From Streptomyces sp. NBC_01244 (GTDB lineage: Bacteria; Actinomycetota; Actinomycetes; Streptomycetales; Streptomycetaceae): a DNA stretch of 64,000 bases. The notes below the pieces were generated by a model that saw nothing but the letters and a program-made list of their open reading frames with translations, was not told the DNA's origin and did no database searches. The translations under genes were made by a program, and so were the position numbers. The stretch is from positions 9,449,469 through 9,513,468 of the forward strand of contig NZ_CP108488.1 in assembly GCF_035987325.1 (NCBI RefSeq), written 5' to 3'. Positions 1 through 64,000 of this stretch are shown here, in pieces (position 1 is the first letter of the stretch; every line of letters begins with the position of its first letter).

Positions 1-392
1 TCCATCAACGGCCACTCGTACGTCATGATCGCGCGTGAGTAGCAGACCGCGGCTCCCTGCATCCGCTCGCGTTGGGGTTCGGGTGCGTAGTCCGCCACCT
101 CGTACAGCTGGTCCACCCGGTGCGCCTCCGCGCCCACGGCGTTGCCGGCCTCGCCGTACGACTCGGCCGCGACGACGATCACGAACGCGACCAGCAGCAC
201 GGCCAGCGTTTCGAGCGGGCTGACCAGATCGCTGACGGACGCTTCATCGGCGTCCCCGCCCGGCTCCACGGCATGATGACGGCGCCGGACATGGTTCGCC
301 AGCAGGCCGCAGACGAGGGCGACTGCGATCAGTGCGATGGTGATGGCTGTCGACATGGGCGGCCCCGCGGCGGCGGTGGTGGTTCTGTTCAT
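1..392 (-). CDS. DUF4239 membrane protein, N-terminal part (cut by window edge)
   Basis: The protein begins MNRTTT or, from a second start at 356, MSTAITIALIAVALVCGLLAN. It has an N-terminal membrane helix, a second hydrophobic stretch (SPLETLAVLLVAFVIVVAA) and a soluble part with ADYAPEPQRERMQ and AVCYSRAI. These align with the full DUF4239 protein at 10097-10897, which shows the C-terminal two helices missing here. The family is bestrophin-like and of unknown function. The ATG at 392 overlaps the ferredoxin stop as ATGA, so it is probably translated as the last gene of the P450 operon. The start at 356 is a fair alternative because the Shine-Dalgarno for 392 sits too close. Confidence 0.8.
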   Translation of the reverse strand, partial: MNRTTTAAAGPPMSTAITIALIAVALVCGLLANHVRRRHHAVEPGGDADEASVSDLVSPLETLAVLLVAFVIVVAAESYGEAGNAVGAEAHRVDQLYEVADYAPEPQRERMQGAAVCYSRAIMTYEWPLM

Positions 393-589
393 TCCTCCAC
401 CACCTGGAAGGCCCGCTCGGGGCAGTTCGCCACCGCCTGCCGCAGAGCGTCGGTCATCTCGGCATGGCGGCTCTTCGCCTCGGGGACCTGCGCGTAGCCC
501 TCGTCGTCGAAGTCGACGGTCTCCGGGAGGAAGGAGAGACAGCGGGCGTGCCCCTGACAGTGATGGGAGTCGATCCGGATCCGGTACAT
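389..589 (-). CDS. 3Fe-4S ferredoxin of the P450-partner type
   Basis: This is a 66-residue ferredoxin beginning MYRIRIDS. It carries the P450-partner cluster motif CxxHxxC...CP, seen as CQGHARC near residues 10-16 and ANCPE near 55-59. In this family His takes the place of the fourth Cys, giving a 3Fe-4S centre that passes electrons one at a time from a reductase to a cytochrome P450. It lies 5 bp downstream of the P450 stop on the same strand, so it is the likely dedicated redox partner. No reductase gene is nearby, so electrons must come from a reductase encoded elsewhere. Confidence 0.93.
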   Translation of the reverse strand: MYRIRIDSHHCQGHARCLSFLPETVDFDDEGYAQVPEAKSRHAEMTDALRQAVANCPERAFQVVEE

Positions 590-594
590 CGCAC

Positions 595-1758
595 TCACCG
601 TCCGATCCGCAGGGTGAGCGGGCCCAGACCGTGCCAGGGATCGGTCGGGTCGGTGCGGGAGAAGTCCGGCACGACGGCCAGGAACTCCTGTAGGGCGACG
701 ACCAGTTCCCGCCGCCCGAGGTTGGAAGCGGCACACCGGTGGAGGCCGACGCCGAACGCGAGGTGCCGGTTGTCCCGGCGATCCAGGACGATGTCGTCGG
801 GGTTGCCGTAGGCCTTCGGATCGCGGTTGCCGGCGCCGAAGACGAGCACGACCCGGTCACCGGCCTTGATCTTCTGGCCGGCCACTTCGGTGTCCTGCAC
901 GCAGGTGCGTGCCATCGCCTGTACGGGAGACAGCGTGCGCAGGAACTCCTCCGCCGCCGCCGGTATCTCATCGGGATGCTCCCGCAACCGCGCCTGGGCC
1001 TTCGGGTGCTGTGCGAGAAACCACAAGCTGGACCGAATGGCCCAGGCCGTCGTGTCCAGGCCGGCGAGGAACAGCAGGTAGCAGAAGGAGAGCAGCTCGT
1101 CGTGCGTCAGCTTGCGGCCGTCGATCTCGGCGATCGAAAGGCGATGGATCAGGTCGTCTCCGCCAGGGTCCTCACCCCGGGAGCCGAGCAATGCGTCGAA
1201 GTAGTCCATCACCTCGCGGCCCGCGGCGCGGGCGCGCTGCGGGTCGGCCGAGCGCTCGTAGACGATGTCGTCGATCCATCGGTCGAACAGGGGCCAGTCC
1301 TTCTCGGGGAACCCGGCCAGACGACTGAAGACCATCGTCGACATCGGCCTGGCGAACTCGTGCGAGACGTCCGCCACCTCCTGGGCGGCAACCTCCGTCG
1401 CAAGGTGCCGCGCACTTCGGCGCATGTCCTCGTCCAGGCGCTCGACGGCCTTCGGCGTGAACAGGGGCAGGAGGATCTTGCGATAGCCGGCGTGGTCCGG
1501 GGGATCGATGTCGACCGGGATGAGCGGCACATCGGTGCCGAACGGGGGGAGCAGCATCGACGGTGCGACGGAGAAGGTCTGCGGGTCGTGCTCGACGGTA
1601 GAGATGTCCTCGGCCCGTGTGAGGAACCAGAACCCCCCGTGCCGGTCACTGCGTCCCACGGGGCACTGTTCGCGCAGGTCCCTGTAGGTGTCGAACACGG
1701 TGTCCAGCGCGGGACCGTGGAAGTCGAAGTCCTGCTCGGTGGTCCGGTGTTCTGGCAT
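595..1758 (-). CDS. Cytochrome P450 (CYP), soluble bacterial class I
   Basis: The 387-residue length is normal for a soluble bacterial P450. Visible landmarks are the I-helix oxygen-binding motif AGLDTT, the K-helix ExxR (EEFLR), and the haem loop FGVGLHRC with the axial Cys near residue 342. After the Cys the usual L/G pair is replaced by AAS, a mild departure from consensus. The N-terminal part VDIDPPDHAGYRKILLPLF is a typical B/C-helix region. It sits between a class II amidotransferase gene and its own ferredoxin. I infer that it oxidises an intermediate made by the upstream aminotransferase and ligase, but the substrate cannot be read from the sequence. Confidence 0.95.
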   Translation of the reverse strand: MPEHRTTEQDFDFHGPALDTVFDTYRDLREQCPVGRSDRHGGFWFLTRAEDISTVEHDPQTFSVAPSMLLPPFGTDVPLIPVDIDPPDHAGYRKILLPLFTPKAVERLDEDMRRSARHLATEVAAQEVADVSHEFARPMSTMVFSRLAGFPEKDWPLFDRWIDDIVYERSADPQRARAAGREVMDYFDALLGSRGEDPGGDDLIHRLSIAEIDGRKLTHDELLSFCYLLFLAGLDTTAWAIRSSLWFLAQHPKAQARLREHPDEIPAAAEEFLRTLSPVQAMARTCVQDTEVAGQKIKAGDRVVLVFGAGNRDPKAYGNPDDIVLDRRDNRHLAFGVGLHRCAASNLGRRELVVALQEFLAVVPDFSRTDPTDPWHGLGPLTLRIGR

Positions 1759-1821
1759 GGAAGGGTCCTTCCGGATGGTCAGCGGGCGGCGGCGGCCTGC
1801 AGGAGGCCGCCGCCGCGTCCG

Positions 1822-2697
1822 TCAGAGGTCCTCGTCGCGGAAGTCGGCGCTGACCTCGACGCCTCGCAGGTCGTCCAGGGTGAGGTGGTGGGCGGGCGGG
1901 CCGAAGGGGTACTGGGAGACGGCCTTGCCATCGGCGATGACCAGCAGTTCCCCGGGGTCGAGCAGCCGCCAGTCGGGGTCGGCGTCCAGCCGCTCGCTCG
2001 CGACGACCCAGGCAGGGATCTCCTCATCCCCGTCGGCGACCCAGCTGGCATCCGCGCGCTGGTCGAGCGGGCGGGCGCCCCGTCGGCGGCTGCCGAAGCC
2101 CCCGCCGTCGGGGCTGAGCACCCAGAGCTCGCAGTTGGCCGGGTAGCGCAGCGCCCACAGGCGGCGCGGCTCGGCGAGCACGAAGTTGAGCGAGAAGATC
2201 GGGATCTCGGCCGCCATCCGCCGCACCGCCGAGATGATGCCCTCGGTGGTGTCGCCCACCCGCAGGATCTCCGCGGAGATGAAGGCGAACGCCGTCTCGG
2301 AGTCGGTCGCACCCTCGACGTGTGCACGGTCCACGTCCGTCAGCCAGGAGTCGATGGTGTCCACACCTCGGATGCACCCGTTGTGCGCAAAGAGCCGGTC
2401 GTGGATGTCGAACGGGTGGCAGTTGTGCACGTCCACCTCGCCGGTCGTGCCGTAACGGACATGGCTGACGATGGTGTGCGACACGACCTGGCCGGCGGCT
2501 TCGGCGAAGTCCTCGTTCTTGAAGGCGCCGATCGGAGAACGGTCCCGGACGGGCTCGTCACCGAGCGAGAACCAGCCGAAGCCGGTTCCGTCCGGCTGCT
2601 TCCGGCTCTGCTCACTGAAGCTGAACAGCGAGTCGAGCAGCCAGTGGGATCCCTGGACGCGCGGGCCGCCGGTGGTCAGGGCGAAGAGTCTGCACAT
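1822..2697 (-). CDS. Class II glutamine amidotransferase-like protein (YafJ/EgtC type)
   Basis: The protein of 291 residues starts MCRLFAL. Removal of Met exposes Cys2, the N-terminal nucleophile of class II (Ntn) amidotransferases. Further family marks are PDGTGFGWF near residue 36, SHVRYGTTG near 80 and HPF...FAHNG near 95-106. A strong Shine-Dalgarno (AAGGAGG) precedes the ATG. No synthase domain is attached, as in YafJ and EgtC. EgtC is known to hydrolyse a gamma-glutamyl amide in ergothioneine synthesis. Beside a glutamine-synthetase-like ligase, I infer the same role here, removal of a gamma-glutamyl group after P450 oxidation. A glutaminase role feeding ammonia to the ligase is the alternative. 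Confidence 0.88.
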   Translation of the reverse strand: MCRLFALTTGGPRVQGSHWLLDSLFSFSEQSRKQPDGTGFGWFSLGDEPVRDRSPIGAFKNEDFAEAAGQVVSHTIVSHVRYGTTGEVDVHNCHPFDIHDRLFAHNGCIRGVDTIDSWLTDVDRAHVEGATDSETAFAFISAEILRVGDTTEGIISAVRRMAAEIPIFSLNFVLAEPRRLWALRYPANCELWVLSPDGGGFGSRRRGARPLDQRADASWVADGDEEIPAWVVASERLDADPDWRLLDPGELLVIADGKAVSQYPFGPPAHHLTLDDLRGVEVSADFRDEDL

Positions 2698-2781
2698 GAG
2701 AGGTCCTCCTTGAACGGAACAGTGGAGCGAGCGGTGGAGTGGTCGGTGGAGCGGTGGGGTTGCCGGGATGCCGCCGGCCGG

Positions 2782-4179
2782 TCAGTAGCGGTCGCGGACG
2801 GCAGCCACGACGGCGTCCGGGCCGGCGCCCTCGAAGAGTTCGACCTCTGCCCGGCGAACGGCTGCGATCGCCTCGAACAACGGGTCGCCCATGGCTTCGC
2901 GGAGCACGGCCGAGTCCTGGAAGTGCTTGACGGACTCCTGGAGCGACTGCGGCAGCCGCGGCTGACCGCCGCCGAGAGCGGGATCGCCTGACACAGGGGC
3001 CGGAAGCTCCAGGCGGTCGCGGATCCCGGCCAGCCCGGCGGCGATCACCGCGCCGGTCACAAGATAGGGATTGGCCGCCGGGTCGAAGCACTTGAGCTCG
3101 GCGTTCGCACTGTGGGGCTCGTTCGGCGGACCCGGGACGAAGCGCAGCGCCGCCTCCCGGTTCTCCACCCCCCAGCACTGGAACGCTCCGGCCCAGTGGC
3201 CCGGCTGCAGCCGGAGGTAGCTGGCCACCGACGGTGCTCCGACGGCCAGCAGCGCGGGCAGCTCGCGCAGGACGCCGGCCAGGAAGGCGGAGCTCTGCCT
3301 GGTCATCCCGGCGGCGGCATCGCCGCCCTGGCACAGGTTCCGGCCCCTCTCCCACAGGCTCAGATGGAGATGGCCGCCGTTTCCGACCCCGTCGGCCGTG
3401 ACCACCGGGGCGAAGACGGGAGTGAGTCCGTTGCGCAGGGAGACCCCTCGAATGGTCTCGCGTACCAGCACGGACAGATCGGCGGCGCCGATCGGGTCGC
3501 TCGGGGCGACCGACACCTCGAACTGGCCGGGGGCGTACTCCGGATGCAGCTGCAGCACCTCCACATCCTGTGCGGAGAAGGCCGCGAGCAGCTCGGCCAG
3601 ATATTCGGACAGGTCGATCAGCCGGCTCATCCCGTAGGCGGGGCCAAGGGTCGCGTACGCCGGATCCGGGTCGGCCGGTTGGCTGTCGCGCAGCACCACC
3701 CACTCCGTCTCGAACCCCATCAGTAGTTCCAGGCCCGCCTCTGCGGCCCGGCCCGTCATCCGGCGGGTGAACTGGCGCTGGCAGGCGGGGTGCGGCAGGC
3801 CCTGCTGGTCGTACCGGTCCGCCGGGGCCCAGGCCCAGCCCGGCTGTGCGGCCAGCACGGTCAACCGGTCCAGGTCGGGGAAGAGCCGGAGGTCTCCGAC
3901 AGGTCCGCCGATGTGCGTGCTGGTGGTGACCGAGTCGTCCAGCAGGAACACGTCGAAAACGGGGGACATGCCGACGCCCTGCTCCGCGGCCTGCCCGAGG
4001 CGGCCGGCGGGCACGGCCTTGACCCGGGTGATGCCGCTGTTGTCGACCCAGGTCAGCGCGACACCACGGACGTCCTGAGCGGTGAGCCGGGCGGCCTCGC
4101 GCCGGGCCCTGCTGCTGTCGCCCCGCGGCACGGAAGTCTCCGTCACCGCAGCGTCTTCTTCCCTCGCGTTCATGATCAT
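2782..4179 (-). CDS. Glutamine-synthetase-like gamma-glutamyl ligase
   Basis: The 465-residue protein has the glutamine synthetase fold. An N-terminal beta-grasp region (VRGVALTWVDNSGITRVKAVP) is followed by catalytic-domain marks LMGFETEWVV, GNGGHLHLSL (the HxH metal/ATP site), WGVENREAALRF and ELKCFDPAANPYL. Its length and divergence from housekeeping GlnA resemble the GlnA-like ligases that join glutamate to amines (gamma-glutamylpolyamine, -anilide and -isopropylamide synthetases). The ATG at 4179 overlaps the aminotransferase stop as TGATG, so translation is coupled; a second in-frame ATG lies at 4173. The amine made by the preceding aminotransferase is a plausible acceptor. That substrate assignment is inference. 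Confidence 0.9.
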   Translation of the reverse strand: MIMNAREEDAAVTETSVPRGDSSRARREAARLTAQDVRGVALTWVDNSGITRVKAVPAGRLGQAAEQGVGMSPVFDVFLLDDSVTTSTHIGGPVGDLRLFPDLDRLTVLAAQPGWAWAPADRYDQQGLPHPACQRQFTRRMTGRAAEAGLELLMGFETEWVVLRDSQPADPDPAYATLGPAYGMSRLIDLSEYLAELLAAFSAQDVEVLQLHPEYAPGQFEVSVAPSDPIGAADLSVLVRETIRGVSLRNGLTPVFAPVVTADGVGNGGHLHLSLWERGRNLCQGGDAAAGMTRQSSAFLAGVLRELPALLAVGAPSVASYLRLQPGHWAGAFQCWGVENREAALRFVPGPPNEPHSANAELKCFDPAANPYLVTGAVIAAGLAGIRDRLELPAPVSGDPALGGGQPRLPQSLQESVKHFQDSAVLREAMGDPLFEAIAAVRRAEVELFEGAGPDAVVAAVRDRY

Positions 4180-5351
4180 CACGCCTTCCTTCCCATCGCT
4201 CCAGTCGCGAAGTCCCGGACCGCGAGAGCGACTCTCTCCACCTCGCCGTCGCTGAGTTCCGCGTAGGCCGGCAGGCACAGTCGGCGAGCGGCGCCCGCCG
4301 ACCGGCTGGTGACCCTGCTGCGGTACTCCATGTGCTGGAAGGCAGGCTGGTCCGGGAGCAGATAGGGGTAGACCTGCTCGGTCTCGATGCCACGACCCGC
4401 CAGAAATTCGCCGAGCCCGACCGGGTCCGGGCAGGCCACCGCGAACTTGTAGTAGGCGTGTTGGTACCCGGGCAGCACCTGCGGCGCCGCCACCGGCAGG
4501 TCGGCGAAGGCCTCGGAGTAGTGCGAGGCGATGGCGGAGCGGCGTGCCAGCCACGCCGGTTGGCGCTCCAGCTCCAGGGCGATCAAGCCGGCGTCGAGCT
4601 CCCCGAGCCGGGCCCGGGCGCCCCGGTCGCGGTGGACGTGCCGCTGACCCCTTTCGCGTCCCATGTCGGTGAGCCGGCGCAGCCGGGTGGCGCGCTCGGC
4701 GGAGTCCGTGACGACGGCGCCGCCGTCGGCGAGGCCGCCGACGCACTTGCCGACCCAGAACGAGAAGCAGCCGAAGTCGCCCCAGGTACCGGCCGCTCGA
4801 CCGTCGAGGGCCGCACCGGCGGCCTGGGCGCAGTCCTCCACCACGGCCAGGCCGTGTTCGCGGCCGACGGCCAGGATTTGGGGCATGTCGGCCATGTGGC
4901 CGTGCAGATGGACGGCGATCACCGCCCGGGTCCGAGGGGTGATCGCAGCGCGCAGCGCCTGCGGGCACAGGGTGAGCGAAGGTTCGGCCACATCCACGAC
5001 CACGGGCACGGCCCCGGCTTCACAGACCGCGAACGCCGTCGCGGCGAACGTGGCGGCAGGCAGCACGACTTCGTCCCCGGGCCGCACCCCGGCCACGCGC
5101 AGGGCGAGCGTCAAAGCCTGCGTGCAGGAGGTGGTGGCCACGGCCGCCCCGCCCCAGTGCGCGGCGATCCGCTGCTCCAGGCGCGCGGTCTGCGGCCCGA
5201 AGTGGAATGTCCCGGCGTCGATCACCTCGTCGGCTATTCGATGCACCTCCCGCCGGAGGGCGCGTACCCGGCGGGCATGGCCCTCGGCCGGGATGCTCCA
5301 GCTCCGGGACGGCACCGCGGGTGCGGCAAGGGTGGGTTGAAGGAGCGCCAT
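4179..5351 (-). CDS. DegT/DnrJ/EryC1/StrS-family PLP aminotransferase
   Basis: The protein has about 390 residues and fold-type I PLP features: TTSCTQALTLAL (phosphate-binding region), ATFAATAFAV, VVEDCAQAAGA (the Asp that holds the pyridine nitrogen), and FSFWVGKCVGG with the Schiff-base Lys. The family transfers an amino group, usually from glutamate or glutamine, to sugar ketones, inosose or other ketones. The start at 5351 is preceded by GAGGAG. An in-frame extension upstream has no coding character. It is the first gene of the operon, ahead of the ligase it overlaps, so it probably supplies the amine that the pathway then protects and oxidises. Confidence 0.92.
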   Translation of the reverse strand: MALLQPTLAAPAVPSRSWSIPAEGHARRVRALRREVHRIADEVIDAGTFHFGPQTARLEQRIAAHWGGAAVATTSCTQALTLALRVAGVRPGDEVVLPAATFAATAFAVCEAGAVPVVVDVAEPSLTLCPQALRAAITPRTRAVIAVHLHGHMADMPQILAVGREHGLAVVEDCAQAAGAALDGRAAGTWGDFGCFSFWVGKCVGGLADGGAVVTDSAERATRLRRLTDMGRERGQRHVHRDRGARARLGELDAGLIALELERQPAWLARRSAIASHYSEAFADLPVAAPQVLPGYQHAYYKFAVACPDPVGLGEFLAGRGIETEQVYPYLLPDQPAFQHMEYRSRVTSRSAGAARRLCLPAYAELSDGEVERVALAVRDFATGAMGRKA

Positions 5352-5518
5352 TGGTGACTCCTCATAGCGTCGGGTCGTTGCGAACAGATCGGGTTCCCCG
5401 AGCAAACACAGGCCGCGGCTACGTTCTTCGTCGGCCTCAGCCAGCATCAACTGGCCTGAAAGCGTGCGCAACCGGGAGCGTTCGACCGAACGTGCTGGGC
5501 GATGTCCGGCCCGGGCGA

Positions 5519-5538
5519 TGTCCGGCCCGGGCCGGACA
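5519..5538. promoter_or_regulatory. 20-bp perfect palindrome upstream of the aminotransferase operon
   Basis: The intergenic space 5352-5887 between two divergent genes has no convincing gene. It contains the perfect palindrome TGTCCGGCCCGGGCCGGACA, and a direct half copy TGTCCGGCCCGGGC lies just before it at 5503-5516. Either could be an operator for the left operon, whose start is at 5351, or a transcript hairpin. No regulator gene is adjacent, so a role is inferred only from position and symmetry. Confidence 0.4.
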
Positions 5539-5806
5539 CACGGTCACCCGCGGGTGCGGCGCGTTCGGGTGAACCGGTTCCCCCTGACGCCTCGGCGCTC
5601 CGTTCCGCGCTGGCAGACAGCAGAAGGGCGGGAGAGGGGGCGTCAGCAGCCGTACGGCTCCCACCATCAGGCCGTGCCGACGATGAACGGAGAACGTGGC
5701 CAGGGGTGATGGAAGCCCCCTGGGTGGCCCGATCACCGGACCGCGTCCACGATGAACGGGAAGCACGGCCAGGACCCATGCTTGCCCGATCAGCGGAACC
5801 ACGCTC

Positions 5807-5833
5807 CTCCGAACAGGCCCGGCCTGTTCGGAG
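5807..5833. promoter_or_regulatory. 13-bp inverted repeat upstream of the DUF4239 gene
   Basis: The arms CTCCGAACAGGCC and GGCCTGTTCGGAG are separated by a single base, 54 bp before the GTG start at 5888. The tight spacing suits a dimeric regulator site better than a terminator. Slightly upstream (about 5680-5780) two imperfect direct repeats share ACGATGAACGG followed by a GGCCAGG core. Function is inferred from position. Confidence 0.4.
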
Positions 5834-5887
5834 CTGCCACCCAGCACATCGGGCAGCGTTCGGTAACTCATCTCCAGGAGGCCACTT

Positions 5888-6697
5888 GTGGCGCTGTGGC
5901 TGCTCGACCACCTGAGCACGTTCGCGCTGGCGCTGCTCATGGTCGGTGCGATCGTGCTCGTTGCCGTGGCGGGCAGCGCGCTCGCCCGCCGCCGGTCTCC
6001 CCGCCTGGCCGAGGGCGAGCACAACGAGATGGTCGGCGTCGTGCTGGGCATGTTCGGCGCGATCTACGGGATCATCCTCGCTTTCGTGGTCGTCACCCTG
6101 TGGACCCAGCTGGACCACACCCGGGCCGTGGTCTCGCAGGAAGCCACCGACATCTCCCCGGTCGTCCGCGACACCCGGTCCTTCCCGCCCGCGGAGCGGG
6201 CGCGGATCGACAGGGCGGTGAGCGACTACGTTCACGCCGTGGTCGAGGTGCAGTGGCCGAAGATGCGTGCCGGCCGGCCGAGTTTCGACATCACCTCCCA
6301 ACAGGTCGGAGAGATGTACGACGCACTGCAGGCCTACGATCCGAAGACGGCGCGCGACCAGGCCTTCTACGAGCAAGCCGTCACGCGGCTCAACGACGCG
6401 GCCGCCATGCGGCGGGAACGGATCAACATCGCCACGATCGAGCTGCCGGTGCTGCTCCAGGTCCTGGTCTACGGCGGCGCGCTGGTCATCATCCTGCTGA
6501 CCTCCCTCTACGGCCTGCGAAGCCTGAAGATGCAATTCCTCTTCGTGGCGAGCGTCGCCGGACTGATCGGCTTCAGCCTGCTCCTGGTCCTGGTCCTCGA
6601 CCGGCCCTTCGTAGGCGATCTCACCGTGAGCCCCGAGCCGTTCAAGGAGTCGTCCTTGTCCCCGTTCTGGCCACAGGACCGGGCCGGCCCACCGTGA
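5888..6697 (+). CDS. DUF4239 (bestrophin-like) membrane protein
   Basis: The 269-residue protein has two N-terminal membrane helices (FALALLMVGAIVLVAVAGS and VVLGMFGAIYGIILAFVVV), a soluble helical middle and two C-terminal helices. It ends with the family signature LVLDRPFVGDLTVSPEPF. The GTG start at 5888 follows AGGAGG at the right spacing, and an upstream ATG is not needed. It is the most canonical of the four DUF4239 sequences in the window and is transcribed away from the aminotransferase operon. The function of the family is unknown; a bestrophin-like channel role is only a fold-based suggestion. It stands alone, followed by relic DNA. Confidence 0.9.
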   Translation: MALWLLDHLSTFALALLMVGAIVLVAVAGSALARRRSPRLAEGEHNEMVGVVLGMFGAIYGIILAFVVVTLWTQLDHTRAVVSQEATDISPVVRDTRSFPPAERARIDRAVSDYVHAVVEVQWPKMRAGRPSFDITSQQVGEMYDALQAYDPKTARDQAFYEQAVTRLNDAAAMRRERINIATIELPVLLQVLVYGGALVIILLTSLYGLRSLKMQFLFVASVAGLIGFSLLLVLVLDRPFVGDLTVSPEPFKESSLSPFWPQDRAGPP

Positions 6698-6929
6698 CGC
6701 CGCGGTCACCGGTCCCCCGACCAGCCCCGGACGACCTCGCCTCCGCCCGTCCCCGCCACCGGCCGCGGTCGTGGCGCTGTCACCGAGCACGGCGCCCAAC
6801 TGGACCTGTGCACGTTCGAAGCGGCCACAATTTTGGAAATGGGGCCGCGGACTGTTGCTTGCCGAGCACGGCTTCCGGATGGGCGAGCTGGCCAAACCTG
6901 GCCTGCCCGTCCTACGGCTGGATCCAGCC

Positions 6930-7099
6930 GAGCCCGCCGCGTCCCACGTGAAAGGGGTGCCGTCGTAGGGGTCGAGTCCGGCCCTGCGCAGGAACTCCAA
7001 GACGTCGTGCAGATCGCGGGCGCGTCCGAGGCCCACCCCGTCGACGCAGATGCGACCCCGGCCCGTCCGTGTCAGCGGGACCGGGCCCGCGGCGGGCAT
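6930..7099 (-). pseudogene. N-terminal fragment of a hypothetical protein
   Basis: The minus strand encodes GRGRICVDGVGLGRARDLHD followed by VLEFLRRAGLDPYDGTPF. This looks like genuine protein, hydrophobic core and charged helix included. It then runs into unrelated frames antisense to non-coding DNA. I read it as the surviving N-terminal part of a short hypothetical gene. The flanking stretch 6698-6930 shows nothing else convincing. Confidence 0.45.
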
Positions 7100-7107
7100 G
7101 GGTGTGC

Positions 7108-7450
7108 TCAGGCGGTCTTGCGCTTGCCCTGCTCATCGCAGGGCAGCTCTGAGACGGGGTGGTTGGTGGTGAAGTCGCGGATGGCCTGGCGTTCGGCTTC
7201 GGTGATCGCTGTGGGCTCGACGTTGATGATGCCGCCGAAGGGGCGGTCGACGTCCCGGATGATGCATAGGGCCGTGGTGAGCAGTGCGGTGATCACGATG
7301 AGCGTGATGAGCTGGCCGCGGTTGTCGCGGCGGGGCAGACTGATACCGAGGGCCACCACGGTGATGGCCAGGGTGGCGAGCAGGAACCACAGGATCGCGG
7401 AGGGAATGCTGGCGCTGGCCTGGGTGAGGCGCCGGAGGACATGGCGGTGG
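7108..7450 (-). pseudogene. Truncated DUF4239 gene (C-terminal half only)
   Basis: The C-terminal 100 or so residues (ASASIPSAILWFLLATLAIT, ITALLTTALCIIRDVDRPFG and the tail TNHPVSELPCDEQGKRKTA) are nearly identical to the C-terminus of the intact protein at 10097-10897. The two N-terminal helices and middle are missing. Homology stops near 7450, just before IS256-type transposase sequence on the opposite strand at 7505. The gene was therefore probably cut when the insertion sequence arrived or when flanking DNA was deleted. It is a non-functional paralogue. Confidence 0.8.
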
Positions 7451-7504
7451 GAGTGACCCAGGCCATCGCCGTGAACGTGGCACCGGGCCGGTGCAGGCCG
7501 CAGT

Positions 7505-7878
7505 AAGGAGACCGAGTTCTGCGAGGAATGGGGCCAGAAGTACCCGGCAATCGTGCGGTTGTGGGAGAACGCCTGGGCCGAGTTCGTCCCGTTCCTGCGG
7601 TTCGACGCCGACCGCCGGATCGTCTGCACGACGAACGCGATCGAGTCCGTCAACGCGAGGATCCGCCGGGCGGTCCGCGCCCGCGGCCACTTCCCCTCCG
7701 AGCACGCCGCCCTGAAGTGCGTCTACCTCGCAGTGATGTCCCTCGACCCGACCGGAGCCGGCCGCAAACGCTGGACCACCCGCTGGAAGCGATCCCTCCA
7801 AGCCTTCGACATCGCCTTCGACGGACGCCTCATCAACTGACCTACAAACCAACCCAGTTAAACCCAAAACTTTACAGA
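7505..7878 (+). mobile_element. IS256-family transposase remnant (C-terminal end plus IS end)
   Basis: The plus strand encodes CEEWGQKYPAIVRLW, FLRFDADRRIVCTTNAIESV and NARIRRAVRARGHFPSE through to a stop at 7840. This is the C-terminal part of a mutator-type (IS256) DDE transposase, including the TTNAIES motif near its catalytic Glu. The N-terminal two thirds and the left end are absent. Beyond the stop, the AT-rich stretch ending AAACTTTACAGACCC near 7878 looks like the right inverted-repeat end. The element is dead and marks a junction next to a truncated DUF4239 gene. Confidence 0.85.
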
Positions 7879-7975
7879 CCCGCGCCCAGCACGCGCATGG
7901 CTGGCGGCCATGGGCGTGCCTGTTCCCAGGGGCGCCGGGCCGGGGCCGGAGGCCCTGCCCGGGTGTCGCTCTGTG

Positions 7976-8749
7976 TCAGTCGATGGTTTCCTTGGCTTCC
8001 GCCGTCACCTGGGCGATGTCGGGGTAGGGCCGCGGGTAGGGCGTGCCGATGCCGAAGCCGGATGCCATGACGTCGGCGAAGGCAGCGGCGATGCGGATCT
8101 CGCCGTTGGGGTTGGGGTGGGTGCCGTCCCAGGTGTGCTTGGCGGCAACGAACTCGGCGGCCGTCTCCGCGATGTACAGCGGGGACTGTTCGGTGGAGAG
8201 TTCCTTGACCACGGTGCGCAGCCGTTCGTTGGCCCCGGCCACCTTCAGTGCGAACTCGGGTTCCTGGACGGCGCGGGTGGTCTCCAGGACGGTGCCGAAG
8301 GCGGCGGCGAGGCGAGCGTTGCCGCGGCGGGCGTTGGTGATGAACTCGCGCAGGTTCGTCTCGAACTTGGGCGGGTCGGCGTCGTACCAGACGAGGTCGT
8401 TGATGCCGAGGAGGACCAGCAGGTAGTCGGGCTTGTGTTCGGCGACCTTGGCCTCGATCTCCTCCTTCTCACTCACGTAGGGGCGGCCCCACTGGGCGTC
8501 GTGGTCGGTGTCGAACTCGGGATCGGCGTAGGTGTGGTCCCCGTCCCCGACTTCCTGGGTACGGATGTTGTCGAGGGTGTTCTTCGGGCCGACCAGGTCG
8601 AGCTCGACGTGCTGGGCGCGCAGGTGCTTCCAGAGGCGGTAGCGCCAGGTCCAGTCGCCGCTGCTGCCGTGGCTGATGGAGTCGCCGACGATCATGATCG
8701 GGATTTCGCGGCCGGAGCTCGGAGCGTCTGTCGGTGAGAGTTCGGACAT
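7976..8749 (-). CDS. SGNH/GDSL-family hydrolase
   Basis: The 257-residue protein shows all SGNH blocks: GDSIS near the N-terminus with the nucleophilic Ser, a Gly block (VGPKNTLDN), LGINDLVWYD (the GxND block) and WDGTHPNPNG carrying the catalytic Asp/His pair. There is no signal peptide, so it is probably an intracellular esterase or acylhydrolase. The ATG at 8749 has GAGGTG at good spacing; in-frame sequence upstream is antisense noise. It is transcribed away from the methyltransferase at 9021. Its substrate cannot be told from sequence. Confidence 0.9.
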   Translation of the reverse strand: MSELSPTDAPSSGREIPIMIVGDSISHGSSGDWTWRYRLWKHLRAQHVELDLVGPKNTLDNIRTQEVGDGDHTYADPEFDTDHDAQWGRPYVSEKEEIEAKVAEHKPDYLLVLLGINDLVWYDADPPKFETNLREFITNARRGNARLAAAFGTVLETTRAVQEPEFALKVAGANERLRTVVKELSTEQSPLYIAETAAEFVAAKHTWDGTHPNPNGEIRIAAAFADVMASGFGIGTPYPRPYPDIAQVTAEAKETID

Positions 8750-9020
8750 CGGGGTGGCACCTCTTCGCGTGATGTTGGACAAGGGTGTGTCGCCTGTACA
8801 ACTCCTGCGGTCACCGGGCGGCACGGGCTGTCCACCGGAAGAGGAATCTCTCCCAGCCTCACGGGACATGGGACCCTTTGGCAGCTCGGGCCGCCTGGCC
8901 GGCTTCGCGCAGCCGGTGCATTCGTGCGCCGCCGGGTGCGCCTGTGGCCGGTGGCGGATCCTGGGCAGGGTGGGGACGCGTGTGGCCGGTGGCGGCCGGA
9001 GTGATGCGCGAGGGGGGCGT

Positions 9021-9779
9021 GTGGTGGAAGAGCGTTTACAGAATCTGCTGTACCGGAATCCGGAGCTCTACGACCAGGTCTACGGTGGCAGTCACCACCA
9101 GGATGTCCTGCTGTGTGAGCGTGCCGTCGACCGCCATCTGGGCGGCATGCCGGCTTCGCTGCTGGATGTCGGCTGCGGTACGGGTGAGGACGTCGCCTAC
9201 TTCACGGCCCGGGGTGTGGATGCGGTGGGCGTGGATCTGCAGCCGCGGATGCTGGAACACGCGGCCCGGAAGTTTCCTCACGCCGTGTTCATCGAGGCGG
9301 ACATGCGCCACCTGCAGCTGGACCGCTGTTTTGAGGCGATCGTCAGCTTCGGGTACGCGGTCTCCAACCTCCACAGCGACCGTGACGTCACCGCCGCCCT
9401 GGACTCCCTGGCCCGGCACGCCCGTCCGGGAACACTGCTGCTCCTGGAGGCGCTCACCTTCCAGCCCGAGATGCCGGTCGCGCTCCCGACACGGTTCACC
9501 ATCGAGACGGCCGCCCTGCACGCGACGGCGGAGGCCGACTACGAGGTCGATCCCGTCAGCCGCCTCCTGCACCGCCGACGTGTTTGGCGCGACGAGGCGG
9601 GGGAGCCTGCGGCGGAGGACTTCGCCCGCTTCAGGATGTTCTCGCCCGAGGAGGCCGGGCGCCTGCTGGGAGCGGCGGGCTTCGAACTTCTGGAACTCCA
9701 TGACCGTCACTCCCCGGACGCCGAGGGCCTGTCCAGCGGGATCATGGTGACGACCAGCCGGTACACCGGCATCCGGTAA
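9021..9779 (+). CDS. Class I SAM-dependent methyltransferase
   Basis: The protein of about 252 residues has the Rossmann SAM-binding motif I LLDVGCGTGED, an acidic motif II (AVGVDLQPRMLEHA) and EADMRHLQL before motif IV (AIVSFGYAVSNLHSD). The C-terminal half is beta-rich and probably binds substrate. GTG at 9021 or the next codon GTG at 9024 are both possible behind GAGGGGGG; 9024 gives the better spacing. The SGNH hydrolase gene diverges from it, leaving a shared promoter region at 8750-9020. The methyl acceptor is unknown. Small-molecule methylation is more likely than RNA methylation given the motif layout. Confidence 0.88.
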   Translation: MVEERLQNLLYRNPELYDQVYGGSHHQDVLLCERAVDRHLGGMPASLLDVGCGTGEDVAYFTARGVDAVGVDLQPRMLEHAARKFPHAVFIEADMRHLQLDRCFEAIVSFGYAVSNLHSDRDVTAALDSLARHARPGTLLLLEALTFQPEMPVALPTRFTIETAALHATAEADYEVDPVSRLLHRRRVWRDEAGEPAAEDFARFRMFSPEEAGRLLGAAGFELLELHDRHSPDAEGLSSGIMVTTSRYTGIR

Positions 9780-10096
9780 CGACAGCGGGCCTGCCGGCTC
9801 GCCACGATGCATCGTCCGCACACGCACCAGAAGACCGGCTGAGCCCGGTGCCGGCCCGGTGCCGGCCCGGCGCCGCCCGTGGCCCGCCGCCGCCCAGCGT
9901 TGGCGTCTCCCGGGGGACTGGCCGCTCCCGCTCGCTCATGGTGGAGTCGGCCCTCCCCGTTCGGGTGGCCCCGGCGCGGCAGGGAATGCCTTTCACATGC
10001 AGGCACCCTGTGGACCTCTGACGGTAGGAGTCCGGGGTTGGTGCTGCGGCAGAAGGCTGAAGGGGCTGTTGCATGGGGTGGGGGCTTGTTCGTGTG
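9780..10096. other. Intergenic stretch without a gene
   Basis: The stretch lies between the convergent methyltransferase and DUF4239 genes. It holds GC-rich short repeats (GTGCCGGCCCG twice near 9850) but no reading frame with coding character and no clear terminator. Confidence 0.6.
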
Positions 10097-10897
10097 TTAG
10101 GTGGTGCGGCGGTTTCCGTGGTCGTCGCAGGGCAGTTCGGCGGCTGGGTGGTTGGTGGTGAAGTCGCGGGTTGCCTGCCGTTCGGCCTCGCTGATCGCCG
10201 TCGGTTGCACGTCGATGATGCCGCCGTAGGGGCGGTCGACGTCCCGGATGATGCACAGTGCTGTGGTCAGCAGCGCGGTGATCACGACGAGGGTGATCAG
10301 TTGGCCGCGGTTGTTGCGGCGGGGCAGGCAGATGCCGAGCGCGATGACGGTGATGACCAGGGTGGCGAGCAGGAACCAGAGGATCGCGCTGGGGATGCTG
10401 GCGGTGGCCTGGGTGAGGCGCTCCTCGCGTTCTTCCGAGCGTTTGTTGTCCGCGGTCACCATCATGCCGAAGACCGGCTTGCCTTCCAGCTCACGGAAGA
10501 CCCGGCGGAAGTCGGTGGACCAGACGCTGGGCGCCGGCGAGCCGTTGCCATCGGCCATGGCGGGCCATTCCTGGACGCGGACGGCGCGCGCGTAGCAGAC
10601 GGCGTCCGCCTGAACCTCGGTCCGCTGCGCGGCGGGTGCGTATTCGGCGGACTCGACGAGCTGGTCGAGCGCGCGGGCCTCACCGCGGGATGCGGTCTCG
10701 GCCTTGCCGTAGGAGCCGTTGGCGGTGACCAGGACGAAGGCGAGCAGGAGCACGGTCAGCGTCAGCAAGGGCCCGACCAGGTCTTTCACCGCCATGCCGG
10801 TGTCGTCGTCCTCGGTCAGGAGCCGGGGGCGCAGGTAGCGGTTGGCGGCAAGGCCGGCGAGCAGGGCCAGTGCGGCGACGACGATGACGAGGGTCAC
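10097..10897 (-). CDS. DUF4239 membrane protein, intact copy
   Basis: The protein has about 266 residues from a GTG at 10897, or 286 from an ATG at 10957. It has helices VTLVIVVAALALLAGLAAN and LVGPLLTLTVLLLAFVLVTA, a soluble middle with AEYAPAAQRTEVQADAVCYA, and two C-terminal helices (SIPSAILWFLLATLVITVIA and LITLVVITALLTTALCI), ending IRDVDRPYGGIIDVQP. I prefer GTG 10897 because GGAGG lies about 10 bp upstream and the family starts directly with the first helix. It is the intact parent type of the truncated copy at 7108 and a close relative of the partial copy at the left edge. Function unknown. Confidence 0.85.
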   Translation of the reverse strand: MTLVIVVAALALLAGLAANRYLRPRLLTEDDDTGMAVKDLVGPLLTLTVLLLAFVLVTANGSYGKAETASRGEARALDQLVESAEYAPAAQRTEVQADAVCYARAVRVQEWPAMADGNGSPAPSVWSTDFRRVFRELEGKPVFGMMVTADNKRSEEREERLTQATASIPSAILWFLLATLVITVIALGICLPRRNNRGQLITLVVITALLTTALCIIRDVDRPYGGIIDVQPTAISEAERQATRDFTTNHPAAELPCDDHGNRRTT

Positions 10898-11253
10898 GGG
10901 CGGATGCCTCCGAGGGGCGGCTTGGGGATTCCGGGTACGGGCAGGCGTCGCGATCATGGCTGGCCGGGTGAGGCGACCGGAACAGCGGAAACGTCTCGTC
11001 GCCCCCGCACGGGGGACACCCTTGCGCCAGCAGGAGCAGCCGCATCGGCGCTACGGCGGTACGGAGAGACCGGATCGTGTACGCCGTCGGGGAACGTGTC
11101 GTTTCGTACGGCGGGCCCGGGGGCAGCATCGCCCGGTGCAGAAAAAGATCTTCGCGAACCACGGTGACACAGCGGGCATGAGATCCGCCGGAGTGCTGGC
11201 CGACGAGCGGGTACCGGGTACCGGGTACCCGGCCCGCTCCGGCCGCTACCGCG

Positions 11254-12753
11254 GTGATGGTGGAGGCCGGACGTTGTCTGGGCAGGGCGGTGGAGTTCGC
11301 CCTCGGGATCCAGGCCGGTGACGGCGCCTGGTCTGTCCCCTCCGAGCCACGCATCCTGGAGAACGCCGTCGTGGCCGGCTCCCTGGCCGGGCTGGAGCGG
11401 GCGCGGCCCGCGCGGGAGAGGGCGCTGCGGTGGCTCGAAGGCGCCTGCCCGCAGCAGCACGACCCGTTCGCGGCCGCCGCCGACCAGTGGCTCGCCGCCC
11501 TGCACCGCACGCATGACCTCACGGCGTTCAGCCCGGGGGTTTCACCGGGAGGGCCACATGCCCGGCGGGCGCTGTACCTCGACACCCTGGGCTGTGCGGT
11601 CGGCGCCCCCGGGGCCGATCCGCACCGATTGCTCCGCCAGGCCAGAGCCGCGCTCGGGCCCGATCGCGGGCGGCGGATCAAACCGTGGCAGCGGGCCATG
11701 CTCCTCGCCTTCGAGGCCATCGCGGGTGTCGCTCTGGGCATGCCGCTGCCCCACCACACCCTTCAGGAGTGGGAGCGGGCGCAGTCACCGGACGGCTCGT
11801 TCTACGGGATGCCGCTGGTGACGGGGATGCTGCACCTCGCCCTGACCCGGACGGCCCCGGACCACCACATGACCAGGCGGTGCAGAGAGGGCTTGCTCGC
11901 GGCCCAACAACCCGACGGCACATGGCGGTTCCTCGTCAGTGACGTGTGGGACACCGGCCTGATGGTCCGCGCGCTGCGTGGGCACGCCCGCTTTGGCGCG
12001 GTCGCCCTCCCCGCCGCTCTGGACTTCCTCGCCTCGGCGCAGAAGCAGGACGGCGGCTGGGCCTGCGCGGCTGCGCTCGACTCCGACAACGACACCACCG
12101 GCAACACCCTGCTCGCACTGGCCGGAACCGACCGGGCGGACCAAACCCTCAATGCCGCCGCCCGCTACGCGCGCAGGCACCAGACACCCGAAGGCCTGTG
12201 GACCACCTGGCATTCCAGCGACGACACCCCGGCCCCCGACGTGGTCGCCCACATGGCCGCCGGCATCCGCGCGGCCGCGCTGCCCGGAGTCGACCTCGCC
12301 CCCGCCCGCCGCTGGCTGGCCTCACACGCCACCGTCGAAGGCTGGACCTCGGACTGGTACCTCCCGCCGGCCTACGGCGCCGCCGAAATCGGGCCGGCGC
12401 TCGCCCCGCACCCCGTCAGCCGCACCGCCACGCCGGGGCTCCTGGCCTCCCAGCGGGCCGACGGCGGCTGGTCCCGGATCCCGGGCGAGCCCTACTCCAG
12501 CCCGACGGCCACCGGCCTTGCCCTCACCGCCCTCACCTCCGGCGGACTCGGCCCGCAGGACACCGCCGTCGCGCGCGGGCTGCGCTTCCTCATCGACTCC
12601 CAGAACCCCGAAGGTAGCTGGACCGACCGCCCGGTCATGTACGGCCCCAGGCCCTTCCTCACCGTCACCACCACTCAGGTCCACGCCCTGGCCGCCCGCG
12701 GACTCCGTGACGCGCTGACCGCCGCCCCACACCGTGACGGAGCCCGCCCGTGA
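11254..12753 (+). CDS. Class II terpene cyclase (squalene-hopene/drimenyl type)
   Basis: The protein has about 499 residues and a run of alpha6-alpha6 barrel repeats with QW-like motifs (QSPDGSF, QQPDGTWRF, QKQDGGWAC, QRADGGWSR, QNPEGSW). These are characteristic of the beta/gamma domains of class II terpene cyclases. The catalytic loop reads LDSDNDTTGNTL, with D278-N-D280-T-T near residues 278-282. This is a DxDTT-like variant of the DxDD general-acid motif. The length fits a beta-gamma enzyme with no alpha domain. The HAD phosphatase start overlaps its stop by 4 bp. I infer protonation-initiated cyclisation of farnesyl or geranylgeranyl diphosphate, with the phosphatase finishing the alcohol. 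The start is uncertain; no clear Shine-Dalgarno precedes 11254. Confidence 0.82.
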   Translation: MMVEAGRCLGRAVEFALGIQAGDGAWSVPSEPRILENAVVAGSLAGLERARPARERALRWLEGACPQQHDPFAAAADQWLAALHRTHDLTAFSPGVSPGGPHARRALYLDTLGCAVGAPGADPHRLLRQARAALGPDRGRRIKPWQRAMLLAFEAIAGVALGMPLPHHTLQEWERAQSPDGSFYGMPLVTGMLHLALTRTAPDHHMTRRCREGLLAAQQPDGTWRFLVSDVWDTGLMVRALRGHARFGAVALPAALDFLASAQKQDGGWACAAALDSDNDTTGNTLLALAGTDRADQTLNAAARYARRHQTPEGLWTTWHSSDDTPAPDVVAHMAAGIRAAALPGVDLAPARRWLASHATVEGWTSDWYLPPAYGAAEIGPALAPHPVSRTATPGLLASQRADGGWSRIPGEPYSSPTATGLALTALTSGGLGPQDTAVARGLRFLIDSQNPEGSWTDRPVMYGPRPFLTVTTTQVHALAARGLRDALTAAPHRDGARP

Positions 12754-13409
12754 CCTCACTCCCCGCCGCAGCGCCCGACGAGGACGCCACTCCGACCGAG
12801 GTGCGCGATTTCCATACAGCTCATCAGCCGGCAGCGTGCGTCTTCGACTTCGACGGCACGCTCGTCGACACCAGCACGATCAACATCGACGCCATCCGCG
12901 CGACCCTCACCGCTCTCGGACTGACCGTCCCCGAGCCGTGGCTGCGCGAGGCGCCCCTGGCCGACCTCACCGCCCTGCGCGACCGGCTCCGCATCGACCT
13001 GGGCCTGTCACTGCCCTGCACCGACCGGGAGTTCGTCGACCGGACCCGGTCCCACTGGCTCACCCGCACCCACCTCGCACAGCCGGTGCCCCGGGTGGCG
13101 GCCCTCGCCCGACACCTGGCCACGACCATTCCCGTGGCGGTGGCCTCGGCCAATGACGGGCAGGTCGTCCGCGCCGGCCTCACCGCCGTCGGACTCGCCG
13201 ACCTCTTCGGCGTCATCGTCGCCCGCGAGCACGTCACCCGCCTCAAACCCGCCCCCGACGCCTACCTCCAGGCCACCGCGCAGCTCGACCTCCCACCCGG
13301 CCGGTGCCTCGCCTTCGAGAACACCGACGAAGGAATCGCCGCCGCTCTCACCGCCGGCATGCCCGTGATCGACGTCCGCCGCGCGAGCTGGACCATCCGC
13401 CTCCCCTGA
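12750..13409 (+). CDS. HAD-superfamily phosphatase, coupled to the terpene cyclase
   Basis: The protein has 219 residues. Motif I is VFDFDGTLVDTS (nucleophile and acid/base Asp), followed by a helical cap, motif II around VAVASAND, motif III Lys in THLKP-like RLKPAPDAY, and motif IV FENTDEGIAAA. This is the beta-phosphoglucomutase-like HAD subfamily. The GTG start at 12750 overlaps the cyclase stop as GTGA. In known bacterial drimenol synthases a HAD domain is fused to a class II cyclase and removes the diphosphate. I infer the same chemistry here from two separate, co-translated proteins. A general sugar-phosphate phosphatase is the alternative. Confidence 0.87.
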   Translation: MTSLPAAAPDEDATPTEVRDFHTAHQPAACVFDFDGTLVDTSTINIDAIRATLTALGLTVPEPWLREAPLADLTALRDRLRIDLGLSLPCTDREFVDRTRSHWLTRTHLAQPVPRVAALARHLATTIPVAVASANDGQVVRAGLTAVGLADLFGVIVAREHVTRLKPAPDAYLQATAQLDLPPGRCLAFENTDEGIAAALTAGMPVIDVRRASWTIRLP

Positions 13410-13453
13410 CCCGCGCCCATCGTGCCGGTCAGTGCCTGGCATCAGCGCTGGCG

Positions 13454-13485
13454 GAGCCCCGACCACACGTCTCTGGTCGGGGCTC
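13454..13485 (+). terminator. Hairpin terminator after the cyclase-phosphatase pair
   Basis: Perfect 12-bp arms GAGCCCCGACCA and TGGTCGGGGCTC enclose an 8-base loop, 44 bp after the phosphatase stop. There is no long T tract, as is usual in Streptomyces. The next gene is convergent, so it may work for both strands. Confidence 0.75.
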
Positions 13486-13528
13486 TCGCGGACGGAGGGC
13501 CCGGTGGGCGTGCTGAAGGGGGGATCTG

Positions 13529-13775
13529 TCAGCGGCCGGAGTGGTCGATGACGTTGCCGTTGGAGCAGTTGTTGGCGTGGTCGCCGACCCAGTCGCCAAG
13601 GACGGGCACGACGGCGGCTTCCTGGAGGCAGACGGCGGGGGCGGTGAAGTTCCAGTTGTTCGCGGCGTTGAGGCCGCCGCCGAAGTCGGAGTCGTTGTCG
13701 GCGTGGGCCACGGGGGCGGCGAGGGACAGGGGACAGGGCGAGCACGGGCAGTACCGCGAGCATGATCTTCTTCAT
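13529..13775 (-). pseudogene. Small secreted protein gene, frameshifted in the signal peptide
   Basis: The minus strand starts MKKIMLAVLPVLAL, a signal-peptide beginning, but then leaves frame. The mature part is intact in another frame: VAHADNDSDFGGGLNAANNW, then AVCLQEAAVVPVLGDWVGDH and NNCSNGNVIDHSGR before the stop. The cause is visible: GGGACAG occurs twice in tandem at 13723-13736. Removing one 7-base copy joins ALSLAAPVAHAD and gives a 79-residue exported protein with two Cys, like small secreted proteins common in Streptomyces. The mature protein is not a canonical chaplin. It is either a recent inactivation, a reversible slip or a sequencing error. Confidence 0.8.
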
Positions 13776-13998
13776 GGCCTGGGGAACGATCAAGACCCTG
13801 GAAGGATGCGGCAACACGCGGTCTCGTGGCGTGAACACAGGCGCACCCGGCCCGGGCCCTGGACACGGCTGCTCGGCGCCCTTCTTGAGAGACGTACGCA
13901 GGCACGTCCAAGCCGCAGCGAGCCCGGCCTTGCCGGGACATCTTCCGGGCATTCGGCTGGCTCTCTGCTGAGGTGGGGCCGCCCTGACCGGATGGCGC

Positions 13999-14673
13999 TC
14001 AGTCGTAGAGGAGAGAAGCAGAGGAGGTTGTCGCCTCTTGGCGGCCGGGCGTGGTGTACGCGAAGTTGAGCACGGTGCGCCGCAGCCCCGGACGCCGGAG
14101 CGGGGTGACGCGGTGGGCGGTGAGGTCGCTCCGCAGGAGGTAGCCGTCGGCCGGCCGGTGATGGATACGGCGGGCGCCGGGCGCGTCGAGGGCCGCGAGG
14201 TCGCTACGGCCGGGGTGGAATTCCAGGAGTCCGCCGTCGGTGTGGTGTGGCGGGGCCTCGAGGAAGAGGACCAGGGCGAGCGGGTAGTCGTCGGTGTGCG
14301 CGCCATGGGTGTCGCCGGGGCGGTGCAGGACGTTCAGGACGTGGCGTTCGACGGGGTCGTGGACGGCGACGACGGCCTCGCCCAGGAGCGAGGAGAGCAG
14401 CTGCAACATGTCCTGGTCCGCGTAGAGGCGCGTGATCACTGGAGATGTACGGGCGATCCGGTCTCCGCCGAGGGTGGTCATGTGCCGGGGGCTGTCGTCC
14501 ATGCACGGCATGCGGAAGTCGCGCCGCACCGCGTCGGCCTCCAGCCTCCGCGCCTCCCATGAGAGGTCGGCGAGCCCGGCGGGGCTGATCAGCCCGGGCA
14601 GGGCGACGTAGCCATCGGCGGCGAACCGCCGGCGCAGATGCTCCCAGCTCGAGGGCGCGGGCAACGAGATCAC
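13999..14673 (-). CDS. 2-oxoglutarate/Fe(II) dioxygenase, phytanoyl-CoA hydroxylase-like
   Basis: The protein has 224 residues from a GTG at 14673. The iron-binding facial triad is visible as HTDDY (HxD) near the middle and a distal His in THAHRV-like AHRVTPLRRPGLRRT, where the Arg for 2-oxoglutarate follows. The N-terminal WEHLRRRFAADGYVALPGLI is the usual lead-in of the PhyH-like family, which hydroxylates or halogenates small molecules. No partner biosynthetic gene lies within 1 kb, so the substrate is open. The start was chosen because homologous-looking sequence begins at ISLPAPSSWEHL; upstream in-frame sequence is noise. Confidence 0.82.
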   Translation of the reverse strand: MISLPAPSSWEHLRRRFAADGYVALPGLISPAGLADLSWEARRLEADAVRRDFRMPCMDDSPRHMTTLGGDRIARTSPVITRLYADQDMLQLLSSLLGEAVVAVHDPVERHVLNVLHRPGDTHGAHTDDYPLALVLFLEAPPHHTDGGLLEFHPGRSDLAALDAPGARRIHHRPADGYLLRSDLTAHRVTPLRRPGLRRTVLNFAYTTPGRQEATTSSASLLYD

Positions 14674-14749
14674 GGCCGATGCATCCCTCAGACCCCCGCA
14701 GGACAAACCCGGCCTCGACCATCTGGACCTCCCCTTTCGGACACGGAGG

Positions 14750-15210
14750 CCAAGAGGAGCGGTGACCCGAGGTGGCAGGCTTTCGCCGCCCGCAACAGCT
14801 TCGACCCCGCCCGCCCCGTCCAGTGGGAGGTGGAGCCACTGGAACCGGACGAGCTCCAGCGCCCGCTCCTCGCCGCCGTCGCCCCGTACATCCACCGCGA
14901 CGTCCTCGACCGCCAGGCGGCCCGCGAGGATCGACCATGTCAACAGCAACAAGTCCTGAACGCGGCGGAGGGCGCCAAGCTGAAACGCTTGGTCAAGCTC
15001 GATGTCCTCACCAAGGTTGACGCCGGCAGCTTCACCAGGAAGCAGTAGTCGACCGACCGCCACGACCAGCGCCCTGCCCCAGCCTCTCCCGGGAATGGAC
15101 CTCAACCCGCGAATCGCCCTCTCAGCAAGGAGGAGTTCGACAAGAAGAGGGCCTCGGCCTTCGACAGGGCCGTGAGCGTCCTGCAGAACCACGGCGGTAC
15201 CACGAGCTGA
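14750..15210 (+). pseudogene. Relics of two or more plasmid-like hypothetical genes
   Basis: There is no intact gene between 14674 and 15316. The plus strand encodes FDPARPVQWEVEPLEPDELQ, which runs on as AAVAPYIHRDVLDRQAARED before losing register. At 15117-15210 LSKEEFDKKRASAFDRAVSV continues to a stop, a pattern like a short C-terminal (SHOCT-like) helix. These are C-terminal scraps of hypothetical proteins. Confidence 0.45.
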
Positions 15211-15316
15211 CGCGGGAGCAGCCGGACTGGGGACTGGGGGAGGGGGCGGGCCCCGGGCCGCGCGTGGCCGGATGAGAGCATGACGGCTTGATCGTCACAG
15301 CTCGGAAGGGGAGTAC

Positions 15317-15976
15317 ATGAGTCGGGGGCCGATGACTTACGACGTCGAGTACAGCGGGTCCGCGACGCCGCTCGTCATGCGCAAGGTCGGGAACGGCGGG
15401 GAGAGCGGGATGGGTTGGCTCCGGCGCGACGCCTACGGGCCCGAGCACGACCAGCACGCGGAGACGCGCTCCTTCACCGTCCTGGCGGACGGCGGGATCC
15501 CGCTCGCGTTCGTACGCGCCGAGCAGTACGGCTCGCGCACGAGCGGCCAGCCGACCGCCTACCGCGTCCTGGACCACTCCGGAGCGTCCTTGGGGCGGAT
15601 AACGTACAGGCGCCGCCCCGCGTTCCGGATCTGCCGGACCAGGTGGACCCTGGAGCCGGCGGCCGGCCCGGCCCTGCGCGGCTTCGCGGGCCGCCCGGTG
15701 TGGTGGGCCGTGTGGTGGCCCACGGGGATGCTGCTCAGGTGGATCTGCATCGTCATGGCCCTCCTCGCCGCCGACGACGGCGGCTTCCGCCCGCCCCGCC
15801 GGGTGACCTGGCGCGACGGCTCGGGCCGGGCCGCGCTCGTATTCCGCGGCATGGCCGAGGACTACCGGGTCTGGACCGGCGACCTGGACCCCCGCCTGAT
15901 CACCGCGCTCGTGGCACTGCATCAGTCCTTCGACTGGCCCGAGGAAGCAGGCGCCTTCGGCTGGTACGGAGCCTGA
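15317..15976 (+). CDS. Hypothetical protein, 219 residues
   Basis: GGAAGGGGAG stands just before the ATG, and codon usage is typical third-position GC. The protein begins MSRGPMTYDVEYSGS. It is rich in beta-strand-like segments (FTVLADGGIPLAFVRAEQYG, TYRRRPAFRICRTRWTL) and has a short hydrophobic stretch PTGMLLRWICIVMALLA near residue 145 that could insert in a membrane or form a core. It ends FDWPEEAGAFGWYGA. I do not recognise the family. The pattern of antiparallel strands suggests a tubby/LURP-like fold, but that is a guess. It stands alone with no co-directional partner. Confidence 0.75.
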   Translation: MSRGPMTYDVEYSGSATPLVMRKVGNGGESGMGWLRRDAYGPEHDQHAETRSFTVLADGGIPLAFVRAEQYGSRTSGQPTAYRVLDHSGASLGRITYRRRPAFRICRTRWTLEPAAGPALRGFAGRPVWWAVWWPTGMLLRWICIVMALLAADDGGFRPPRRVTWRDGSGRAALVFRGMAEDYRVWTGDLDPRLITALVALHQSFDWPEEAGAFGWYGA

Positions 15977-16519
15977 GCGCCGGGGACAGCGTCCCGGAAG
16001 GCACGAACCTCCCACCCGGCCTTTCGACCGGACGAGACCTGCATCGTCCGTACGCGAAGCGGTGGGGAATCAGCGAATCAGCGGGCGTCTCTTCGCCCGG
16101 GGGACCTACGCTGTCGGCGCCCCGACCGTCGTCTTGAAGACACCTCCCATGCACCCCGCATCGGGTGCGCCGGCTTGCTCTGACACGGCCCGTTCCCCCG
16201 GTTGACCCCGCCGGAAGGTCCCCCGCCTGAGTCCTGACCAGCCGCTCTGGGCGCGGAGGGTGCAGTCGGCGCCGTGCGGCTGGGCTGCGGGCTGCGGGGA
16301 GCCGTGCACTTCGGGTCTGGTCCGGGCCGAAGCGTCATCTGTCGGCCCGGGGTGCGGTCGAGGAAGGGGAGCAGGCGGTCCCAGGGGCGCTGTAGGGCGG
16401 AGGGGTTGAAGGCATCGGTGCCGGCGATGGTGAAGCCGTATCTGGTGCCCGGGAAGCCCCCGAAGTTCCCGACCTTTACAGTTGCAGTGATCATGTTTAG
16501 TGCGAAGGGCGGGGTTGTG
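15977..16519. other. Intergenic stretch with a doubtful minus-strand frame
   Basis: A minus-strand frame from an ATG at 16494 begins MITATVKVGNFGGFPGTRYG and continues FTIAGTDAFNPSALQRPWDR. It looks like protein for about 60 residues, then turns to low-complexity Arg/Pro sequence down to 16078. It may be a relic or a short gene. The rest of the stretch shows nothing. Confidence 0.35.
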
Positions 16520-17293
16520 GTGACGAGCGGGGCAAGACGTCTGGCGGTATTGGGCGCGGCGGGTATGGCACTGGCGCTGACTGCGTGCGAGGGCGGGGCG
16601 AGCAGCTCGGGCAGCACCAAGCAGGGCACCGACGGTGAGCTGTTGGCCCAGTCCATCCAGCTGTTCAGGGACACACCGTCGGTACGGGTCACGGCCAAGG
16701 CCGCGGTCGCCATGGGGAGCGGAGTCGAGATATCCGTCGACCGTGACAAGAACTGCCGCGTCGACGCACAGGGCGGGTTCTTCCACGTCGCCGTCGAACG
16801 CGGCGGCCGCACCTGGATGAGCTGGAGCGACGACTACCTCCAGAGGGCGGCAACCAGCCCGGACGGTGAGCGGCTGGACAAGGAACTGCGCGGCAAATGG
16901 CTGGAGCTCGGCCAGGATGGCCGGATCCGCAAGAGCATGGTAGACCTGTGCGCCCTGACCGCCCTGCGCAGTGCCACGGACCAACTGGCAGAACCCCGCC
17001 AGAGCGCCACCCGTGAGCCCGAGACCACCGAGGACGGCGAGCGCCTCGTCCCCTTGCGCCGGGGTGAGGACGGCAATTCGGTGACCGCGTACGTCGACGC
17101 CGGCGAGAAGCCCTACCCGCGCAAGCTCGTCGTGGACGTAGCGACGTTCGCCCCCACGCCGGTCGAGTTCTGGCTCGGCGCCTACGGCGAGGCGGTCACC
17201 GTGGAACCGCCGGCCGCCTTGCAGACCGTCCGTTCGGCAGCCATCGAGGCACTGGCGGAGAAGAACCTCGCGGCCGGCCTGCCCGGTAGCTAG
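16520..17293 (+). CDS. Secreted lipoprotein, LppX/LprG-like size
   Basis: The protein has 257 residues from a GTG at 16520 (or 16517) behind GAAGGGCGG. The signal peptide VTSGARRLAVLGAAGMALAL ends in the lipobox LTAC, so Cys is lipidated and the protein is anchored outside the membrane. After a Ser-rich linker the body (QSIQLFRDTPSVRVTAKAAV, then DRDKNCRVDAQGGFFHVAV) resembles the half-barrel lipoproteins of actinobacteria that carry hydrophobic ligands. Upstream ATG 16493 would add a poor leader. A second lipoprotein gene starts 15 bp after its stop, so the two formed an operon before the second was damaged. Confidence 0.8.
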   Translation: MTSGARRLAVLGAAGMALALTACEGGASSSGSTKQGTDGELLAQSIQLFRDTPSVRVTAKAAVAMGSGVEISVDRDKNCRVDAQGGFFHVAVERGGRTWMSWSDDYLQRAATSPDGERLDKELRGKWLELGQDGRIRKSMVDLCALTALRSATDQLAEPRQSATREPETTEDGERLVPLRRGEDGNSVTAYVDAGEKPYPRKLVVDVATFAPTPVEFWLGAYGEAVTVEPPAALQTVRSAAIEALAEKNLAAGLPGS

Positions 17294-17307
17294 TGGAAGG
17301 TGGCTCG

Positions 17308-17470
17308 ATGCGCATACGCACGGTGATCCGTCCCGCGGTGGCCGTCGCCATGGCGGGAGTCCTGCTGGCCGGGTGCGGCGCCTCCCGGCAGGAGGTGCTG
17401 GACATGTTCGGGCTGCAGCTGCCGGCCTGCGAGACCGAGAACCTGCGCTACTCGGTGGCGGAACTGGATG
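17308..17470 (+). pseudogene. Truncated lipoprotein gene
   Basis: It starts MRIRTVIRPAVAVAMAGVLL with lipobox LAGC and continues MFGLQLPACETENLRYSV. Near 17470 it runs into sequence that makes sense only on the other strand. The frame stays open by chance to 17562. The Shine-Dalgarno (GGAAGG) and the lipobox show that it was a real gene, second in the operon with the lipoprotein at 16520. Confidence 0.7.
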
Positions 17471-17700
17471 ATGTCCCAGGTGACGGGGGCGACGGGCTGC
17501 TGACAGCGGGGACAGCGGTCGAGAGTGGTGCCGTTGTATGCGAAGTACGGGCTGAGCTGTAGGGGCTCGGCGGGCCGGTCCTGGTCAACCGCCACTTGGC
17601 GGTGCTTCTTGCGCCAGGCTTGGGCGGTGCGCTCGCGTTGCTGCCGCAACTCCTGCCAGCGATGCGGGAACGGTGCGCCGAGCAGGTGCGCTCGCCAGCT
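17470..17700 (-). pseudogene. Fragment of a zinc-finger hypothetical protein
   Basis: The minus strand reads AHLLGAPFPHRWQELRQQRE, then AWRKKHRQVAVDQDR and YFAYNGTTLDRCPRCQQPVA, ending abruptly at the broken lipoprotein gene. CPRC is one half of a zinc ribbon. It looks like an internal piece of a foreign gene whose insertion or rearrangement truncated the lipoprotein. Neither a start nor an end is present. Confidence 0.5.
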
Positions 17701-17847
17701 CTGCGGCTGAGCGGAGTCGTTGTTGCGGGTCGCGTATCGTCCTGATCTGTGCCGACGGCTGAGTTACGGGGCCTGCCGTTCGGAAGCCGGAAGGCCCCGT
17801 GGCGGCATCGGTTCGGCACCCGTGTCCGCCTGTACAAAGGATTCCGC

Positions 17848-18396
17848 ATGTCCCGCATACGCCTGCTCGCCGTCCCCGTCCTGACCGCCGCGCTGGGCAC
17901 GCTCATGATTCAGCCCGTCGCGGCCGCCCCGGCCGCGGCCATTACCAAGGCGGAGTACGCCAAGGTCAAGCTCGGCGGCAGTATCACCGCCCTGCACACC
18001 GCCGCGGGCAAGGGCGCCTGCAAGCTGGTCTTTACCCACCGCGAGGACGGGCACGTCTCCAAGTCCTACGACTGCAAGGGCGACAAGCCCGACAGCATGG
18101 GCTCCTTCAACTTCACCGACGGCAGGCTCGGGATGAAGTCGTACCGGGGCCTGGATGGCCTCACGTCCAACGGCAAGATGACCAAAGCCAAGTTCGACAA
18201 GACCAAGAAGCGCCAGACCCTCGCCCAGCTGACCGCTGTCACGGGCAAGGGCGTGTGCGTTCTCGTCAGCGGGTTCGAGATCAAGAGCTACAAGGAAGAC
18301 ACCTACATCTGCACTCAGAGCAGCAGCTCCGGCCAGGCGAAGTTCAGGATGAAGAACGGCGAGCTCTCCACGCGGAGCCAGTACCGCCTCATGTGA
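17848..18396 (+). CDS. Secreted BLIP-like protein with two tandem repeats
   Basis: The protein has 182 residues. A signal peptide (MSRIRLLAVPVLTAALGTLM through VAAAPAAA) is followed by two related units of about 70 residues. Unit 1 runs ITKAEYAKVKLGGS...CKLVFTHRE...YDCKG...FTDGRLG. Unit 2 runs MTKAKFDKTKKRQT...CVLVSGF...YICTQ...MKNGELS. Each has the helix-turn-helix entry, a Cys pair and closing strands typical of the BLIP (beta-lactamase inhibitor protein) / SmpA-OmlA fold. It may bind a beta-lactamase, a penicillin-binding protein or a protease. Inhibitor activity is not certain because the binding-loop residues cannot be checked here. Confidence 0.72.
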   Translation: MSRIRLLAVPVLTAALGTLMIQPVAAAPAAAITKAEYAKVKLGGSITALHTAAGKGACKLVFTHREDGHVSKSYDCKGDKPDSMGSFNFTDGRLGMKSYRGLDGLTSNGKMTKAKFDKTKKRQTLAQLTAVTGKGVCVLVSGFEIKSYKEDTYICTQSSSSGQAKFRMKNGELSTRSQYRLM

Positions 18397-18780
18397 CCGA
18401 ACCGCGTCCCAGGGCGCGCCTGTGCCCGGGGACGCGCACCGCGGGTGGGGTCGGTTGCTATTGGCCAGAGGTCGCGAACATGCCTGAACAGCTCCTCGGC
18501 CAGATGCTGGCCAAGGTCGGAGCTGGACTCACCCGGCCACGCGCCAGTCAGTGACGCCTCGCGGGTGCTGCTACTTCGCATGAACATTCACGGGCATCAA
18601 GATCCGCAACTGCTGCCCAAACCGGCGGACAAACGCTGCCCCTAGAAGTGAACCAAGCCACTGGAAGAACTCACAACCCGCCTGAACACCCCCTACGGCC
18701 ACGAGGTACTCGGCAGTCCCACCCCGACAGCACGGACGACCGCTACCCGTCTGAGCAGCAGCGGCCTGACCACATAGACA
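18397..18780. other. Non-coding stretch with possible relic
   Basis: No intact gene is present. The plus strand at about 18660-18774 can be read as LEELTTRLNTPYGHEVLGS before a stop at TAG, possibly the tail of a lost gene. The remainder shows nothing. Confidence 0.4.
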
Positions 18781-18818
18781 CCGCCGGGGCCAACGCATTT
18801 CAGCGTTGGCCCCGGCGG
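18781..18818. terminator. Strong bidirectional hairpin terminator
   Basis: Perfect 16-bp arms (CCGCCGGGGCCAACGC and its complement) surround the 6-base loop ATTTCA. It lies just beyond the end of the minus-strand Nudix gene and downstream of the plus-strand BLIP-like gene. Confidence 0.85.
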
Positions 18819-18832
18819 CATGTAGGCGTGTC

Positions 18833-19270
18833 CTAGACCACGACCCCAGCCCCGAGTCCGCCGGCGCCGATGGCGCCCCGCAGGACGTGGACGATCTCCT
18901 CGGGCTTGAGGTCGATGCTGTCGAGCCCCTCCACGGTCAGCGGGATCTCTTCCAGTGTGTATTCGCCGCGTCCCTCGGCGCTGAACTCGGGTCCGGTGCG
19001 GTCTTCGAAGGACCATGTCGCGATGCGGGCGAGGTAGAAGAGGTGACGCTCCTTGTCGGACTCCATGGTGTGGAGGAGGCGGATGATGTCGGCCTTCCCT
19101 GCGATCTCCTCGTGGATCTCGCGGTGGAGGGCGGCCTCCCGGGACTCGTCGCTGGCCTCGACCCCGCCGCCGGGCAGCACCCAGTACTCGGGGACGTCCG
19201 GCTTGGTGCGGCGGATGACCAGCATCGTGTCGTCCGCGGTGACGAGGACGGCTCGGACTCGTTCGATCAT
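18833..19270 (-). CDS. Nudix hydrolase
   Basis: The 145-residue protein has a clear Nudix box: PGGGVEASDESREAALHREI followed by HEEIAG, near residues 33-57. This supplies the Mg2+-binding REx2E-type glutamates. The family hydrolyses nucleoside diphosphates linked to another group X. The ATG at 19270 has AAGGAG nine bases ahead. It lies 30 bp after the SDR gene on the same strand, so the two are probably one transcript ended by the hairpin at 18781. The substrate is not predictable; the length suggests an MTH1/ADP-ribose-type enzyme rather than a large fusion. Confidence 0.93.
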   Translation of the reverse strand: MIERVRAVLVTADDTMLVIRRTKPDVPEYWVLPGGGVEASDESREAALHREIHEEIAGKADIIRLLHTMESDKERHLFYLARIATWSFEDRTGPEFSAEGRGEYTLEEIPLTVEGLDSIDLKPEEIVHVLRGAIGAGGLGAGVVV

Positions 19271-19299
19271 TTCGCTTTGTCTCCTTGCTTGTTGACGTC

Positions 19300-20037
19300 T
19301 TAGTGCAGCAGCCTGCCGCCGTCGACGTGGACGGATTGCCCAGTGATGAACGACGCGGAGGGGCCGACGAGGAATGCGACCAGGGCCGCGACGTCTTCGG
19401 GGCGTCCGCGTCGCGGGACGCACTGGCGGTTGATCTGGTCCTCCGGACGGGCCCGGTGCTGGGCGGGTATGACGGTCTCGGCGTCGACCTGGATGGCGGC
19501 GGGCAGGACCGTGTTCACGCAGATGCCGTGCGGGCCGAGTTCGCGAGCAAGGGAACGGGACAGGCCCAGGAGGCCTGCCTTGGCCGTGCTGTAGGCGACG
19601 AGGTTGGTGCGGCGGGCGCGGGCGTTGACGCTGCCGATGTTCACGATCCGGCCCCAGCGGCGTTCGATCATGCCGGGGGTCAGGGCGTAGCAGGTGCGGT
19701 AGTGGGCGGTGAGGTTCACGTCGAGGGAGTAGTTCCAGGCGGCTTCGTCGGTGTCCTGCCAGGGGACGCGGGGGTAGGAGCCGGCGTTGTTGACGAGGAT
19801 GTCGACGGGGCCGATCTCGGCGCGGACGAGGTCGGCCCTGGTTTGCACGGCGGTGGGGTCGGTCAGGTCGGCGTTCACTGCGATGCCGGGGCTGCCGTCG
19901 CGCTCGAGGGCGGCGAGGAGGGCGCGGGCGTCGGGGTCCTGGCCGAGGTGGTTGACGGCGACGGTGGCTCCGGCGGCCGCGAGGGCCCGTCCGATCTCGG
20001 CGCCGATGCCGGTGGACCTGCCGGTGACTCCCGCCAC
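19300..20037 (-). CDS. Short-chain dehydrogenase/reductase
   Basis: The 245-residue protein has SDR motifs in order: TGRSTGIG (cofactor loop), NADLTDP, ILVNNAG, the catalytic Ser in VNIGSVNA and YSTAK (Tyr and Lys), and a C-terminal GQSVHVDGG. It is a classical SDR of the FabG-like type using NAD(P)H. The GTG start at 20037 leaves only three residues before the cofactor loop, shorter than usual. Either the first strand is slightly trimmed or the true start is obscured by the rearranged DNA upstream. It is followed by the Nudix gene in the same direction. Confidence 0.88.
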
Positions 20038-20372
20038 ACCCGGCCGTCCGCCGCCTGTCCTCCGTTCTGGACGCGGGCCCCACTGGGCCGTCGGTCAGTG
20101 TTTGCGTGCGCCCTGGTCGGGTCACGTCGGCGCGTCGACGGTGGTCGTCGGGGCGAGCACGACCAAGCCGACAACGACGTCGCCGCACCAGAGTGCCATT
20201 GCTGACCGGCGCGCAGGCCCGCGCGGTCCCGGTTGGGCTCCGCGAGGCGATGGGCGACGTCCGGCGCACGGTCGGGGTGCTCGCCCACCGGGTCGGTGGC
20301 GCGCACGCCGCCCCGTCTGGCTCGCTCTCTCGCACCCTTCGTGGCAAACGTACGGGGCGGGTGAGTTCGGGA

Positions 20373-20915
20373 TCAGCCGCGCGCAGGCCACCGGTTCCTC
20401 GAAGTCGCCCGCGGTCTGGGCGCAATCCAGGCCGCGGTCACCGCCGGCACCTTGGTTCCCGCACGCGAGACAACCGCCCCGGGCGCTGCCGGCGGCGCGC
20501 TGGACTGCGGGCTCTCCCAGCGGGACCTGATCTGCGTCGTCGCCCGAAGCGGTGACATCACGGGACTGATCACCGGCCGCCGCGCCGCGCTCACCCGCGA
20601 TGGCGCCCAGGTCCTCGACGGTGCGCTGCGTGGTCCACCGGGCCGTCCGCGAAACTCCACTGGAACCGCCGGATCCTTCGCCGGCGGACCCGGGATCCGC
20701 CGAGCTGCGCCGGGTTGTCGACGATCTGACGGCCAACGCACTCATGACGGGTGAGCTGTTCCTCGAAGTCGCCCCGGCCTACCTCTCCGACACCGCCGCC
20801 GCCGACGTCCTGGGGCCGCTTGCGACGTGATCGGCGAGGGCCTCGGCATGGGCCTCGCCGTTCACCGCTATGCCTTCACGGGAGACTGCCGCGCTCTGCA
20901 CGGCACCGTCCTGTA
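20373..20915 (+). pseudogene. Degenerate coding relic with frameshift
   Basis: The 20038-21459 interval has no intact gene. On the plus strand SQRDLICVVARSGDITGLIT, DDLTANALMTGELFLEVAP and, in a different frame, IGEGLGMGLAVHRYAFTGD before a stop make protein-like sense. The last two adjoin at 20820-20832, where removing or adding one base would fuse them. I do not recognise the protein. Confidence 0.45.
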
Positions 20916-20921
20916 GCCGGA

Positions 20922-21003
20922 AATATGGGGGGAAGGGTGGGGGGAAGTATCGGGGGAGGGGTGGGGGGAAGGGGCCGGGGAGGTATGGGGGGAAGGTGTA
21001 CGG
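20922..21003 (+). repeat. G-run tandem repeat
   Basis: Irregular units of the form ATGGGGGGAAGGGTGGGGGGAA repeat with four or more runs of five to six G on one strand. Each 10-20 bases contains a G tract, so G-quadruplex formation is likely in single-stranded DNA or RNA. The next 300 bases (to about 21330) remain strongly G- and T-biased, with no gene I would defend. Confidence 0.7.
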
Positions 21004-21459
21004 GCGGCGGGTGTGCATTTTGCCTGCTGAGGGCCTGTTTTCCGGCTGGTGAGTGTCCGGACTCTCTTGTGTGGGTGTGTGGGTGTGAGGGTTGGTTCGG
21101 GAGTGGGTGGCTGGGTCTGCGGGGGTGCAGGCCTGGGCGGCGAGCTGGCTGTATGTGGCTTTCGGCGTATGTGTGGGTGGGGGGTTAATCGTCTGGGCGG
21201 TCGGGGTTTTGGGGTGGGCGGGCTCTTGGGCGGTGACACGGCTCGCTGGTGGGGCTGGCGGTTGCTTGAACGAGGTCTGGGGTCGGGCTTTGATGGGCGG
21301 GCACTGTGGGGATGTGCGCTGAGCTGGTGACTCGTCTCGTCAGAGGTCGACGCGAGTGCCCGCCGGGTTCCCCGCGGACGCCATCGCACCGCGGCAGGGG
21401 TGCCACCGGGAACGGTTAGGGTGCGTCGGGAACGTGATCGCGCACCCGTGGGGGATGGA

Positions 21460-22116
21460 ATGACAGTGCACCGGCCCGGACTGCCGCAGGACCTGCCCGC
21501 GCCGGGGGTCCTGTGGGCCCGGTGGAGCGCGGTCGCCGTGCTGGAGGCGACGACCGAGGCGGAGCAGAAGCCGCCGGTCCACCGCACGGGCTGCTGGATC
21601 GACGACCGTGGGCTGCACCTCGACGACTGCGGCTGCACCTGGTGGACGCTGAAGCCGCTGGGCGGGGACCGGTTCGTGCTCTTCGGTGAGGACGAGTCCA
21701 GCGGGGTCAAGTGGCACGAGCCGCCGGTCGACATGCTGGCCGGGTCTCCGCACTGGCTCCCCCACGACGAGCTCCGTGAGCTGATCGCGGGGAACGAGCT
21801 GGGGTGCGTGTACTGGTCCGAGAACGGGTCCTGGGCACGGGCTCCGTACCCGGCGGACCTCGATGACGACGGTCTCGACTGCGGGTTGAGCCGTTTCGTC
21901 AACGAGGACGAGCTGCTACGGGAACTCGACGGCGGGGCGGTCCTCGGGGAGGGCCTCGCGGAGCTGGTGCGCCGCGCCGAGCGGTACGAGCTGACGCCGG
22001 AGCTGCTGGAGACCCTCGTCCGCGATACGGGCGGCGAGCCCGCTGACCTGCCGGCCATGCTGCGCGCCCTGCGGCGCTCGGGCCTGTCTCACGGGAGCCC
22101 GCAGCCGGCCGCGTGA
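21460..22116 (+). CDS. Hypothetical protein, 218 residues
   Basis: It starts MTVHRPGLPQDLPAPGVLWA. The first half is a compact beta-rich domain with many Trp (CGCTWWTLKPLGGDRFVLFG, MLAGSPHWLPHDELR, VYWSENGSWARAPYP). The second half is helical and acidic (VNEDELLRELDGGAVLGEGL), ending in a basic helix ALRRSGLSHG. It has no signal peptide or membrane segment. Codon bias is typical for the genome. It resembles other solitary Streptomyces proteins that read out binding of small ligands, but I cannot assign a family. Relic DNA lies on both sides. Confidence 0.75.
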   Translation: MTVHRPGLPQDLPAPGVLWARWSAVAVLEATTEAEQKPPVHRTGCWIDDRGLHLDDCGCTWWTLKPLGGDRFVLFGEDESSGVKWHEPPVDMLAGSPHWLPHDELRELIAGNELGCVYWSENGSWARAPYPADLDDDGLDCGLSRFVNEDELLRELDGGAVLGEGLAELVRRAERYELTPELLETLVRDTGGEPADLPAMLRALRRSGLSHGSPQPAA

Positions 22117-22129
22117 CGTCGGGGGCTTC

Positions 22130-22264
22130 CCCCGGCGAAGGGGAGTCGGTGAGCGCTTGCCGATCACGGTCACGGCGGGCGGAGAGCGTGATGAGGTGCT
22201 GCAGAGCGCCCGCCGTCAGAGCACCGACCAGGGTGCCCGGCACGGCGATTATCGCAATTGCCAC
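22130..22264 (-). pseudogene. N-terminal fragment of a membrane-anchored protein
   Basis: A GTG at 22264 follows GAGGGGGATCTT and encodes VAIAIIAVPGTLVGALTAGA then LQHLITLSARRDRDRQALTD. That is one membrane helix and a charged coil, as at the start of many small Streptomyces membrane proteins. After that the frame degenerates and collides with the end of the convergent gene at 22116. The remaining body is missing. Confidence 0.5.
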
Positions 22265-22640
22265 AAGATCCCCCTCTGCTGGCGTTCGGGCGTGTTCCAC
22301 GGCTCCGAACGAAGGGTTCGACCATTCCGCCCCAGCAACTCAAGGCCAACTATCGATCAACACTCTGGCCAGGTTGGCATCAACGAAGGACCGTGACCTG
22401 CTGCGTTTCGCGGACAAGGGTGGCCGCCTACCCCTCAACGTCACAACCGGCTCCTCAAGGGGGCTTGCCGGGCCCCCTTGACCGGGGGCCCGCTCGATGG
22501 CGGCCGCGGCTGTGCCCCCTTGACCAGCCCCGCCCACGCGGGCGTGGGCGCCGTGTCTCCCCTTGACACGCCCTGCTGACCTTGATCCTTAACATTGCGA
22601 CTATCCAGACCTTGCGAGGGTCAAATTCAGGGGCGTGATC

Positions 22641-22870
22641 CTAGGGGGCCTCAGATCCGCGAGTGCTTAGCGCCATGTCGCCCACCTCGCCCAGGGCCAG
22701 GTTGAAGTACACCCACCAGCTGCTCGGAACCCTTCGCCCACTTGAGCAGCGCAGCGAGCTGCTCCTCAAGGGTGTCTGGTACCGGCCGTGTGTACAGCAG
22801 CTTCTCCAGCTCCGCCCCGATCAACCTGACCCTCCGCCCGCCGACCCAGTCGTTGCAGCAGGGCTCTCAC
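22641..22870 (-). pseudogene. C-terminal gene fragment with single-base frameshift
   Basis: The minus strand reads NDWVGGRRVRLIGAELEKLL then TLEEQLAALLKWAKGSEQLV. One base later, in the next frame, it reads VYFNLALGEVGDMALSTRGS and a TAG stop at 22641. Both halves are protein-like and meet at about 22709-22718, so one extra G has broken the gene. The start is missing. The protein is unrecognised. The rest of 22265-23003 shows no gene, only three CCCCTTGAC motifs near 22480-22565. Confidence 0.55.
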
Positions 22871-23003
22871 GTGCCGGAGAGCCAGACGCCCGGAATCCTG
22901 ATCTATCCGCTCGGGATGCCGAGATGCGGTAGAGAGGTTGGCCGGTCCATGCCTGCTCGGCCGGGGCGAGGTTCGGCCGTGATCATCGCCCCGGTCTATT
23001 GCG

Positions 23004-23123
23004 TCAGCGGAGTGACAGCCAGGTGCTGGCGTAGATCACGAGGGTGCCGCCGATGGCGGCTGCTGCTCCTCTGACGAGGTGGATGCCGGCCTTCTTGCGA
23101 ATCCGGCGTACAACCTTCGGCAT
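23004..23123 (-). CDS. Possible small membrane protein, 39 residues
   Basis: The ATG at 23123 gives MPKVVRRIRKKAGIHLVRGA followed by the hydrophobic AAAIGGTLVIYASTWLSLR. This is a basic N-terminus and one membrane helix, with CGAGG just upstream. It diverges from the secreted protein gene at 23191. It is too short to be sure; a leader or a relic is possible. Confidence 0.4.
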   Translation of the reverse strand: MPKVVRRIRKKAGIHLVRGAAAAIGGTLVIYASTWLSLR

Positions 23124-23190
23124 GCCTCGCAGGTCAGAGTCCCCGAAGGTTCCAGCAGGCAGCAGTCGAGCAGGTTGTACAGGGGGATGT

Positions 23191-24873
23191 GTGAAGGGGT
23201 TCAGAACGGCGATGACCGTCATCGGTGCGGCGGTCGCACTCGGGATCGTGGGGACCGCCGTGGCTCCGGAAGCTGCCATCGCCGCGCCGGCCGCGCGGGC
23301 GGCTGTCGTCGCGGGCGCGGTGCCGGATGCCTGGGTGGAGGTGTCCAACGGCACCCATTTCCGGGTGATGGTGGGCGACCACAACGTCGCGCCGACGCGG
23401 GTGGACGTGCGGCCCGTGGGCAGTGACGTGGTCGTCGCCACGCTGGACAAGTTCTGGTACGAATCCGACACGGTCGGCTCCGAGGAGCCGGACATCGGCT
23501 GGTACGAGGCCCACGACGAGCTTCGGCTCGACGGGATGGGCGACTACGAGCTGGACGTGTACGTGCCCTCGGACGGCGGCGGCGTTGCCGGCCGCAAGGG
23601 TGCGGGCCGGTTCACCTACGCCCTCGATCCGAAGCTCGACGTGGCTTCCGATCAGAAGCAGTTCTCCCTCGACGACCTCGACGCGACCGCCACCGGATCG
23701 GTGACCGCCGTGCACCCGCGGACCGGAGAACGCGGTCCGCTGGCCGGCGCCCTCGTCAGCGTCCAGCTCGGGTGGGGCCGATCGGACGTGGTCTCCGACA
23801 GCGAAGGCAAGTTCACGACGCTGGTCGCCGCGCAGGGCAAGGAGTCCTCGCTGAGCCTCAGCGCACGCCTGGAAGAGGGCGTCCAGACTCCCTCGGCCGC
23901 ACAGCCCGTGCGGATCCGGCCCCAGCAAGCGGCGTTGACACTGAGCGGGCCGTCGAAGGGACTGATCGTGCGGTACGGGGCCGAGGCCTCCTTCCGAGGC
24001 GCCATCACCCGCGTGACGGACGACGGCCGGACCGTGGCGGCGGCAGGCCGAACCGCGATCGCCGAACCCCTGAAGCCCGGAGGGCTGTCGGCGAGTTCGG
24101 TATCCGGAGCCGACGGTACGTTCGCCGTCGGCCCCAGGGTCACCGCCGCCGGGTCCTGGAAGGTGTCCGGTCAGGACCCGTGGCTGATTAAGACTCCCGC
24201 GCACACCGCGACCGTCGTCAAGGTCACCCACACCACCGATGTCGTCGAGGAGAAGGTCCTCTCCACCGACCGGTACCGGAAGATGACCATCTCGGGGAAG
24301 ATCGTCGTTGACGGCGTGACCACACAGAAGGCGCCCGTCGAGATCCAGGCCAAGGCCGGGGACGGCCGGTGGGTCACTCAGAAAACTCTGACCGTTGACT
24401 ACAACAAGACCTTCACCACCACCGTGGAGGTCTTTGCGGAGTTTCCCTCGAGCCCTTGGCGGATCTACAACCCCGGGACGCAGAACATCGGCCCGAGCAC
24501 CGGCGCCGATCTCCAGCCCGGACGCCTGCAAACCCGCTTCGAGCTCGTACGGGTGGGTCCCAAGCCGGTGTGCATGGGGGAGACCATGTTCGTCGCAGGG
24601 ACCCTGAAGGCCTATGGACCCAGCGGCTATTCCCACAACTATCCGGGGCGAAAGGTCCGCTACTACTTCAAGCCCACCGTTGGGACGGTCTGGAAAGAAA
24701 TGGGCAGCTCCATCACCCGGGCCGACGGAACGTTCGGCGCGAAGTTCAAGGCCGTGAGCGACGGGACCTGGCGCGTACGCCACATCGACACCGACGCCCA
24801 GCACTTCGCTTCCACCAGCCACACGGTCTACCTGGACGTCAGGGGAGGGACTGCACCATGCGCAGCAAAGTGA
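23191..24873 (+). CDS. Secreted multi-domain (Ig-like) protein
   Basis: The 560-residue protein starts from a GTG behind AGGGGGAT. The signal peptide (VKGFRTAMTVIGAAVALGIV with AIAAPAARA) marks export. The body is a string of beta-sandwich modules: an N-terminal domain (WVEVSNGTHFRVMVGDHNVA), a carboxypeptidase-regulatory or big-like domain (GALVSVQLGWGRSDVVSDSE), further sandwich repeats with DGTFAVGPR and DGTFGAKFK motifs, and an end with two Cys. It has no enzyme motif. Its stop overlaps the start of the penicillin-binding protein gene by 16 bp, so the two are co-translated. I infer a cell-surface adhesive or wall-associated function. Confidence 0.85.
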   Translation: MKGFRTAMTVIGAAVALGIVGTAVAPEAAIAAPAARAAVVAGAVPDAWVEVSNGTHFRVMVGDHNVAPTRVDVRPVGSDVVVATLDKFWYESDTVGSEEPDIGWYEAHDELRLDGMGDYELDVYVPSDGGGVAGRKGAGRFTYALDPKLDVASDQKQFSLDDLDATATGSVTAVHPRTGERGPLAGALVSVQLGWGRSDVVSDSEGKFTTLVAAQGKESSLSLSARLEEGVQTPSAAQPVRIRPQQAALTLSGPSKGLIVRYGAEASFRGAITRVTDDGRTVAAAGRTAIAEPLKPGGLSASSVSGADGTFAVGPRVTAAGSWKVSGQDPWLIKTPAHTATVVKVTHTTDVVEEKVLSTDRYRKMTISGKIVVDGVTTQKAPVEIQAKAGDGRWVTQKTLTVDYNKTFTTTVEVFAEFPSSPWRIYNPGTQNIGPSTGADLQPGRLQTRFELVRVGPKPVCMGETMFVAGTLKAYGPSGYSHNYPGRKVRYYFKPTVGTVWKEMGSSITRADGTFGAKFKAVSDGTWRVRHIDTDAQHFASTSHTVYLDVRGGTAPCAAK

Positions 24874-26480
24874 AGACCGCCTTCCTCGGCGGCGTGTTCG
24901 TCCTGGTGGCGGGCGGGGTGGGGTTCGCGGGTTACGAGATGCTGGGCGGGGACTCGGACGCCGCGCAGCTGAACGCGTCCGGGTCCGGGGAGATTACGGC
25001 CGAGGAGGTCGAGCGGACATCGCGGGACTTCCTGGCGGCGTGGGCCCGCGGGGACGCGGACGCGGCGGGGACGCTGACCGACCACCCTGCGGCGGCCGCG
25101 GAGGCGCTGCGCGGCTTCCGGGAGACCGGGCACGTGGAGAACGCCGTGGTCACGCCGGGCGCGGCGAGCGGCGCCACGGTGCCGTACACGGTGAAGGCGA
25201 CCATCAATTTCGAGGGGCACGAGAAGGAGCTGGCGTACGCCTCGGAGCTGACCGTGGTGCGGGGCAAGAGCAGTGGGCGGGCGCTGGTGGACTGGCGGCC
25301 TGCGGTGCTGCACCCGAAGCTGATCGAGGGCGCGACCCTGCGGACCGGTAAGGCGAAGAGGGACTCGATCCAGGCGATGGACCGCGAGGGCCGGGAGCTG
25401 ACCGCCGAGAAGTACCCGTCGCTGGCCCCCGTGCTGGACACCCTGCGCACCCGGTACGCGGACGGGGCCGCGGGCGAGCCCGGCGTCGAGACCTGGATCG
25501 AGCCTGCCGACGCCGACGCGCCGAACCAGACGCTGCTCACCCTGGTCAAGGGAAAGACGAAGAAGGTCCAGACGACGCTGGACGCCGACGTACAGGCGGC
25601 CGCCGAGCGGGCGGTGAAGAAGTACGACCGGGCCTCGGTGGTCGCCGTCCGGCCCAGCACCGGCGAGATCAGCGCGGTCGCCAACAGCCCGGTCGGCGGG
25701 TTCAATGTGGCGATGGAGGGGGCGCAGGCCCCCGGCTCCACGATGAAGGTCGTGACCGCGGCGATGATGCTGGAGCACGGACTGGTCGGCGGACCGACCT
25801 CCCCGGTCGAGTGTCCGAAGGAGGTGACCTGGTCGGGCACGACCTTCCACAACAACAAGAACTTCTTCATCGAGAACGGCACCTTCCGGGACAGCTTCCG
25901 CCGCTCCTGCAACACCTTCTTCATGAAGGCGCTGGGCCCGCTGAACGCCAAGGGCGTGGAGGACACCGCCCTGAGCCAGACGGCCCGCAAGTATTTCGGC
26001 CTGGGCGGGGTGTGGTCCATCGGGATCGTCTCCACCGACGCGCGCATCCCGGTCTCGAAGGGCCCCGAGACGGCCGCCTCCTACATCGGCCAGGGCAAGG
26101 TCACCATGAACGCCCTCAGCGTCGCCTCCCTCTCGGCGACCGTGAAAAACGGTGCGTTCCGCCAGCCGGTGATCGTGCCCAGGGAGATGATCAAGGGCAA
26201 GTTGACCACCGCCCAGCCGCTGCCCGGGAACATGGCCGCCACCCTGCGCAGCGTGATGGGCGCCGCCGCGACCGACGGTACCGCCGCCAAGGCGATGTCC
26301 GCGGTCAGCGGCGACAAGGGAGCCAAGACCGGGTCGGCCGAGGTCGATGGGCAGAGCGACTCCAACAGCTGGTTCACCGGCTACGCGGACGACCTGGCCG
26401 CCGGCTCGGTCGTCCAGTCCGGCGGCTACGGCAGCGGGCCGGCGGGCGACGTCGTCGCGACCGTGCTGAACGCACGGTAG
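24858..26480 (+). CDS. Penicillin-binding protein, class B-like transpeptidase with NTF2-like domain
   Basis: The 540-residue protein has an N-terminal anchor helix (TAFLGGVFVLVAGGVGFAGY), an NTF2/MecA-N-like domain (EVERTSRDFLAAWARGDADA), a linker and a transpeptidase domain. All three catalytic motifs are present: S294-T-M-K297, S350-C-N352 and K490-T-G492. This class cross-links peptidoglycan outside the membrane and is the target of beta-lactams. There are no PASTA domains. The AGGGGAGG Shine-Dalgarno lies inside the upstream secreted-protein gene it overlaps. A BLIP-like protein is encoded 6 kb away; a link is speculative. Confidence 0.92.
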   Translation: MRSKVKTAFLGGVFVLVAGGVGFAGYEMLGGDSDAAQLNASGSGEITAEEVERTSRDFLAAWARGDADAAGTLTDHPAAAAEALRGFRETGHVENAVVTPGAASGATVPYTVKATINFEGHEKELAYASELTVVRGKSSGRALVDWRPAVLHPKLIEGATLRTGKAKRDSIQAMDREGRELTAEKYPSLAPVLDTLRTRYADGAAGEPGVETWIEPADADAPNQTLLTLVKGKTKKVQTTLDADVQAAAERAVKKYDRASVVAVRPSTGEISAVANSPVGGFNVAMEGAQAPGSTMKVVTAAMMLEHGLVGGPTSPVECPKEVTWSGTTFHNNKNFFIENGTFRDSFRRSCNTFFMKALGPLNAKGVEDTALSQTARKYFGLGGVWSIGIVSTDARIPVSKGPETAASYIGQGKVTMNALSVASLSATVKNGAFRQPVIVPREMIKGKLTTAQPLPGNMAATLRSVMGAAATDGTAAKAMSAVSGDKGAKTGSAEVDGQSDSNSWFTGYADDLAAGSVVQSGGYGSGPAGDVVATVLNAR

Positions 26481-26591
26481 GGCGGAGACGGTCCGGCCGA
26501 CAGCACGGAGACGGCCGGACGGGCCGAGGCGCACGATACGGCGGGAGGCTGTCGACGCCGTGGTGTGACTGCGCAGGTTGGTTGATTGTGA

Positions 26592-26966
26592 TCTTCGGTC
26601 GACGTCGCCTTTTTCGAGGACTCGCACGACGCCTGCGCTCGCACGATCCTCCAGTCCGGACTGCTCCTGGTCCGCGGGATTATCGAGCGCCGCGGCAGCA
26701 GGCGCACCGTCGTCGGTGAGAGGGCCTGGAACCTGGAAGACGTCGCGCTCGCACGCCGTGACCACGGTCCCCAGGCCGCCCTCGACCTCCTCGGCCGCAC
26801 CACACCCGCACCCACCCCAGCCCAGAATCCCAGCCCGCGCCCCGGCCGAACCCTGCTCGACGGAACCGCGGGGGCTCGCACCCACGCGTTCGCTGATCTC
26901 CAGCCCGCGGGGACCAGGTCGGCAGATCTGCGGCGTCTCGGGCACCGGAGCCCGGGATCGGCGGAG
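26592..26966 (+). pseudogene. dnaE2: 3' fragment of error-prone DNA polymerase dnaE2
   Basis: The frame encodes VAFFEDSHDACARTILQSGL, LLVRGIIERRGSRRTVVGER, AWNLEDVALARRDHGPQAAL and ADLQPAGTRSADLRRLGHRS. This is the C-terminal end of actinobacterial DnaE2/ImuC, the error-prone replicative-type polymerase of the mutasome. About 90% of the gene is absent; upstream DNA is the end of the penicillin-binding protein locus. The frame also runs on without a stop into the following Y-family start at 26976. It is a relic that shows a DnaE2/Y-family SOS cassette once stood here. Confidence 0.85.
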
Positions 26967-26975
26967 GTGATCGCG

Positions 26976-27246
26976 ATGACCACCACGGCCCGGAGCATCC
27001 TCCACATCCACCTGCACGGCCGCACCCCCGCCGACACCGACCGGTACGAGCAGGTCCTCGCCCTGCTGCGCGACATCACCCCGGCCGTACAGGCGCTGCC
27101 GCCCGATGCCGTCGTCATCGACATCACCGGCGCCCGCCGCTACTTCGACCAGAGCACCGAAGGCCTCGCCCACCTCGTCCGCCTCCGCATCACCGCGCAC
27201 ACGGGACTCCACACCACGATCGGAACCGGCCCCAACCGAACCCAGT
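26976..27246 (+). pseudogene. Y-family DNA polymerase, N-terminal fragment
   Basis: It starts MTTTARSILHIHLHGRTPAD and carries ALPPDAVVIDITGARRYFDQ and GLHTTIGTGPNRT, the N-terminal palm of an ImuB/DinB-like polymerase. It matches the intact paralogue at 27374 up to its GVGPSWS position. The sequence then stops making sense at about 27246. The missing C-terminal part lies 7.4 kb downstream at 34635-35375. The gene has therefore been split by insertion of a mobile element. Confidence 0.9.
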
Positions 27247-27373
27247 GGGTTCGACGATTCCCGGATGGCTCCACCAGGGAACCCGTCGCTCGATGTGCGT
27301 TGCGGCCCTTGGAGGGCGGCAGGTTCGGCGGAGGCAGTTTCTGCCGGGCGATCAGTCAGAGGGGGTGGTGGAC

Positions 27374-28348
27374 ATGAAGCAGCCGGTGTTCTTCCACATC
27401 CGGCTCCTCCGTAGTGACGGCGGCCGCGGGCTGCCCGAGCTTATGGAGGTCCTCCGCCGGTTCACCCCGGTCGCTCAAGCGTTGCCGCCTTCGGCCGCGA
27501 TCGCGCAGATGTCCGGCGCTCTTCGTCTGTTCGCCGTGGACCCCGTGGGCCTCGCGAACCGGCTCCGTCTTCAGGTTCTCGCGCTGTACGGGCTCGGCAT
27601 GTCGGTGGGGGTCGGCCCGTCGTGGTCGGTGGCGGCCATGGCGTCCGCCCGTGCCGGGGAGAGGGGGCTGCTGCTGGTCATGCCGTCCGAGACCAGCTCG
27701 TTCCTCAGGCCGCTGCCCATCGAGGACCTCTACGGGATCCAGCGCACCGCGGCGGCGCAAATCCGGACGCTCGGGGTCAACACCATCGGGCAGCTCGCGG
27801 ATCTGCCCGCCGTCACGGCAGCGCGGGTTCTCGGCAGGCCCGGGCCGGCTCTGCTGGAGCAGGCGCGGGGAATCGACCGCCGTGCCGTCGCCCCCGGGCG
27901 GGGGCCGCTGTCGGTCAGCCTCCGGGCAGACTTCCCCGGCGACGTCCTCGACGGGCCGCAGGTACGCGCCACCGCGCTTCGGCTCACCACGGAGCTCGGG
28001 GCACTCCTGCGCTCACGCGGACAGGCCGCGCGTACCGTCACCGTGACCGTCCGCATGGCCGACCGGAGTGAACTGGCGAAGACCCGGACCCTGCCGATGG
28101 CCTCCGCTCACACCGATGACGTGCGCCGGGTGGTGTACGAGGTGCTGGACGGTTTCGGGCTGCAGCGTGCCCGGATCCGCCGGATCGCCCTGACGGCCCA
28201 GACCGTCGACGGCGCGCAGGCGCCGACGCAGTTGACCTTTGATCCCGTCCGTGAAGCGCGTGTGCGTGCTGAGCCGGTCATCGACGCCCTCAACCGCCGC
28301 TACGGGCCGGGTACGGTCGGCCCGGCGGCCGCCATCACGGCGGCCTGA
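27374..28348 (+). CDS. Y-family DNA polymerase (ImuB/DinB-like), intact
   Basis: The 324-residue protein is similar along its length to the two split fragments. It has an N-terminal palm (MKQPVFFHIRLLRSDGG), a helix-hairpin-helix-containing thumb (LGVNTIGQLADLPAVTAARV) and a little-finger domain ending QLTFDPVREARVR. It lacks the first acidic DxD of classical DinB (here FHIRLL), as ImuB-like proteins do. It may therefore act as a clamp adaptor rather than a polymerase. GAGGGGG precedes the ATG. Its stop overlaps the convergent regulator by 49 bp. It lies inside the inserted element and may replace the broken resident copy. Confidence 0.85.
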   Translation: MKQPVFFHIRLLRSDGGRGLPELMEVLRRFTPVAQALPPSAAIAQMSGALRLFAVDPVGLANRLRLQVLALYGLGMSVGVGPSWSVAAMASARAGERGLLLVMPSETSSFLRPLPIEDLYGIQRTAAAQIRTLGVNTIGQLADLPAVTAARVLGRPGPALLEQARGIDRRAVAPGRGPLSVSLRADFPGDVLDGPQVRATALRLTTELGALLRSRGQAARTVTVTVRMADRSELAKTRTLPMASAHTDDVRRVVYEVLDGFGLQRARIRRIALTAQTVDGAQAPTQLTFDPVREARVRAEPVIDALNRRYGPGTVGPAAAITAA

Positions 28349-29307
28349 GGATCAGCTTTGTGACCTTCGACGATGGAAGTCAAGCCGTCGAGAAGTGCCT
28401 TGAGACCGAATTCGAAGAGCGCGTCGAGACGCAGGTCATAGCCGTCCCCGAAGGCTCCGACCACCTTGGTGAAGGTCGGGAAGCGGCCGGATTCCACCAG
28501 GTCCCGGAGGGCGGGGGCACGGCTGTCCATCCACTGGTCCTCCGACTGACCCGTGGCGGCTTCGGCGTGCGCTTCCATCTCCAGGTGCACCGCCAGGCCC
28601 TGGACATGGCTGTAGAGCAGGACGTGGATGTCGAACAGCGTCGTGGGGTCGAGACCGTGGCCGTCGAGGGCGCCCAGCATCCACTCGCCGTGGACCATCA
28701 GATTGGGCACGAGCAACGGGCGCGTGAGGGAGCCGAGCTGGGCCAGCCAGGGGTGCTTCCGGTACAGGCTCCACAGAGTCCGGGCTCCCAGCTCGATGCG
28801 GGTACGCCAGCCCTCGGGGGCGTCCGCGCCGTAGGACTCCTCGCCGAACGCGGCGTCGGCCATGTGCAGGACGAGGTCTTCCTTGCTCGGGACGTACCGG
28901 TAGGTGGACATCGCCGCGACGCCGAGCCGGGCCGCGACGCCGCGCATGGAGAGCGCCGAGAGCCCTTCGGCGTCGGCGATCTCGATGGCGGTACGGACGA
29001 TCCGGTCGAGGCTCAGCTCCTGCTCGGTGTCCGGGGCGGGTGACGGGCGCCTGCGGGCCGGCGCGGCGACGGCGGTTCCGGCGACGACCGTGCCGATCCG
29101 GGGCCGGGCCTCGACGAGTCCCTCCAGACGCAGGGTGGTCAGGGCCTTGGTGGCGGTGGCGAGTGCGACGCCCCATTCCCGGGCGATCTGCCGGGTCGAG
29201 GGAACTCGGTCCCCGGGGGCGAGTTCACCGTCCGCGATGCGCTGCCGGATCCCGGCGACGATGCGCAGATAGGGCGGATCACTGGCTGGGCCTGTGGTCT
29301 TCGTCAC
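28300..29307 (-). CDS. GntR/TetR fusion transcription regulator
   Basis: The 335-residue protein has a GntR-type winged helix at residues 10-75 (LRIVAGIRQRIADGELAPGD, STRQIAREWGVALATATKAL). A linker is followed by a second, TetR-type HTH (SALSMRGVAARLGVAAMSTY then RYVPSKEDL) with a helical TetR C-terminal ligand domain. Such double-HTH regulators are common in actinobacteria beside the enzyme they control. It diverges from the FAD monooxygenase at 29475 and probably represses it until a substrate drug or metabolite binds. Its 3' end overlaps the polymerase gene by 49 bp, tail to tail. Confidence 0.92.
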   Translation of the reverse strand: MTKTTGPASDPPYLRIVAGIRQRIADGELAPGDRVPSTRQIAREWGVALATATKALTTLRLEGLVEARPRIGTVVAGTAVAAPARRRPSPAPDTEQELSLDRIVRTAIEIADAEGLSALSMRGVAARLGVAAMSTYRYVPSKEDLVLHMADAAFGEESYGADAPEGWRTRIELGARTLWSLYRKHPWLAQLGSLTRPLLVPNLMVHGEWMLGALDGHGLDPTTLFDIHVLLYSHVQGLAVHLEMEAHAEAATGQSEDQWMDSRAPALRDLVESGRFPTFTKVVGAFGDGYDLRLDALFEFGLKALLDGLTSIVEGHKADPQAAVMAAAGPTVPGP

Positions 29308-29328
29308 GTCCTGCCACCTTCCTCTCTT

Positions 29329-29385
29329 GTACTAGTGCAGAGGGTAGCAGCGGCAACATCGAGTGGAAGGCGCCTGCTCTAGTAC
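29329..29385. promoter_or_regulatory. Paired operator-like sites between regulator and monooxygenase
   Basis: The 167-bp divergent intergenic region has GTACTAG at 29329-29335 and its inverse CTAGTAC at 29379-29385. The first sits in the near-palindrome CTCTTGTACTAGTGCAGAG. Two copies in a divergent promoter fit autoregulation and control of the monooxygenase by the adjacent regulator. No footprint can be claimed. Confidence 0.55.
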
Positions 29386-29474
29386 AGGCCTTGCATCTGG
29401 CCAGTTGAGCGGGGCTGTGCGTACGACGTACGTTCAGAGCGCGTACACCGTACAAGCCACTAGAGGGGCTTCTC

Positions 29475-30584
29475 ATGCAGACCGTACTCATCTCCGGTGG
29501 CGGCATCGCCGGGCCCGTCCTCGCCTACTGGCTGCGCCGCCACGGCTTCGCGCCCACCGTCGTCGAACGCGCTCCGGGCCGACGCCCCGGCGGCCAGGCC
29601 GTGGACATCCGCGGCGTCGCGCTCCAAGTCGTGGAGCGGATGGACCTGCTGGAGCAGGCGAGCAGGGTACGGACCCGCATGCGCGGCATGTCGATCCTCG
29701 ACCCCGACGGCCACGAGGTCGACCGCTCCACCGAGGCGACCTTCAGCAGCGGCCGGCTCGACAGCGAAGACATCGAGGTGCTGCGCGAGGACCTGGTCCG
29801 GATGGTGCACGAGCACGCGAGCGCAGGCGTCGAGTACCTCTTCGGCGACAGCATCACCGCGCTCGACGAAGACGAGACCGGGGTACGCGTCGACTTCGCG
29901 CACGGGCCGTCCCGAGTCTTCGACCTCGTGGTCGGGGCCGACGGCCTCCACTCCACCGTACGGCGCCTGGCCTTCGGTCCGGAGGAGCGTTACGCCCATC
30001 ACCTGGGCAGCTACCTCTCGGTGTTCAGCGCGGACAACTTCCTCGCCCTGGACCACTGGCAGGTGTGGCTGCGGGACGGCGACGCGGGCTTCGGCATCAT
30101 GCCTGTACGCGGCAACACCGAACTCAGGATCGCCTTCGGCTTCGAGTCCGCCCCTCTAGCCCACGACCTCCGCGACGGCGCCGCCCTCCGGCAACTCGTC
30201 GTCGACAAGCTCGCGTCGATGCGGTGGGAAGGGACCCGCCTGGCCGAGGCCGCCCGGCAGGCGCCCGACTTCTACTGCGACGCCATGGCCCAGATCCGCA
30301 TGGACCAGTGGTCGCGGGGCCGGGTGACTCTGCTGGGAGACGCCGGCTACTGCCCTTCCCCCCTCTCCGGGCAGGGCACCAGCCTCGCCCTCGTGGGCGC
30401 CCACGTGCTGGCCGACTGCCTGGCCCAGGGCATGGGCGACCACCGCACCGCGTATGCCCGCTACGAGCAGCGGATGCGCCCCTTCGGCACCCTCAACCAG
30501 GCCCTGGCCACCGAGAATCCCGGCGGACCCGCCTCCGAGGCATCCCTCGGGCACGCCAAGAACGCACTCTCCCTGGACAGCTGA
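29475..30584 (+). CDS. FAD-dependent monooxygenase (TetX / aromatic hydroxylase type)
   Basis: The 369-residue protein has an N-terminal FAD Rossmann motif (LISGGGIAGPVLAYWLRRHG), the DG motif VVGADGLHSTVRR near residues 155-168 and the GD motif LLGDAGYCPSPLSGQGTSLA near 290. This is the full set for group A flavin monooxygenases such as TetX, PgaE and salicylate hydroxylase. It starts at an ATG behind GAGGGG. With a divergent GntR/TetR regulator it forms a typical inducible detoxification or resistance pair and is the clearest cargo of the element. The substrate is unknown; tetracycline-like or rifamycin-like aromatics are possibilities only. Confidence 0.93.
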   Translation: MQTVLISGGGIAGPVLAYWLRRHGFAPTVVERAPGRRPGGQAVDIRGVALQVVERMDLLEQASRVRTRMRGMSILDPDGHEVDRSTEATFSSGRLDSEDIEVLREDLVRMVHEHASAGVEYLFGDSITALDEDETGVRVDFAHGPSRVFDLVVGADGLHSTVRRLAFGPEERYAHHLGSYLSVFSADNFLALDHWQVWLRDGDAGFGIMPVRGNTELRIAFGFESAPLAHDLRDGAALRQLVVDKLASMRWEGTRLAEAARQAPDFYCDAMAQIRMDQWSRGRVTLLGDAGYCPSPLSGQGTSLALVGAHVLADCLAQGMGDHRTAYARYEQRMRPFGTLNQALATENPGGPASEASLGHAKNALSLDS

Positions 30585-30625
30585 TGTCCTGTCCCGAACG
30601 GACACCAAAGCACGCAGGAGCAGCG

Positions 30626-32965
30626 CTACGGGGCGATAGGCAGAGGACGGGAGCGTTCGGGGTGGGCGGCGTTCAGGTAGCGCATCGCGGTGATGGGAGC
30701 GAGTCCGAAGAGGCGGATGAGGTGGACGGGGTCTTCGGTGTGCCGGGCCTCGTCGAGGATGCGGTCGGCGCGCAGACGGCCGGTCTGGAGACCGATACGC
30801 CGCAGCGGTGTGTTGATGGCGCTGCTGCTGATGCGTGGGTGGGTGTCGTCGTCGCAGGTTTGTGCGGTGACCAGGAGGTGGGGGTTGGTGCCGGCGGGCC
30901 AGCGCCGGTGCCGCTCGGCGAGCCAGGCGGTGATGAGCTGGTGGGTGAGTTCGTCGAGGTAGACGATGTGATCGAGGCGCCCGGTCCTGCGTACGGTCAG
31001 CTGTCCGCGGCTGCGGTGGAGATCGTCAAGGAGGAGACCGCGCTGGTCGTGGACGCTCAGGGCGTGGACTGCGGCCAGGGCAAGGCTGAGCTTGTTGCGG
31101 ACCTGGGGCAGCCGGTCCAGGGCTCCGGCGAGCTGTTGATCCGGCATGGGTCGGGGCAGCGGCCGGGCGGTGGTGAGGCTGATGTTGCGGGCCGGGTCCC
31201 GGAAGATCAACTTTTCGCGTTTCAGTGCGCGGAAGAACGAGTGGATGGCGACGCCGGTGCCCTTCCTTGGCTCGCCGGTGAGTCCCGCGAGCGCGTTCTG
31301 GACGTGGTCGCGGGTGATGGCGCGGAGGTCGTCGATGCCAGCCTCGTGCCAGGACTGTAGGCAGGAACGGACGCGGCGCACGTAGCCGCAGACGGTGGAG
31401 GGTGCCAGGGGCAGGCTGGGCTGTGACCCGGTATTGCACAGAACGTCGATCCAGCGGTGGACCCCGTCACGGAAGGGAGCCGGCACGTCGTCGGCGTGGC
31501 GGCGGGCGGAGGCGAGGAAGGCGTCGGACTTCGCGTCGGGGACCAGGAGGCCAACCGAGCGGAGGTAGTTGATCACTCTTGGAGCACAGCAGCCCTCGCG
31601 GCGGGCGAGGAGGCGGATGTCAGCTTCGTGGATCGGGGCGTCCACACCGAGGTGTGAAAGGAGGAGCCGTAGGGCGTTCAGGCTCGGCTGGCCGCTGATC
31701 ACGCTCCAGCCACGTGCCCGGATGTAGGTGGAGAACCCTTCCACGAGCCGTTGTGCGGCCGGGGTGAGCGGAGGCCGGGGACGGCCGTCGAGGCGGGTCC
31801 AGTCTCTGGGCAGGTGAAACATCATGAGCTGGCCGGGCAGGCCCAGGTGCTCGGAGACCGGGCGGGCAGCCGTGCGGGAGCCACCGACCACGCTGCGTCG
31901 CTTGCTCTGTAGGCGGCGGTGCCCGTAGAGGCCGGTCTGTTCGCCGGCCCGGTTCACGGTTGTCCGCTGACGCGGCGCGTAGGGGCCGCCGAACCACAGC
32001 TGGTCGGCGCCTTCCAGGGCAATCCCGTCGATGTCGTACGCGGTCTCGGCGAGGAAGCGCACACAGCGTCGGCAGTAGCCGTCGTGTAGCGGCAGCTCAC
32101 GCTCGCAGCGGTGGCAGCAGCCGGTCGGGTGCCGGTAACGCCACATCTCGCATTCCGTGCACCGCTGGACGTTCTCGTTCGTCCAGGCCAGGCAGTCGTG
32201 GCAGCTGCCCTGGCCCTTGGACCACCAGGCCGGAACAAGACGCGGCCTGGCACGGTCCAGGAGCCCGGCTCGCTTCAGGGCTTCGTGAAGGGTGGGGCGC
32301 ATCTGCGGGAGGTCGGCGAGCGTTTCGGGAGCGACGAGGTGGTCGGTGGGAGGGCGGGAGGCGAGCGCGAGGCGGGCGCCGTCTCCGGTGTGGAACAGCC
32401 ACGTCGGGCTGACGCCGCGCTCGGCGGCCATCGCGGTGAGGGCGGTGAGGACGAGGCCGAGGCCGGGGATGTCGCGGCCGCCGATCCGTCGTCCGTGGTC
32501 CCGGGTGAAGGCTCGCGGCCAGGGCGCGAAGAGGCCGAGCTGGCCGGGGACCTCTTCGACGCAGACGCCCGGATCATCCTGCCGCTCGGCGTGCTGGCCC
32601 CGGGCCCATACGGGCCGGTGGGCGGCCGGGCCTGTTGCTGCATACCGGGGTGGGAAGCTCCTCAGGGGTAGACCCACGATTTCCAGGGCCAGTTGCCGAG
32701 GCCGCCCAGGCGCCAAATCCTGGCGCTGGATTTCGGCCTGCAGCCAGTCCTCGTCCTCACCGAGGCGGACGGAGGTCCGGCATCCCCGGCACGTTCCGTC
32801 GACACCGACGATCGCCGGCCAGCCGCAGCGTCGGCACGCGGCCTGCCGCAATCTTCCCGTCTTCATCCGGTACGTCTCCGCCCGGCAGTCCACGCACAGG
32901 CCCATGCTTGTGACCCGGCCCCACAGCCCACACAGCCCGCACGACCCAGCCTTCCTCGCGGTCAT
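30626..32965 (-). CDS. Zinc-finger, recombinase-like protein (779 residues)
   Basis: The N-terminal 70 residues carry paired CxxC motifs (CGLC/CVDC, CRRC/CRGC). A second cluster near residues 255-310 has CHDC, CTEC, CHRC and CRRC. The last 400 residues resemble a tyrosine recombinase: SAM-like core-binding helices (FSTYIRARGWSVISGQPSLN) and a catalytic-like domain (VHDQRGLLLDDLHRSRGQLT to APITAMRYL). Arg and Tyr positions can be matched, but the usual HxxR block is unclear, so activity is uncertain. It is third in an operon with a tyrosine recombinase and an HTH protein. I infer a DNA-binding or second recombinase subunit. Confidence 0.75.
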   Translation of the reverse strand: MTARKAGSCGLCGLWGRVTSMGLCVDCRAETYRMKTGRLRQAACRRCGWPAIVGVDGTCRGCRTSVRLGEDEDWLQAEIQRQDLAPGRPRQLALEIVGLPLRSFPPRYAATGPAAHRPVWARGQHAERQDDPGVCVEEVPGQLGLFAPWPRAFTRDHGRRIGGRDIPGLGLVLTALTAMAAERGVSPTWLFHTGDGARLALASRPPTDHLVAPETLADLPQMRPTLHEALKRAGLLDRARPRLVPAWWSKGQGSCHDCLAWTNENVQRCTECEMWRYRHPTGCCHRCERELPLHDGYCRRCVRFLAETAYDIDGIALEGADQLWFGGPYAPRQRTTVNRAGEQTGLYGHRRLQSKRRSVVGGSRTAARPVSEHLGLPGQLMMFHLPRDWTRLDGRPRPPLTPAAQRLVEGFSTYIRARGWSVISGQPSLNALRLLLSHLGVDAPIHEADIRLLARREGCCAPRVINYLRSVGLLVPDAKSDAFLASARRHADDVPAPFRDGVHRWIDVLCNTGSQPSLPLAPSTVCGYVRRVRSCLQSWHEAGIDDLRAITRDHVQNALAGLTGEPRKGTGVAIHSFFRALKREKLIFRDPARNISLTTARPLPRPMPDQQLAGALDRLPQVRNKLSLALAAVHALSVHDQRGLLLDDLHRSRGQLTVRRTGRLDHIVYLDELTHQLITAWLAERHRRWPAGTNPHLLVTAQTCDDDTHPRISSSAINTPLRRIGLQTGRLRADRILDEARHTEDPVHLIRLFGLAPITAMRYLNAAHPERSRPLPIAP

Positions 32966-32968
32966 GGG

Positions 32969-33316
32969 TCAGTTCGGCGGGAGGCCGCAGGGCGCGCCGC
33001 GGCCACCTGGCTGCCTCGGTACCGGCCTTCCGCCGCTTCCGGCCCGCGGACGCTCGCCGGCCGCCGCCCTGAGATCGGGCTCCGCCGTCCCGGTGGCGGC
33101 GACGGGCTCGGCCTCCATCAGGTCCGCGACCGTACAGCCGAGTGCGGCGCAGATCATGTCGAGGTCTTCCAGCCGGACTGTCACCGGCTTGCCTGACCAC
33201 AACGCGGCCACCTTGCTCAGCGACGGGGTGAACCCGACCTCTTCGAACGCGGCCTTGAGGTGACTGGGTCGCCAGATGTCCCGCTTCGCGGCCGCCCACC
33301 GCAGGTTCCACTTCAC
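32969..33316 (-). CDS. Helix-turn-helix (XRE-like) protein of the recombinase module
   Basis: The 115-residue protein starts from a GTG that overlaps the recombinase stop as GTGA. The N-terminal 70 residues form a Cro/CI-type HTH: LKAAFEEVGFTPSLSKVAAL, WSGKPVTVRLEDLDMICAAL, GCTVADLMEAEP. The remainder is a disordered Gly/Arg/Pro tail. Its stop is only 3 bp before the zinc-finger gene, so the three genes are translationally coupled. It may regulate the operon or act as an excision or directionality factor. The family known from Streptomyces integrative elements is of both kinds. Confidence 0.85.
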   Translation of the reverse strand: MKWNLRWAAAKRDIWRPSHLKAAFEEVGFTPSLSKVAALWSGKPVTVRLEDLDMICAALGCTVADLMEAEPVAATGTAEPDLRAAAGERPRAGSGGRPVPRQPGGRGAPCGLPPN

Positions 33317-34482
33317 CGTGTCACGCCTCCCCACTCCAGCCGGCGAACAGCACGCCGGGACGATTCCAGACTGGACCGCTCGGGGTCGCCCTTCGCGGTG
33401 GCCAGGTAGCCGACCGTCGTGGTTGGCCACTCGTGCCCGAGCAGTACCTGCACATCCCACAACGGCATCCCCGACTCGTAGTTGTGGGTCGCGCACGCGT
33501 GCCGCAGCAAATGCGGGAAGAGCACCGTCACCGTGCCCGACAGATGTGCAAGCGACGCGGCGCGCAGCGCCCGGCGGAAGGTGTCCGCGTGGACCGGTTC
33601 CGCCCCCGCCACGTCCGACGCGAGGGAGGTCGGCAGCCGCTCGGAGGGGAAAAGCGGTGCGTACGGGTCGAGGGGATCATCGTGGAACAGGCCCCGGATC
33701 TCCTCGACGTACCACCACAGCAGCTCACGACCCTCGGCGAACATGAACGCCTCGCGCTCCCGGGCACCGGAGCCGCGGGCGCCTTTGCCCCGTACGAGGA
33801 AGCGGCCCCATTGGCCGTTGTCCCAGTGCAGGTCCCCGAGCCGGACCAGGCACAGCTCGGTCGCCCGCACCCCGGAGAGGTAGGCGACCTTCGCCATGAC
33901 GTAGTTCCGGACCGCGACCGGGTACTTCCGTGAGTCCGCGAGGACACCGCGCCAGGCGGTGAAGAACACCTTCATCTCCGCCTGGGACGGCGGGATCCTC
34001 AGCCCGAAATCACCCCGGTGCCGGGGCCGGTTGAACGCGTCCACCGGTGAGGCGACCGCCGCCCCGAACCGGCGCAGGATCTCGCCGGCGTAGCGCTGCT
34101 CCAGGAACGCGAAGTAGTGGTCGATCTTCGTGATCTTCTGCCGGTTCGTCGAGTGAGCGCGTTTACCCGGCCCGGAGAAGTACTGGTCCAGGGCCCGCGG
34201 GCTCAGCTCCCACGGCACGATGTCGTAGAAGCCGCACACCTCGATCACCGGCTGGATCAGCTGATTCAGCGTGCTCCCGGCGAGACCGGCGACGTCCCGC
34301 GCCCAGCAGTACTCCGCCAAGGTGTCCTGGAACAGAGCCCGCTCGTCGTCCCGCGACGCCCCCGTCGCAGCGCGGCGCTGCAGCGTCACCACATCGGCCA
34401 GACCGTCCTGCGGCCCAGCCGATTCTGTCGTCGTACCGCTCCCGCCGATCAGCGTGAAACGGCGGGTACCGGAATCCACCAC
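33313..34482 (-). CDS. Tyrosine recombinase / integrase
   Basis: The 389-residue protein has a SAM-like core-binding domain at about residues 50-130 (TLAEYCWARDVAGLAGSTLN) and a catalytic domain with the expected residues. These are Arg in SGVRATELCLVRL, HLLRH (HxxR) in LFPHLLRHACATHNYESG, a distal His in LLGHEWP and the nucleophilic Tyr in TTTVGYLATAK. It is first in the mobility operon, reading inward from the right end of the element 148 bp away. That is the usual place for an integrase gene. It probably cuts the end and the polymerase-gene target. The ORF start at 34482 is not strongly supported; a few residues may be extra. Confidence 0.93.
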   Translation of the reverse strand: MVDSGTRRFTLIGGSGTTTESAGPQDGLADVVTLQRRAATGASRDDERALFQDTLAEYCWARDVAGLAGSTLNQLIQPVIEVCGFYDIVPWELSPRALDQYFSGPGKRAHSTNRQKITKIDHYFAFLEQRYAGEILRRFGAAVASPVDAFNRPRHRGDFGLRIPPSQAEMKVFFTAWRGVLADSRKYPVAVRNYVMAKVAYLSGVRATELCLVRLGDLHWDNGQWGRFLVRGKGARGSGAREREAFMFAEGRELLWWYVEEIRGLFHDDPLDPYAPLFPSERLPTSLASDVAGAEPVHADTFRRALRAASLAHLSGTVTVLFPHLLRHACATHNYESGMPLWDVQVLLGHEWPTTTVGYLATAKGDPERSSLESSRRAVRRLEWGGVTR

Positions 34483-34634
34483 AAGTAGGAAAATTACGGT
34501 GGGAACTCCTGAAATCCTGGAGAAAGCAGCAAATTTTCACACGTTCGCGTGGAACTTCCGCCACCCCTCTTGACCAGTGCGAACAGGACCAACGAAGCAT
34601 CCAGGGCTCGACCGGAACCCGTCGGAACTCCAGT

Positions 34635-35375
34635 TGCGCCCTGGCCGCGATGGCCGCCGCCGTCACCCCACCCGGTGAACTGCGCACGATCCCCGACGAT
34701 CCCGCCGCGATCCGTGCCTTCCTGCGGCCCCGCCCAGTAGGCCTGCTCCTCGGGGTCGGGCCGGCCACCGCCAAAACCCTGGCCCTCCACGGCCTGCACA
34801 CCATCGGCAACCTCGCCGACGTCCCCCTGCTCACCCTCCAACGCCTCCTCGGTATCGCCCTCGGAAGAGCCCTCCACGAAGCCGCCCACGGCCACGACCA
34901 CCGGCCCGTCCTCGCCGAACCGATCGCCCAGTCCATCAGCGCCGAGCACCGCTTCCCCACCGACGAACTCGACCCCGTCGAGCACCACCGAGCCCTCCTC
35001 ACACTGACCGGGCACCTCGGCGCCATCCTGCGCGCTGACCACAAGGCCGCGTCAGCCGTGGCCCTGACCGTGCGCTACGCGGACGGCTCCACCACCACCC
35101 GCAGCCGCACCCTCCCGGAAGCCACCGCCCACACCTTCCTCCTCACCCGCACCGCCTACGACCTGTACGCCACGCTCTCCCTGCAACGTGCGCGCGTACG
35201 AGCGATCTCCTTGCGAGCACAGGGCCTGCGTGCGGCCGACGAGGCGCCGCGCCAGCTCACCTTCGACCCCGACGTCGACAAGTTGCTGGCCATCGAGGCC
35301 GTCGCGGACCGGGCCCGAAACCGCTACGGGGATGGCGCAATCAAGCCCGCCAGCCTGGCGCACGCTGCGCGCTGA
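34635..35375 (+). pseudogene. Y-family DNA polymerase, C-terminal fragment
   Basis: The frame picks up with CALAAMAAAVTPPGELRTIP and continues PRPVGLLLGVGPATAKTLAL, HGLHTIGNLADVPLLTLQRL and the little finger down to QLTFDPDVDKLLAIEAV. It has no start of its own. It complements the fragment at 26976-27246: together they make about 335 residues, the length of the intact paralogue. This is the right-hand half of the gene split by the 7.4-kb insertion. It ends 10 bp before the convergent lipoprotein gene. Confidence 0.9.
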
Positions 35376-35384
35376 ACCTCTTGG

Positions 35385-35921
35385 TCACCTGTATGTGCCG
35401 TGGCAGAGCTGGGTGATGGCCGGACTGGTGACCCCGTGCGAGGAGCGGCACAGTTCGGCCATGGAGACACGACCCGGAGCCGGGACCGCAGCCGGGCGGG
35501 AGCGCTGAGGAACCGCGGGCTTCGACGTCCGCACCTTGCGCGGCTTCGCCTTCACTTTGGCCTTCACCTTGGCTTTCGAGGCCGGGCGCTGCGGGCTGGA
35601 CTGCTTCGCTTTCACCCGCTGCCGTACCGTCCGCGCTCCCGTGCCCGATCCGTCGGCCTTCGTCGTGCGGGGCTGTTCCCGGCGAGGGGGTACGGCCGAC
35701 GGGTTCTCCTCGGGCGCGATCACCACGGCAGGAGCGGGCGGCCGGCTGTCGGGCAACGGCGTCAGCGGCAGCGCCCCACCGGTCTCCCGCTGGGCAGCGG
35801 GGGCCGGGACCGAGGCTTTCGTCCGGTCCTGCGGGGGCTTGTTGTCGACGGGGGCGACGGAGACGCACCCCGCCGTGGCCAGGAGGACAGCGAGGAGCAG
35901 GGGGAGGGTCCGGCGGTTCAC
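35385..35921 (-). CDS. Lipoprotein with basic Lys/Ala-rich tail
   Basis: The 178-residue protein from GTG 35921 has signal VNRRTLPLLLAVLLATAGC with lipobox ATAGC. The middle is Pro/Ala/Arg-rich and disordered. A strongly basic stretch (KAKQSSPQRPASKAKVKAKV and on) could contact teichoic acids or DNA at the surface. A short conserved-looking C-terminus, MAELCRSSHGVTSPAITQLC, carries two Cys. I do not recognise a family. It lies in the same direction as the frameshifted membrane protein gene upstream (36038-36852), 116 bp away. Confidence 0.7.
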   Translation of the reverse strand: MNRRTLPLLLAVLLATAGCVSVAPVDNKPPQDRTKASVPAPAAQRETGGALPLTPLPDSRPPAPAVVIAPEENPSAVPPRREQPRTTKADGSGTGARTVRQRVKAKQSSPQRPASKAKVKAKVKAKPRKVRTSKPAVPQRSRPAAVPAPGRVSMAELCRSSHGVTSPAITQLCHGTYR

Positions 35922-36037
35922 ATGATCACTGTCGCGCACACCTGACCCGGTACCACCGAAGGCACGCCCGGCCCCACCGCCCGCGACGGCCGCCAACAGC
36001 AGCACACTGTCACCATGCCCGCGAACCGTCTGCCCGC

Positions 36038-36852
36038 TCAGGCCGAGGCCCGGGTGGGCAGGGCGATCACGGCGGCGGCGGACGCCCGGTCCAGGGCGGT
36101 GGAGAAGGCCTTCGCGACGATGACGGCCTCCGTGCCCATGGCCTCGATCTCCGCGACAGCCAGAGCGTCGGCCGCGGCACGGGCCAGAAGGTCGAGTGCT
36201 TCGGCAATGCCCTCGACCAGGCGCTGGATCTGCTGGAGTTCCCGGTAGCGCAGGTCGGCCTCGCAGACCTGCGCGGCGTACTCCTCCAGAACCGCGATGC
36301 ACTGCTCGATGCCGTCCCGGCTGACGCGCAGAGCCTGCCAGCGGGCCGATTGCAGGGCGACGACCTCCACGCGGGAGCTGTCCGCCGCCGTGCCGTCGGA
36401 CAGCCGGCTGTACTCGCGCAGAACGCTCGCGATCTCCCACACCTGCACCGGGAGGACGACCTCGTTGCGCTGGCGGTCGATCAGATCGAGCCGGTGGACC
36501 TGAGAGGCGAGCCGGTGCTCTGGGCCTTCTGTGCGCGGGTGAGGAGCGCCCGGGTGCCTTCGATGAGGTCCCGGTCCTGCACGTAGTGCTCGGCTGCCGC
36601 GTCCAGGGTGCGGAGCTCGCGGCTGTACATGACGCCCTGGAAGGCCCGTGCGCCGGCAAGCAGTACGGCGGCGGCTCCGGCGTACGGCCACAGGCCTGCG
36701 ATCCAGTGCAGGGTCGCGGCCGCGTGAGCCACCCCGGCGGAGACGGTGCCGGGGACCGGTTCCACGTCAGGCGGGGTGGTCAGGAACCACAGCGGCATCA
36801 TCGCGGCGAGCCCGAGGCAGCGCTTGAGGACGATGGGACCCGCCGCTGCCAC
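36038..36852 (-). pseudogene. Membrane-anchored coiled-coil protein gene with frameshift
   Basis: From the GTG at 36852 the frame encodes MAAAGPIVLKRCLGLAAMMP, a hydrophobic hairpin (WPYAGAAAVLLAGARAFQGV) and IEGTRALLTRAQKAQ, then drifts to a stop at 36481. At about 36515-36535 another frame takes over: EHRLASQVHRLDLIDRQRNE, then long helices (VCEADLRYRELQQIQRLVEG) to a stop at 36038. Both parts have codon bias of a real gene and join naturally into about 270 residues. A base change has split it, or the assembly is wrong here. Function unknown; two membrane helices then a cytoplasmic or external coil. Confidence 0.65.
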
Positions 36853-36923
36853 GGGGTGAACTTCCGGACCGGCGGCGAGGATCGCGTTGCGGTTGCTGCG
36901 GATTTAGTCTCTCAAGGAGGGGT

Positions 36924-36955
36924 GCCTAGCGCACCACTTGTGTGGTGCGCTAGGC
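36924..36955. terminator. Hairpin terminator, 14-bp arms
   Basis: GCCTAGCGCACCAC and its exact complement enclose a 4-base loop. It stands between the end of the immunity gene (minus strand) and the start of the membrane-protein gene and should end the toxin operon transcript. Confidence 0.8.
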
Positions 36956-36978
36956 GTCAATCCGAGATGTTGTCTGGC

Positions 36979-37007
36979 GAAGGTGACGGCAACGAGCCGT
37001 CACCTTC
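36979..37007. terminator. Second hairpin terminator, 12-bp arms
   Basis: GAAGGTGACGGC and GCCGTCACCTTC surround AACGA, and a T-rich stretch follows on the plus strand. With the hairpin at 36924 it forms a tandem terminator about 60-90 bp downstream of the immunity gene. Confidence 0.8.
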
Positions 37008-37068
37008 TCCGTCTTCTTTGATGACGTTGCGTCTCGACCACGTGGCCAGAGTGGGGCCTCAAATCTGA

Positions 37069-37491
37069 CTACTGCCAGTATCTGAACTCGCCAAACCCGC
37101 TTGTTGAAGAGTCTTCGAAATTATGGGCCACGAGTTGCTCGTCATCGTGGAGCAAGAGCAAGTCCAGATCTTGCCGGCGATCAAGCTCGGCGTACAAGAA
37201 TTGCGCCAACTCTAGATTGTCGCCCCATTTAGGATTTGCACCCGTCAGGTGGATTGTAATTCCGATTGGTGTTCTGTGGGGTGTGGTGGGATCTTCTTGA
37301 CACTCCTCTCTGCGGTCGTAAATGTGCACCTTTACAGAATCGCCTGAAGTTACAGTGGCTGCTGCTCCGGCGGGGTGTTGATCTTGTTTTCCGCAGAGGA
37401 TCGACGACAGGGTGTCGGTCAGCTGCTCGATTTCGTCAATGTCAGTGGGCCGGCGGTAGCCCACCTCGAGCTCAAAATCTCCGTTGGCCAT
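37069..37491 (-). CDS. Immunity protein for the YD-repeat toxin
   Basis: The 140-residue acidic protein begins MANGDFELEVGYRRPTDIDE, with KVHIYDRREECQEDP and LAQFLYAELDRRQDLDLLLL in the body. No catalytic or membrane motif is visible. Its ATG lies 3 bp after the stop of the giant YD-repeat protein, and its base composition is clearly lower in GC than the body of that gene, as is the toxin end itself. Position, size and composition fit the cognate immunity gene of a polymorphic toxin. I do not assign an Imm family. Confidence 0.75.
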   Translation of the reverse strand: MANGDFELEVGYRRPTDIDEIEQLTDTLSSILCGKQDQHPAGAAATVTSGDSVKVHIYDRREECQEDPTTPHRTPIGITIHLTGANPKWGDNLELAQFLYAELDRRQDLDLLLLHDDEQLVAHNFEDSSTSGFGEFRYWQ

Positions 37492-37494
37492 GCT

Positions 37495-40400
37495 TCAATC
37501 CTGGTTTTGGTAGACCCTGGTTACGTTCATTGTTCCATGGATCAGGTAGACCTCTTCGACCGTCGAGCCGCGGGTCCACTGTCGAATCCGATTGTTTACC
37601 TTGTCCTCCGCCTTCCCGAAGTCCAGGTCGGCCCCCCGGATGTCGAGGTAGACGGCCTTCACGTGCTGCTCATGTGCTTTCTTGAGCCTTTTGTCGACGG
37701 CATTATAGGTCGTGGGCGCCTTGAACTCCGAGCGCACGCCATCGACGTAAGCGTCACCGTATCCGTCGGTGTCATCCCGGGACATCACCTTACGCCCATC
37801 GAGGGCAAGCGCGAACGCGATGGCATATTCAGCGTTGTCGAATCCCTTTCCACCGTTCTTCATCTTCATCTCCTTGGTGGCCCAAGATTCATCAATTTGC
37901 CCAGCCGCTTTCGCTACCAGCGTGGAAGCGTATAGTTCCGTACCCCCTTCGTATGCATTGCAGAACGATTGGTCTCCACCGCGTGAGCGGCACTGGTACT
38001 CGAAGCCGTCGCCCACTGCGTCGACCCATTCTGATGCATAGTGCATTCCAGCCAGGATCTGTGCAATGCGTTCACGCTTGAATTTCTCATTGAGGTCGGG
38101 GTCCCTGTTATCTTTCTCTTCATCGTACGTCGGAGGCTTCTTTCCGGTGTTCCGGTCACTTCCACTGCCGCCGCCGCCAGTACCGCCGCGGGGGACGCCT
38201 CGGCCCTGGCTGGAATTGGGGTCTGTGCTCTCCGTGTGGCCGGTGCCGTCGTCGAGGCCCATGCCCGTCGGGTCGGAGAACGCGAGGGGGTTGTTGGCTC
38301 CGTAGGTGTAGCCGTTGAGGGTTTGGTGCCTGCCGAGTTCCAGAAGCGGGTCGACGCTGAGGAACTGGCCAGCGTAGGGGTCGTACTCGCGGGCACCGAT
38401 GTGGGTGAGCCCGGTGCTGGTGTCGGCGGACTTACTGAGGAAGCGCTTGTCGTCCGGCCAGGTGCCGACGGTGTCGCCGCGGGGGGCGCCGAAGGGGGTG
38501 ATGTAGCGCTTGCTGACGGTCTGCTCGTCGCCGCTGTCGATGGCGACTGAGGAGGTGCCGTGGTGGTCGCTGGCGAGGAAGGAGACCTTCGAGGTGCCAC
38601 TCTCGTTGCTGCGGACCGCTACGCGCTGGCCGCCGAGGGTGTAGTAGCGGTTGGCCCACTTCTTGGTGCCTTGGAGGTGGACCTCGGTGGCACCGGCGTA
38701 GAGGACGGTTTCGCCGCTGGTGTTGCGGCGGATGAGGAGTTCGCCGTCAGCGTCGTACAAGTACGAAGTGGTGTCGGTTCCCTCTACGAGCTTGCTGAGC
38801 TTGTTCTCACCGTTCCAGGTCAGGTTCTGGCTGTCGGTGCTGGAGGGGGCGCGCAGGCGCTTGGTGGTGTTGCCGCTGTCGTCATAGGTGTACTGGTCCG
38901 CGACGCCCGTGCAGTCGGCGCCGGTGGTGGTGGCGGCGAGTGCGTGCTTGCGGGTGGTGTCGTAGCAGTAGGTGCGTTTGGTGGTGCTGGAACCGGTGTG
39001 CGTGGTTTCCGAGGCGCGCTGGCCGCCTGTGTTGTAGGTGTAGGACTTCCAGTAGGAGGCGGGACCTCCGAGGCTGGCCGTGGTGGGGCCGGTGCTGGCG
39101 CAGTCGGCGGTCTTCGGGGTCCAGGCTTCGGTTAGGCGGCGCTGGCCGTCGTAGGTGAAGCACTGGTAGTCGGCCGCGCTGGCACCGCTGACGGTCGCCG
39201 CGTCGAAGATCGACTTGATGTTGCCGACGTCGTCATGGGTGTAGGTGGCTTCCTGGACGAGCCCGTGGGTGGGTTCGTAGACGGTGGTGCCCTTGAGGCG
39301 GCCGGTGCCTTCCTCGAAGGTGTTGAGGATGTCGACGTCCTTGACGCCGAGGGCGCCGGAGCGGGAGAGCGTCAGTTTCTGGAGCTGTCCGAGGGGCGAG
39401 TAGTCGGCCCTCTGGACGTATCCGGAGGTTCCGGATAGGCCGTCCGGCAGCAGGTGGTCGTTGTAGTCGGTCTCGATGGCCTCCGAGGGAAGGCCGCTGG
39501 CCGCGGGCTCGACTGCGGTGGAGACGGTGCCGTCTTCCCAGAGGTTCGTCTCGTAGGCGGTGGTCGCCTTGATGGCGCCCGAGGTGACCAGCGGGTCGTC
39601 GGCGGGCAGCGTCAGCTCTGTTGTGGCGGGCCGGCCGAGGGAGTCGTACCGGGATATCTCCTTGGTGTAGGCCTTGCCACTCGTGCCGCCGACGTAGCGG
39701 ACGGCTGCGGTCGGCGCTCCCCGCAGGATCGTGTCGTAAGTCCAGGAGGCCAGCTTGTTGGCGTCCGTGCGGGAGGTCTGCCACTTGTCGGTCTTGCGGC
39801 CGAGCTCGTCGTAGGAGTACAGGAGCGTGGTGCCGCGGGCGTCGTCCGTGCTGGAGACCTGGTCCAGGGACGTGTAGTGCGTCGTGGTCGTACCGCGGTC
39901 CGGGTCGGTGGCGGTGCGCTGACGGCCGTAGAGGTCGTAGGTGTACAACCACTTGCTGCTGTCCGGACCAGTGACCGTGGCAGGCTTGCCGTCACGGGTG
40001 AGCGTGTACTTCACGCTGGTGTAAGCGGTGCCGAGGGTGGCACCGTACGCGGCGTCATCGGGCTGCTCACCCGCGTACGTCCGGGTTTCCGTCGTCCGTC
40101 CCAGGGCGTCGGTGATGGTACGAGAGGCCGTGCCCCCGTCAGGGGCGGTGGTGGCTACGGAGTCGCCGGTGTAGTTGGTGATGGTGGACCACTTTTCGAG
40201 GCCGTTGACCAACAGCTCTGACGTCGTGGGCCGACCCGCGGCGTCGAAAGTGGTCTTGGTCCGGGGGAAGGGCCCGCCGGCGGCGACGGACGCGTAGATG
40301 CCGTCCGGTTTGGCTTCAGTGCCGTCTTTCAGTTTGTCTTGCCAGGCGTCGGCATAGGTGTCGTCGGCGAGGCCGCGGGAGTCGTAGCGGGTGCCGGTGA

Positions 40401-43400
40401 GGATGCGTCCGCCGTTGGGGGAGGGGCTCTGGGTCTGCAGCGGGCGCAGCAGGGAGTCGGAGATCGAGTAGACCGAGGGCCGGTAGGTGGCGTTGTCGTG
40501 CTTGAGACGGGTGACTGAGGTCCAGGGTGCGGATCCGCGCTTGTAGGAGTACCCGTACTTGACGTTCGGGGAGTGTCCGGCGGCCTGACTGCGGTTGGGG
40601 AGCCAGCTGCCGGTGACACGGCCAAGCGCGTCATAGGAACTGCTGGTGAAGTCCTGGTTCGCGCCTTCGACCTTGATCACCGCACCGCGGGCGGGGTCGA
40701 AGTATGTGTAGGTCCGGTGGGTCTGCCCGTTCGATTCCAGCTTGGGCGCGGCGCCCACAGTGGCCGTGAGGGGGCCGACTGCCGTCGGGGTGTAGGCGGT
40801 CGTGGCGGTGTTGCCTGCCGCGTCGGTGGCACTCAGGGGCCGGCCGAGGCTGTCGTAGGTGGCGCTGGAGAGCTTCTGCCAGCCGTCCGCCTCGGACGGG
40901 GTCCGCGGGTTGGTGCCGTTGGCGGCCGGGTAGGCCTTGGCCCGGCCGGTCCAGGTCGCCAGGCCCTTGGTCGGGACGCGCCCATCCTTCCAGCCGGTGA
41001 CCGTGGCGTCGTCGTAGACGGTGGCGGTGTCGGAGATGACATCACCACGGCTGGTGAGCGAGGTAGGCAGTGTCAGCTTGTCATCGGTGACGTCGTTGCC
41101 GTCGGTATCGGCGCACGCCTGGCCCACGGTCCGGGTACGGGAGACGAGACTGGTCAGGCCCACGTCTTCGTTACGGGCGTACCAGGTGTTCGTGCAAGTG
41201 TTGTCGCCGCTCTCGGAGAGGTCACCGAAGGCGTTGACTCGGGTGATCATGCCGAGGTCGTCGTACTGGTAGTCGGTCTGGGTCCTGCGGAAGGTGCCCG
41301 GGGTGGTGAGGTAGGCGTAGCCGGACGCGCGTGAGGTATAGACCCGTGAGGCGGTGATGGTCTTGTCGACGACCTGCTTGCCTTCGCTGTCCTTCTTGTA
41401 GACCGTCTGGGCAGCTGTGTTCGTGTACCCCGGGAAATTCAGGGACGCCGAGAGGACGGCTGCTCCGTTGTAGGTGACGGACTGGCGCAGGAACCCGGCG
41501 AGCTGGTCGTAGTCGGTGGTGTCCGAGATCTCGATGGAGCCGGCGCCGTCGATGTCGATGACGGGTACCTTGTTGGTGCGCGTGACCTTCGGGTCGGCCG
41601 TCTTGTCGCCGTACATGCCCTGCATGTACACGTTGGTGGTCTTGGAGCGGTTGGAGTCGACGCCGACGTAGGTGGTGACCCGGCCGTATCCGCGCCAGCT
41701 GGACCAGGTGCGGTCCTCCTCCTTGGTCATGGGGTCGTCGTTGTAGCGCCAGGCGGGCTTCTCGTACTCGTATGAGGTGGAGACGGTGGCGGCGGTGACG
41801 GCGTCCGTGGTGGTGACGTTGGTGACGCGGTACTTGTGGAACCAGCTCAGCGCGGTCGGGCCGCCGTTGGGCTTCCACTTCACTGGGTAGCAGGGCCGGG
41901 TGGCGTCGGTGTTGTTGTCTTCCGCGGTCGGCATCTTGGTGCCGCTGACACACTGCGGGTCGGTCAGGTTGATTCTGGTTGTCGCCCCGGTCTCCGAGGT
42001 GATGGTCTGCATGCGGGGACGGTTGAACGCCAGAATGTTCTCGCGCGGCACGTCGATGCGGTTGGGCAGGTTCTGGTACTGGAAGTCGACCGGGTCCAGC
42101 TTGAGGTCGGTGCCGTTCTTGCCGGTGCGGACGATCGACTTGAGGGCCAGGATCTTCTCGCTCGGAGCGTTGAGATCGACCGGTGGCCTGTACGCCGAGT
42201 CAAGGGCGTAGCTGTCGACGTCGGTGAAAGCGTCCGGCTCGAGCGCGGTGGACCACACCTGCGTGTTGATGTCGGTCAGGCGCTTGCGGGTGAAGAAGGA
42301 AGGCCCCGTGGCCCGGCAGTCTGTCGCTGTGCTGGCGCAGATGGAGTCGAAGGGGACGTCGGGCCAGTTGTCGGCGGTGTCCTCGGTGAGTGAGGAGCAG
42401 TCGGAGTCGCAGCGCTCCTCATAGGTGAAGGCGACCCGGCCGGAGGCTATACCGGTGAAGAGCGCGCCGGCCCGCTGCCCGTACTTGATCTCCTTCAGGT
42501 AGCCACCGCGCGTGTAGGAGCCCAGCGCCGTCTTGTCGCCGTTCTTCGCGTAGTAGTTGCCCTCCTTGGTGTACCAGTACGTGGAGGCGTTGCCCTGCAG
42601 GTCCTGGACCAGGTCCAGGTTCCAGCGCCAGGCCTGCTGAACGGAACGCCCGGAGAAGGTAGTGGTAGCGCCCTTCTTGTAGCCGGGCTCTTTCTCGTCG
42701 TCACCGAAGACGGGAACGGTCCACACCGAGTTGGTCTCGGTGCCTGCGGGTGCGCCAGGGAGCTTGTTCAGGCCGAACGTGTAGGTGGTGCCGTTGCCGG
42801 TGACCACCTTCCAGTACTCGCCGTCCTTGTCGTCCGGGTTGGTGTCGGGGTCACCGTCGTCGGTGCTGCCGGCGCCATATCCGCGGATGACCTTCGTGCC
42901 GTCGTCGTTCTTCAGGCGCCAGGTGTTGCCCTTCGTATCGGAAGGGTCCTTGACGAGTTCGTTGGCCTTGCCGTTCAGGACGAGGGAGGCGTTGTCGTAC
43001 TTCCAGCACAGGTCGTACTTACCGGCCTGACCATCGTCCTCGCACGAGCCGTACTTGCGCTCGATGTAGGAGGAGGTCAGATCGAAGCCCTCACCGACCT
43101 GGGTCCCCTGGTTGTTGGTGTTGGCCGTGCGGCCGTCGAGGGACCCCGTGTCGTAAGACAGCGACAGCGCCGGCATGGGGCCCGCTGCCGCGGGCGGCAC
43201 CGTGATCGGGTAGGACCAGCTGAACGATCCAGATGATCCGCCGGCCTCCCAGGTGGAAGAGCTGGCGAGCGGGGTGGCCTTGTAATCGCCACCGCCCGAG
43301 GACGAGGCGAGGGTCGTGGCCATCACCGCGAGCACCGTGGTTGCGGCCGAGGCGGCACCCATCGACGGCGGACTGAGCGGCTCGACCTGACCCCGGACCA

Positions 43401-44085
43401 GGACGCTGCGCGTGGGGGCCGGCTTGGATCCGGCCACGGTGACGGTGGCGGACAGCTCATGACTGGCGAGGTTGTTGCTGGACGCCACGGGTGTCGTCGT
43501 GCGGCACTCCGCCTTGCCCGGAGTGGTCAGCGCGCATGCGGGCATGACGACAAGGCCCAGGCGCGTGGACCAGGAGCCGCCGACGGCTGCTGCGAAGGAG
43601 TCGTAGTTCACCGCGACCCGTGCGCTGCCCGGGGTGGCGGCGGTGGCCGTGAACAGCACACCGGTGATACCCGCCTTGCGAGCGGCCTGCTGGTCCAGCA
43701 CCCGCACCGTGGCCTGTCCAGAAGAGGCGGCTATGCCCGAGCGGGCGGTCGTGCCCGGAGAGCGGAGGGTCACCATCGAGCCCCGGGGCGGGGCGTTGTT
43801 CATGTCGCCCGTGAGGGTGGTGGCCTTGGGCCAGGTGTTCTTCGGGTTGGCCTTGGCGCGCTCGGCCTGCGCCTTGTCCTCGGCCTTCAGTTTGGCGATC
43901 AGGTCGGCTGAGGCCATCGTGGCGACCGGTACCGAGGTCACCTTGGCAGGCCGGTGCTGGGGGCTCGATGGGCGGCCGGGTGCATCTGCGGCGCTGGCGA
44001 GTGGTGCGATCGCGCCGGACACGGATATGGCCAGGGCGAGGACTCCGATGATCGGTGTTCTCGCCAACGGACTTCTTTTGAACAC
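37495..44085 (-). CDS. Secreted RHS/YD-repeat polymorphic toxin with nuclease-like C-terminus
   Basis: The protein has 2196 residues from a GTG at 44085 behind CTGGAG. A signal peptide (VFKRSPLARTPIIGVLALAI) leads to a SpvB/TcdB-like N-terminal region (GGSSGSFSWSYPITVPPAAA). Dozens of YD repeats follow (RYDSLGRPATTELTLPA, YDELGRKTDKW), then the RHS core HIGAREYDPYAGQFLSVDPL and PLAFSDPTGMGLDD. These form a shell that encloses the toxin. Past a Gly/Ser linker the last 150 or so residues hold DGYGDAYVDGVRSEFKAP, a D...ExK pattern of PD-(D/E)XK nucleases, as in CdiA-type tRNases. The LamG protein gene precedes it and the immunity gene follows 3 bp on. Confidence 0.9.
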   Translation of the reverse strand: MFKRSPLARTPIIGVLALAISVSGAIAPLASAADAPGRPSSPQHRPAKVTSVPVATMASADLIAKLKAEDKAQAERAKANPKNTWPKATTLTGDMNNAPPRGSMVTLRSPGTTARSGIAASSGQATVRVLDQQAARKAGITGVLFTATAATPGSARVAVNYDSFAAAVGGSWSTRLGLVVMPACALTTPGKAECRTTTPVASSNNLASHELSATVTVAGSKPAPTRSVLVRGQVEPLSPPSMGAASAATTVLAVMATTLASSSGGGDYKATPLASSSTWEAGGSSGSFSWSYPITVPPAAAGPMPALSLSYDTGSLDGRTANTNNQGTQVGEGFDLTSSYIERKYGSCEDDGQAGKYDLCWKYDNASLVLNGKANELVKDPSDTKGNTWRLKNDDGTKVIRGYGAGSTDDGDPDTNPDDKDGEYWKVVTGNGTTYTFGLNKLPGAPAGTETNSVWTVPVFGDDEKEPGYKKGATTTFSGRSVQQAWRWNLDLVQDLQGNASTYWYTKEGNYYAKNGDKTALGSYTRGGYLKEIKYGQRAGALFTGIASGRVAFTYEERCDSDCSSLTEDTADNWPDVPFDSICASTATDCRATGPSFFTRKRLTDINTQVWSTALEPDAFTDVDSYALDSAYRPPVDLNAPSEKILALKSIVRTGKNGTDLKLDPVDFQYQNLPNRIDVPRENILAFNRPRMQTITSETGATTRINLTDPQCVSGTKMPTAEDNNTDATRPCYPVKWKPNGGPTALSWFHKYRVTNVTTTDAVTAATVSTSYEYEKPAWRYNDDPMTKEEDRTWSSWRGYGRVTTYVGVDSNRSKTTNVYMQGMYGDKTADPKVTRTNKVPVIDIDGAGSIEISDTTDYDQLAGFLRQSVTYNGAAVLSASLNFPGYTNTAAQTVYKKDSEGKQVVDKTITASRVYTSRASGYAYLTTPGTFRRTQTDYQYDDLGMITRVNAFGDLSESGDNTCTNTWYARNEDVGLTSLVSRTRTVGQACADTDGNDVTDDKLTLPTSLTSRGDVISDTATVYDDATVTGWKDGRVPTKGLATWTGRAKAYPAANGTNPRTPSEADGWQKLSSATYDSLGRPLSATDAAGNTATTAYTPTAVGPLTATVGAAPKLESNGQTHRTYTYFDPARGAVIKVEGANQDFTSSSYDALGRVTGSWLPNRSQAAGHSPNVKYGYSYKRGSAPWTSVTRLKHDNATYRPSVYSISDSLLRPLQTQSPSPNGGRILTGTRYDSRGLADDTYADAWQDKLKDGTEAKPDGIYASVAAGGPFPRTKTTFDAAGRPTTSELLVNGLEKWSTITNYTGDSVATTAPDGGTASRTITDALGRTTETRTYAGEQPDDAAYGATLGTAYTSVKYTLTRDGKPATVTGPDSSKWLYTYDLYGRQRTATDPDRGTTTTHYTSLDQVSSTDDARGTTLLYSYDELGRKTDKWQTSRTDANKLASWTYDTILRGAPTAAVRYVGGTSGKAYTKEISRYDSLGRPATTELTLPADDPLVTSGAIKATTAYETNLWEDGTVSTAVEPAASGLPSEAIETDYNDHLLPDGLSGTSGYVQRADYSPLGQLQKLTLSRSGALGVKDVDILNTFEEGTGRLKGTTVYEPTHGLVQEATYTHDDVGNIKSIFDAATVSGASAADYQCFTYDGQRRLTEAWTPKTADCASTGPTTASLGGPASYWKSYTYNTGGQRASETTHTGSSTTKRTYCYDTTRKHALAATTTGADCTGVADQYTYDDSGNTTKRLRAPSSTDSQNLTWNGENKLSKLVEGTDTTSYLYDADGELLIRRNTSGETVLYAGATEVHLQGTKKWANRYYTLGGQRVAVRSNESGTSKVSFLASDHHGTSSVAIDSGDEQTVSKRYITPFGAPRGDTVGTWPDDKRFLSKSADTSTGLTHIGAREYDPYAGQFLSVDPLLELGRHQTLNGYTYGANNPLAFSDPTGMGLDDGTGHTESTDPNSSQGRGVPRGGTGGGGSGSDRNTGKKPPTYDEEKDNRDPDLNEKFKRERIAQILAGMHYASEWVDAVGDGFEYQCRSRGGDQSFCNAYEGGTELYASTLVAKAAGQIDESWATKEMKMKNGGKGFDNAEYAIAFALALDGRKVMSRDDTDGYGDAYVDGVRSEFKAPTTYNAVDKRLKKAHEQHVKAVYLDIRGADLDFGKAEDKVNNRIRQWTRGSTVEEVYLIHGTMNVTRVYQNQD

Positions 44086-44167
44086 AAAATCTCCAGAGCG
44101 GACGAGCCGCGGGGTAGGGGTGTGTGTGACTGGTGATGGGCACACGGCGTAGACATGGGGGCCGGCA

Positions 44168-44196
44168 GGCCGGGGCCGCGGTCTGCGGCCCCGGCC
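44168..44196. terminator. Intergenic hairpin between LamG and YD-repeat genes
   Basis: Arms GGCCGGGGCCGC and GCGGCCCCGGCC enclose a 5-base loop. A smaller hairpin, CTGCCCT/AGGGCAG, lies at 44215-44232. They sit in the 158-bp gap inside the operon and may attenuate transcription into the toxin gene or protect the upstream message. Confidence 0.6.
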
Positions 44197-44243
44197 GCTA
44201 AGCGCGGGCCCTGGCTGCCCTCCAGAGGGCAGCGGTGTCTGGA

Positions 44244-47200
44244 CTAGGTGAAGTCCATCACCTGGGTGGTGTTCTTCATGGCTCCGGACCACAGACGTAC
44301 GTCGTTGATCTTCCCGGGCAGGTAGTTGCCCCAGGTGCCGTTCTCAAGGAGGCCCTTGCCGACCGCGAAGGTCGTGCCGTCGGAGGCGGGGGCGTAGTAG
44401 TTTTCCTTTTGAGAGACGGGGCGGCCGTCGAGGTACAACGTCAGCTGGTTGTCCTGAGCGTTGTGGACGACGGTGATCTGTGTAGATGTCTTGAGATCTG
44501 CGACCTCGCTCTCCACCCAGTACTTCTCGCCGCTGGAAGTGAGGCGGCCGAAGTACCACTTGCCGACGATGGAGTGCACTTCCTCACCGTCAGGGTTGTG
44601 GCCGCCTGGGATTTTTTTGTCCATCTTGAACCAGAGGCCCCAGGCCGCCCCGCTGCTGGCCCGCTGGCCCAGGACTTGCGCGACGTAACCGTCTTCCTTG
44701 GCCGCGAGTTTTGCCTTGTCGAGTTCGACGTCGGCGGTCGCGGTGAACGATCCCATCTCATCGACGAGCGGTCCTGCGGCCCATCCGTCGCCGCTGGTTC
44801 CGTTGAGGACCAGCTTCCCGCCGGCCACGGTCGCGCCCGAGGACAGGTTCAGATCCCGGTTGTAGCCGGAGGTGTCCGTCAGGACGCTTCCCGAGGCGGT
44901 GTCGGGGTTCCAGCGGGCCGAGAGTTCGACCAGGTTCCTGCCGGTGGTCATGTCGTGCATCTGCACATCCGCCTTCAGTGAGTCGGGGCTCAGTGCGGAC
45001 TGCCAGACGGTCACCTCGTCGATGAGGCCGGGGAAGTCGTTGACCCAGGCGCCACGGTGCTTGTTCCGTCCGATGGTCAGCGGGCCCTTCGCAGCCACGG
45101 GCGTGAAGCTGGATGGCAGGTCGAGTCCGCCCTGGAAGTTGCCGTTGACGTACAGCCGAAGCCGCTTGGTCTCCTTGTCGGGGTCGTTGTCGGCGTTGTT
45201 GTCGTACTCGACGGCGACGTGGGTCCAGACCTTGGGCACGGTTTTCGCGGTGGCGTTGACGACGTATTTGGTGGTGCTGGCGCTGGAGTCATCGGTGGTG
45301 GGCAGCGTGACCGACCAGGTTCCGCCCGCCTTGTGGCTGATGGTGACCGCGCTCATGTACTCGCCGGCTATGCCGGCCATGGAGAAGTCGGTATCGACCC
45401 GGTCGGGGCGTACCCAGCCCGCGATGGTGAAGGGCTTCTGGGTGTTGATCACGGACCCGGAGGTCGCCGCGTAGTCGTCGACGCCGTCGAGCTTGAGGGC
45501 GGTGTCCTCGTGTTCGATTTTGGGGAGCCAGCCGCGGCGGCCGTCCGAGGGGCGGGTGGCACCGTTGCGCAGATCAGCCGGGTCGGGCGAGACGTCGTTG
45601 GTCGCGGTGTCCTTGGCATCGTCACCGGACATGTCGTAGAAGTTCCAGTGCGCCACCGGGGCGGGATCCTCCGCGACGGCGAACCGGAACTGCGCGGTCA
45701 GACCCTTGCGCCCGCCGGCCACATCGTCCAGGCCCCTGACGTAGAGCACGTTCAGTCCTGGATAGCGCGGGGCAACCTTGACGGACACGGACGAACCAGC
45801 CGCCGCCGACGCCGGGAGCCATTTCGTGTCCCCGGTGACCCTGTACTCGTACCCGACGACCTTGGAGTCTTCGCCCACGGCCGGACGGAAGGTGAACTTG
45901 CCCGGCTCTCCCGGCATGCCCTTAGCAGTACAGCTGCTTGAGTCGCACTCGCTGTAGGGATCGACGGACGAAATCCGTGGCTCCTTGGGAGCTGAGGCAT
46001 CCAGCTTGAAGTAGCAGGTGACGTAGTTGCTTCCCGCGGTCGCCGCGTTGGCGGCGAAGGATCTGGTCCATGTGAGCACGCGGTACGTCTTACCGTCCTG
46101 CAAGGTCGGCATCAGCTCTGGTTCGGCGCGGACCTGTGTATTGGCCCCGTAGTAGTTGTTGTTGGGGCTGTCGATGAACGGGCCGGAGTTCACCTTGACC
46201 CAGCTCGCCCCGTCCTGCCGTTCGATGAGGAAGGCCACGCGCAGCCGGGCCTCCAGCTCGCCACCCGGATAGACCTCGGTCGTGGCGCGCAGCTCGGGCT
46301 TTTCGTGTGAGATGGTCGTTGCTTCAGCGAGGTCCTTCTCGCACGGGGTGCCGTCGACGCTCTGGCCGGTGGGGGCCGCGGGGTTGCCGATGAAATCCAC
46401 GGAGAGCGCAGCGTCGTTCCTAAAGCGCTGCCAGAAGCTTGTGTCGCCCTCGTTCTCTGCCCGCAGCTCCAGAGTCAGCTTCGTGTTGCCGGTCGCCCAG
46501 GCCTGGACCGTGGGAGTGAGGTTCTCGTCCGGTTCGTCGGGATTGTCATTGAACTTGATGGGCGCGGCCGGGGAGTTCGGGTCGCATGCCGATCCCCGTC
46601 CCGCGGACACAGCGCGGTCACCCATCAGGTCCAGGTAGGCCGGCTTGTTTCCCCAGGTCGTCGACTTGGTGAAGGCACTCGCCGTGCGTACGAGCCAGAC
46701 GTTGCGCGGTTCACACTGGAAGGCCCATGCCTCCGTGATGGTGAAGGTCGCGTCCAGGACCCTCTTGCCGCGCAGGTTGTCCGGCGTGAACTGGAAGTAG
46801 AGCCGCTGCAGGTACCCCGAACCCGTACCGCACTTGTAGCCGTGCCAATACCCGCACTGGCCCACACCCTGGCCCAGCTGGTCTTCGGCGTTCTCCCAGT
46901 CGTAGTCCTCATGTCCGTCGTTGCGCAGCAGCAGGCGCTCCACGTCTTCGTCCGCGTTGACCTTCGGGTCGATGTACAGAGGGAAGGCGGAGGGGTTCTT
47001 CTGTGCCATGAGTTTGGCGTCCGGGACGACGGTGAGGCTCGTGGCGTCTACGTTCAAGCCCAGGGTCGCCGTTTGGTCGCCGAGGCCGGGGCCGTCGAAC
47101 GGCGACGGTTCACCCTCACCCTCGCCGGCCCCGGGGCTCGGTTCGTCGGTCGTCACCGCGGCGACGGTGTTCATGACGGTGGAGGCCGACTTGGCCGTTG

Positions 47201-47951
47201 CCTGGACCGGCGAGCTTTCTGGCCCGCTTGAGTCCCACATCTGGGCCGGCGGCGCTGAGAAGACCGTCTGACCGTCGCTGTTCCAGGCGGTCAGCCCGTT
47301 CTCCTTGGACCCGGAGACCTCAAGCCCGTTGGCCTTGAGCGCGAACTTGACTTCCTTCAGCTCCGGGCTCGCTGCGGCCTCGGGGGTCTTAACAACGAGT
47401 ACCTCGCGGAAGCCCCCTACCGTGGCCGTCATACGGAGGTCGACGCCGGGCAGTACCTCCGGGTAGGTGGCACTGTCTCCCTCGAGCGTCGGCTTGGGCA
47501 GGGGCTTGCCCCAGCCCAGCGCGAGGGTACGGCCGTCCTGCTCGATCTCCACCAAGTCTGATCCGGCACCGCCGCCCGAGAAGCTCAGGCCGACGATGGT
47601 GGCTTTCGGCCCCACCGTTCCGTCCGGCCGGGTCACCAGCGTCGCATCAGGCTTGACCCAGGCACCATCCGCGCTCTTCACCCGCACGGGCACGGCCGAC
47701 TGGACGAGACGGAACGATGCCCCGTCAGGGTTCGCGTAGGTGGTGGTGAACTCCGAACGTGCGCCCACGAGTTCCACACGCTGGCCGCTCTCGGCGGCCT
47801 CTTTCAATGCTTGCTGCCCCTCAGGCAGCGGCGCTTCCGATGCGGATTTCGGCGCACCAGCGCCGTAAGCGGGTGAAACTCCAACGAGCAGAGCCACACC
47901 GATCGCGGCACTCAGAGCACGGCGAAGCCGTCTCCCTTGTCTTACTGACAC
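44244..47951 (-). CDS. Secreted LamG/DNRLRE-domain protein, partner of the YD-repeat toxin
   Basis: The 1235-residue protein from GTG 47951 has signal sequence VSVRQGRRLRRALSAAIGVA...SPAYGA. After an N-terminal beta-rich region comes a DNRLRE-like domain with paired Cys (CGYWHGYKCGTG, LYFQFTPDNLRGKRVLDATF) and further beta-sandwich domains (EKPELRATTEVYPGGELEAR). Two C-terminal laminin-G-like domains follow: LKLDGVDDYAATSGSVINTQ to LIDEVTVWQSALSPDSLKAD, and LNLSSGATVAGGKL to INDVRLWSGAM. No enzyme motif is seen. Such proteins usually precede RHS proteins in Streptomyces and probably help display or target them. An AT-rich promoter region stands upstream. Confidence 0.88.
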   Translation of the reverse strand: MSVRQGRRLRRALSAAIGVALLVGVSPAYGAGAPKSASEAPLPEGQQALKEAAESGQRVELVGARSEFTTTYANPDGASFRLVQSAVPVRVKSADGAWVKPDATLVTRPDGTVGPKATIVGLSFSGGGAGSDLVEIEQDGRTLALGWGKPLPKPTLEGDSATYPEVLPGVDLRMTATVGGFREVLVVKTPEAAASPELKEVKFALKANGLEVSGSKENGLTAWNSDGQTVFSAPPAQMWDSSGPESSPVQATAKSASTVMNTVAAVTTDEPSPGAGEGEGEPSPFDGPGLGDQTATLGLNVDATSLTVVPDAKLMAQKNPSAFPLYIDPKVNADEDVERLLLRNDGHEDYDWENAEDQLGQGVGQCGYWHGYKCGTGSGYLQRLYFQFTPDNLRGKRVLDATFTITEAWAFQCEPRNVWLVRTASAFTKSTTWGNKPAYLDLMGDRAVSAGRGSACDPNSPAAPIKFNDNPDEPDENLTPTVQAWATGNTKLTLELRAENEGDTSFWQRFRNDAALSVDFIGNPAAPTGQSVDGTPCEKDLAEATTISHEKPELRATTEVYPGGELEARLRVAFLIERQDGASWVKVNSGPFIDSPNNNYYGANTQVRAEPELMPTLQDGKTYRVLTWTRSFAANAATAGSNYVTCYFKLDASAPKEPRISSVDPYSECDSSSCTAKGMPGEPGKFTFRPAVGEDSKVVGYEYRVTGDTKWLPASAAAGSSVSVKVAPRYPGLNVLYVRGLDDVAGGRKGLTAQFRFAVAEDPAPVAHWNFYDMSGDDAKDTATNDVSPDPADLRNGATRPSDGRRGWLPKIEHEDTALKLDGVDDYAATSGSVINTQKPFTIAGWVRPDRVDTDFSMAGIAGEYMSAVTISHKAGGTWSVTLPTTDDSSASTTKYVVNATAKTVPKVWTHVAVEYDNNADNDPDKETKRLRLYVNGNFQGGLDLPSSFTPVAAKGPLTIGRNKHRGAWVNDFPGLIDEVTVWQSALSPDSLKADVQMHDMTTGRNLVELSARWNPDTASGSVLTDTSGYNRDLNLSSGATVAGGKLVLNGTSGDGWAAGPLVDEMGSFTATADVELDKAKLAAKEDGYVAQVLGQRASSGAAWGLWFKMDKKIPGGHNPDGEEVHSIVGKWYFGRLTSSGEKYWVESEVADLKTSTQITVVHNAQDNQLTLYLDGRPVSQKENYYAPASDGTTFAVGKGLLENGTWGNYLPGKINDVRLWSGAMKNTTQVMDFT

Positions 47952-48190
47952 TTGCCCACCCGAGAAGAAGGATGAGGGCCTCCCTGGCCCCCACGGCGGC
48001 GAAATTCTGCGCGCCGCAGAGCAGAGGCTAAACATTAAATTAAAGTTGATCAATACCGGCCCGAAGAGTCGTTGATCATGCTAGGGAGTATTTGCATCCA
48101 CAATTCACCCCAAGTGGCCGCAAGCGACATTACGTTTTATGTAGGTCCTTATGGTAGGTTTTGATAAATTCAATATAAATGGTACAAGTA
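47952..48190 (-). promoter_or_regulatory. AT-rich promoter region of the toxin operon
   Basis: From about 48020 to 48190 the sequence is far richer in A/T than any other non-coding DNA here. Runs such as AACATTAAATTAAAG and TTTTGATAAATTCAAT are included, and GTTGATCA occurs twice (48045 and 48071). It lies directly upstream of the LamG/YD-repeat operon. Low-GC upstream regions can bind xenogeneic silencers (Lsr2 in Streptomyces). The remaining 48191-48617 carries no defensible gene, only a minus-strand relic TYEEISRAPVWSYPTISSYL near 48400-48470. Confidence 0.5.
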
Positions 48191-48617
48191 GATTTCCGCC
48201 AGCTCCCTGGCCTGGCTGGTTCCAGCTCAAGGTCCGTGGCGAGGCTCGGCCTTGAGGTCTTGTCGCCCGAGTGCAACAGAGCCTCGACTTTCCTGTCCGC
48301 GAAGTTCCCGCGCTCGTAAGCGCAGTCTTTGGCGTGGGATCGCGCCGGGGTAGCTGCATAGTTGGCGGCCCGGCGCCCCTGGAGAGGCAGTCGCCAGATT
48401 TCTCAAGTACGACGAAATCGTCGGGTATGACCAGACCGGCGCCCGTGAAATTTCTTCGTATGTGAGCGGTGCGTCAGGCGTGGCCGATCGCGGGCGGGAC
48501 CACCATGCGGGCACGGGTGGGCTGGGTGGTACGGTCCGCGTCTGTGATCAAGTGCGCACGGACGTGAGCAGGGTGTATCCCCGCGTCCGGTCAGACGTTT
48601 TCAACTGGGGGCCTCCT

Positions 48618-50828
48618 ATGTCGTACCGCCGCACGTCCCGGCGACTTGTCTCTCTCGCCGTCCTCACCGCTCTCGCGGCGGCCGGGGGCCCAGTGGTCCT
48701 TCCCGCGGCCGCCGCGCCGGGGCCGTCGGCGGAGGTTGAGGCCCTGGCGGGACTGCCGAGGATTTCCAGGGACGCTCGGGTGTTGGGTGGGGGTCCGGGG
48801 GGTTTCCTCACTAGGGAGAGCGGCGGTTACGAGGCGACCTGGACGCGTTACTCGGACGGCTCGGCCACGCGGATAGGTCTCTTTGCGACCGGCGACGTGG
48901 AGGTCGGTGCAATGTCCGACACGGTGGTCGAGGACAGCCGGCCTGTGCGACTGCACCACATGGACACCGGGACCACCAGCGAGGTGGACGTGTTCGGGAT
49001 GGGCTACAACTACCTCGGCGCTGTGGGCACGACCCTCATCGCTCTCGGCCCCCGGCCGGGGGAGACTCCGCTGCTGCACTTGCTCGGCGACCCCCGGAAG
49101 GGGATGACGGACCGGGCTATCAGTGGCCTGCCTCGCGGCATCCTGACTGACAGGGTTGTCGCGTATGGCGATGGTGCCTTCGTCTACGAGTACGAGACCG
49201 GTGACAAGGAGGACCCGGTGATTCACCACGCGGTCGTCGATGTCGCTTCCGCGCGCATTGTGAACACCTACCGGGTGTGGAGCTCCTGGGGGGATGTGGC
49301 TCTCTCGGGTACGCACGTCGCCTGGATCGGTAGGGCCAATGATGTGGACGGCACCGTCGTCCGTATCGCGAAGCGCGGCTCGTCGACCGTGTCTGTGACC
49401 AAGGTCGGGCAGATGGGTGACCGTCCGTTGCTCGGCCTGCTGGGCGGCTGGTGGCTCGCCGCCCCGCAACGGAACGACCCATCCGACGATCACGCCCTGT
49501 ATGCCCGCCCTCTGGGCGGGGGCGCGCCGCGCAAGGTGATGGACTCCGTCGCCTCTTACACCCCGGGCCTGGCTCCGGGCGGGGCCCTGCTGGTCAAGGG
49601 AGGTACGGTCGCCCACGGTGACGGGCTCTACCGCATCACCCTGGGCTCCGACGGGCTCCCGCACGCCGAGATCATCGCCACGATGAAGCCGCCCACTGAG
49701 GTGACCCTTGTGCGCGAGGAGATACCCACCACCGTCGACCTCTCCCGCACCCCGAAGGCCGTCCTGCGGTGGAAGCTGTCACGCGAAAACGTCCGCACGG
49801 AGTTCATCCTGCACAACGTGAGGACCGGCAAGCGCGGCCACTACTACGACGAGGACATCCTCCGGCCGGAGAAAACCGCAAGCGGCTTCTTCGAACTCCA
49901 CTGGGACGGACTGCTGAACGGCATGCATAGGCCGGCTCCCAACGGGGAGTACGAATGGCAGATCATCGCCAGGCCGCGCGACGGCATCGGCCGCACCCTC
50001 GTCGTGAACGGCCAGTTCACCGTCTCCCGGGACGCGGCACCGCACGACCTGACCGACGACGGCACGCCCGACCTCCTCTCCCGCACCGATGACGGGCACC
50101 TCATCAGCCAGAACACCCTCTACGACAAGGGTGTGATATCCAGCTCGTCGCCTTACGAGACGGACCTCGGCAGCTTCTGGGGGAAGTACACCGCACTCGT
50201 GGCCGCCGGCAACGCTGGCGGCTCCCGGCATGCCGACCTCCTGGCCCGTGACGGGGAGGGCGTCCTGTGGCTCTACACCGGGAAGGGTGACGGCAAGTTC
50301 GCGGCCCGGAGCAAGGTCGGGGGCGGCTGGAACACGTACGACGAGCTGGCCGCGGGCGGCGATGTGACCGGCGACGGGAAGGCCGACCTGCTCGCCCGTG
50401 ACAAGGACGGCGGGCTGTGGCTGTACCGGGGCACCGGTACGGCGGCCGCCCCGTACGCGACGCGCAAGCGGATCGGCTCGGGCTGGGGCCAGTACGACGC
50501 CCTGGTCTCGGCGGGCAACATTGCCGGCGGCGCGGCGGGCGACCTCCTTGCCCGGGACAAGGCTGGTGTGCTGTGGCTGTACCGCGGTCGTGGCGACGGC
50601 ACGTTCGGCACGCGCACCCGCGTCGGGTCGGGCTGGGACAGGTACAAGGACCTGGTGGCCTGGGGCGACGCCAACAGGGACGGGACCCCCGACCTCTACG
50701 CACGCGACAAGACGGGCAACAGCTGGCTCTACCAGGGCACGGGGGACGCCGAAGCACCCTTCCGCAGCCGCAAAGCCGTAGCTCCGACCTTCAACTACGA
50801 CCTGCAGAAGTACACCGAAGTCCTGTGA
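48618..50828 (+). CDS. Secreted VCBS/FG-GAP repeat protein
   Basis: The 736-residue protein has signal peptide MSYRRTSRRLVSLAVLTALA...LPAAAA. The N-terminal half is a WD/beta-propeller-like region with repeated strands (GLFATGDVEVGAMSDTVVED, HVAWIGRANDVDGTVVRIAK). A bacterial Ig-like or FlgD-like segment follows (RWKLSRENVRTEFILHNVRT). The last 240 residues hold four or five FG-GAP/VCBS repeats of the form DLLARDxxGxLWLYxGxGDG. No catalytic residue pattern is visible. It is divergent from the LamG/YD-repeat operon and may be an extracellular lectin or adhesin of the same cell-surface system. That link is by position only. Confidence 0.88.
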   Translation: MSYRRTSRRLVSLAVLTALAAAGGPVVLPAAAAPGPSAEVEALAGLPRISRDARVLGGGPGGFLTRESGGYEATWTRYSDGSATRIGLFATGDVEVGAMSDTVVEDSRPVRLHHMDTGTTSEVDVFGMGYNYLGAVGTTLIALGPRPGETPLLHLLGDPRKGMTDRAISGLPRGILTDRVVAYGDGAFVYEYETGDKEDPVIHHAVVDVASARIVNTYRVWSSWGDVALSGTHVAWIGRANDVDGTVVRIAKRGSSTVSVTKVGQMGDRPLLGLLGGWWLAAPQRNDPSDDHALYARPLGGGAPRKVMDSVASYTPGLAPGGALLVKGGTVAHGDGLYRITLGSDGLPHAEIIATMKPPTEVTLVREEIPTTVDLSRTPKAVLRWKLSRENVRTEFILHNVRTGKRGHYYDEDILRPEKTASGFFELHWDGLLNGMHRPAPNGEYEWQIIARPRDGIGRTLVVNGQFTVSRDAAPHDLTDDGTPDLLSRTDDGHLISQNTLYDKGVISSSSPYETDLGSFWGKYTALVAAGNAGGSRHADLLARDGEGVLWLYTGKGDGKFAARSKVGGGWNTYDELAAGGDVTGDGKADLLARDKDGGLWLYRGTGTAAAPYATRKRIGSGWGQYDALVSAGNIAGGAAGDLLARDKAGVLWLYRGRGDGTFGTRTRVGSGWDRYKDLVAWGDANRDGTPDLYARDKTGNSWLYQGTGDAEAPFRSRKAVAPTFNYDLQKYTEVL

Positions 50829-51028
50829 CACCAGGCAGACCGCGCAAAACCCCGGGTTCATCACAGGGGCGATGGGCGGCTACGACGGACACAGGACTCC
50901 ACGTCTCCGCTGGCGAACCTAGACACCGTTCAGCGAGGACCGGGTTCACCGTAGAGCCCAGCACACGGCTGGTGGGCTGTTGTCCCCCGCGTGAGTGACC
51001 GCACGCCGTGACCGCCGTGCACACCACG

Positions 51029-51063
51029 GAGGGCCGGCTTCCCGTAGCGGGAAGCCGGCCCTC
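51029..51063. terminator. Strong hairpin terminator, 16-bp arms
   Basis: The stem GAGGGCCGGCTTCCCG / CGGGAAGCCGGCCCTC is perfect with a TAG loop. It lies between the end of the VCBS gene (plus) and the end of the gene at 51091 (minus), so it can serve both. Confidence 0.88.
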
Positions 51064-51090
51064 GGTCGTCGTCTGGCTCTGGAGGGTGGT

Positions 51091-51513
51091 CTATCGGGTG
51101 GAGTGGCTGGTGTGGTGGGTGGCGCCGTTGTGTTCACCGGTGCCCGGGTCGGGGGCGGTGACGGTCAGGGTGACCTTGTACTCGGAGGTGTCCTCGCGGG
51201 GGCCGTCGGTGCGGGCCCAGGCGAGGGAGTGGATCTCCAGGCCGGGCGCCCGGCGGGCGACAACGGCGGCGGCCTCCAGGGCGTCGGTCGGGGTGTCGCC
51301 GGTGCAGACGATCGCGGCGAACGCGGAGACCTCGACGTCGCTGGCGGCGTCCGCGTTCTCGCCGAGCGCGAGGGTGCCGACCGCGGTCGTGGCCGCGTGG
51401 AGGGTACGGACGAGGTCTTGGCCGAACGACGGTCCGGCGAGCGTCTGCGGCTGCAGCGCCGTCTCGGAGCCGGGGACGGTGAGAGCGGGGAGGGTGCGCG
51501 CGGTGTCGGTCAT
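51091..51513 (-). CDS. Hypothetical protein, 140 residues, palindrome-controlled
   Basis: It starts MTDTARTLPALTVPGSETAL and includes AASDVEVSAFAAIVCTGDTP and EYKVTLTVTAPDPGTGEHNG, ending in a His/Ser-rich tail. It is acidic and has neither signal nor membrane segment. I do not recognise the family. The start at 51513 is preferred over an upstream ATG at 51537. From 51513 the palindrome GGCACGCAGTGTGCGTGCC lies at the same distance as from the start of the neighbouring gene at 52135. The two genes, transcribed in the same direction but from separate promoters, therefore probably share one regulator. Confidence 0.7.
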   Translation of the reverse strand: MTDTARTLPALTVPGSETALQPQTLAGPSFGQDLVRTLHAATTAVGTLALGENADAASDVEVSAFAAIVCTGDTPTDALEAAAVVARRAPGLEIHSLAWARTDGPREDTSEYKVTLTVTAPDPGTGEHNGATHHTSHSTR

Positions 51514-51546
51514 GACCGGACCGTACGGCCATGCCACGCGGAGGTG

Positions 51547-51565
51547 GGCACGCAGTGTGCGTGCC
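51547..51565. promoter_or_regulatory. Palindromic operator, copy 1
   Basis: GGCACGCAGTGTGCGTGCC has perfect 7-bp arms and an AGTGT centre. It is 33 bp before the start codon of the gene at 51091-51513. An identical 19-mer precedes the next gene (52169). The repeat outside coding DNA at matched spacing argues for a protein-binding site. Confidence 0.75.
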
Positions 51566-51581
51566 TCGTTGTAACAGCAAG

Positions 51582-51622
51582 AGGCCCCCGAACGCTGCCG
51601 GTGAGGCAGTGGCCGGGGGCCT
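51582..51622 (-). terminator. Hairpin terminator after the gene at 51650
   Basis: Arms AGGCCCCCG and CGGGGGCCT with an intervening smaller hairpin (CTGCC/GGCAG) lie 28 bp beyond the minus-strand stop at 51650. It separates that gene from the promoter of the gene at 51513. Confidence 0.7.
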
Positions 51623-51649
51623 GGAGACGGTAGGGGAGGGCGGAGCCCG

Positions 51650-52135
51650 TCACTCGGCGAAGGCGTGCTCGATCGTCTCCGCCTCGGCCAGGTGCCGGGT
51701 GTCGACGGCTTGGAGCGCGGCCTTCAGCCGGGCGGGGTCGATGAGGTGCTCCTCCTCGGCTTCGCCGTCGTAGGGCCCGCTGAGCCAGGCGGCGGCGTAG
51801 GTGCCGTACCGGCCGGCCGGGACCAGGAGGTCGCTGCCCTGGCCCAGGACCCGTACGCCCTGGACGCCGTCGAGGACGGCGCCGCTGCCGCAGGGGATGT
51901 AGACGATGAGTTCGTGGCGGGCGTGGTCGGCGATCACGGTGTGCCCGCCGTCGAGATCCAGCGGGAGGGCGTCGAGGGCTTCGAGGCCTCGCTGCAGGGG
52001 CGCGATGACGACAGCGTCCCAGGACCACCCGCACGCGGCCCATGAAGCACTGCCGTTGCGCAGGACACCGAGGACCTCGGGGGCGGGGTTGAGGAGGGCG
52101 GCCCATGTCCGGGCGCCGTTGAGGGAGTTGGCCAT
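51650..52135 (-). CDS. Hypothetical protein, 161 residues, palindrome-controlled
   Basis: It starts MANSLNGARTWAALLNPAPE and includes SASWAACGWSWDAVVIAPLQ, GHTVIADHARHELIVYIPCG and LGQGSDLLVPAGRYGTYAAA. The pattern of short strands with conserved Trp/Gly is reminiscent of the first part of prim-pol-like domains in Streptomyces, but the catalytic acidic motif is not evident. I leave the function open. It diverges from the XRE regulator at 52215. The shared 79-bp promoter holds the second copy of the palindrome, making this gene a likely direct target of that regulator. Confidence 0.72.
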   Translation of the reverse strand: MANSLNGARTWAALLNPAPEVLGVLRNGSASWAACGWSWDAVVIAPLQRGLEALDALPLDLDGGHTVIADHARHELIVYIPCGSGAVLDGVQGVRVLGQGSDLLVPAGRYGTYAAAWLSGPYDGEAEEEHLIDPARLKAALQAVDTRHLAEAETIEHAFAE

Positions 52136-52168
52136 GGACGGACCGTAAAGGGAGTACAACAGAATGTA

Positions 52169-52187
52169 GGCACGCAGTGTGCGTGCC
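52169..52187. promoter_or_regulatory. Palindromic operator, copy 2, in the divergent promoter
   Basis: This is the same 19-bp palindrome as at 51547. It is 33 bp upstream of the start at 52135 and 27 bp upstream of the XRE regulator start at 52215. It could serve repression of the minus-strand gene and autoregulation of the regulator. Confidence 0.75.
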
Positions 52188-52214
52188 ACATTCCCCCGGC
52201 CGGGAGCCGCGTTC

Positions 52215-53363
52215 ATGGACAGCCGCCGCATCGGAGAGAACATCGCGTGCTGGCGCGGACGGCGCCGCCTGACCCAGACCGCGTTCGGCGCCCTCATGGG
52301 CAAGAGCAAACGCTGGGTCCAGGACCTCGAAGCCGGGTCCCGCCAGGCCGACCCCCGCCTGTCGGTCCTAGAGGCCGCCGCCCGCGTCCTGTCCGTCCCG
52401 CTCGCCGTCCTGCTCTCCGACACCGTCGACGAACCCGGCGACCAGGCAGACGAGATGGAAGCGATCCGGGCGGTCCTGCACCGTCACGATATCGTCACCG
52501 GCACCGCTCCCGACGCGGACCCGCTCGACGTGGAAACCCTGCGCCGCTCCGTCCACCACGCCTGGCGCCTCTTCCAGTCCAGTGCCGCGTTCACCAGCCT
52601 CGGCGGCCGCATGCCGGGCCTTCTCACCGACGCGACCCAGGCCGCCGCCCTCCACGAGGGCGACGACCAGCTCGCCGCCTACCGGGCCCTGTCGATGTCC
52701 CTCCAACTCACCGAAGCCCTGGCCGTCAAGGCGGGTGCACCCGAGGTCGCCGCCCTGGCCGGCCACCGCGCCGTCCTGGCCGCAGAACGCTCCGGCGACC
52801 CCGTCATCCAGGCCTCAGCGGCCCGCCACCTCGCCGACGCCCTGACCGCCGACGGACAACCCCATGCCGCAGCCGCCTTCGCCCAGGCCACCGCCGCCAC
52901 CCTCACCGACCGCCACGCACCCGCCGCCGCCCGCGCGGTCCCCGACCTCCTCGACCAGGCCGACGAACACGCCGCCCAGCTTCCCGTCGATGCCGACGGC
53001 AACGCCCTATTCACCGCGTTCAGCAGCACCAACGTCGCCCTCTACCGCGTCGCCACCCACGTCAAGCTGTATGAAGGCGCCGCCGGAGCCGCCGTCGCCC
53101 AGGCCCTCACCGCCGACGAGCGTGCCGCCCTGCCCCGCGAGCGCCGCGCGCACCTGCTGACCGATCTCGCCCACGCCTACACCCAGGCCGGACAGCGCGA
53201 GAAGGCCGTCGACCCCCTCCTGGACGCGGAACGCGAGGCCCCCGAGGAAGTCCTCGGCCGCCCCCGCACCCACCAACTCGTCCAAGACCTCCGGCTCCTG
53301 GGCGCCGGATCGGGGGAGGGGCGCTTGCGCGCGCTTGCCGAGCGCTGTGGACTACCCGCGTGA
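52215..53363 (+). CDS. XRE-family regulator with helical repeat (TPR-like) domain
   Basis: The 382-residue protein has an N-terminal XRE HTH (residues 5-60: IGENIACWRGRRRLTQTAFG, ALMGKSKRWVQDLEAGSRQA). About 300 residues of helical hairpins follow, like tetratricopeptide repeats (AYRALSMSLQLTEALAVKAG, IQASAARHLADALTADGQPH, DLAHAYTQAGQREKAVDPLL). Regulators of this layout in Streptomyces sense peptides or partner proteins. Its stop overlaps the flavoprotein start as GTGA. It stands across a 79-bp divergent promoter from the gene at 51650, which carries the palindrome. I infer that it binds both copies. Confidence 0.9.
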   Translation: MDSRRIGENIACWRGRRRLTQTAFGALMGKSKRWVQDLEAGSRQADPRLSVLEAAARVLSVPLAVLLSDTVDEPGDQADEMEAIRAVLHRHDIVTGTAPDADPLDVETLRRSVHHAWRLFQSSAAFTSLGGRMPGLLTDATQAAALHEGDDQLAAYRALSMSLQLTEALAVKAGAPEVAALAGHRAVLAAERSGDPVIQASAARHLADALTADGQPHAAAAFAQATAATLTDRHAPAAARAVPDLLDQADEHAAQLPVDADGNALFTAFSSTNVALYRVATHVKLYEGAAGAAVAQALTADERAALPRERRAHLLTDLAHAYTQAGQREKAVDPLLDAEREAPEEVLGRPRTHQLVQDLRLLGAGSGEGRLRALAERCGLPA

Positions 53364-53932
53364 CCCGAACCCTGTACGTCATCTCGTGCGCCGCGCCGCC
53401 GGCCCGCCACGTCACCACCGGCATCAAGGCCGCCCAGGCCCGCGGGTGGGACACTGCGCTCGTCCTGACCCCCGCCGCCCACCGCTGGTCCGTCGAAGAA
53501 GCCGCAGGCGAGCGCGAACTCGACGCCTGGTGGGAGCTGACCGGCCACCCGGTCCGGCACACCTACAAACTGCCCTCCCAGAGCGACGTCCTGCCCGACC
53601 CCGACGCGCTCCTCGTCGCCCCCGTCACGCTGAACACGACGACGAAGTGGGCCGCCGGCCACGCCGACACCCTCGCCCTCGGCCTCATCACCGAAGCCCT
53701 TGGCATGCCCGACCGGCCCGTCGTCGCCCTCCCCTACATCAACGCCGCCCAAGCCCAGCACCCCGCACTCGCCCCCGCCATCGCCACCCTGCGCGGAGCA
53801 GGCGTCCACTACCTCCTCGACGACGGCACGGGCCCCGGCTTCCGACCCCACCAGCCCAAGCACGGCAACGTTGACGCCTATCCCTGGACCCTCGCCCTCG
53901 ACACCGTCGACAAGATCTTCAAAGTCCGCTGA
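53360..53932 (+). CDS. Flavoprotein (Dfp/UbiX-like fold), partner of the XRE regulator
   Basis: The 190-residue protein starts TRTLYVISCAAPPARHVTTG behind the GTG and matches the flavoprotein (phosphopantothenoylcysteine decarboxylase-like) fold. It has an N-terminal strand with Cys, a flavin-binding loop, APVTLNTTTKWAAGHADTLA (the conserved TxNT-type segment) and MPDRPVVALPYINAAQAQHP. It lacks the second CoaB domain. The GTGA overlap with the regulator shows coupled expression. The regulator-flavoprotein pair recurs in actinobacteria, but its job is not established. Redox or small-molecule sensing for the regulator is a reasonable guess. Confidence 0.87.
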   Translation: MTRTLYVISCAAPPARHVTTGIKAAQARGWDTALVLTPAAHRWSVEEAAGERELDAWWELTGHPVRHTYKLPSQSDVLPDPDALLVAPVTLNTTTKWAAGHADTLALGLITEALGMPDRPVVALPYINAAQAQHPALAPAIATLRGAGVHYLLDDGTGPGFRPHQPKHGNVDAYPWTLALDTVDKIFKVR

Positions 53933-53999
53933 CCGCTATTCAGCCCCGACTTCTTGGCTTTTCCCACCTGGCCCGTCGCGGGTGCGGGATCGCTGGGCA

Positions 54000-54172
54000 T
54001 CTACTCCCGCCCGGGCAGGACCTCCGTCCTGATGGGGCTCTCCACCCAGCTGCCGGCGGCAGTCCTCACGGAACTTCTGGGCATCAGCCCCGAGACCGCC
54101 ACCGCCTGGGGCGGAGGCAACTGGGCCCGCTACGCGGCTGAACTCCAGGGCCGTCCCCATCCGGCCGGCTAA
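54000..54172 (+). pseudogene. C-terminal fragment of a large hypothetical/integrase-like protein
   Basis: The plus strand reads STQLPAAVLTELLGISPETA then TAWGGGNWARYAAELQGR before a stop. This helix-turn-helix-like closing segment is typical of the C-termini of Streptomyces integrase-related proteins. Nothing recognisable precedes it after the flavoprotein stop at 53932. Confidence 0.5.
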
Positions 54173-54213
54173 TCCCGAAGCGCTGGGCGGCCCAGCGGCC
54201 CTATGGTCTCGGC

Positions 54214-55128
54214 ATGGATTCAGAGCAGCTGAAAAGATCATCGCAACGATGGATGAGTGCCGCGCTCGCGGCCTTCGTCGATGGGCCCGAGAGCTACGAC
54301 TTCGCCGTTCACCACGCTGGGATCGCTGCGGAGCACCTGCTCAAGGCCTACCTCGCGGGGATTCATCCGGCTCTGATCGTCGACGGTCGGCACTTCGAAT
54401 CTTTGCTCCATGCGACGGGCCTGGGCTCCCACGCCGCCGCCTGTTCGCTGACCAAGGTCAAGACCATCGGCCTCGCTGAGGCTCATGAGCGGGTGCTCAA
54501 ACTCCTTCCAAAGAAGATCCCGATCGACAGGAAGGCTCTGGAGCCTCTGGCGGACGCACGCAACGGAGTTGCCCACAGCGCGATACACGACTCGACGCAG
54601 GCCGAATCTGTCTTCACGATCTGTCTGCGGCTGGTCGACCCAGTGCTCGAAGAGCTGAAAGTCGATCCGAACGGCTTCTGGGGCCCCTACCTCGCCTTGC
54701 ATCACAAGCTGGTCGATGAACAGGTCCGAAAGGAACGAGTTGCCGCGGAAGCTCTGCTGGTCAAGGCCCGCGCAATGTTCGAACAACGCTTCGGGCACAT
54801 GTCGCGCAAGGAGCGCGATGTGGTGCTGGCCGCGATCACCAGTCAGCCCCTGCTCACCATGAGCCGGGAAGCTCCGAAGAAGTGCCCGGCCTGCGGATCC
54901 CAGGGGTGGGTGGCTGGCGAGGTAAACCTTTACGCAGACGCCACCGGCCTGAACGAGGTCTACCTCGTCCCCTATGGCTTCCACTGCGCAGCATGCGACC
55001 TCGAAGTGGGCAGCAAGCTCCTCATCCACTTGGGTGACCTGAACGAGGACGTCCTACTGGATGACGACCCCTACGACTACAGCGACGACGAACAGCCGGT
55101 TTACGAAGACATCATCAGGGGCCGATGA
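54214..55128 (+). CDS. HEPN-domain protein with C-terminal zinc ribbon
   Basis: The 304-residue protein begins with a four-helix region (residues 10-130: AALAAFVDGPESYDFAVHHA, GIAAEHLLKAYLAGIHP). It contains RNGVAHS, an R-x4-H signature of HEPN RNases. A charged coil follows (LLVKARAMFEQRFGHMSRKE). The C-terminus has a zinc ribbon, CPACGSQGW...CAACDLEVG, and a very acidic tail (DVLLDDDPYDYSDDEQPVYE). HEPN proteins often cleave RNA in toxin-antitoxin or defence systems, but some HEPN folds are only binding modules. There is no paired nucleotidyltransferase (MNT) gene nearby. An acidic 99-residue protein gene follows on the other strand. Confidence 0.72.
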   Translation: MDSEQLKRSSQRWMSAALAAFVDGPESYDFAVHHAGIAAEHLLKAYLAGIHPALIVDGRHFESLLHATGLGSHAAACSLTKVKTIGLAEAHERVLKLLPKKIPIDRKALEPLADARNGVAHSAIHDSTQAESVFTICLRLVDPVLEELKVDPNGFWGPYLALHHKLVDEQVRKERVAAEALLVKARAMFEQRFGHMSRKERDVVLAAITSQPLLTMSREAPKKCPACGSQGWVAGEVNLYADATGLNEVYLVPYGFHCAACDLEVGSKLLIHLGDLNEDVLLDDDPYDYSDDEQPVYEDIIRGR

Positions 55129-55455
55129 GCCGGGGAATCCGTACGGCATCGCGTCGCTCCTGCGGGTAGGGGTCTGCTGACCTGCTGCGGCGTCCTCGGG
55201 TCGGATCGTACGTGGCGGTGTGGCCCCGGGACGCCACCGCGAAAGACTGGATCGGCTGACGCTACTGCGCCGGCCAAGTCGTCGACCCCGCCGACGCGGC
55301 AGCCCTCATGCACCGGCGCGGCCGTGAACCCGACGGGCCGTTCTCAGGGACGCGACCGTCAACCTGAACGGCCGGCTCGGCTCGGTCGCGACGGTTCCCT
55401 CAGCGGCGACGTCGGGCGACTCCCGCTGAGAGGCCGAGCACGTCCTAGGCGGACG
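55129..55455. other. Gene-free stretch with short relics
   Basis: Only broken, stop-interrupted fragments can be read on the plus strand (VAVWPRDATAKDWIG; QVVDPADAAALMHRRGREPD). No promoter or terminator stands out. Confidence 0.5.
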
Positions 55456-55755
55456 TCAGCCCGTCATGGTCGGCTCATCTTCGGAGGCGAAGACGGTTCC
55501 GGATACAGGTGAGTACCCCGGATCCCATTCCGGGGTGCTCACCTGCGTGGTGCCCGGATCGAGGTATCCGCCTTCTCGGGGGTCCCGGTGAACATCCGCG
55601 TATACGAGAACCTGTACGTCCTGCTCGCCGGGGGTTCGCCGGAGCCGGCAGGGGCCGCTGGACAGGAACAGGTCTGAGATGCGGCGGGAGGCTTCGAGTG
55701 CCGCCTTCTCGGGGCCCCGGATCTCGATCGTGATGAAACCTTCCTCGTCGCTCAT
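55456..55755 (-). CDS. Hypothetical acidic protein, 99 residues
   Basis: It starts MSDEEGFITIEIRGPEKAAL and continues EASRRISDLFLSSGPCRLRR and VQVLVYADVHRDPREGGYLD. The beta-alpha-beta beginning looks like a small ferredoxin-like or effector-domain fold. The last third is low-complexity with many Asp, Glu and Pro. I do not recognise a family. It diverges from the small ATPase gene at 55913. An in-frame upstream extension to 55872 is not coding-like, so 55755 is the preferred start. Confidence 0.7.
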   Translation of the reverse strand: MSDEEGFITIEIRGPEKAALEASRRISDLFLSSGPCRLRRTPGEQDVQVLVYADVHRDPREGGYLDPGTTQVSTPEWDPGYSPVSGTVFASEDEPTMTG

Positions 55756-55912
55756 GCCTGCAGAACCTTTGCGACCATTAGCCGGTTCCGCTGCCAGGTC
55801 AGGTCCCACTCCAACGAGTTCACTTCTCTCGTGGAAAGAGACCGCTGAAGGCTTCTGGCGCGATATGAGCAAAGGTGCTTCTTGCTGTGGGCGACATAGC
55901 TACGCTGCGGAG

Positions 55913-56452
55913 ATGGCCTCCAATGTCGTTCCGCCCCGGTTCAGCGACGCCGAGAGTGATCACCCGGCAGTTGATCGATGGTGCTCCACAGCCCTGACGG
56001 GCGCCGCAGCGCGGCTTCTGCTACTGGGCCCCTCGTGGTCCGGCAAGTCCCACATGGCCTACGCCGCGATCCGCCGCCTGGTCAATGCAGGCTACGGCGC
56101 CGAGCGCATCGCGGTGACGAACGCATTCGAAGTGGCCAGGGCGTACGACGTGCCTCTCTGCGCGGAGGTCACCATGGTTGACGACGTCACGATCTCGGTC
56201 GACCTGCGGCACGAGGCGACGGAGCCGCGGCCGCTCGACCAGGCCGAGGGACAGGCTGCGCTTGCCCTCCAAGCCGCTGGCCTGAGCGAGGCGATCACGC
56301 AGTTGGTGCGCCGATCGAACCAGTCGTGGATCCTGATCGGGTCCACCGAAGACCGGCTCGTGGAGACGCTCGGAAAGAAGACGACCGCCGAGATTTTCGC
56401 GGTCGCCGACGTAGCTGACCTGCCTGCCAGGCCCAAGCCCACCTGGGGCTAG
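55913..56452 (+). CDS. Small P-loop ATPase (AAA+/DnaC-like)
   Basis: The protein has 179 residues from ATG 55913, or about 195 from ATG 55865. The Walker A loop is LLLLGPSWSGKSHMAYAAIR. The expected Walker B strand is MVDDVTISVD, with VDD as the acidic pair. A sensor-I-like segment NQSWILIGSTEDRLVETLGK follows. The layout (small, single domain, SGKS, sensor Ser/Thr) is like DnaC/IstB ATPases that act with a recombinase or helicase. There is no arginine-finger signature I can fix. TACGCT just before 55913 suggests a leaderless start. Its end overlaps the convergent nuclease gene by 4 bp. Confidence 0.75.
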   Translation: MASNVVPPRFSDAESDHPAVDRWCSTALTGAAARLLLLGPSWSGKSHMAYAAIRRLVNAGYGAERIAVTNAFEVARAYDVPLCAEVTMVDDVTISVDLRHEATEPRPLDQAEGQAALALQAAGLSEAITQLVRRSNQSWILIGSTEDRLVETLGKKTTAEIFAVADVADLPARPKPTWG

Positions 56453-57114
56453 TAGAGGTCTTCATCCTCCGGCTCTTCGTCAAGGCCGAGTTCCTCGTCG
56501 GTGAACGGTTCCCCCAGATCCGGCATCGCGAAGAGGCCACCCCGTCCCGAGGTCTCAACGAAGCGGACGACCCGATCCACTGGACTGTGCAGCTGCTGCT
56601 TCGCAACAGGACTGTGGCAGGCACGACAGCGCCACGGCCGGCGAAGGGTGATCCACTGCGCGCGTGCGCAAGCGGAGCACGTCACGAAGTAGGCCGACGG
56701 GCCCACAGGCGTCTCCCACACTGTGTACCCGTACCTGGGACGGTGGCCGCTCTCGTTCCACTGGGACGGTGCCGCCGGGCGGCCCAGGAGGACGAATTCT
56801 CCTCCCGGCCAACGGCAGGCGCATTCGGTTGCGCACCGGCATGCGCGGCTCCGGGCCAGTTCGGCAGTCTTCTCCACCCGGGGTATGCCAGGGCCCTTGA
56901 CCTCGATCCAGGTGCCGAGTTCGGGCAACCAGAAGTCGGGAACGTAGATGACGCCGGAGGGCAACGTGATGGTCTCCGGTTCGTAGAGCCACTGAATGCC
57001 GCTGCCGTCGAGTGTCGCCGCCCAATCGGCTTCAAGACGCGAACGGAACATGGTGTCGCGGTAGAGGGTGGGGACGGCCTCGATGGTCGTCGCAGGGTCT
57101 TGGTTGCTGCTCAT
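56449..57114 (-). CDS. PD-(D/E)XK endonuclease with zinc ribbon (TnsA-like core)
   Basis: The 221-residue protein has the core RDTMFRSRLEADWAATLDGS (Glu of helix 1), YEPETITLPSGVIYVPDFWL (Asp in PDF) and GTWIEVKG (ExK). This is the full PD-(D/E)XK triad as in TnsA-like, VRR-type and phage endonucleases. Beyond it lie several Cys-rich segments (CRCATECACRW; CSACARAQW...CRACH) that form a zinc ribbon, and an acidic tail. The ATG at 57114 overlaps the preceding CoiA-like stop as ATGA, so the two were one operon. It may cut foreign DNA or serve a neighbouring transposon. Confidence 0.82.
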   Translation of the reverse strand: MSSNQDPATTIEAVPTLYRDTMFRSRLEADWAATLDGSGIQWLYEPETITLPSGVIYVPDFWLPELGTWIEVKGPGIPRVEKTAELARSRACRCATECACRWPGGEFVLLGRPAAPSQWNESGHRPRYGYTVWETPVGPSAYFVTCSACARAQWITLRRPWRCRACHSPVAKQQLHSPVDRVVRFVETSGRGGLFAMPDLGEPFTDEELGLDEEPEDEDLY

Positions 57115-58090
57115 GATGCACTCCCGTTCGAACCGCACATGAAGTGAGTCGCTGGGCCCGGGAATCGCTCCGCCGCCTGAACTTCCTCGCCGCTAAGAAA
57201 GAACGTCTGGGGCCAATGATCGCTTCCGACGCCATCCAGCAGATCAGGGCAAGGGCGAACTACCCCATACAGACCGATCGGACTCCCGCGGTAGACCGGC
57301 ACCCCGTAGGCGAACTGCGGATCGGTTCTCGGCGGATAAGCGATGCTGATCGTCACTCCTTCTGCCCGCGCCCGTTCAACAACAGCCGCGAAAAGCCCTT
57401 CGACCTGCCCTTGCGGCAGGCGCTCCCACCATGCGGCGCCAGCCCTCTCTCGCTCTTCGAACCGCTCGGCTGCAGCAAGGGCCGAAGCCTCCTGCTGCGC
57501 CCAGCGCTCGGAGCGCTCCCTGCGCTGCCGAGCGAGCCGTGCCGTCAGCTCGGCGCGCTGCTGTTCCCGGTGCTCGTCCGCCTTCCGCTGATACCGCAGC
57601 GCGGGGTTGGCCCTCTCCGCCTCATCTCTGACACGCAGCCGTTCCGTCTCCCACTCCTCCCGCCGCCGCCGAGCCTCCTCTTCGGCCTCTTTCCGCCTGC
57701 GTTCCTCAGCCGCGAGTCGGTCACGCTCTTGCTCCGCGCGGGCGGCTTCCCAGGCATCTCGTGTACGAATGGACTTCCGGGAGGTCCACCACAACTGCGG
57801 GGGGCGCTTCCCCACTGAAAGTAGCTCGACCGTGCCGCCCAGCACCCAGCGGACAAACTGGCCCAAGGGCTCCTCGCGGGTCAGCCAACAGCCCGACTGG
57901 GGATCGAAACTGACCAGGCCGGCGCGAACCGTCATCGCTCGGTCGCGTTCCGGCGGGTGCACGCACACCGAAGGGACGACGCCGGTCCAGTCCGGAGGCG
58001 TTGAGTTCGGAGAGACCCAGCACACCGAGATGCCCTCCGCCGCGTACCGTCTCGTGCGCGTCAGGATGTGATGCGCGACGTGTGAGTTGC
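57111..58090 (-). pseudogene. CoiA-like protein gene, N-terminus lost at the transposon junction
   Basis: The protein reads TRRYAAEGISVCWVSP, then MTVRAGLVSFDPQSGCWLTR. A long Arg/Glu coiled coil (RLAAEERRRKEAEEEARRRR) follows, then a C-terminal domain (VPVYRGSPIGLYGVVRPCPD). This is the layout of actinobacterial competence-protein CoiA-like nucleases after their N-terminal PD-(D/E)XK domain. Upstream of about 58090 the frame continues only by chance through the left end of the Tni module. The N-terminal nuclease domain has therefore been removed. A shorter protein from ATG 57920 (MTVRAG) might still be made. Confidence 0.6.
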
Positions 58091-58145
58091 AGTGGTTGGC
58101 GACCGGGCTTTCAGGATGGGTTTTGCCTGGTGGGTGGGTTGCGCC

Positions 58146-58188
58146 GTGTCGTTTTTCTGCTGAAGGCCGGTGTCGTTTCCCGCTGAAG
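58146..58188 (+). repeat. Two direct repeats at the left end of the Tni module
   Basis: GTGTCGTTTTTCTGCTGAAG at 58146-58165 and GTGTCGTTTCCCGCTGAAG at 58170-58188 are spaced 24 bp. A weaker third copy (GTGTCGGAGTGAGG) is near 58277. Tn7- and Tn5053-type transposons carry such repeats at their ends as transposase-binding sites. They stand just before the TniA gene and after the break in the CoiA-like gene. Confidence 0.65.
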
Positions 58189-58346
58189 AATGGCTGTCGC
58201 GCGTGTGGGGGCTTGCGGTGCGGGCCTGACTGCTTGGCTCGCTGGGTCGTCACTCGTTGGTGGGATGTGGTGCGGCGTGTCGGAGTGAGGTGCGTGGCCG
58301 TGGACAGCGTTTCCGGGGCGGGGATGGGCGTCTGCGGGAGGGGCTG

Positions 58347-60007
58347 ATGGCTGAACACGGTCCCGGTGGCTTCGCTGAGTGGGTGGTGCCGGCTGTCGTG
58401 GGGCGGGAGGCGGCGGTCACGCGCCTGATGGCTCTCGATGGTCGCGGTGAACTCGCTTCTGCTCATGTGCGGTTGACTGCTTCGGCTTTGGATGTGTCCG
58501 AGCGGACGGTGTGGAGCTGGCTGTCGGTGGCCCGACGTGAGGGCAGGTTGTCGGCCCGGACGCCCGCGCGGGCCGGTGTGAGCGGGGATGTCCGTGCGCG
58601 TCTGGCGGTGTGGGGTGGGAACGTCGCCGCGGTCCACCGTGAGCTGGTCGCCGAGGCGACGGAGGCTGGTGTCGCGGACTCGGTGCCTTCTCTTCGTGCT
58701 CTGCAGCGCGCTGTACGGCAGGACTTGTCGGTGGGGGAGCGGGCGGGGCTCAAGGGCGGTGAAGCAGCTCGTCGCCGGTATGACGTCTACGGCAAGCGCC
58801 CCGCGACGCACCGGAACGCGTGTTGGGAGGGTGATCACAAGCGGATCCCGGTACGTGTGGATCTTGAAGGTTCTGCGGTGTGTCCGTGGGTGACGTGGTT
58901 CATCGATGTCGCGTCGAAGGTGATTGTGGGAGTGGCGGTAACTCCGCATCAGCCGGCGAGGGACGCTGTCCTGGCCGCGCTGCGCACGGGCATCAGCAGG
59001 CAGGATCCGTACGGCCCGTTTGGTGGCCTGCCCGGGGTAGTGCGTGTCGACCGGGGGAAGGAGTTTTTGTGCCGGACGGTGGAGCGCGCTCTGGGCGCCT
59101 TCGCGGTCCCGGTCCACGATCTGCCGGCGTACAAGCCGTACCGCAAGGGCACCGTCGAGGCGCTGAACGACGCGGTCGAGGCGATGTTCCTGGTCTCCCT
59201 GCCGGGCTACACCCACAGGCCCGACCCGTCGGTGCGCACCGACCGGATCAGGTGGAGGACCTCTTGTCGTATCCGGAGTTTGTCGAGGCCCTGCTGAGGT
59301 GGGTGTGGGGGTGGAACACCGGGCACCATCCTGAGGGCCTCGCGAAGGGGATGACGCCGTTGGCGGCGTGGGAGGCGGATCCGACGCCGGTCGAGGATGT
59401 CGCGGAGGAGCGGCTGGCGTTTTTCGCGATGGAGGACGACGGCCGGGTCCGGAAGATCACCACGAATGGGATCGCGTGGCGGCGCCGTGCCTATATCGCG
59501 CCGTGGATGGCCGGGAACGTCGGCATGCGGGTCCGGCTGCGGTATCTGCCGCACTACGACGGGCAGATCGAGGTGTTCTCCACCGAAGAGTGGGGCCGTC
59601 ACCTGGGCAGCGCCTATCTGGCCCAGGCGGCGACGCTGGAGCAGCGCCGTGCGCTGAGTTCGGTCAGGGAGAAGAAAGCCCGCGCGCTGAAAGCTGATCT
59701 GAAGGCGGCTGAGAAGCTGCGCAAGACCCGCTACACGGCCACGACTACGGCTGCTGCGCCCCGCCCGCGGCGCACGGTCACTTCCTTGCAGGCGGAGGCG
59801 GAGATCGCCCGGGCTAAGGGCGTGGATCTGGCGGCCCGTGCTCTGCCGGACCTGATCCCTCCGAGGGAGCCCCCGGCCTCGTGGGCGCGTCCGATTGTCC
59901 GCCCCCGTCGGGCGGCCGGACCGCATGCGGATGCCGGGCAGGCGGAGGCAGCCGAGGGCGGGCCGCCTGGAGCGGCCGATGCGCGTAACGACAGCGGGGA
60001 GTGTTGA
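58347..60007 (+). pseudogene. tniA: TniA/TnsB-like DDE transposase, frameshifted
   Basis: The ATG follows GGGAGGGG. The N-terminal part has an HTH (SALDVSERTVWSWLSVARRE) and an integrase core with Asp in CWEGDHKRIPV, Asp in VVRVDRGKEFLC and Glu in KGTVEALNDAVEAMF, the DDE triad. The frame breaks near 59247-59252. Restoring one base turns IRWRTSC into IQVEDLLSYPEFVEALLRWV, and the second frame continues with the Mu-C-like beta barrel (TNGIAWRRRAYIAPWMAGNV) and a basic tail to 60007. Intact length would be about 553 residues. Either the transposase is dead, made by frameshifting, or the base is a sequence error. Confidence 0.87.
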
Positions 60008-60010
60008 GCG

Positions 60011-60793
60011 ATGGTGTCTGCTGAGCGGCAGGGACGTCTGCCGCGTGAGCGGGAGGACCACTTCATGCGCCTGCCGGGCGCCCAGGTCGTCTCCACGCGT
60101 GCCCTGCTCATGGTCCGGGAGAACATCCGGGCCGCGATCGAGGCCAGAGCCATGATCTGTATCTACGGGCAGGCGGGCCGGGGCAAGTCGTTGGCGGTGA
60201 ACACCTCACTGCGTGAGCTCGCGCCGAAGCTGACACGCCGGATCCAGTTCCGCTCCCGCCCCTCTACCCGCGACCTGCGCCACGAGCTGTTCCACGCGCT
60301 CGGCCTGCAGGGCCGTCCGCCGGGGCAGCCGATCGAGTTCGACCGGATGCTGCGAGGCGCTCTGGAGGAGACGCACGTCCTGGTCTGTGACGAGGCGCAA
60401 TGGCTGTCCAAGATGTGCTTCGAGTACCTGCGCTACCTGTGGGATGACATCGGCTCGGACCTGACGATCGTGTTCACGGGCGGGGACGGTTGTTTCGAGA
60501 TGCTGCAGAGCGAGCCGATGTTGGAGTCCCGTGTGTACGCGTGGCAGGAGATCGAGCCGATGCCGCTGGAAGAAGTCCTCACCGTCATCCCGGCCTTTCA
60601 TCCGGTGTGGGCGGACGCGGACCCGGACTTGATCGCGATGTGCGACGACGAGGCCGCGCACGGCAATTTCCGGGCTTGGGCGAAGATCACCCATCACCTG
60701 ACTTCCGGGATCAAGGAGTCCGGACGGATCCTGGATGAGGATCTGTTGCGGTGGTCCTACAGCAAGCTGCGCCAGCGCCCGGTGGTGGCCTGA
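60011..60793 (+). CDS. tniB: TniB/TnsC-like AAA+ ATPase of the transposition module
   Basis: The 260-residue protein has Walker A IYGQAGRGKSLAVNT near residue 53 and Walker B HVLVCDEAQWLSK near 122. Its sensor I segment is DLTIVFTGGDGCFEMLQSEP, and it has a C-terminal helical lid. This is the TniB/TnsC family that selects target DNA and activates the transposase. It starts 3 bp after the transposase stop (ATG 60011; ATG 60065 is an alternative). The following gene begins at the base after its own stop. The frame is intact, unlike the transposase. Confidence 0.9.
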   Translation: MVSAERQGRLPREREDHFMRLPGAQVVSTRALLMVRENIRAAIEARAMICIYGQAGRGKSLAVNTSLRELAPKLTRRIQFRSRPSTRDLRHELFHALGLQGRPPGQPIEFDRMLRGALEETHVLVCDEAQWLSKMCFEYLRYLWDDIGSDLTIVFTGGDGCFEMLQSEPMLESRVYAWQEIEPMPLEEVLTVIPAFHPVWADADPDLIAMCDDEAAHGNFRAWAKITHHLTSGIKESGRILDEDLLRWSYSKLRQRPVVA

Positions 60794-62020
60794 GTGCTTG
60801 ACTGCCCGAATCCGCCGCCGGTCACGGTGGTCCTGGACCCGTACGACGACGTGGTTCACACCCGGGCGGCGCTGGCATCCCACGCCCCGCAGCACGGTCG
60901 CCTGACCGTTCATCCGACCCCGGGGACCGACGCCGCGATCGCGCTCGCGTACGACGTCCTCGCGGCCCTGGGCAAGCCTGTCCCCCTGGCCGGCTACCGC
61001 CACCTCGACCCGGCCCCGGCCTGGTCGATCGCGGCCGCCTGGATCCTGGCCACCCCCATTACGCATCTGACCCTGCTGCGCGCCCACCTGCTCACCCCGC
61101 ACCGTTTCAGAGACCTCCTGACCCTGCGCCGGCGTACCGGTGTCCGCCTGGTTCTGGTCTGCCATCACCGGGCCATGCGGGCATTCCTGGAACGCGAACT
61201 GCGCCAGGTGGACCACCTCGTCGCCGAGGCCTCCGCCCTGCTGCCCGAGGCCGAGCCGGCCATCGCGGAGCGCCAGGCACCGCATACAGCGAGGCCGTTG
61301 GCGAGCCGCTGGATCAGCCTGCCCGCCCTGACCACCCTCAAGGCTTTCGGCGACGCGACCGGGCCGTGCCGCTGCGCCGCGCCCATGGCGGCGGACCGGG
61401 ATTTCTTCGCGCCGGTGATGCCGCCGATCACTGAGGCGGAGGTGGCGTGGCGCCTTCACCGCGGGACGGCGCACCCGTACCTGGCGGCTCAGCTCGCCAC
61501 GGCCGCGTTCACCGCGGCTTCGACCACCCAGCTCGCCACCGCGCGCGTCCGCGATCTGGCCCCGGACGGCACGACGATCACGTTGCACGATCAAGGGTTG
61601 CGCCAGGGCTGTATGACTCACTCTGTTCCAGTCTGGGCCCGTCCCTTGCTGAGTGCGGCCGTTCTCCTCTGGCGGATTGGGGCCGGCACCAGCGGACCGC
61701 TGTTCAGCGACCCGCTGGGAGGTGAGGGGCTACCGTCCCTGACGGCCTTCGCTGAGGAGTGCAAGCTCCGCCCGCCCCAGCCGTCGCGCCCCAAGCTGCG
61801 CCGGAGCCGACGGGGGACGGCACCGAGCCCGAAGGAGCCTGTGAAGACCATCTGGCCCGTGTGTACCGCCCATTACGGGCTTGCGTGGGCCAGAGATGAA
61901 CCTGATCTGATGCAGGGCTGTCCGCACCCGCCTCCGCACACACGGAAGACCATCGAGAGGCGGAAGAAGGGGTGGCTGCCCCCGGACTACGGACTGCGCG
62001 AGCTGCGCCACCTGCGCTGA
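60794..62020 (+). CDS. Unknown third gene of the Tni module, with recombinase-like C-terminal part
   Basis: The 408-residue protein's GTG start directly follows the TniB stop. The N-terminal half (AAIALAYDVLAALGKPVPLA, ITHLTLLRAHLLTPHRFRDL, RTGVRLVLVCHH) has an alternating strand-helix order like an ATPase without a P-loop. The middle (AAFTAASTTQLATARVRDLA, DGTTITLHDQGLRQGCMTHS, VPVWARPLLSAAVLLW) resembles the strands of a tyrosine-recombinase catalytic domain, but the first Arg is replaced (ASTTQLA). Later Cys (WPVCTAHYG...GCPH) may bind zinc. It is not TniQ-like. Where TniQ/TnsD would stand, this is a candidate targeting protein of unknown type. Confidence 0.75.
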   Translation: MLDCPNPPPVTVVLDPYDDVVHTRAALASHAPQHGRLTVHPTPGTDAAIALAYDVLAALGKPVPLAGYRHLDPAPAWSIAAAWILATPITHLTLLRAHLLTPHRFRDLLTLRRRTGVRLVLVCHHRAMRAFLERELRQVDHLVAEASALLPEAEPAIAERQAPHTARPLASRWISLPALTTLKAFGDATGPCRCAAPMAADRDFFAPVMPPITEAEVAWRLHRGTAHPYLAAQLATAAFTAASTTQLATARVRDLAPDGTTITLHDQGLRQGCMTHSVPVWARPLLSAAVLLWRIGAGTSGPLFSDPLGGEGLPSLTAFAEECKLRPPQPSRPKLRRSRRGTAPSPKEPVKTIWPVCTAHYGLAWARDEPDLMQGCPHPPPHTRKTIERRKKGWLPPDYGLRELRHLR

Positions 62021-62060
62021 GAGCCAGCGAATCTGCAGTAGAAGTGGCCACAACGGACGG

Positions 62061-62510
62061 CTACGCTTCCGGCTTCCCCGTAGCGTCCGGGGCCTCTGCC
62101 CCGTACCAGGGTCGAAGCTGTAGGTACCTCTCCTTCATGGCGGGCCCGAGATGTGCCTCGATGCCGTGCCCGGGTTCCCCCTCGTACGGGAGGTCGTAGA
62201 GGAACGAGGTCACGATGACCTCGATTGCCCCGGGCACGCGATGCCGGGTCTGCTCCTCCAGGAAGGCAAGGACCCGGCGCCAGTCGGGACCGTCGGGGTC
62301 GCCCGCCGCTAGGTACGAGCGGACGGTGTCCTGCACGACGTCCCAGAAGAACACGTGCGGGAGCACCCCGTTCTCGTTGAAGACGTGGCACTCGTAGGCG
62401 TCCTCGAACCCGGGCACCTGAGCAACGAGGTCTTCCACGAGGCGTACGCCGGCAGCATCTTCCTCGGCAGTCCCGTCCGCCTTCTGCTCTTCGTTGTCGT
62501 CGGCAGCCAT
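62061..62510 (-). CDS. Hypothetical acidic protein, 149 residues (DUF7674-like)
   Basis: It starts MAADDNEEQKADGTAEEDAA, a disordered acidic leader. An alpha/beta domain follows: VRLVEDLVAQVPGFEDAYEC, FFWDVVQDTVRSYLAAGDPD, RVLAFLEEQTRHRVPGAIEV, then FLYDLPYEGEPGHGIEAHLG. This ordering and the YEGEPGHGI... end match a family of small proteins often found beside toxins as DUF7674. The assignment is from memory of the pattern and may be off. It lies 40 bp beyond the last Tni gene, convergent with it, so the right end of the transposon should be between 62021 and 62060. Confidence 0.7.
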   Translation of the reverse strand: MAADDNEEQKADGTAEEDAAGVRLVEDLVAQVPGFEDAYECHVFNENGVLPHVFFWDVVQDTVRSYLAAGDPDGPDWRRVLAFLEEQTRHRVPGAIEVIVTSFLYDLPYEGEPGHGIEAHLGPAMKERYLQLRPWYGAEAPDATGKPEA

Positions 62511-62612
62511 GTGCTGGGACGCTATCTCATCGGTTCAGCACCACCCGCCGCCTCATCTGCTTTGACCTGCGTATACCTGGTCTCTCGTTCATCCAGCGAA
62601 AGACGGCTGTGA

Positions 62613-63038
62613 TCATTCGCAATTCCTAGTCAGGTTGTGCCATGCGTGTGTGCAGGTTCCTTTGCAGTAGGCCTGTCTGCGTCGGGTGTCGGCGACGGTG
62701 AATACGGAGACAAGCACGCGGAAGGCTTTGACGTGTTCGTCGGCGGGGAGGCCTGAGAACCCGTAGCGGGGTGGGTCCATGCAGATCATGACCGCGGGGT
62801 TGGCGGTGGGTTTCACGCCTGACCGTGCCACGCCCGCGCGGCCGTCCGCGGCTGTGATGTGTGCCTGCATCGCGTACAGGCCGGCCTCGTGCAGTGCCTC
62901 CTGCCGGCGGGCCGGTGACAGGTTGGTGAACCAGGCCATGCCGTGGTCCAGGGTGCAGAGTCCTTGGGCGATCCCGTTGACGACTCGTTCGGTCCCGTAC
63001 CAGAAGGAGGGGTCGTCCGCGTTGTTCGGTTCAGTCAT
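62613..63038 (-). CDS. DUF5958-family protein
   Basis: The 141-residue protein starts MTEPNNADDPSFWYGTERVV and carries the DUF5958 pattern: VNGIAQGLCTLDHGMAWFTN, LSPARRQEALHEAGLYAMQA, GVKPTANPAVMI, a central LPADEHVKAFRVLVSVFTVA, and the closing DTRRRQAYCKGTCTHAWHNL with Cys/His. It is common in Streptomyces near chromosome ends and has no known activity. ATG 63038 is preferred; the upstream extension to 63122 is basic noise. No partner is on the same strand within 500 bp. Confidence 0.8.
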   Translation of the reverse strand: MTEPNNADDPSFWYGTERVVNGIAQGLCTLDHGMAWFTNLSPARRQEALHEAGLYAMQAHITAADGRAGVARSGVKPTANPAVMICMDPPRYGFSGLPADEHVKAFRVLVSVFTVADTRRRQAYCKGTCTHAWHNLTRNCE

Positions 63039-63173
63039 CGCCTGATCATTCCATGTGCTGGCGGCGCATGAGGAGCCCTGAATGCGACTGCGTCGGTGAC
63101 GGGTCGTTGCATGAGATGTCATGGTGGCCGACGATTCAGCGCCGGATACGTCACGTGTTGTCAGTGGTCGGTG

Positions 63174-63350
63174 TCACTGACGGGTCGGTAAAAGGCCCAG
63201 TTCACAAGGCTTTTGATGGCGGCTCAGGCTAGGTGCGCATTGTGCAGTTTCACTGATCAGCGCGATGCTGTCATCGGCCAATGGATCTGGCACTAGATGA
63301 TCTTTCCAGAGTCTATCTGCAGCCAAGATTGAATCATCTACCCTCCCGCG
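63174..63350 (-). other. Gene-free stretch with a possible relic
   Basis: This is lower-GC DNA between the DUF5958 gene and the inhibitor gene. A minus-strand frame, VDDSILAADRLWKDHLVPDP followed by LADDSIALISETAQCAPSLS, looks like protein for about 50 residues but has no start. I would not call it a gene. Confidence 0.35.
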
Positions 63351-63375
63351 TGCAGCACCGGACCCCGTGAGGCTG

Positions 63376-64000
63376 ACCCTGCCCTGGTGGAGCGCAGCGG
63401 AACCAGGGCGAGGTCTGTAGCGTCGAGCGGGACCGGAAGCGATCATCACCTTGGAGGGGACGATGGAGCCGAAGAGTGAATGGCCGGAGCTGATGGGGAA
63501 GCCTGCGGAGGAGGCTCGTCGGCAGATCCGCGCGGAGTTCCAGGAGATCGCGGTCCATGTGGTGCCCGAGGGCAGCATGGTGACGATGGACTTCAACGAG
63601 CAGCGGGTGAGGCTCTTCGTGAAGGACGACAAGGTGGTCCGGGAGCCCAGGCGGGGGTAGCTTCTGCTGCCAGCTGGGCCTGCGGAGCAGGCTTGGTCCT
63701 GGAGGCGGAGCCGGAAGGACCCGGGGTGGGGGAGCGGAGCGGACCCGCCCAACGGGACGCAGGGCAGACCCCCGTGAAACGGGGTCACCTCCCGAGCGGA
63801 GCGCGGGAGTCCTTAGGACCTGCGGAGCAGGCCCTGCTCTGGTGGAGCGCAGCGGAAGCAGAGCCAGTCCGGAGCGAAGCGCAGGACTTCCGGCCGAAGG
63901 CCGGCCATGGCTCGGAGCGAAGCGGAGAGGCCGAGAGCGAAGGGCCCCGGCCGAGCGTAGCGAGGGCCGTTCAGTCCTGAGCGCGCAGCGCTCAGGTACA
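63376..64000. repeat. Array of short hairpins, telomere-like in style
   Basis: Many small inverted repeats with purine-rich loops flank the inhibitor gene. Examples are CCTGC-GGA-GCAGG at 63679-63691 and again at 63819-63831; CTCCCG...CGGGAG at 63789-63809; and CCTGAGCGC-GCA-GCGCTCAGG at 63976-63996, with a perfect 9-bp stem and GCA loop. CCCTGGT...ACCAGGG at 63382-63408 surrounds GGAGCGCAGCGGA. The 18-mer TGGTGGAGCGCAGCGGAA occurs at 63385 and 63840, on both sides of the gene. The GCGNAGC core recurs throughout. Streptomyces telomeres and some intergenic repeats are built this way. Confidence 0.8.
63463..63660 (+). CDS. Protease inhibitor of the potato inhibitor I / eglin type
   Basis: The 65-residue protein begins MEPKSEWPELMGKPAEEARR and ends VRLFVKDDKVVREPRRG. 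The family pattern is plain: WPELxGK at the start, a helix, the strand AVHVVPEGSMVTMDF where VPEGS... is the reactive-loop region (usually VxPxGxxVTxD), and RVRLFV near the end. Such inhibitors block serine proteases of the subtilisin/chymotrypsin type. There is no signal peptide. GGAGGGGACG precedes the ATG. The P1 residue would be Ser or Met, which is unusual. Palindromic repeat DNA surrounds the gene on both sides. Confidence 0.85.
   Translation: MEPKSEWPELMGKPAEEARRQIRAEFQEIAVHVVPEGSMVTMDFNEQRVRLFVKDDKVVREPRRG

What the first reader, a model, noticed from the sequence alone, without database searches (positions are those of the whole stretch)
26592..35375. Mobile element has split a Y-family polymerase gene next to a dnaE2 relic
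Residues 1-89 of a Y-family polymerase are at 26976-27246 and the rest at 34635-35375, with 7.4 kb between. A three-gene recombinase operon lies against the right junction, and both junctions share CCAGT and imperfect inverted ends. The resident locus is a dnaE2/Y-family mutasome cassette, and the element itself carries an intact Y-family polymerase. An element that inserts in a mutasome gene and brings its own copy could alter mutation rates in the host. I know of no description of such an element.
Basis: partly seen in the sequence, partly recalled or inferred. Interest (0 to 1): 0.82.

Follow-up and report, generated by a model that had tools for sequence, protein, structure and literature searches.

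The report
Transposon splitting a mutasome helper gene
In this Streptomyces-type genome a 7.4-kb jumping element sits at one exact codon of a DNA-repair helper gene; relatives of the element have hit the same codon in other species, and this one carries a gene of the kind it breaks.

Summary
A 7,398-bp transposon (27238-34635) splits a Y-family gene just after codon 87. Its flanks join into one in-frame 333-aa ORF, and an uninterrupted homologue, 90% identical and equally long, exists. The recombinases (389 aa, 779 aa, small HTH protein) fit the published actinobacterial Tn554-related transposons.

It is not a one-off. In a 36-row recombinase tree, the window's supported 9-row clade has 7 members at this site of a Y-family gene; a sister-clade member makes 8. 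These need 8 changes on a 69-row Y-gene tree. One empty site aligns over 900 of 900 bases without a gap.

The carried Y gene recurs at the left end of the S. sporangiiformans element (66% identity, dN/dS 0.27), and LUP47B keeps a short relic. It appears catalytically dead: an ImuB/DinB2-like accessory, not a polymerase.

Precedents exist: islands in rulB/umuC, and Tn552-II with a target-like gene. That the cargo replaces the broken gene is inferred. The window's dnaE2 is a relic; an open dnaE2 with its own Y gene lies elsewhere in the genome.

The parts
26544..26960 (+). dnaE2 relic (last part of the gene only)
   Evidence: 66% identity to residues 1089-1223 of 1225 of the S. sp. CB00316 DnaE2; 2 TGA inside the stretch
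26976..27237 (+). 5' part of the split Y-family gene (87 codons plus one base)
   Evidence: Pfam IMS; joins in frame with 34636
27238..34635 (.). whole transposon, 7,398 bp
   Evidence: ends by comparison with related elements and by the in-frame join; base-resolved empty site of a relative
27238..27261 (+). left end of the transposon
   Evidence: 22 left ends aligned, conservation starts here (found by a motif search)
27374..28348 (+). cargo Y-family gene, 324 aa, ImuB/DinB2-like
   Evidence: Pfam IMS_C; 66% homologue at the same place of the S. sporangiiformans element
28300..29307 (-). cargo: GntR-TetR type regulator, 335 aa
   Evidence: Pfam GntR, TetR_N, TetR_C_1
29475..30584 (+). cargo: FAD-dependent monooxygenase-like protein, 369 aa
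   Evidence: Pfam FAD_binding_3; NCBIfam matches all below their curated cut-offs
30626..32965 (-). recB: long tyrosine recombinase, 779 aa
   Evidence: Pfam Phage_int_SAM_1 at 520-585; NCBIfam XerC/XerD-type matches below cut-off
32969..33316 (-). small HTH protein, 115 aa
   Evidence: Pfam HTH_26
33313..34482 (-). recA: tyrosine recombinase, 389 aa, overlapping the HTH gene by 4 bases
   Evidence: Pfam Phage_integrase; coordinates
34612..34635 (+). right end of the transposon
   Evidence: 34 right ends aligned, conservation stops here (found by a motif search)
34636..35375 (+). 3' part of the split Y-family gene
   Evidence: Pfam IMS_C and IMS_HHH_1; in-frame join

Best explanation
It is a transposon of the actinobacterial Tn554-related kind (two tyrosine recombinases, one ordinary and one long, with a small HTH protein). 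The window's recombinase clade prefers one conserved spot, just after the GxGPN/GxGPS motif, in genes for inactive Y-family proteins of the kind coupled to the error-prone polymerase DnaE2. Shown by sequence: exact ends, no target duplication at the base-resolved site, the same codon hit in 8 genomes on separate branches of the Y-gene tree (both junctions seen in 5), one fixed orientation, and a shared cargo Y-family gene at the left end of two elements. Inferred: the recombinases recognise the DNA of the motif and insert the element there; the cargo gene, which lies just inside the left end on the target's strand, comes under the broken gene's transcription and supplies a substitute accessory protein, lowering the cost of insertion. 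The confidence given is for the site-preferring Tn554-type insertion; for compensation alone I put about 0.4.
For: In-frame join of the flanks; uninterrupted homologue of equal length; base-resolved empty site G140 against LUP47B, 900 of 900 bases without a gap; 8 of 36 recombinase rows in Y genes, 7 of 9 in the window's clade, label clustered (1 of 500 shuffles as low); 8 changes on the Y-gene tree; site scores ranking 1-6 in own flanks for 4 of 5 Y sites; cargo clade 97/89 and dN/dS 0.27; cargo about 130 bp inside the left end in two elements and a nine-residue relic there in LUP47B.
Against: Two of 9 clade members sit elsewhere: S. sporangiiformans, which carries the cargo gene, and S. fuscichromogenes, whose site ranks only 1206 of 28042. 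Of 6 clade members with both ends seen, 2 carry the Y gene intact, 1 as a relic and 3 not. Apart from the window's, none of the other elements carries a match to its own target. No LexA-type box near the element. Three of the 8 insertions have only the right junction. No movement was observed.
Confidence: 0.8

Rival explanations
1. Passive capture: the cargo Y gene is a piece of an earlier target locus carried off by an imprecise event and does nothing for the element; the clade simply has a DNA preference that Y genes meet.
For: The closest other relative of the cargo genes is a dnaE2-linked gene (G350); cargo absent or relic in 4 of 6 resolved clade members; one of the two intact carriers is not in a Y gene.
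Against: Both cargo copies are open, one clade, dN/dS 0.27 and at the same distance from the left end although the rest of the cargo differs.
Confidence: 0.4
2. Reversible switch: excision restores the Y gene and the element toggles damage-induced mutagenesis, as SpyCI does with mutL.
For: Exact in-frame restoration if the element left precisely; both gene parts are still open in the window.
Against: For SEs, elements with a similar recombinase pair, attL x attR recombination leaves no empty site (PMC10214605). The window's dnaE2 is a relic, and the C-parts in G040 and S. albicerus have decayed.
Confidence: 0.08
3. Decoy or landing pad: the cargo Y gene offers a spare insertion site and shields host genes or allows tandem insertion.
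For: Tn552-II carries att copies in its target-like gene (PMC12486829).
Against: The homologous position in both cargo genes scores 5.8 and 7.4 against 19.6-26.2 for the Y sites used (those sites trained the matrix, and leave-one-out they score 7.9-15.4).
Confidence: 0.08
4. No mobile insertion: the split is an assembly fault or a rearrangement of unrelated fragments.
For: Chromosome-arm location and a decayed dnaE2 beside it.
Against: The same structure appears in other assemblies, with a gapless empty site and an equally long intact homologue.
Confidence: 0.01

Closest known systems
Actinobacterial Tn554-related transposons (Van Houdt et al. 2012, PMC3414803; passages and section 10 read)
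   Same: One long and one ordinary tyrosine recombinase next to each other, a small third gene, actinobacterial plasmids and chromosomes.
   Different: The passages and section read name no target genes; here a clade prefers a Y-family codon and carries a Y-family gene.
Tn552-II of Staphylococcus (PMC12486829; parts 1 and 2 of 3 read)
   Same: tnpABC transposon that carries a gene like its target (tgl); its authors suggest rescue of the target; the chromosomal target is yolD-like.
   Different: Different host and target gene; a 7-bp brought-in att is seen there, none is visible here.
Integron-like elements in rulB of Pseudomonas (Rhodes et al. 2014, PMC4542609; passages read) and the umuC island of ICEPan (PMC4458695; passages and section 14 read)
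   Same: Tyrosine-recombinase elements in Y-family genes; one ILE has a RulB-like gene inside; UmuC is interrupted at residue 88 in several cases.
   Different: Other recombinases; a 3-bp repeat reported for the ILE; the target is UmuC-type; for ILEs the target's SOS promoter is proposed to drive the recombinase, whereas here the recombinases point the other way.
SEs and GInts (PMC10214605, passages and section 3 part 1 read; PMC5385486, passages read)
   Same: Ordinary plus large tyrosine recombinase, inverted ends, target preference.
   Different: Four conserved genes instead of three; 6-bp footprint in SEs.
SpyCI in mutL of Streptococcus pyogenes (PMC3430984; abstract read)
   Same: A mobile element interrupts a DNA-repair gene at a fixed site.
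   Different: Prophage-like, mismatch repair, shown to excise and reintegrate.
S. coelicolor DinB2-DnaE2 pair (PMC6511836; passages read)
   Same: Inactive Y-family protein coupled to DnaE2 without the ImuB C-terminal domain: the kind of gene that is split here.
   Different: Not mobile; orthology to the split gene was not tested.

Membership tests
Actinobacterial Tn554-related transposon | One ordinary (about 350 aa) and one long (611-828 aa) tyrosine recombinase, adjacent and in one direction | tested here: met
   389 aa (Phage_integrase) and 779 aa (Phage_int_SAM_1), same strand, with the small HTH gene between
Actinobacterial Tn554-related transposon | Third small gene related to TnpC | tested here: inconclusive
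   A 115-aa HTH_26 protein is present; relation to TnpC not tested
Actinobacterial Tn554-related transposon | Sequence relation to Tn554 TnpA/TnpB | not tested
   No Tn554 sequence was compared; relatives lie in plasmids of Streptomyces, Rhodococcus, Arthrobacter and others
Tn554 in the strict sense | No target duplication | tested here: met
   900 of 900 bases without a gap between LUP47B flanks and the empty site; in-frame join in the window
Tn554 in the strict sense | 6-7 bp brought in from the donor site at one end | tested here: inconclusive
   Right terminal octamer CTCCANTW is largely conserved across 34 elements with different targets, but the search motif covers most of it
RIT element | Three adjacent tyrosine recombinases | tested here: not met
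   The middle gene matches HTH_26 and no integrase family
SE / GInt | Four conserved genes | tested here: not met
   Three conserved genes in line; tblastn of the three in relatives
ImuB | Catalytically inactive Y-family protein | tested here: inconclusive
   Ala for the catalytic Glu in P0001 aligned to a solved Pol IV; motif I and the cargo protein judged by eye; positions recalled
ImuB | Linked to dnaE2 | tested here: met
   dnaE2 relic upstream in the window, full dnaE2 before the split gene in CB00316 and before the cargo relative in G350
ImuB | ImuB C-terminal extension | tested here: not met
   324 and 333 aa; IMS_C ends at residue 287 of 324 (cargo) and 204 of 241 (C-part), no further domain found
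ImuB | ImuA partner | not tested
   No ImuA search was made

The most novel reading that the evidence does not exclude
A transposon lineage specialised on the DnaE2 partner of Streptomyces: it breaks the host's ImuB/DinB2-like gene at a fixed codon and puts its own divergent version in its place, so that damage-induced mutagenesis (or replication of the chromosome ends) runs with an element-encoded accessory protein.
Probability: 0.2. Interest if true: 0.82.

Novelty: new variant of a known kind. Interest (0 to 1): 0.57.

Why it matters
Three groups of tyrosine-recombinase elements now appear to break genes of damage-induced mutagenesis, each with at least one case that carries a gene like the broken one: islands in rulB/umuC of Gammaproteobacteria, Tn552-II at a yolD-like gene, and this clade in Streptomyces. 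Such repeated choice would mean that mutasome genes are favoured landing places, perhaps because they are conserved in sequence yet dispensable; that is inference. It offers a testable case of a transposon that pays for its landing site with a substitute gene. According to PMC4513846 (passages) one of DinB1 or DinB2 is needed to replicate linear Streptomyces replicons, so the broken class of gene may matter beyond mutation rate. The carriers and the empty relatives named here are ready material.

Tried and rejected
CCAGT as a target repeat: rejected. Inverted copy in the left chromosome arm as an empty site: it matches 34761-35866 at 92.7% but begins downstream of the junction, so it says nothing about the insertion. 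Target-like cargo as a rule of the whole family: of 23 elements only the window's has an interior match to its own target; for L154 that call used a right end other than, and the left end of L052 is doubtful; the S. sporangiiformans element was not in that call. The tblastx version gave noise and was not used. S. fuscichromogenes as a look-alike site: it looked alike by eye but scores poorly. LexA-type box (pattern recalled): none in 26000-28400; one before dnaE2 of G350; none in the stretches for CB00316, NBC_01445 and the open dnaE2 of the window's genome.

Rows left out: L043 and L099 from the end alignments, L096 for want of a right end, L052 from the left ends; L099 from the recombinase tree (36 of 37 loci); L100 and L101 from the second Y tree as duplicates. 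In one search the C-parts of G040 and S. albicerus were read in a wrong frame; one search replaces that tree. Many recombinase matches were not fetched or examined. Ends were found with a motif, so conservation inside the motif is partly by construction; the drop outside it is not. Print: searches listed no paper that I recognised as describing Y-family-targeted elements in Streptomyces; most listed papers were seen only as titles and abstract starts.
Full report
What is there. The window is the right end of contig C1 of a 10.0-Mb genome; that the sampled genus is Streptomyces I infer from the named relatives. A Y-family gene begins at 26976 beside a dnaE2 relic, is broken after 262 bases and resumes at 34636. 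Between the parts lie, left to right, a second Y-family gene on the same strand, a GntR-TetR regulator and an FAD monooxygenase-like gene; then, reading leftwards from the right junction, a 389-aa tyrosine recombinase (here recA), a 115-aa HTH protein and a 779-aa tyrosine recombinase (recB). recA and the HTH gene overlap by four bases.

Exact ends. Comparison of related elements gave a right end GAACCCG-N6-CTCCANTW and a left end GAARC-N4-GGGTTCG-N2-GATTC, with exceptions. The window's element is then 27238-34635, 7,398 bp. Its flanks join as GTGPN^RALAAMA, 1,002 nt with only the final stop. The best database match is an uninterrupted 333-aa protein of Streptomyces sp. NPDC060031, 90% identical; another, of NPDC056401, is annotated from just upstream of the site and runs across it; a third, of NPDC051546, starts just after the site and may be split too, which was not checked. 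At DNA level the clearest empty site is G140 against Streptomyces sp. LUP47B: 900 of 900 bases align without a gap at 89%, with the LUP47B element exactly at the proposed point and no duplicated base.

The target recurs. recA was searched in 392 genomes of the genus (179 with a match at E 0.001 or better, many distant), 394 of the family (18 at E 1e-150 or better), a collection of species genomes (13 loci) and plasmids (164 records). Of these, 37 loci were examined for ends and target and 36 entered a tree. Eight lie in a Y-family gene: the window, G040, G054, S. olivochromogenes, S. sp. CB00316, S. albicerus, S. sp. LUP47B and S. sp. NBC_01445. Five have both junctions at the same codon and join in frame. 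G040, S. olivochromogenes and S. albicerus show only the right junction; for G040 the 5' part was not found in two neighbouring stretches of about 20 kb. The window's clade of 9 (support 100/99) holds 7 of the 8; G054 lies in the sister group. The two other members sit elsewhere: S. sporangiiformans by its right flank and S. fuscichromogenes at a site unlike the Y sites. In all eight the recA end faces the 3' part of the gene.

Independence. In a tree of 69 Y-family proteins the 8 split genes need 8 changes. They fall in two subfamilies, and the genes of the window, LUP47B and S. olivochromogenes each have a close intact sister. The intact rows come from searches with the window's own genes, so they are not a random sample. 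Leave-one-out scores of the 28-bp site rank four of five Y sites 1st to 6th among 27,538-29,272 positions in their own flanks and the fifth 31st. Because Y genes are homologous, this cannot separate DNA recognition from shared ancestry of the motif.

Other members hit other genes. By my reading of joined flanks these include a NUDIX box (WE^LPGG, G390), a GGDEF protein (G020) and DNA-ligase-like genes (G339, G308), besides unidentified ones; no family search was made for them.

The cargo Y gene. It is 324 aa and matches IMS_C. Its best matches among 392 genomes, both 66%, are in G350 and G239. G239 and S. sporangiiformans share a contig of equal length, 110,214 bases, with the element on it; there the gene starts about 130 bp inside the left end, as in the window (136 bp). 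The two cargo genes form one clade (97/89); the G350 gene, which grouped with them in the earlier tree, follows a full-length dnaE2 with a GAAC-N4-GTTC box upstream. Pairwise dN/dS values are 0.23-0.28. In LUP47B a nine-residue relic of the gene's start stands at the same place. Of six clade members with both ends seen, two carry the gene intact, one as a relic and three not.

Activity. P0001, the uninterrupted homologue of the resident protein, aligned to a solved Pol IV, keeps the Asp of the Asp-Glu pair but has Ala for the Glu. The window's own N-part has the same residues there and reads HIHLHG where motif I would be (by eye). The cargo protein reads SAAIAQ at the Asp-Glu position when set beside the resident one (by eye; the alignment printed begins later). 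Active-site positions are recalled. Timinskas and Venclovas describe an inactive DinB2 coupled to DnaE2 in S. coelicolor without the ImuB C-terminal domain (passages). 'Polymerase' should therefore read 'probably inactive accessory protein'.

Consequences for the host. The dnaE2 beside the split gene is a relic, while an open dnaE2-like gene (1146-aa frame, 56% identity) followed by another Y gene lies at C1:9012014-9016422. The insertion probably did not abolish the mutasome. The recombinases point against the Y gene, so the target's promoter cannot drive them, unlike the model proposed for ILEs in rulB; where it is still present it could drive the cargo gene.

Prior work. The recombinase pair fits the actinobacterial Tn554-related class, although no Tn554 sequence was compared. 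Islands in rulB and umuC, one with a RulB-like gene, are known in Gammaproteobacteria. Tn552-II carries a gene like its target, for which its authors propose a rescue role. Hence 'new variant of a known kind': another host group, another target gene class, a target-like gene shared by two elements, and no brought-in spacer visible. Searches listed no report of this in Streptomyces that I recognised; most subscription papers are not held.

Limits. No movement was seen. The count of Y insertions is a lower bound, since only examined recombinase loci can reveal one; among the 392 sampled genomes I found 4 (G000, G040, G054, G292). The S. sporangiiformans element was put together from two overlapping stretches of one contig and contains further insertions. 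Whether recB is catalytically complete was not established; a direct alignment with recA was weak.

Noticed in passing
34761-35866 and 63723-63998: Inverted copies in the left arm of the same contig: 92.7% for 34761-35866 (to C1:18008-16905) and 89% for the last 276 bases (to C1:273-1). Looks like a terminal inverted repeat with a displaced fragment.
   Followed up: partly
28300-30584: GntR-TetR regulator and FAD monooxygenase-like gene as further cargo; the best NCBIfam matches of the latter, one of them a tetracycline-destructase model, stay well below the curated cut-offs.
   Followed up: no
L042 and L043 (G019): Two 4,194-bp elements with identical recA proteins at different sites of one genome, which suggests recent movement.
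   Followed up: no
L049 and L050 (G179): Elements of equal length on two contigs with the same printed flanks; a duplicated region or an assembly effect.
   Followed up: no
L055, L046, L053, L054: Other branches of the family appear to sit in conserved motifs of other genes (NUDIX box, GGDEF, DNA-ligase-like), by reading the joined flanks.
   Followed up: partly
L129 (G239, S. sporangiiformans): The 16.9-kb element there holds further insertions and a large transporter-like ORF and regulators beside the cargo Y gene.
   Followed up: partly
37495-44292: Very long minus-strand ORF (2265 aa) of RHS/YD-repeat look (recalled; no family search made) near the contig end.
   Followed up: no
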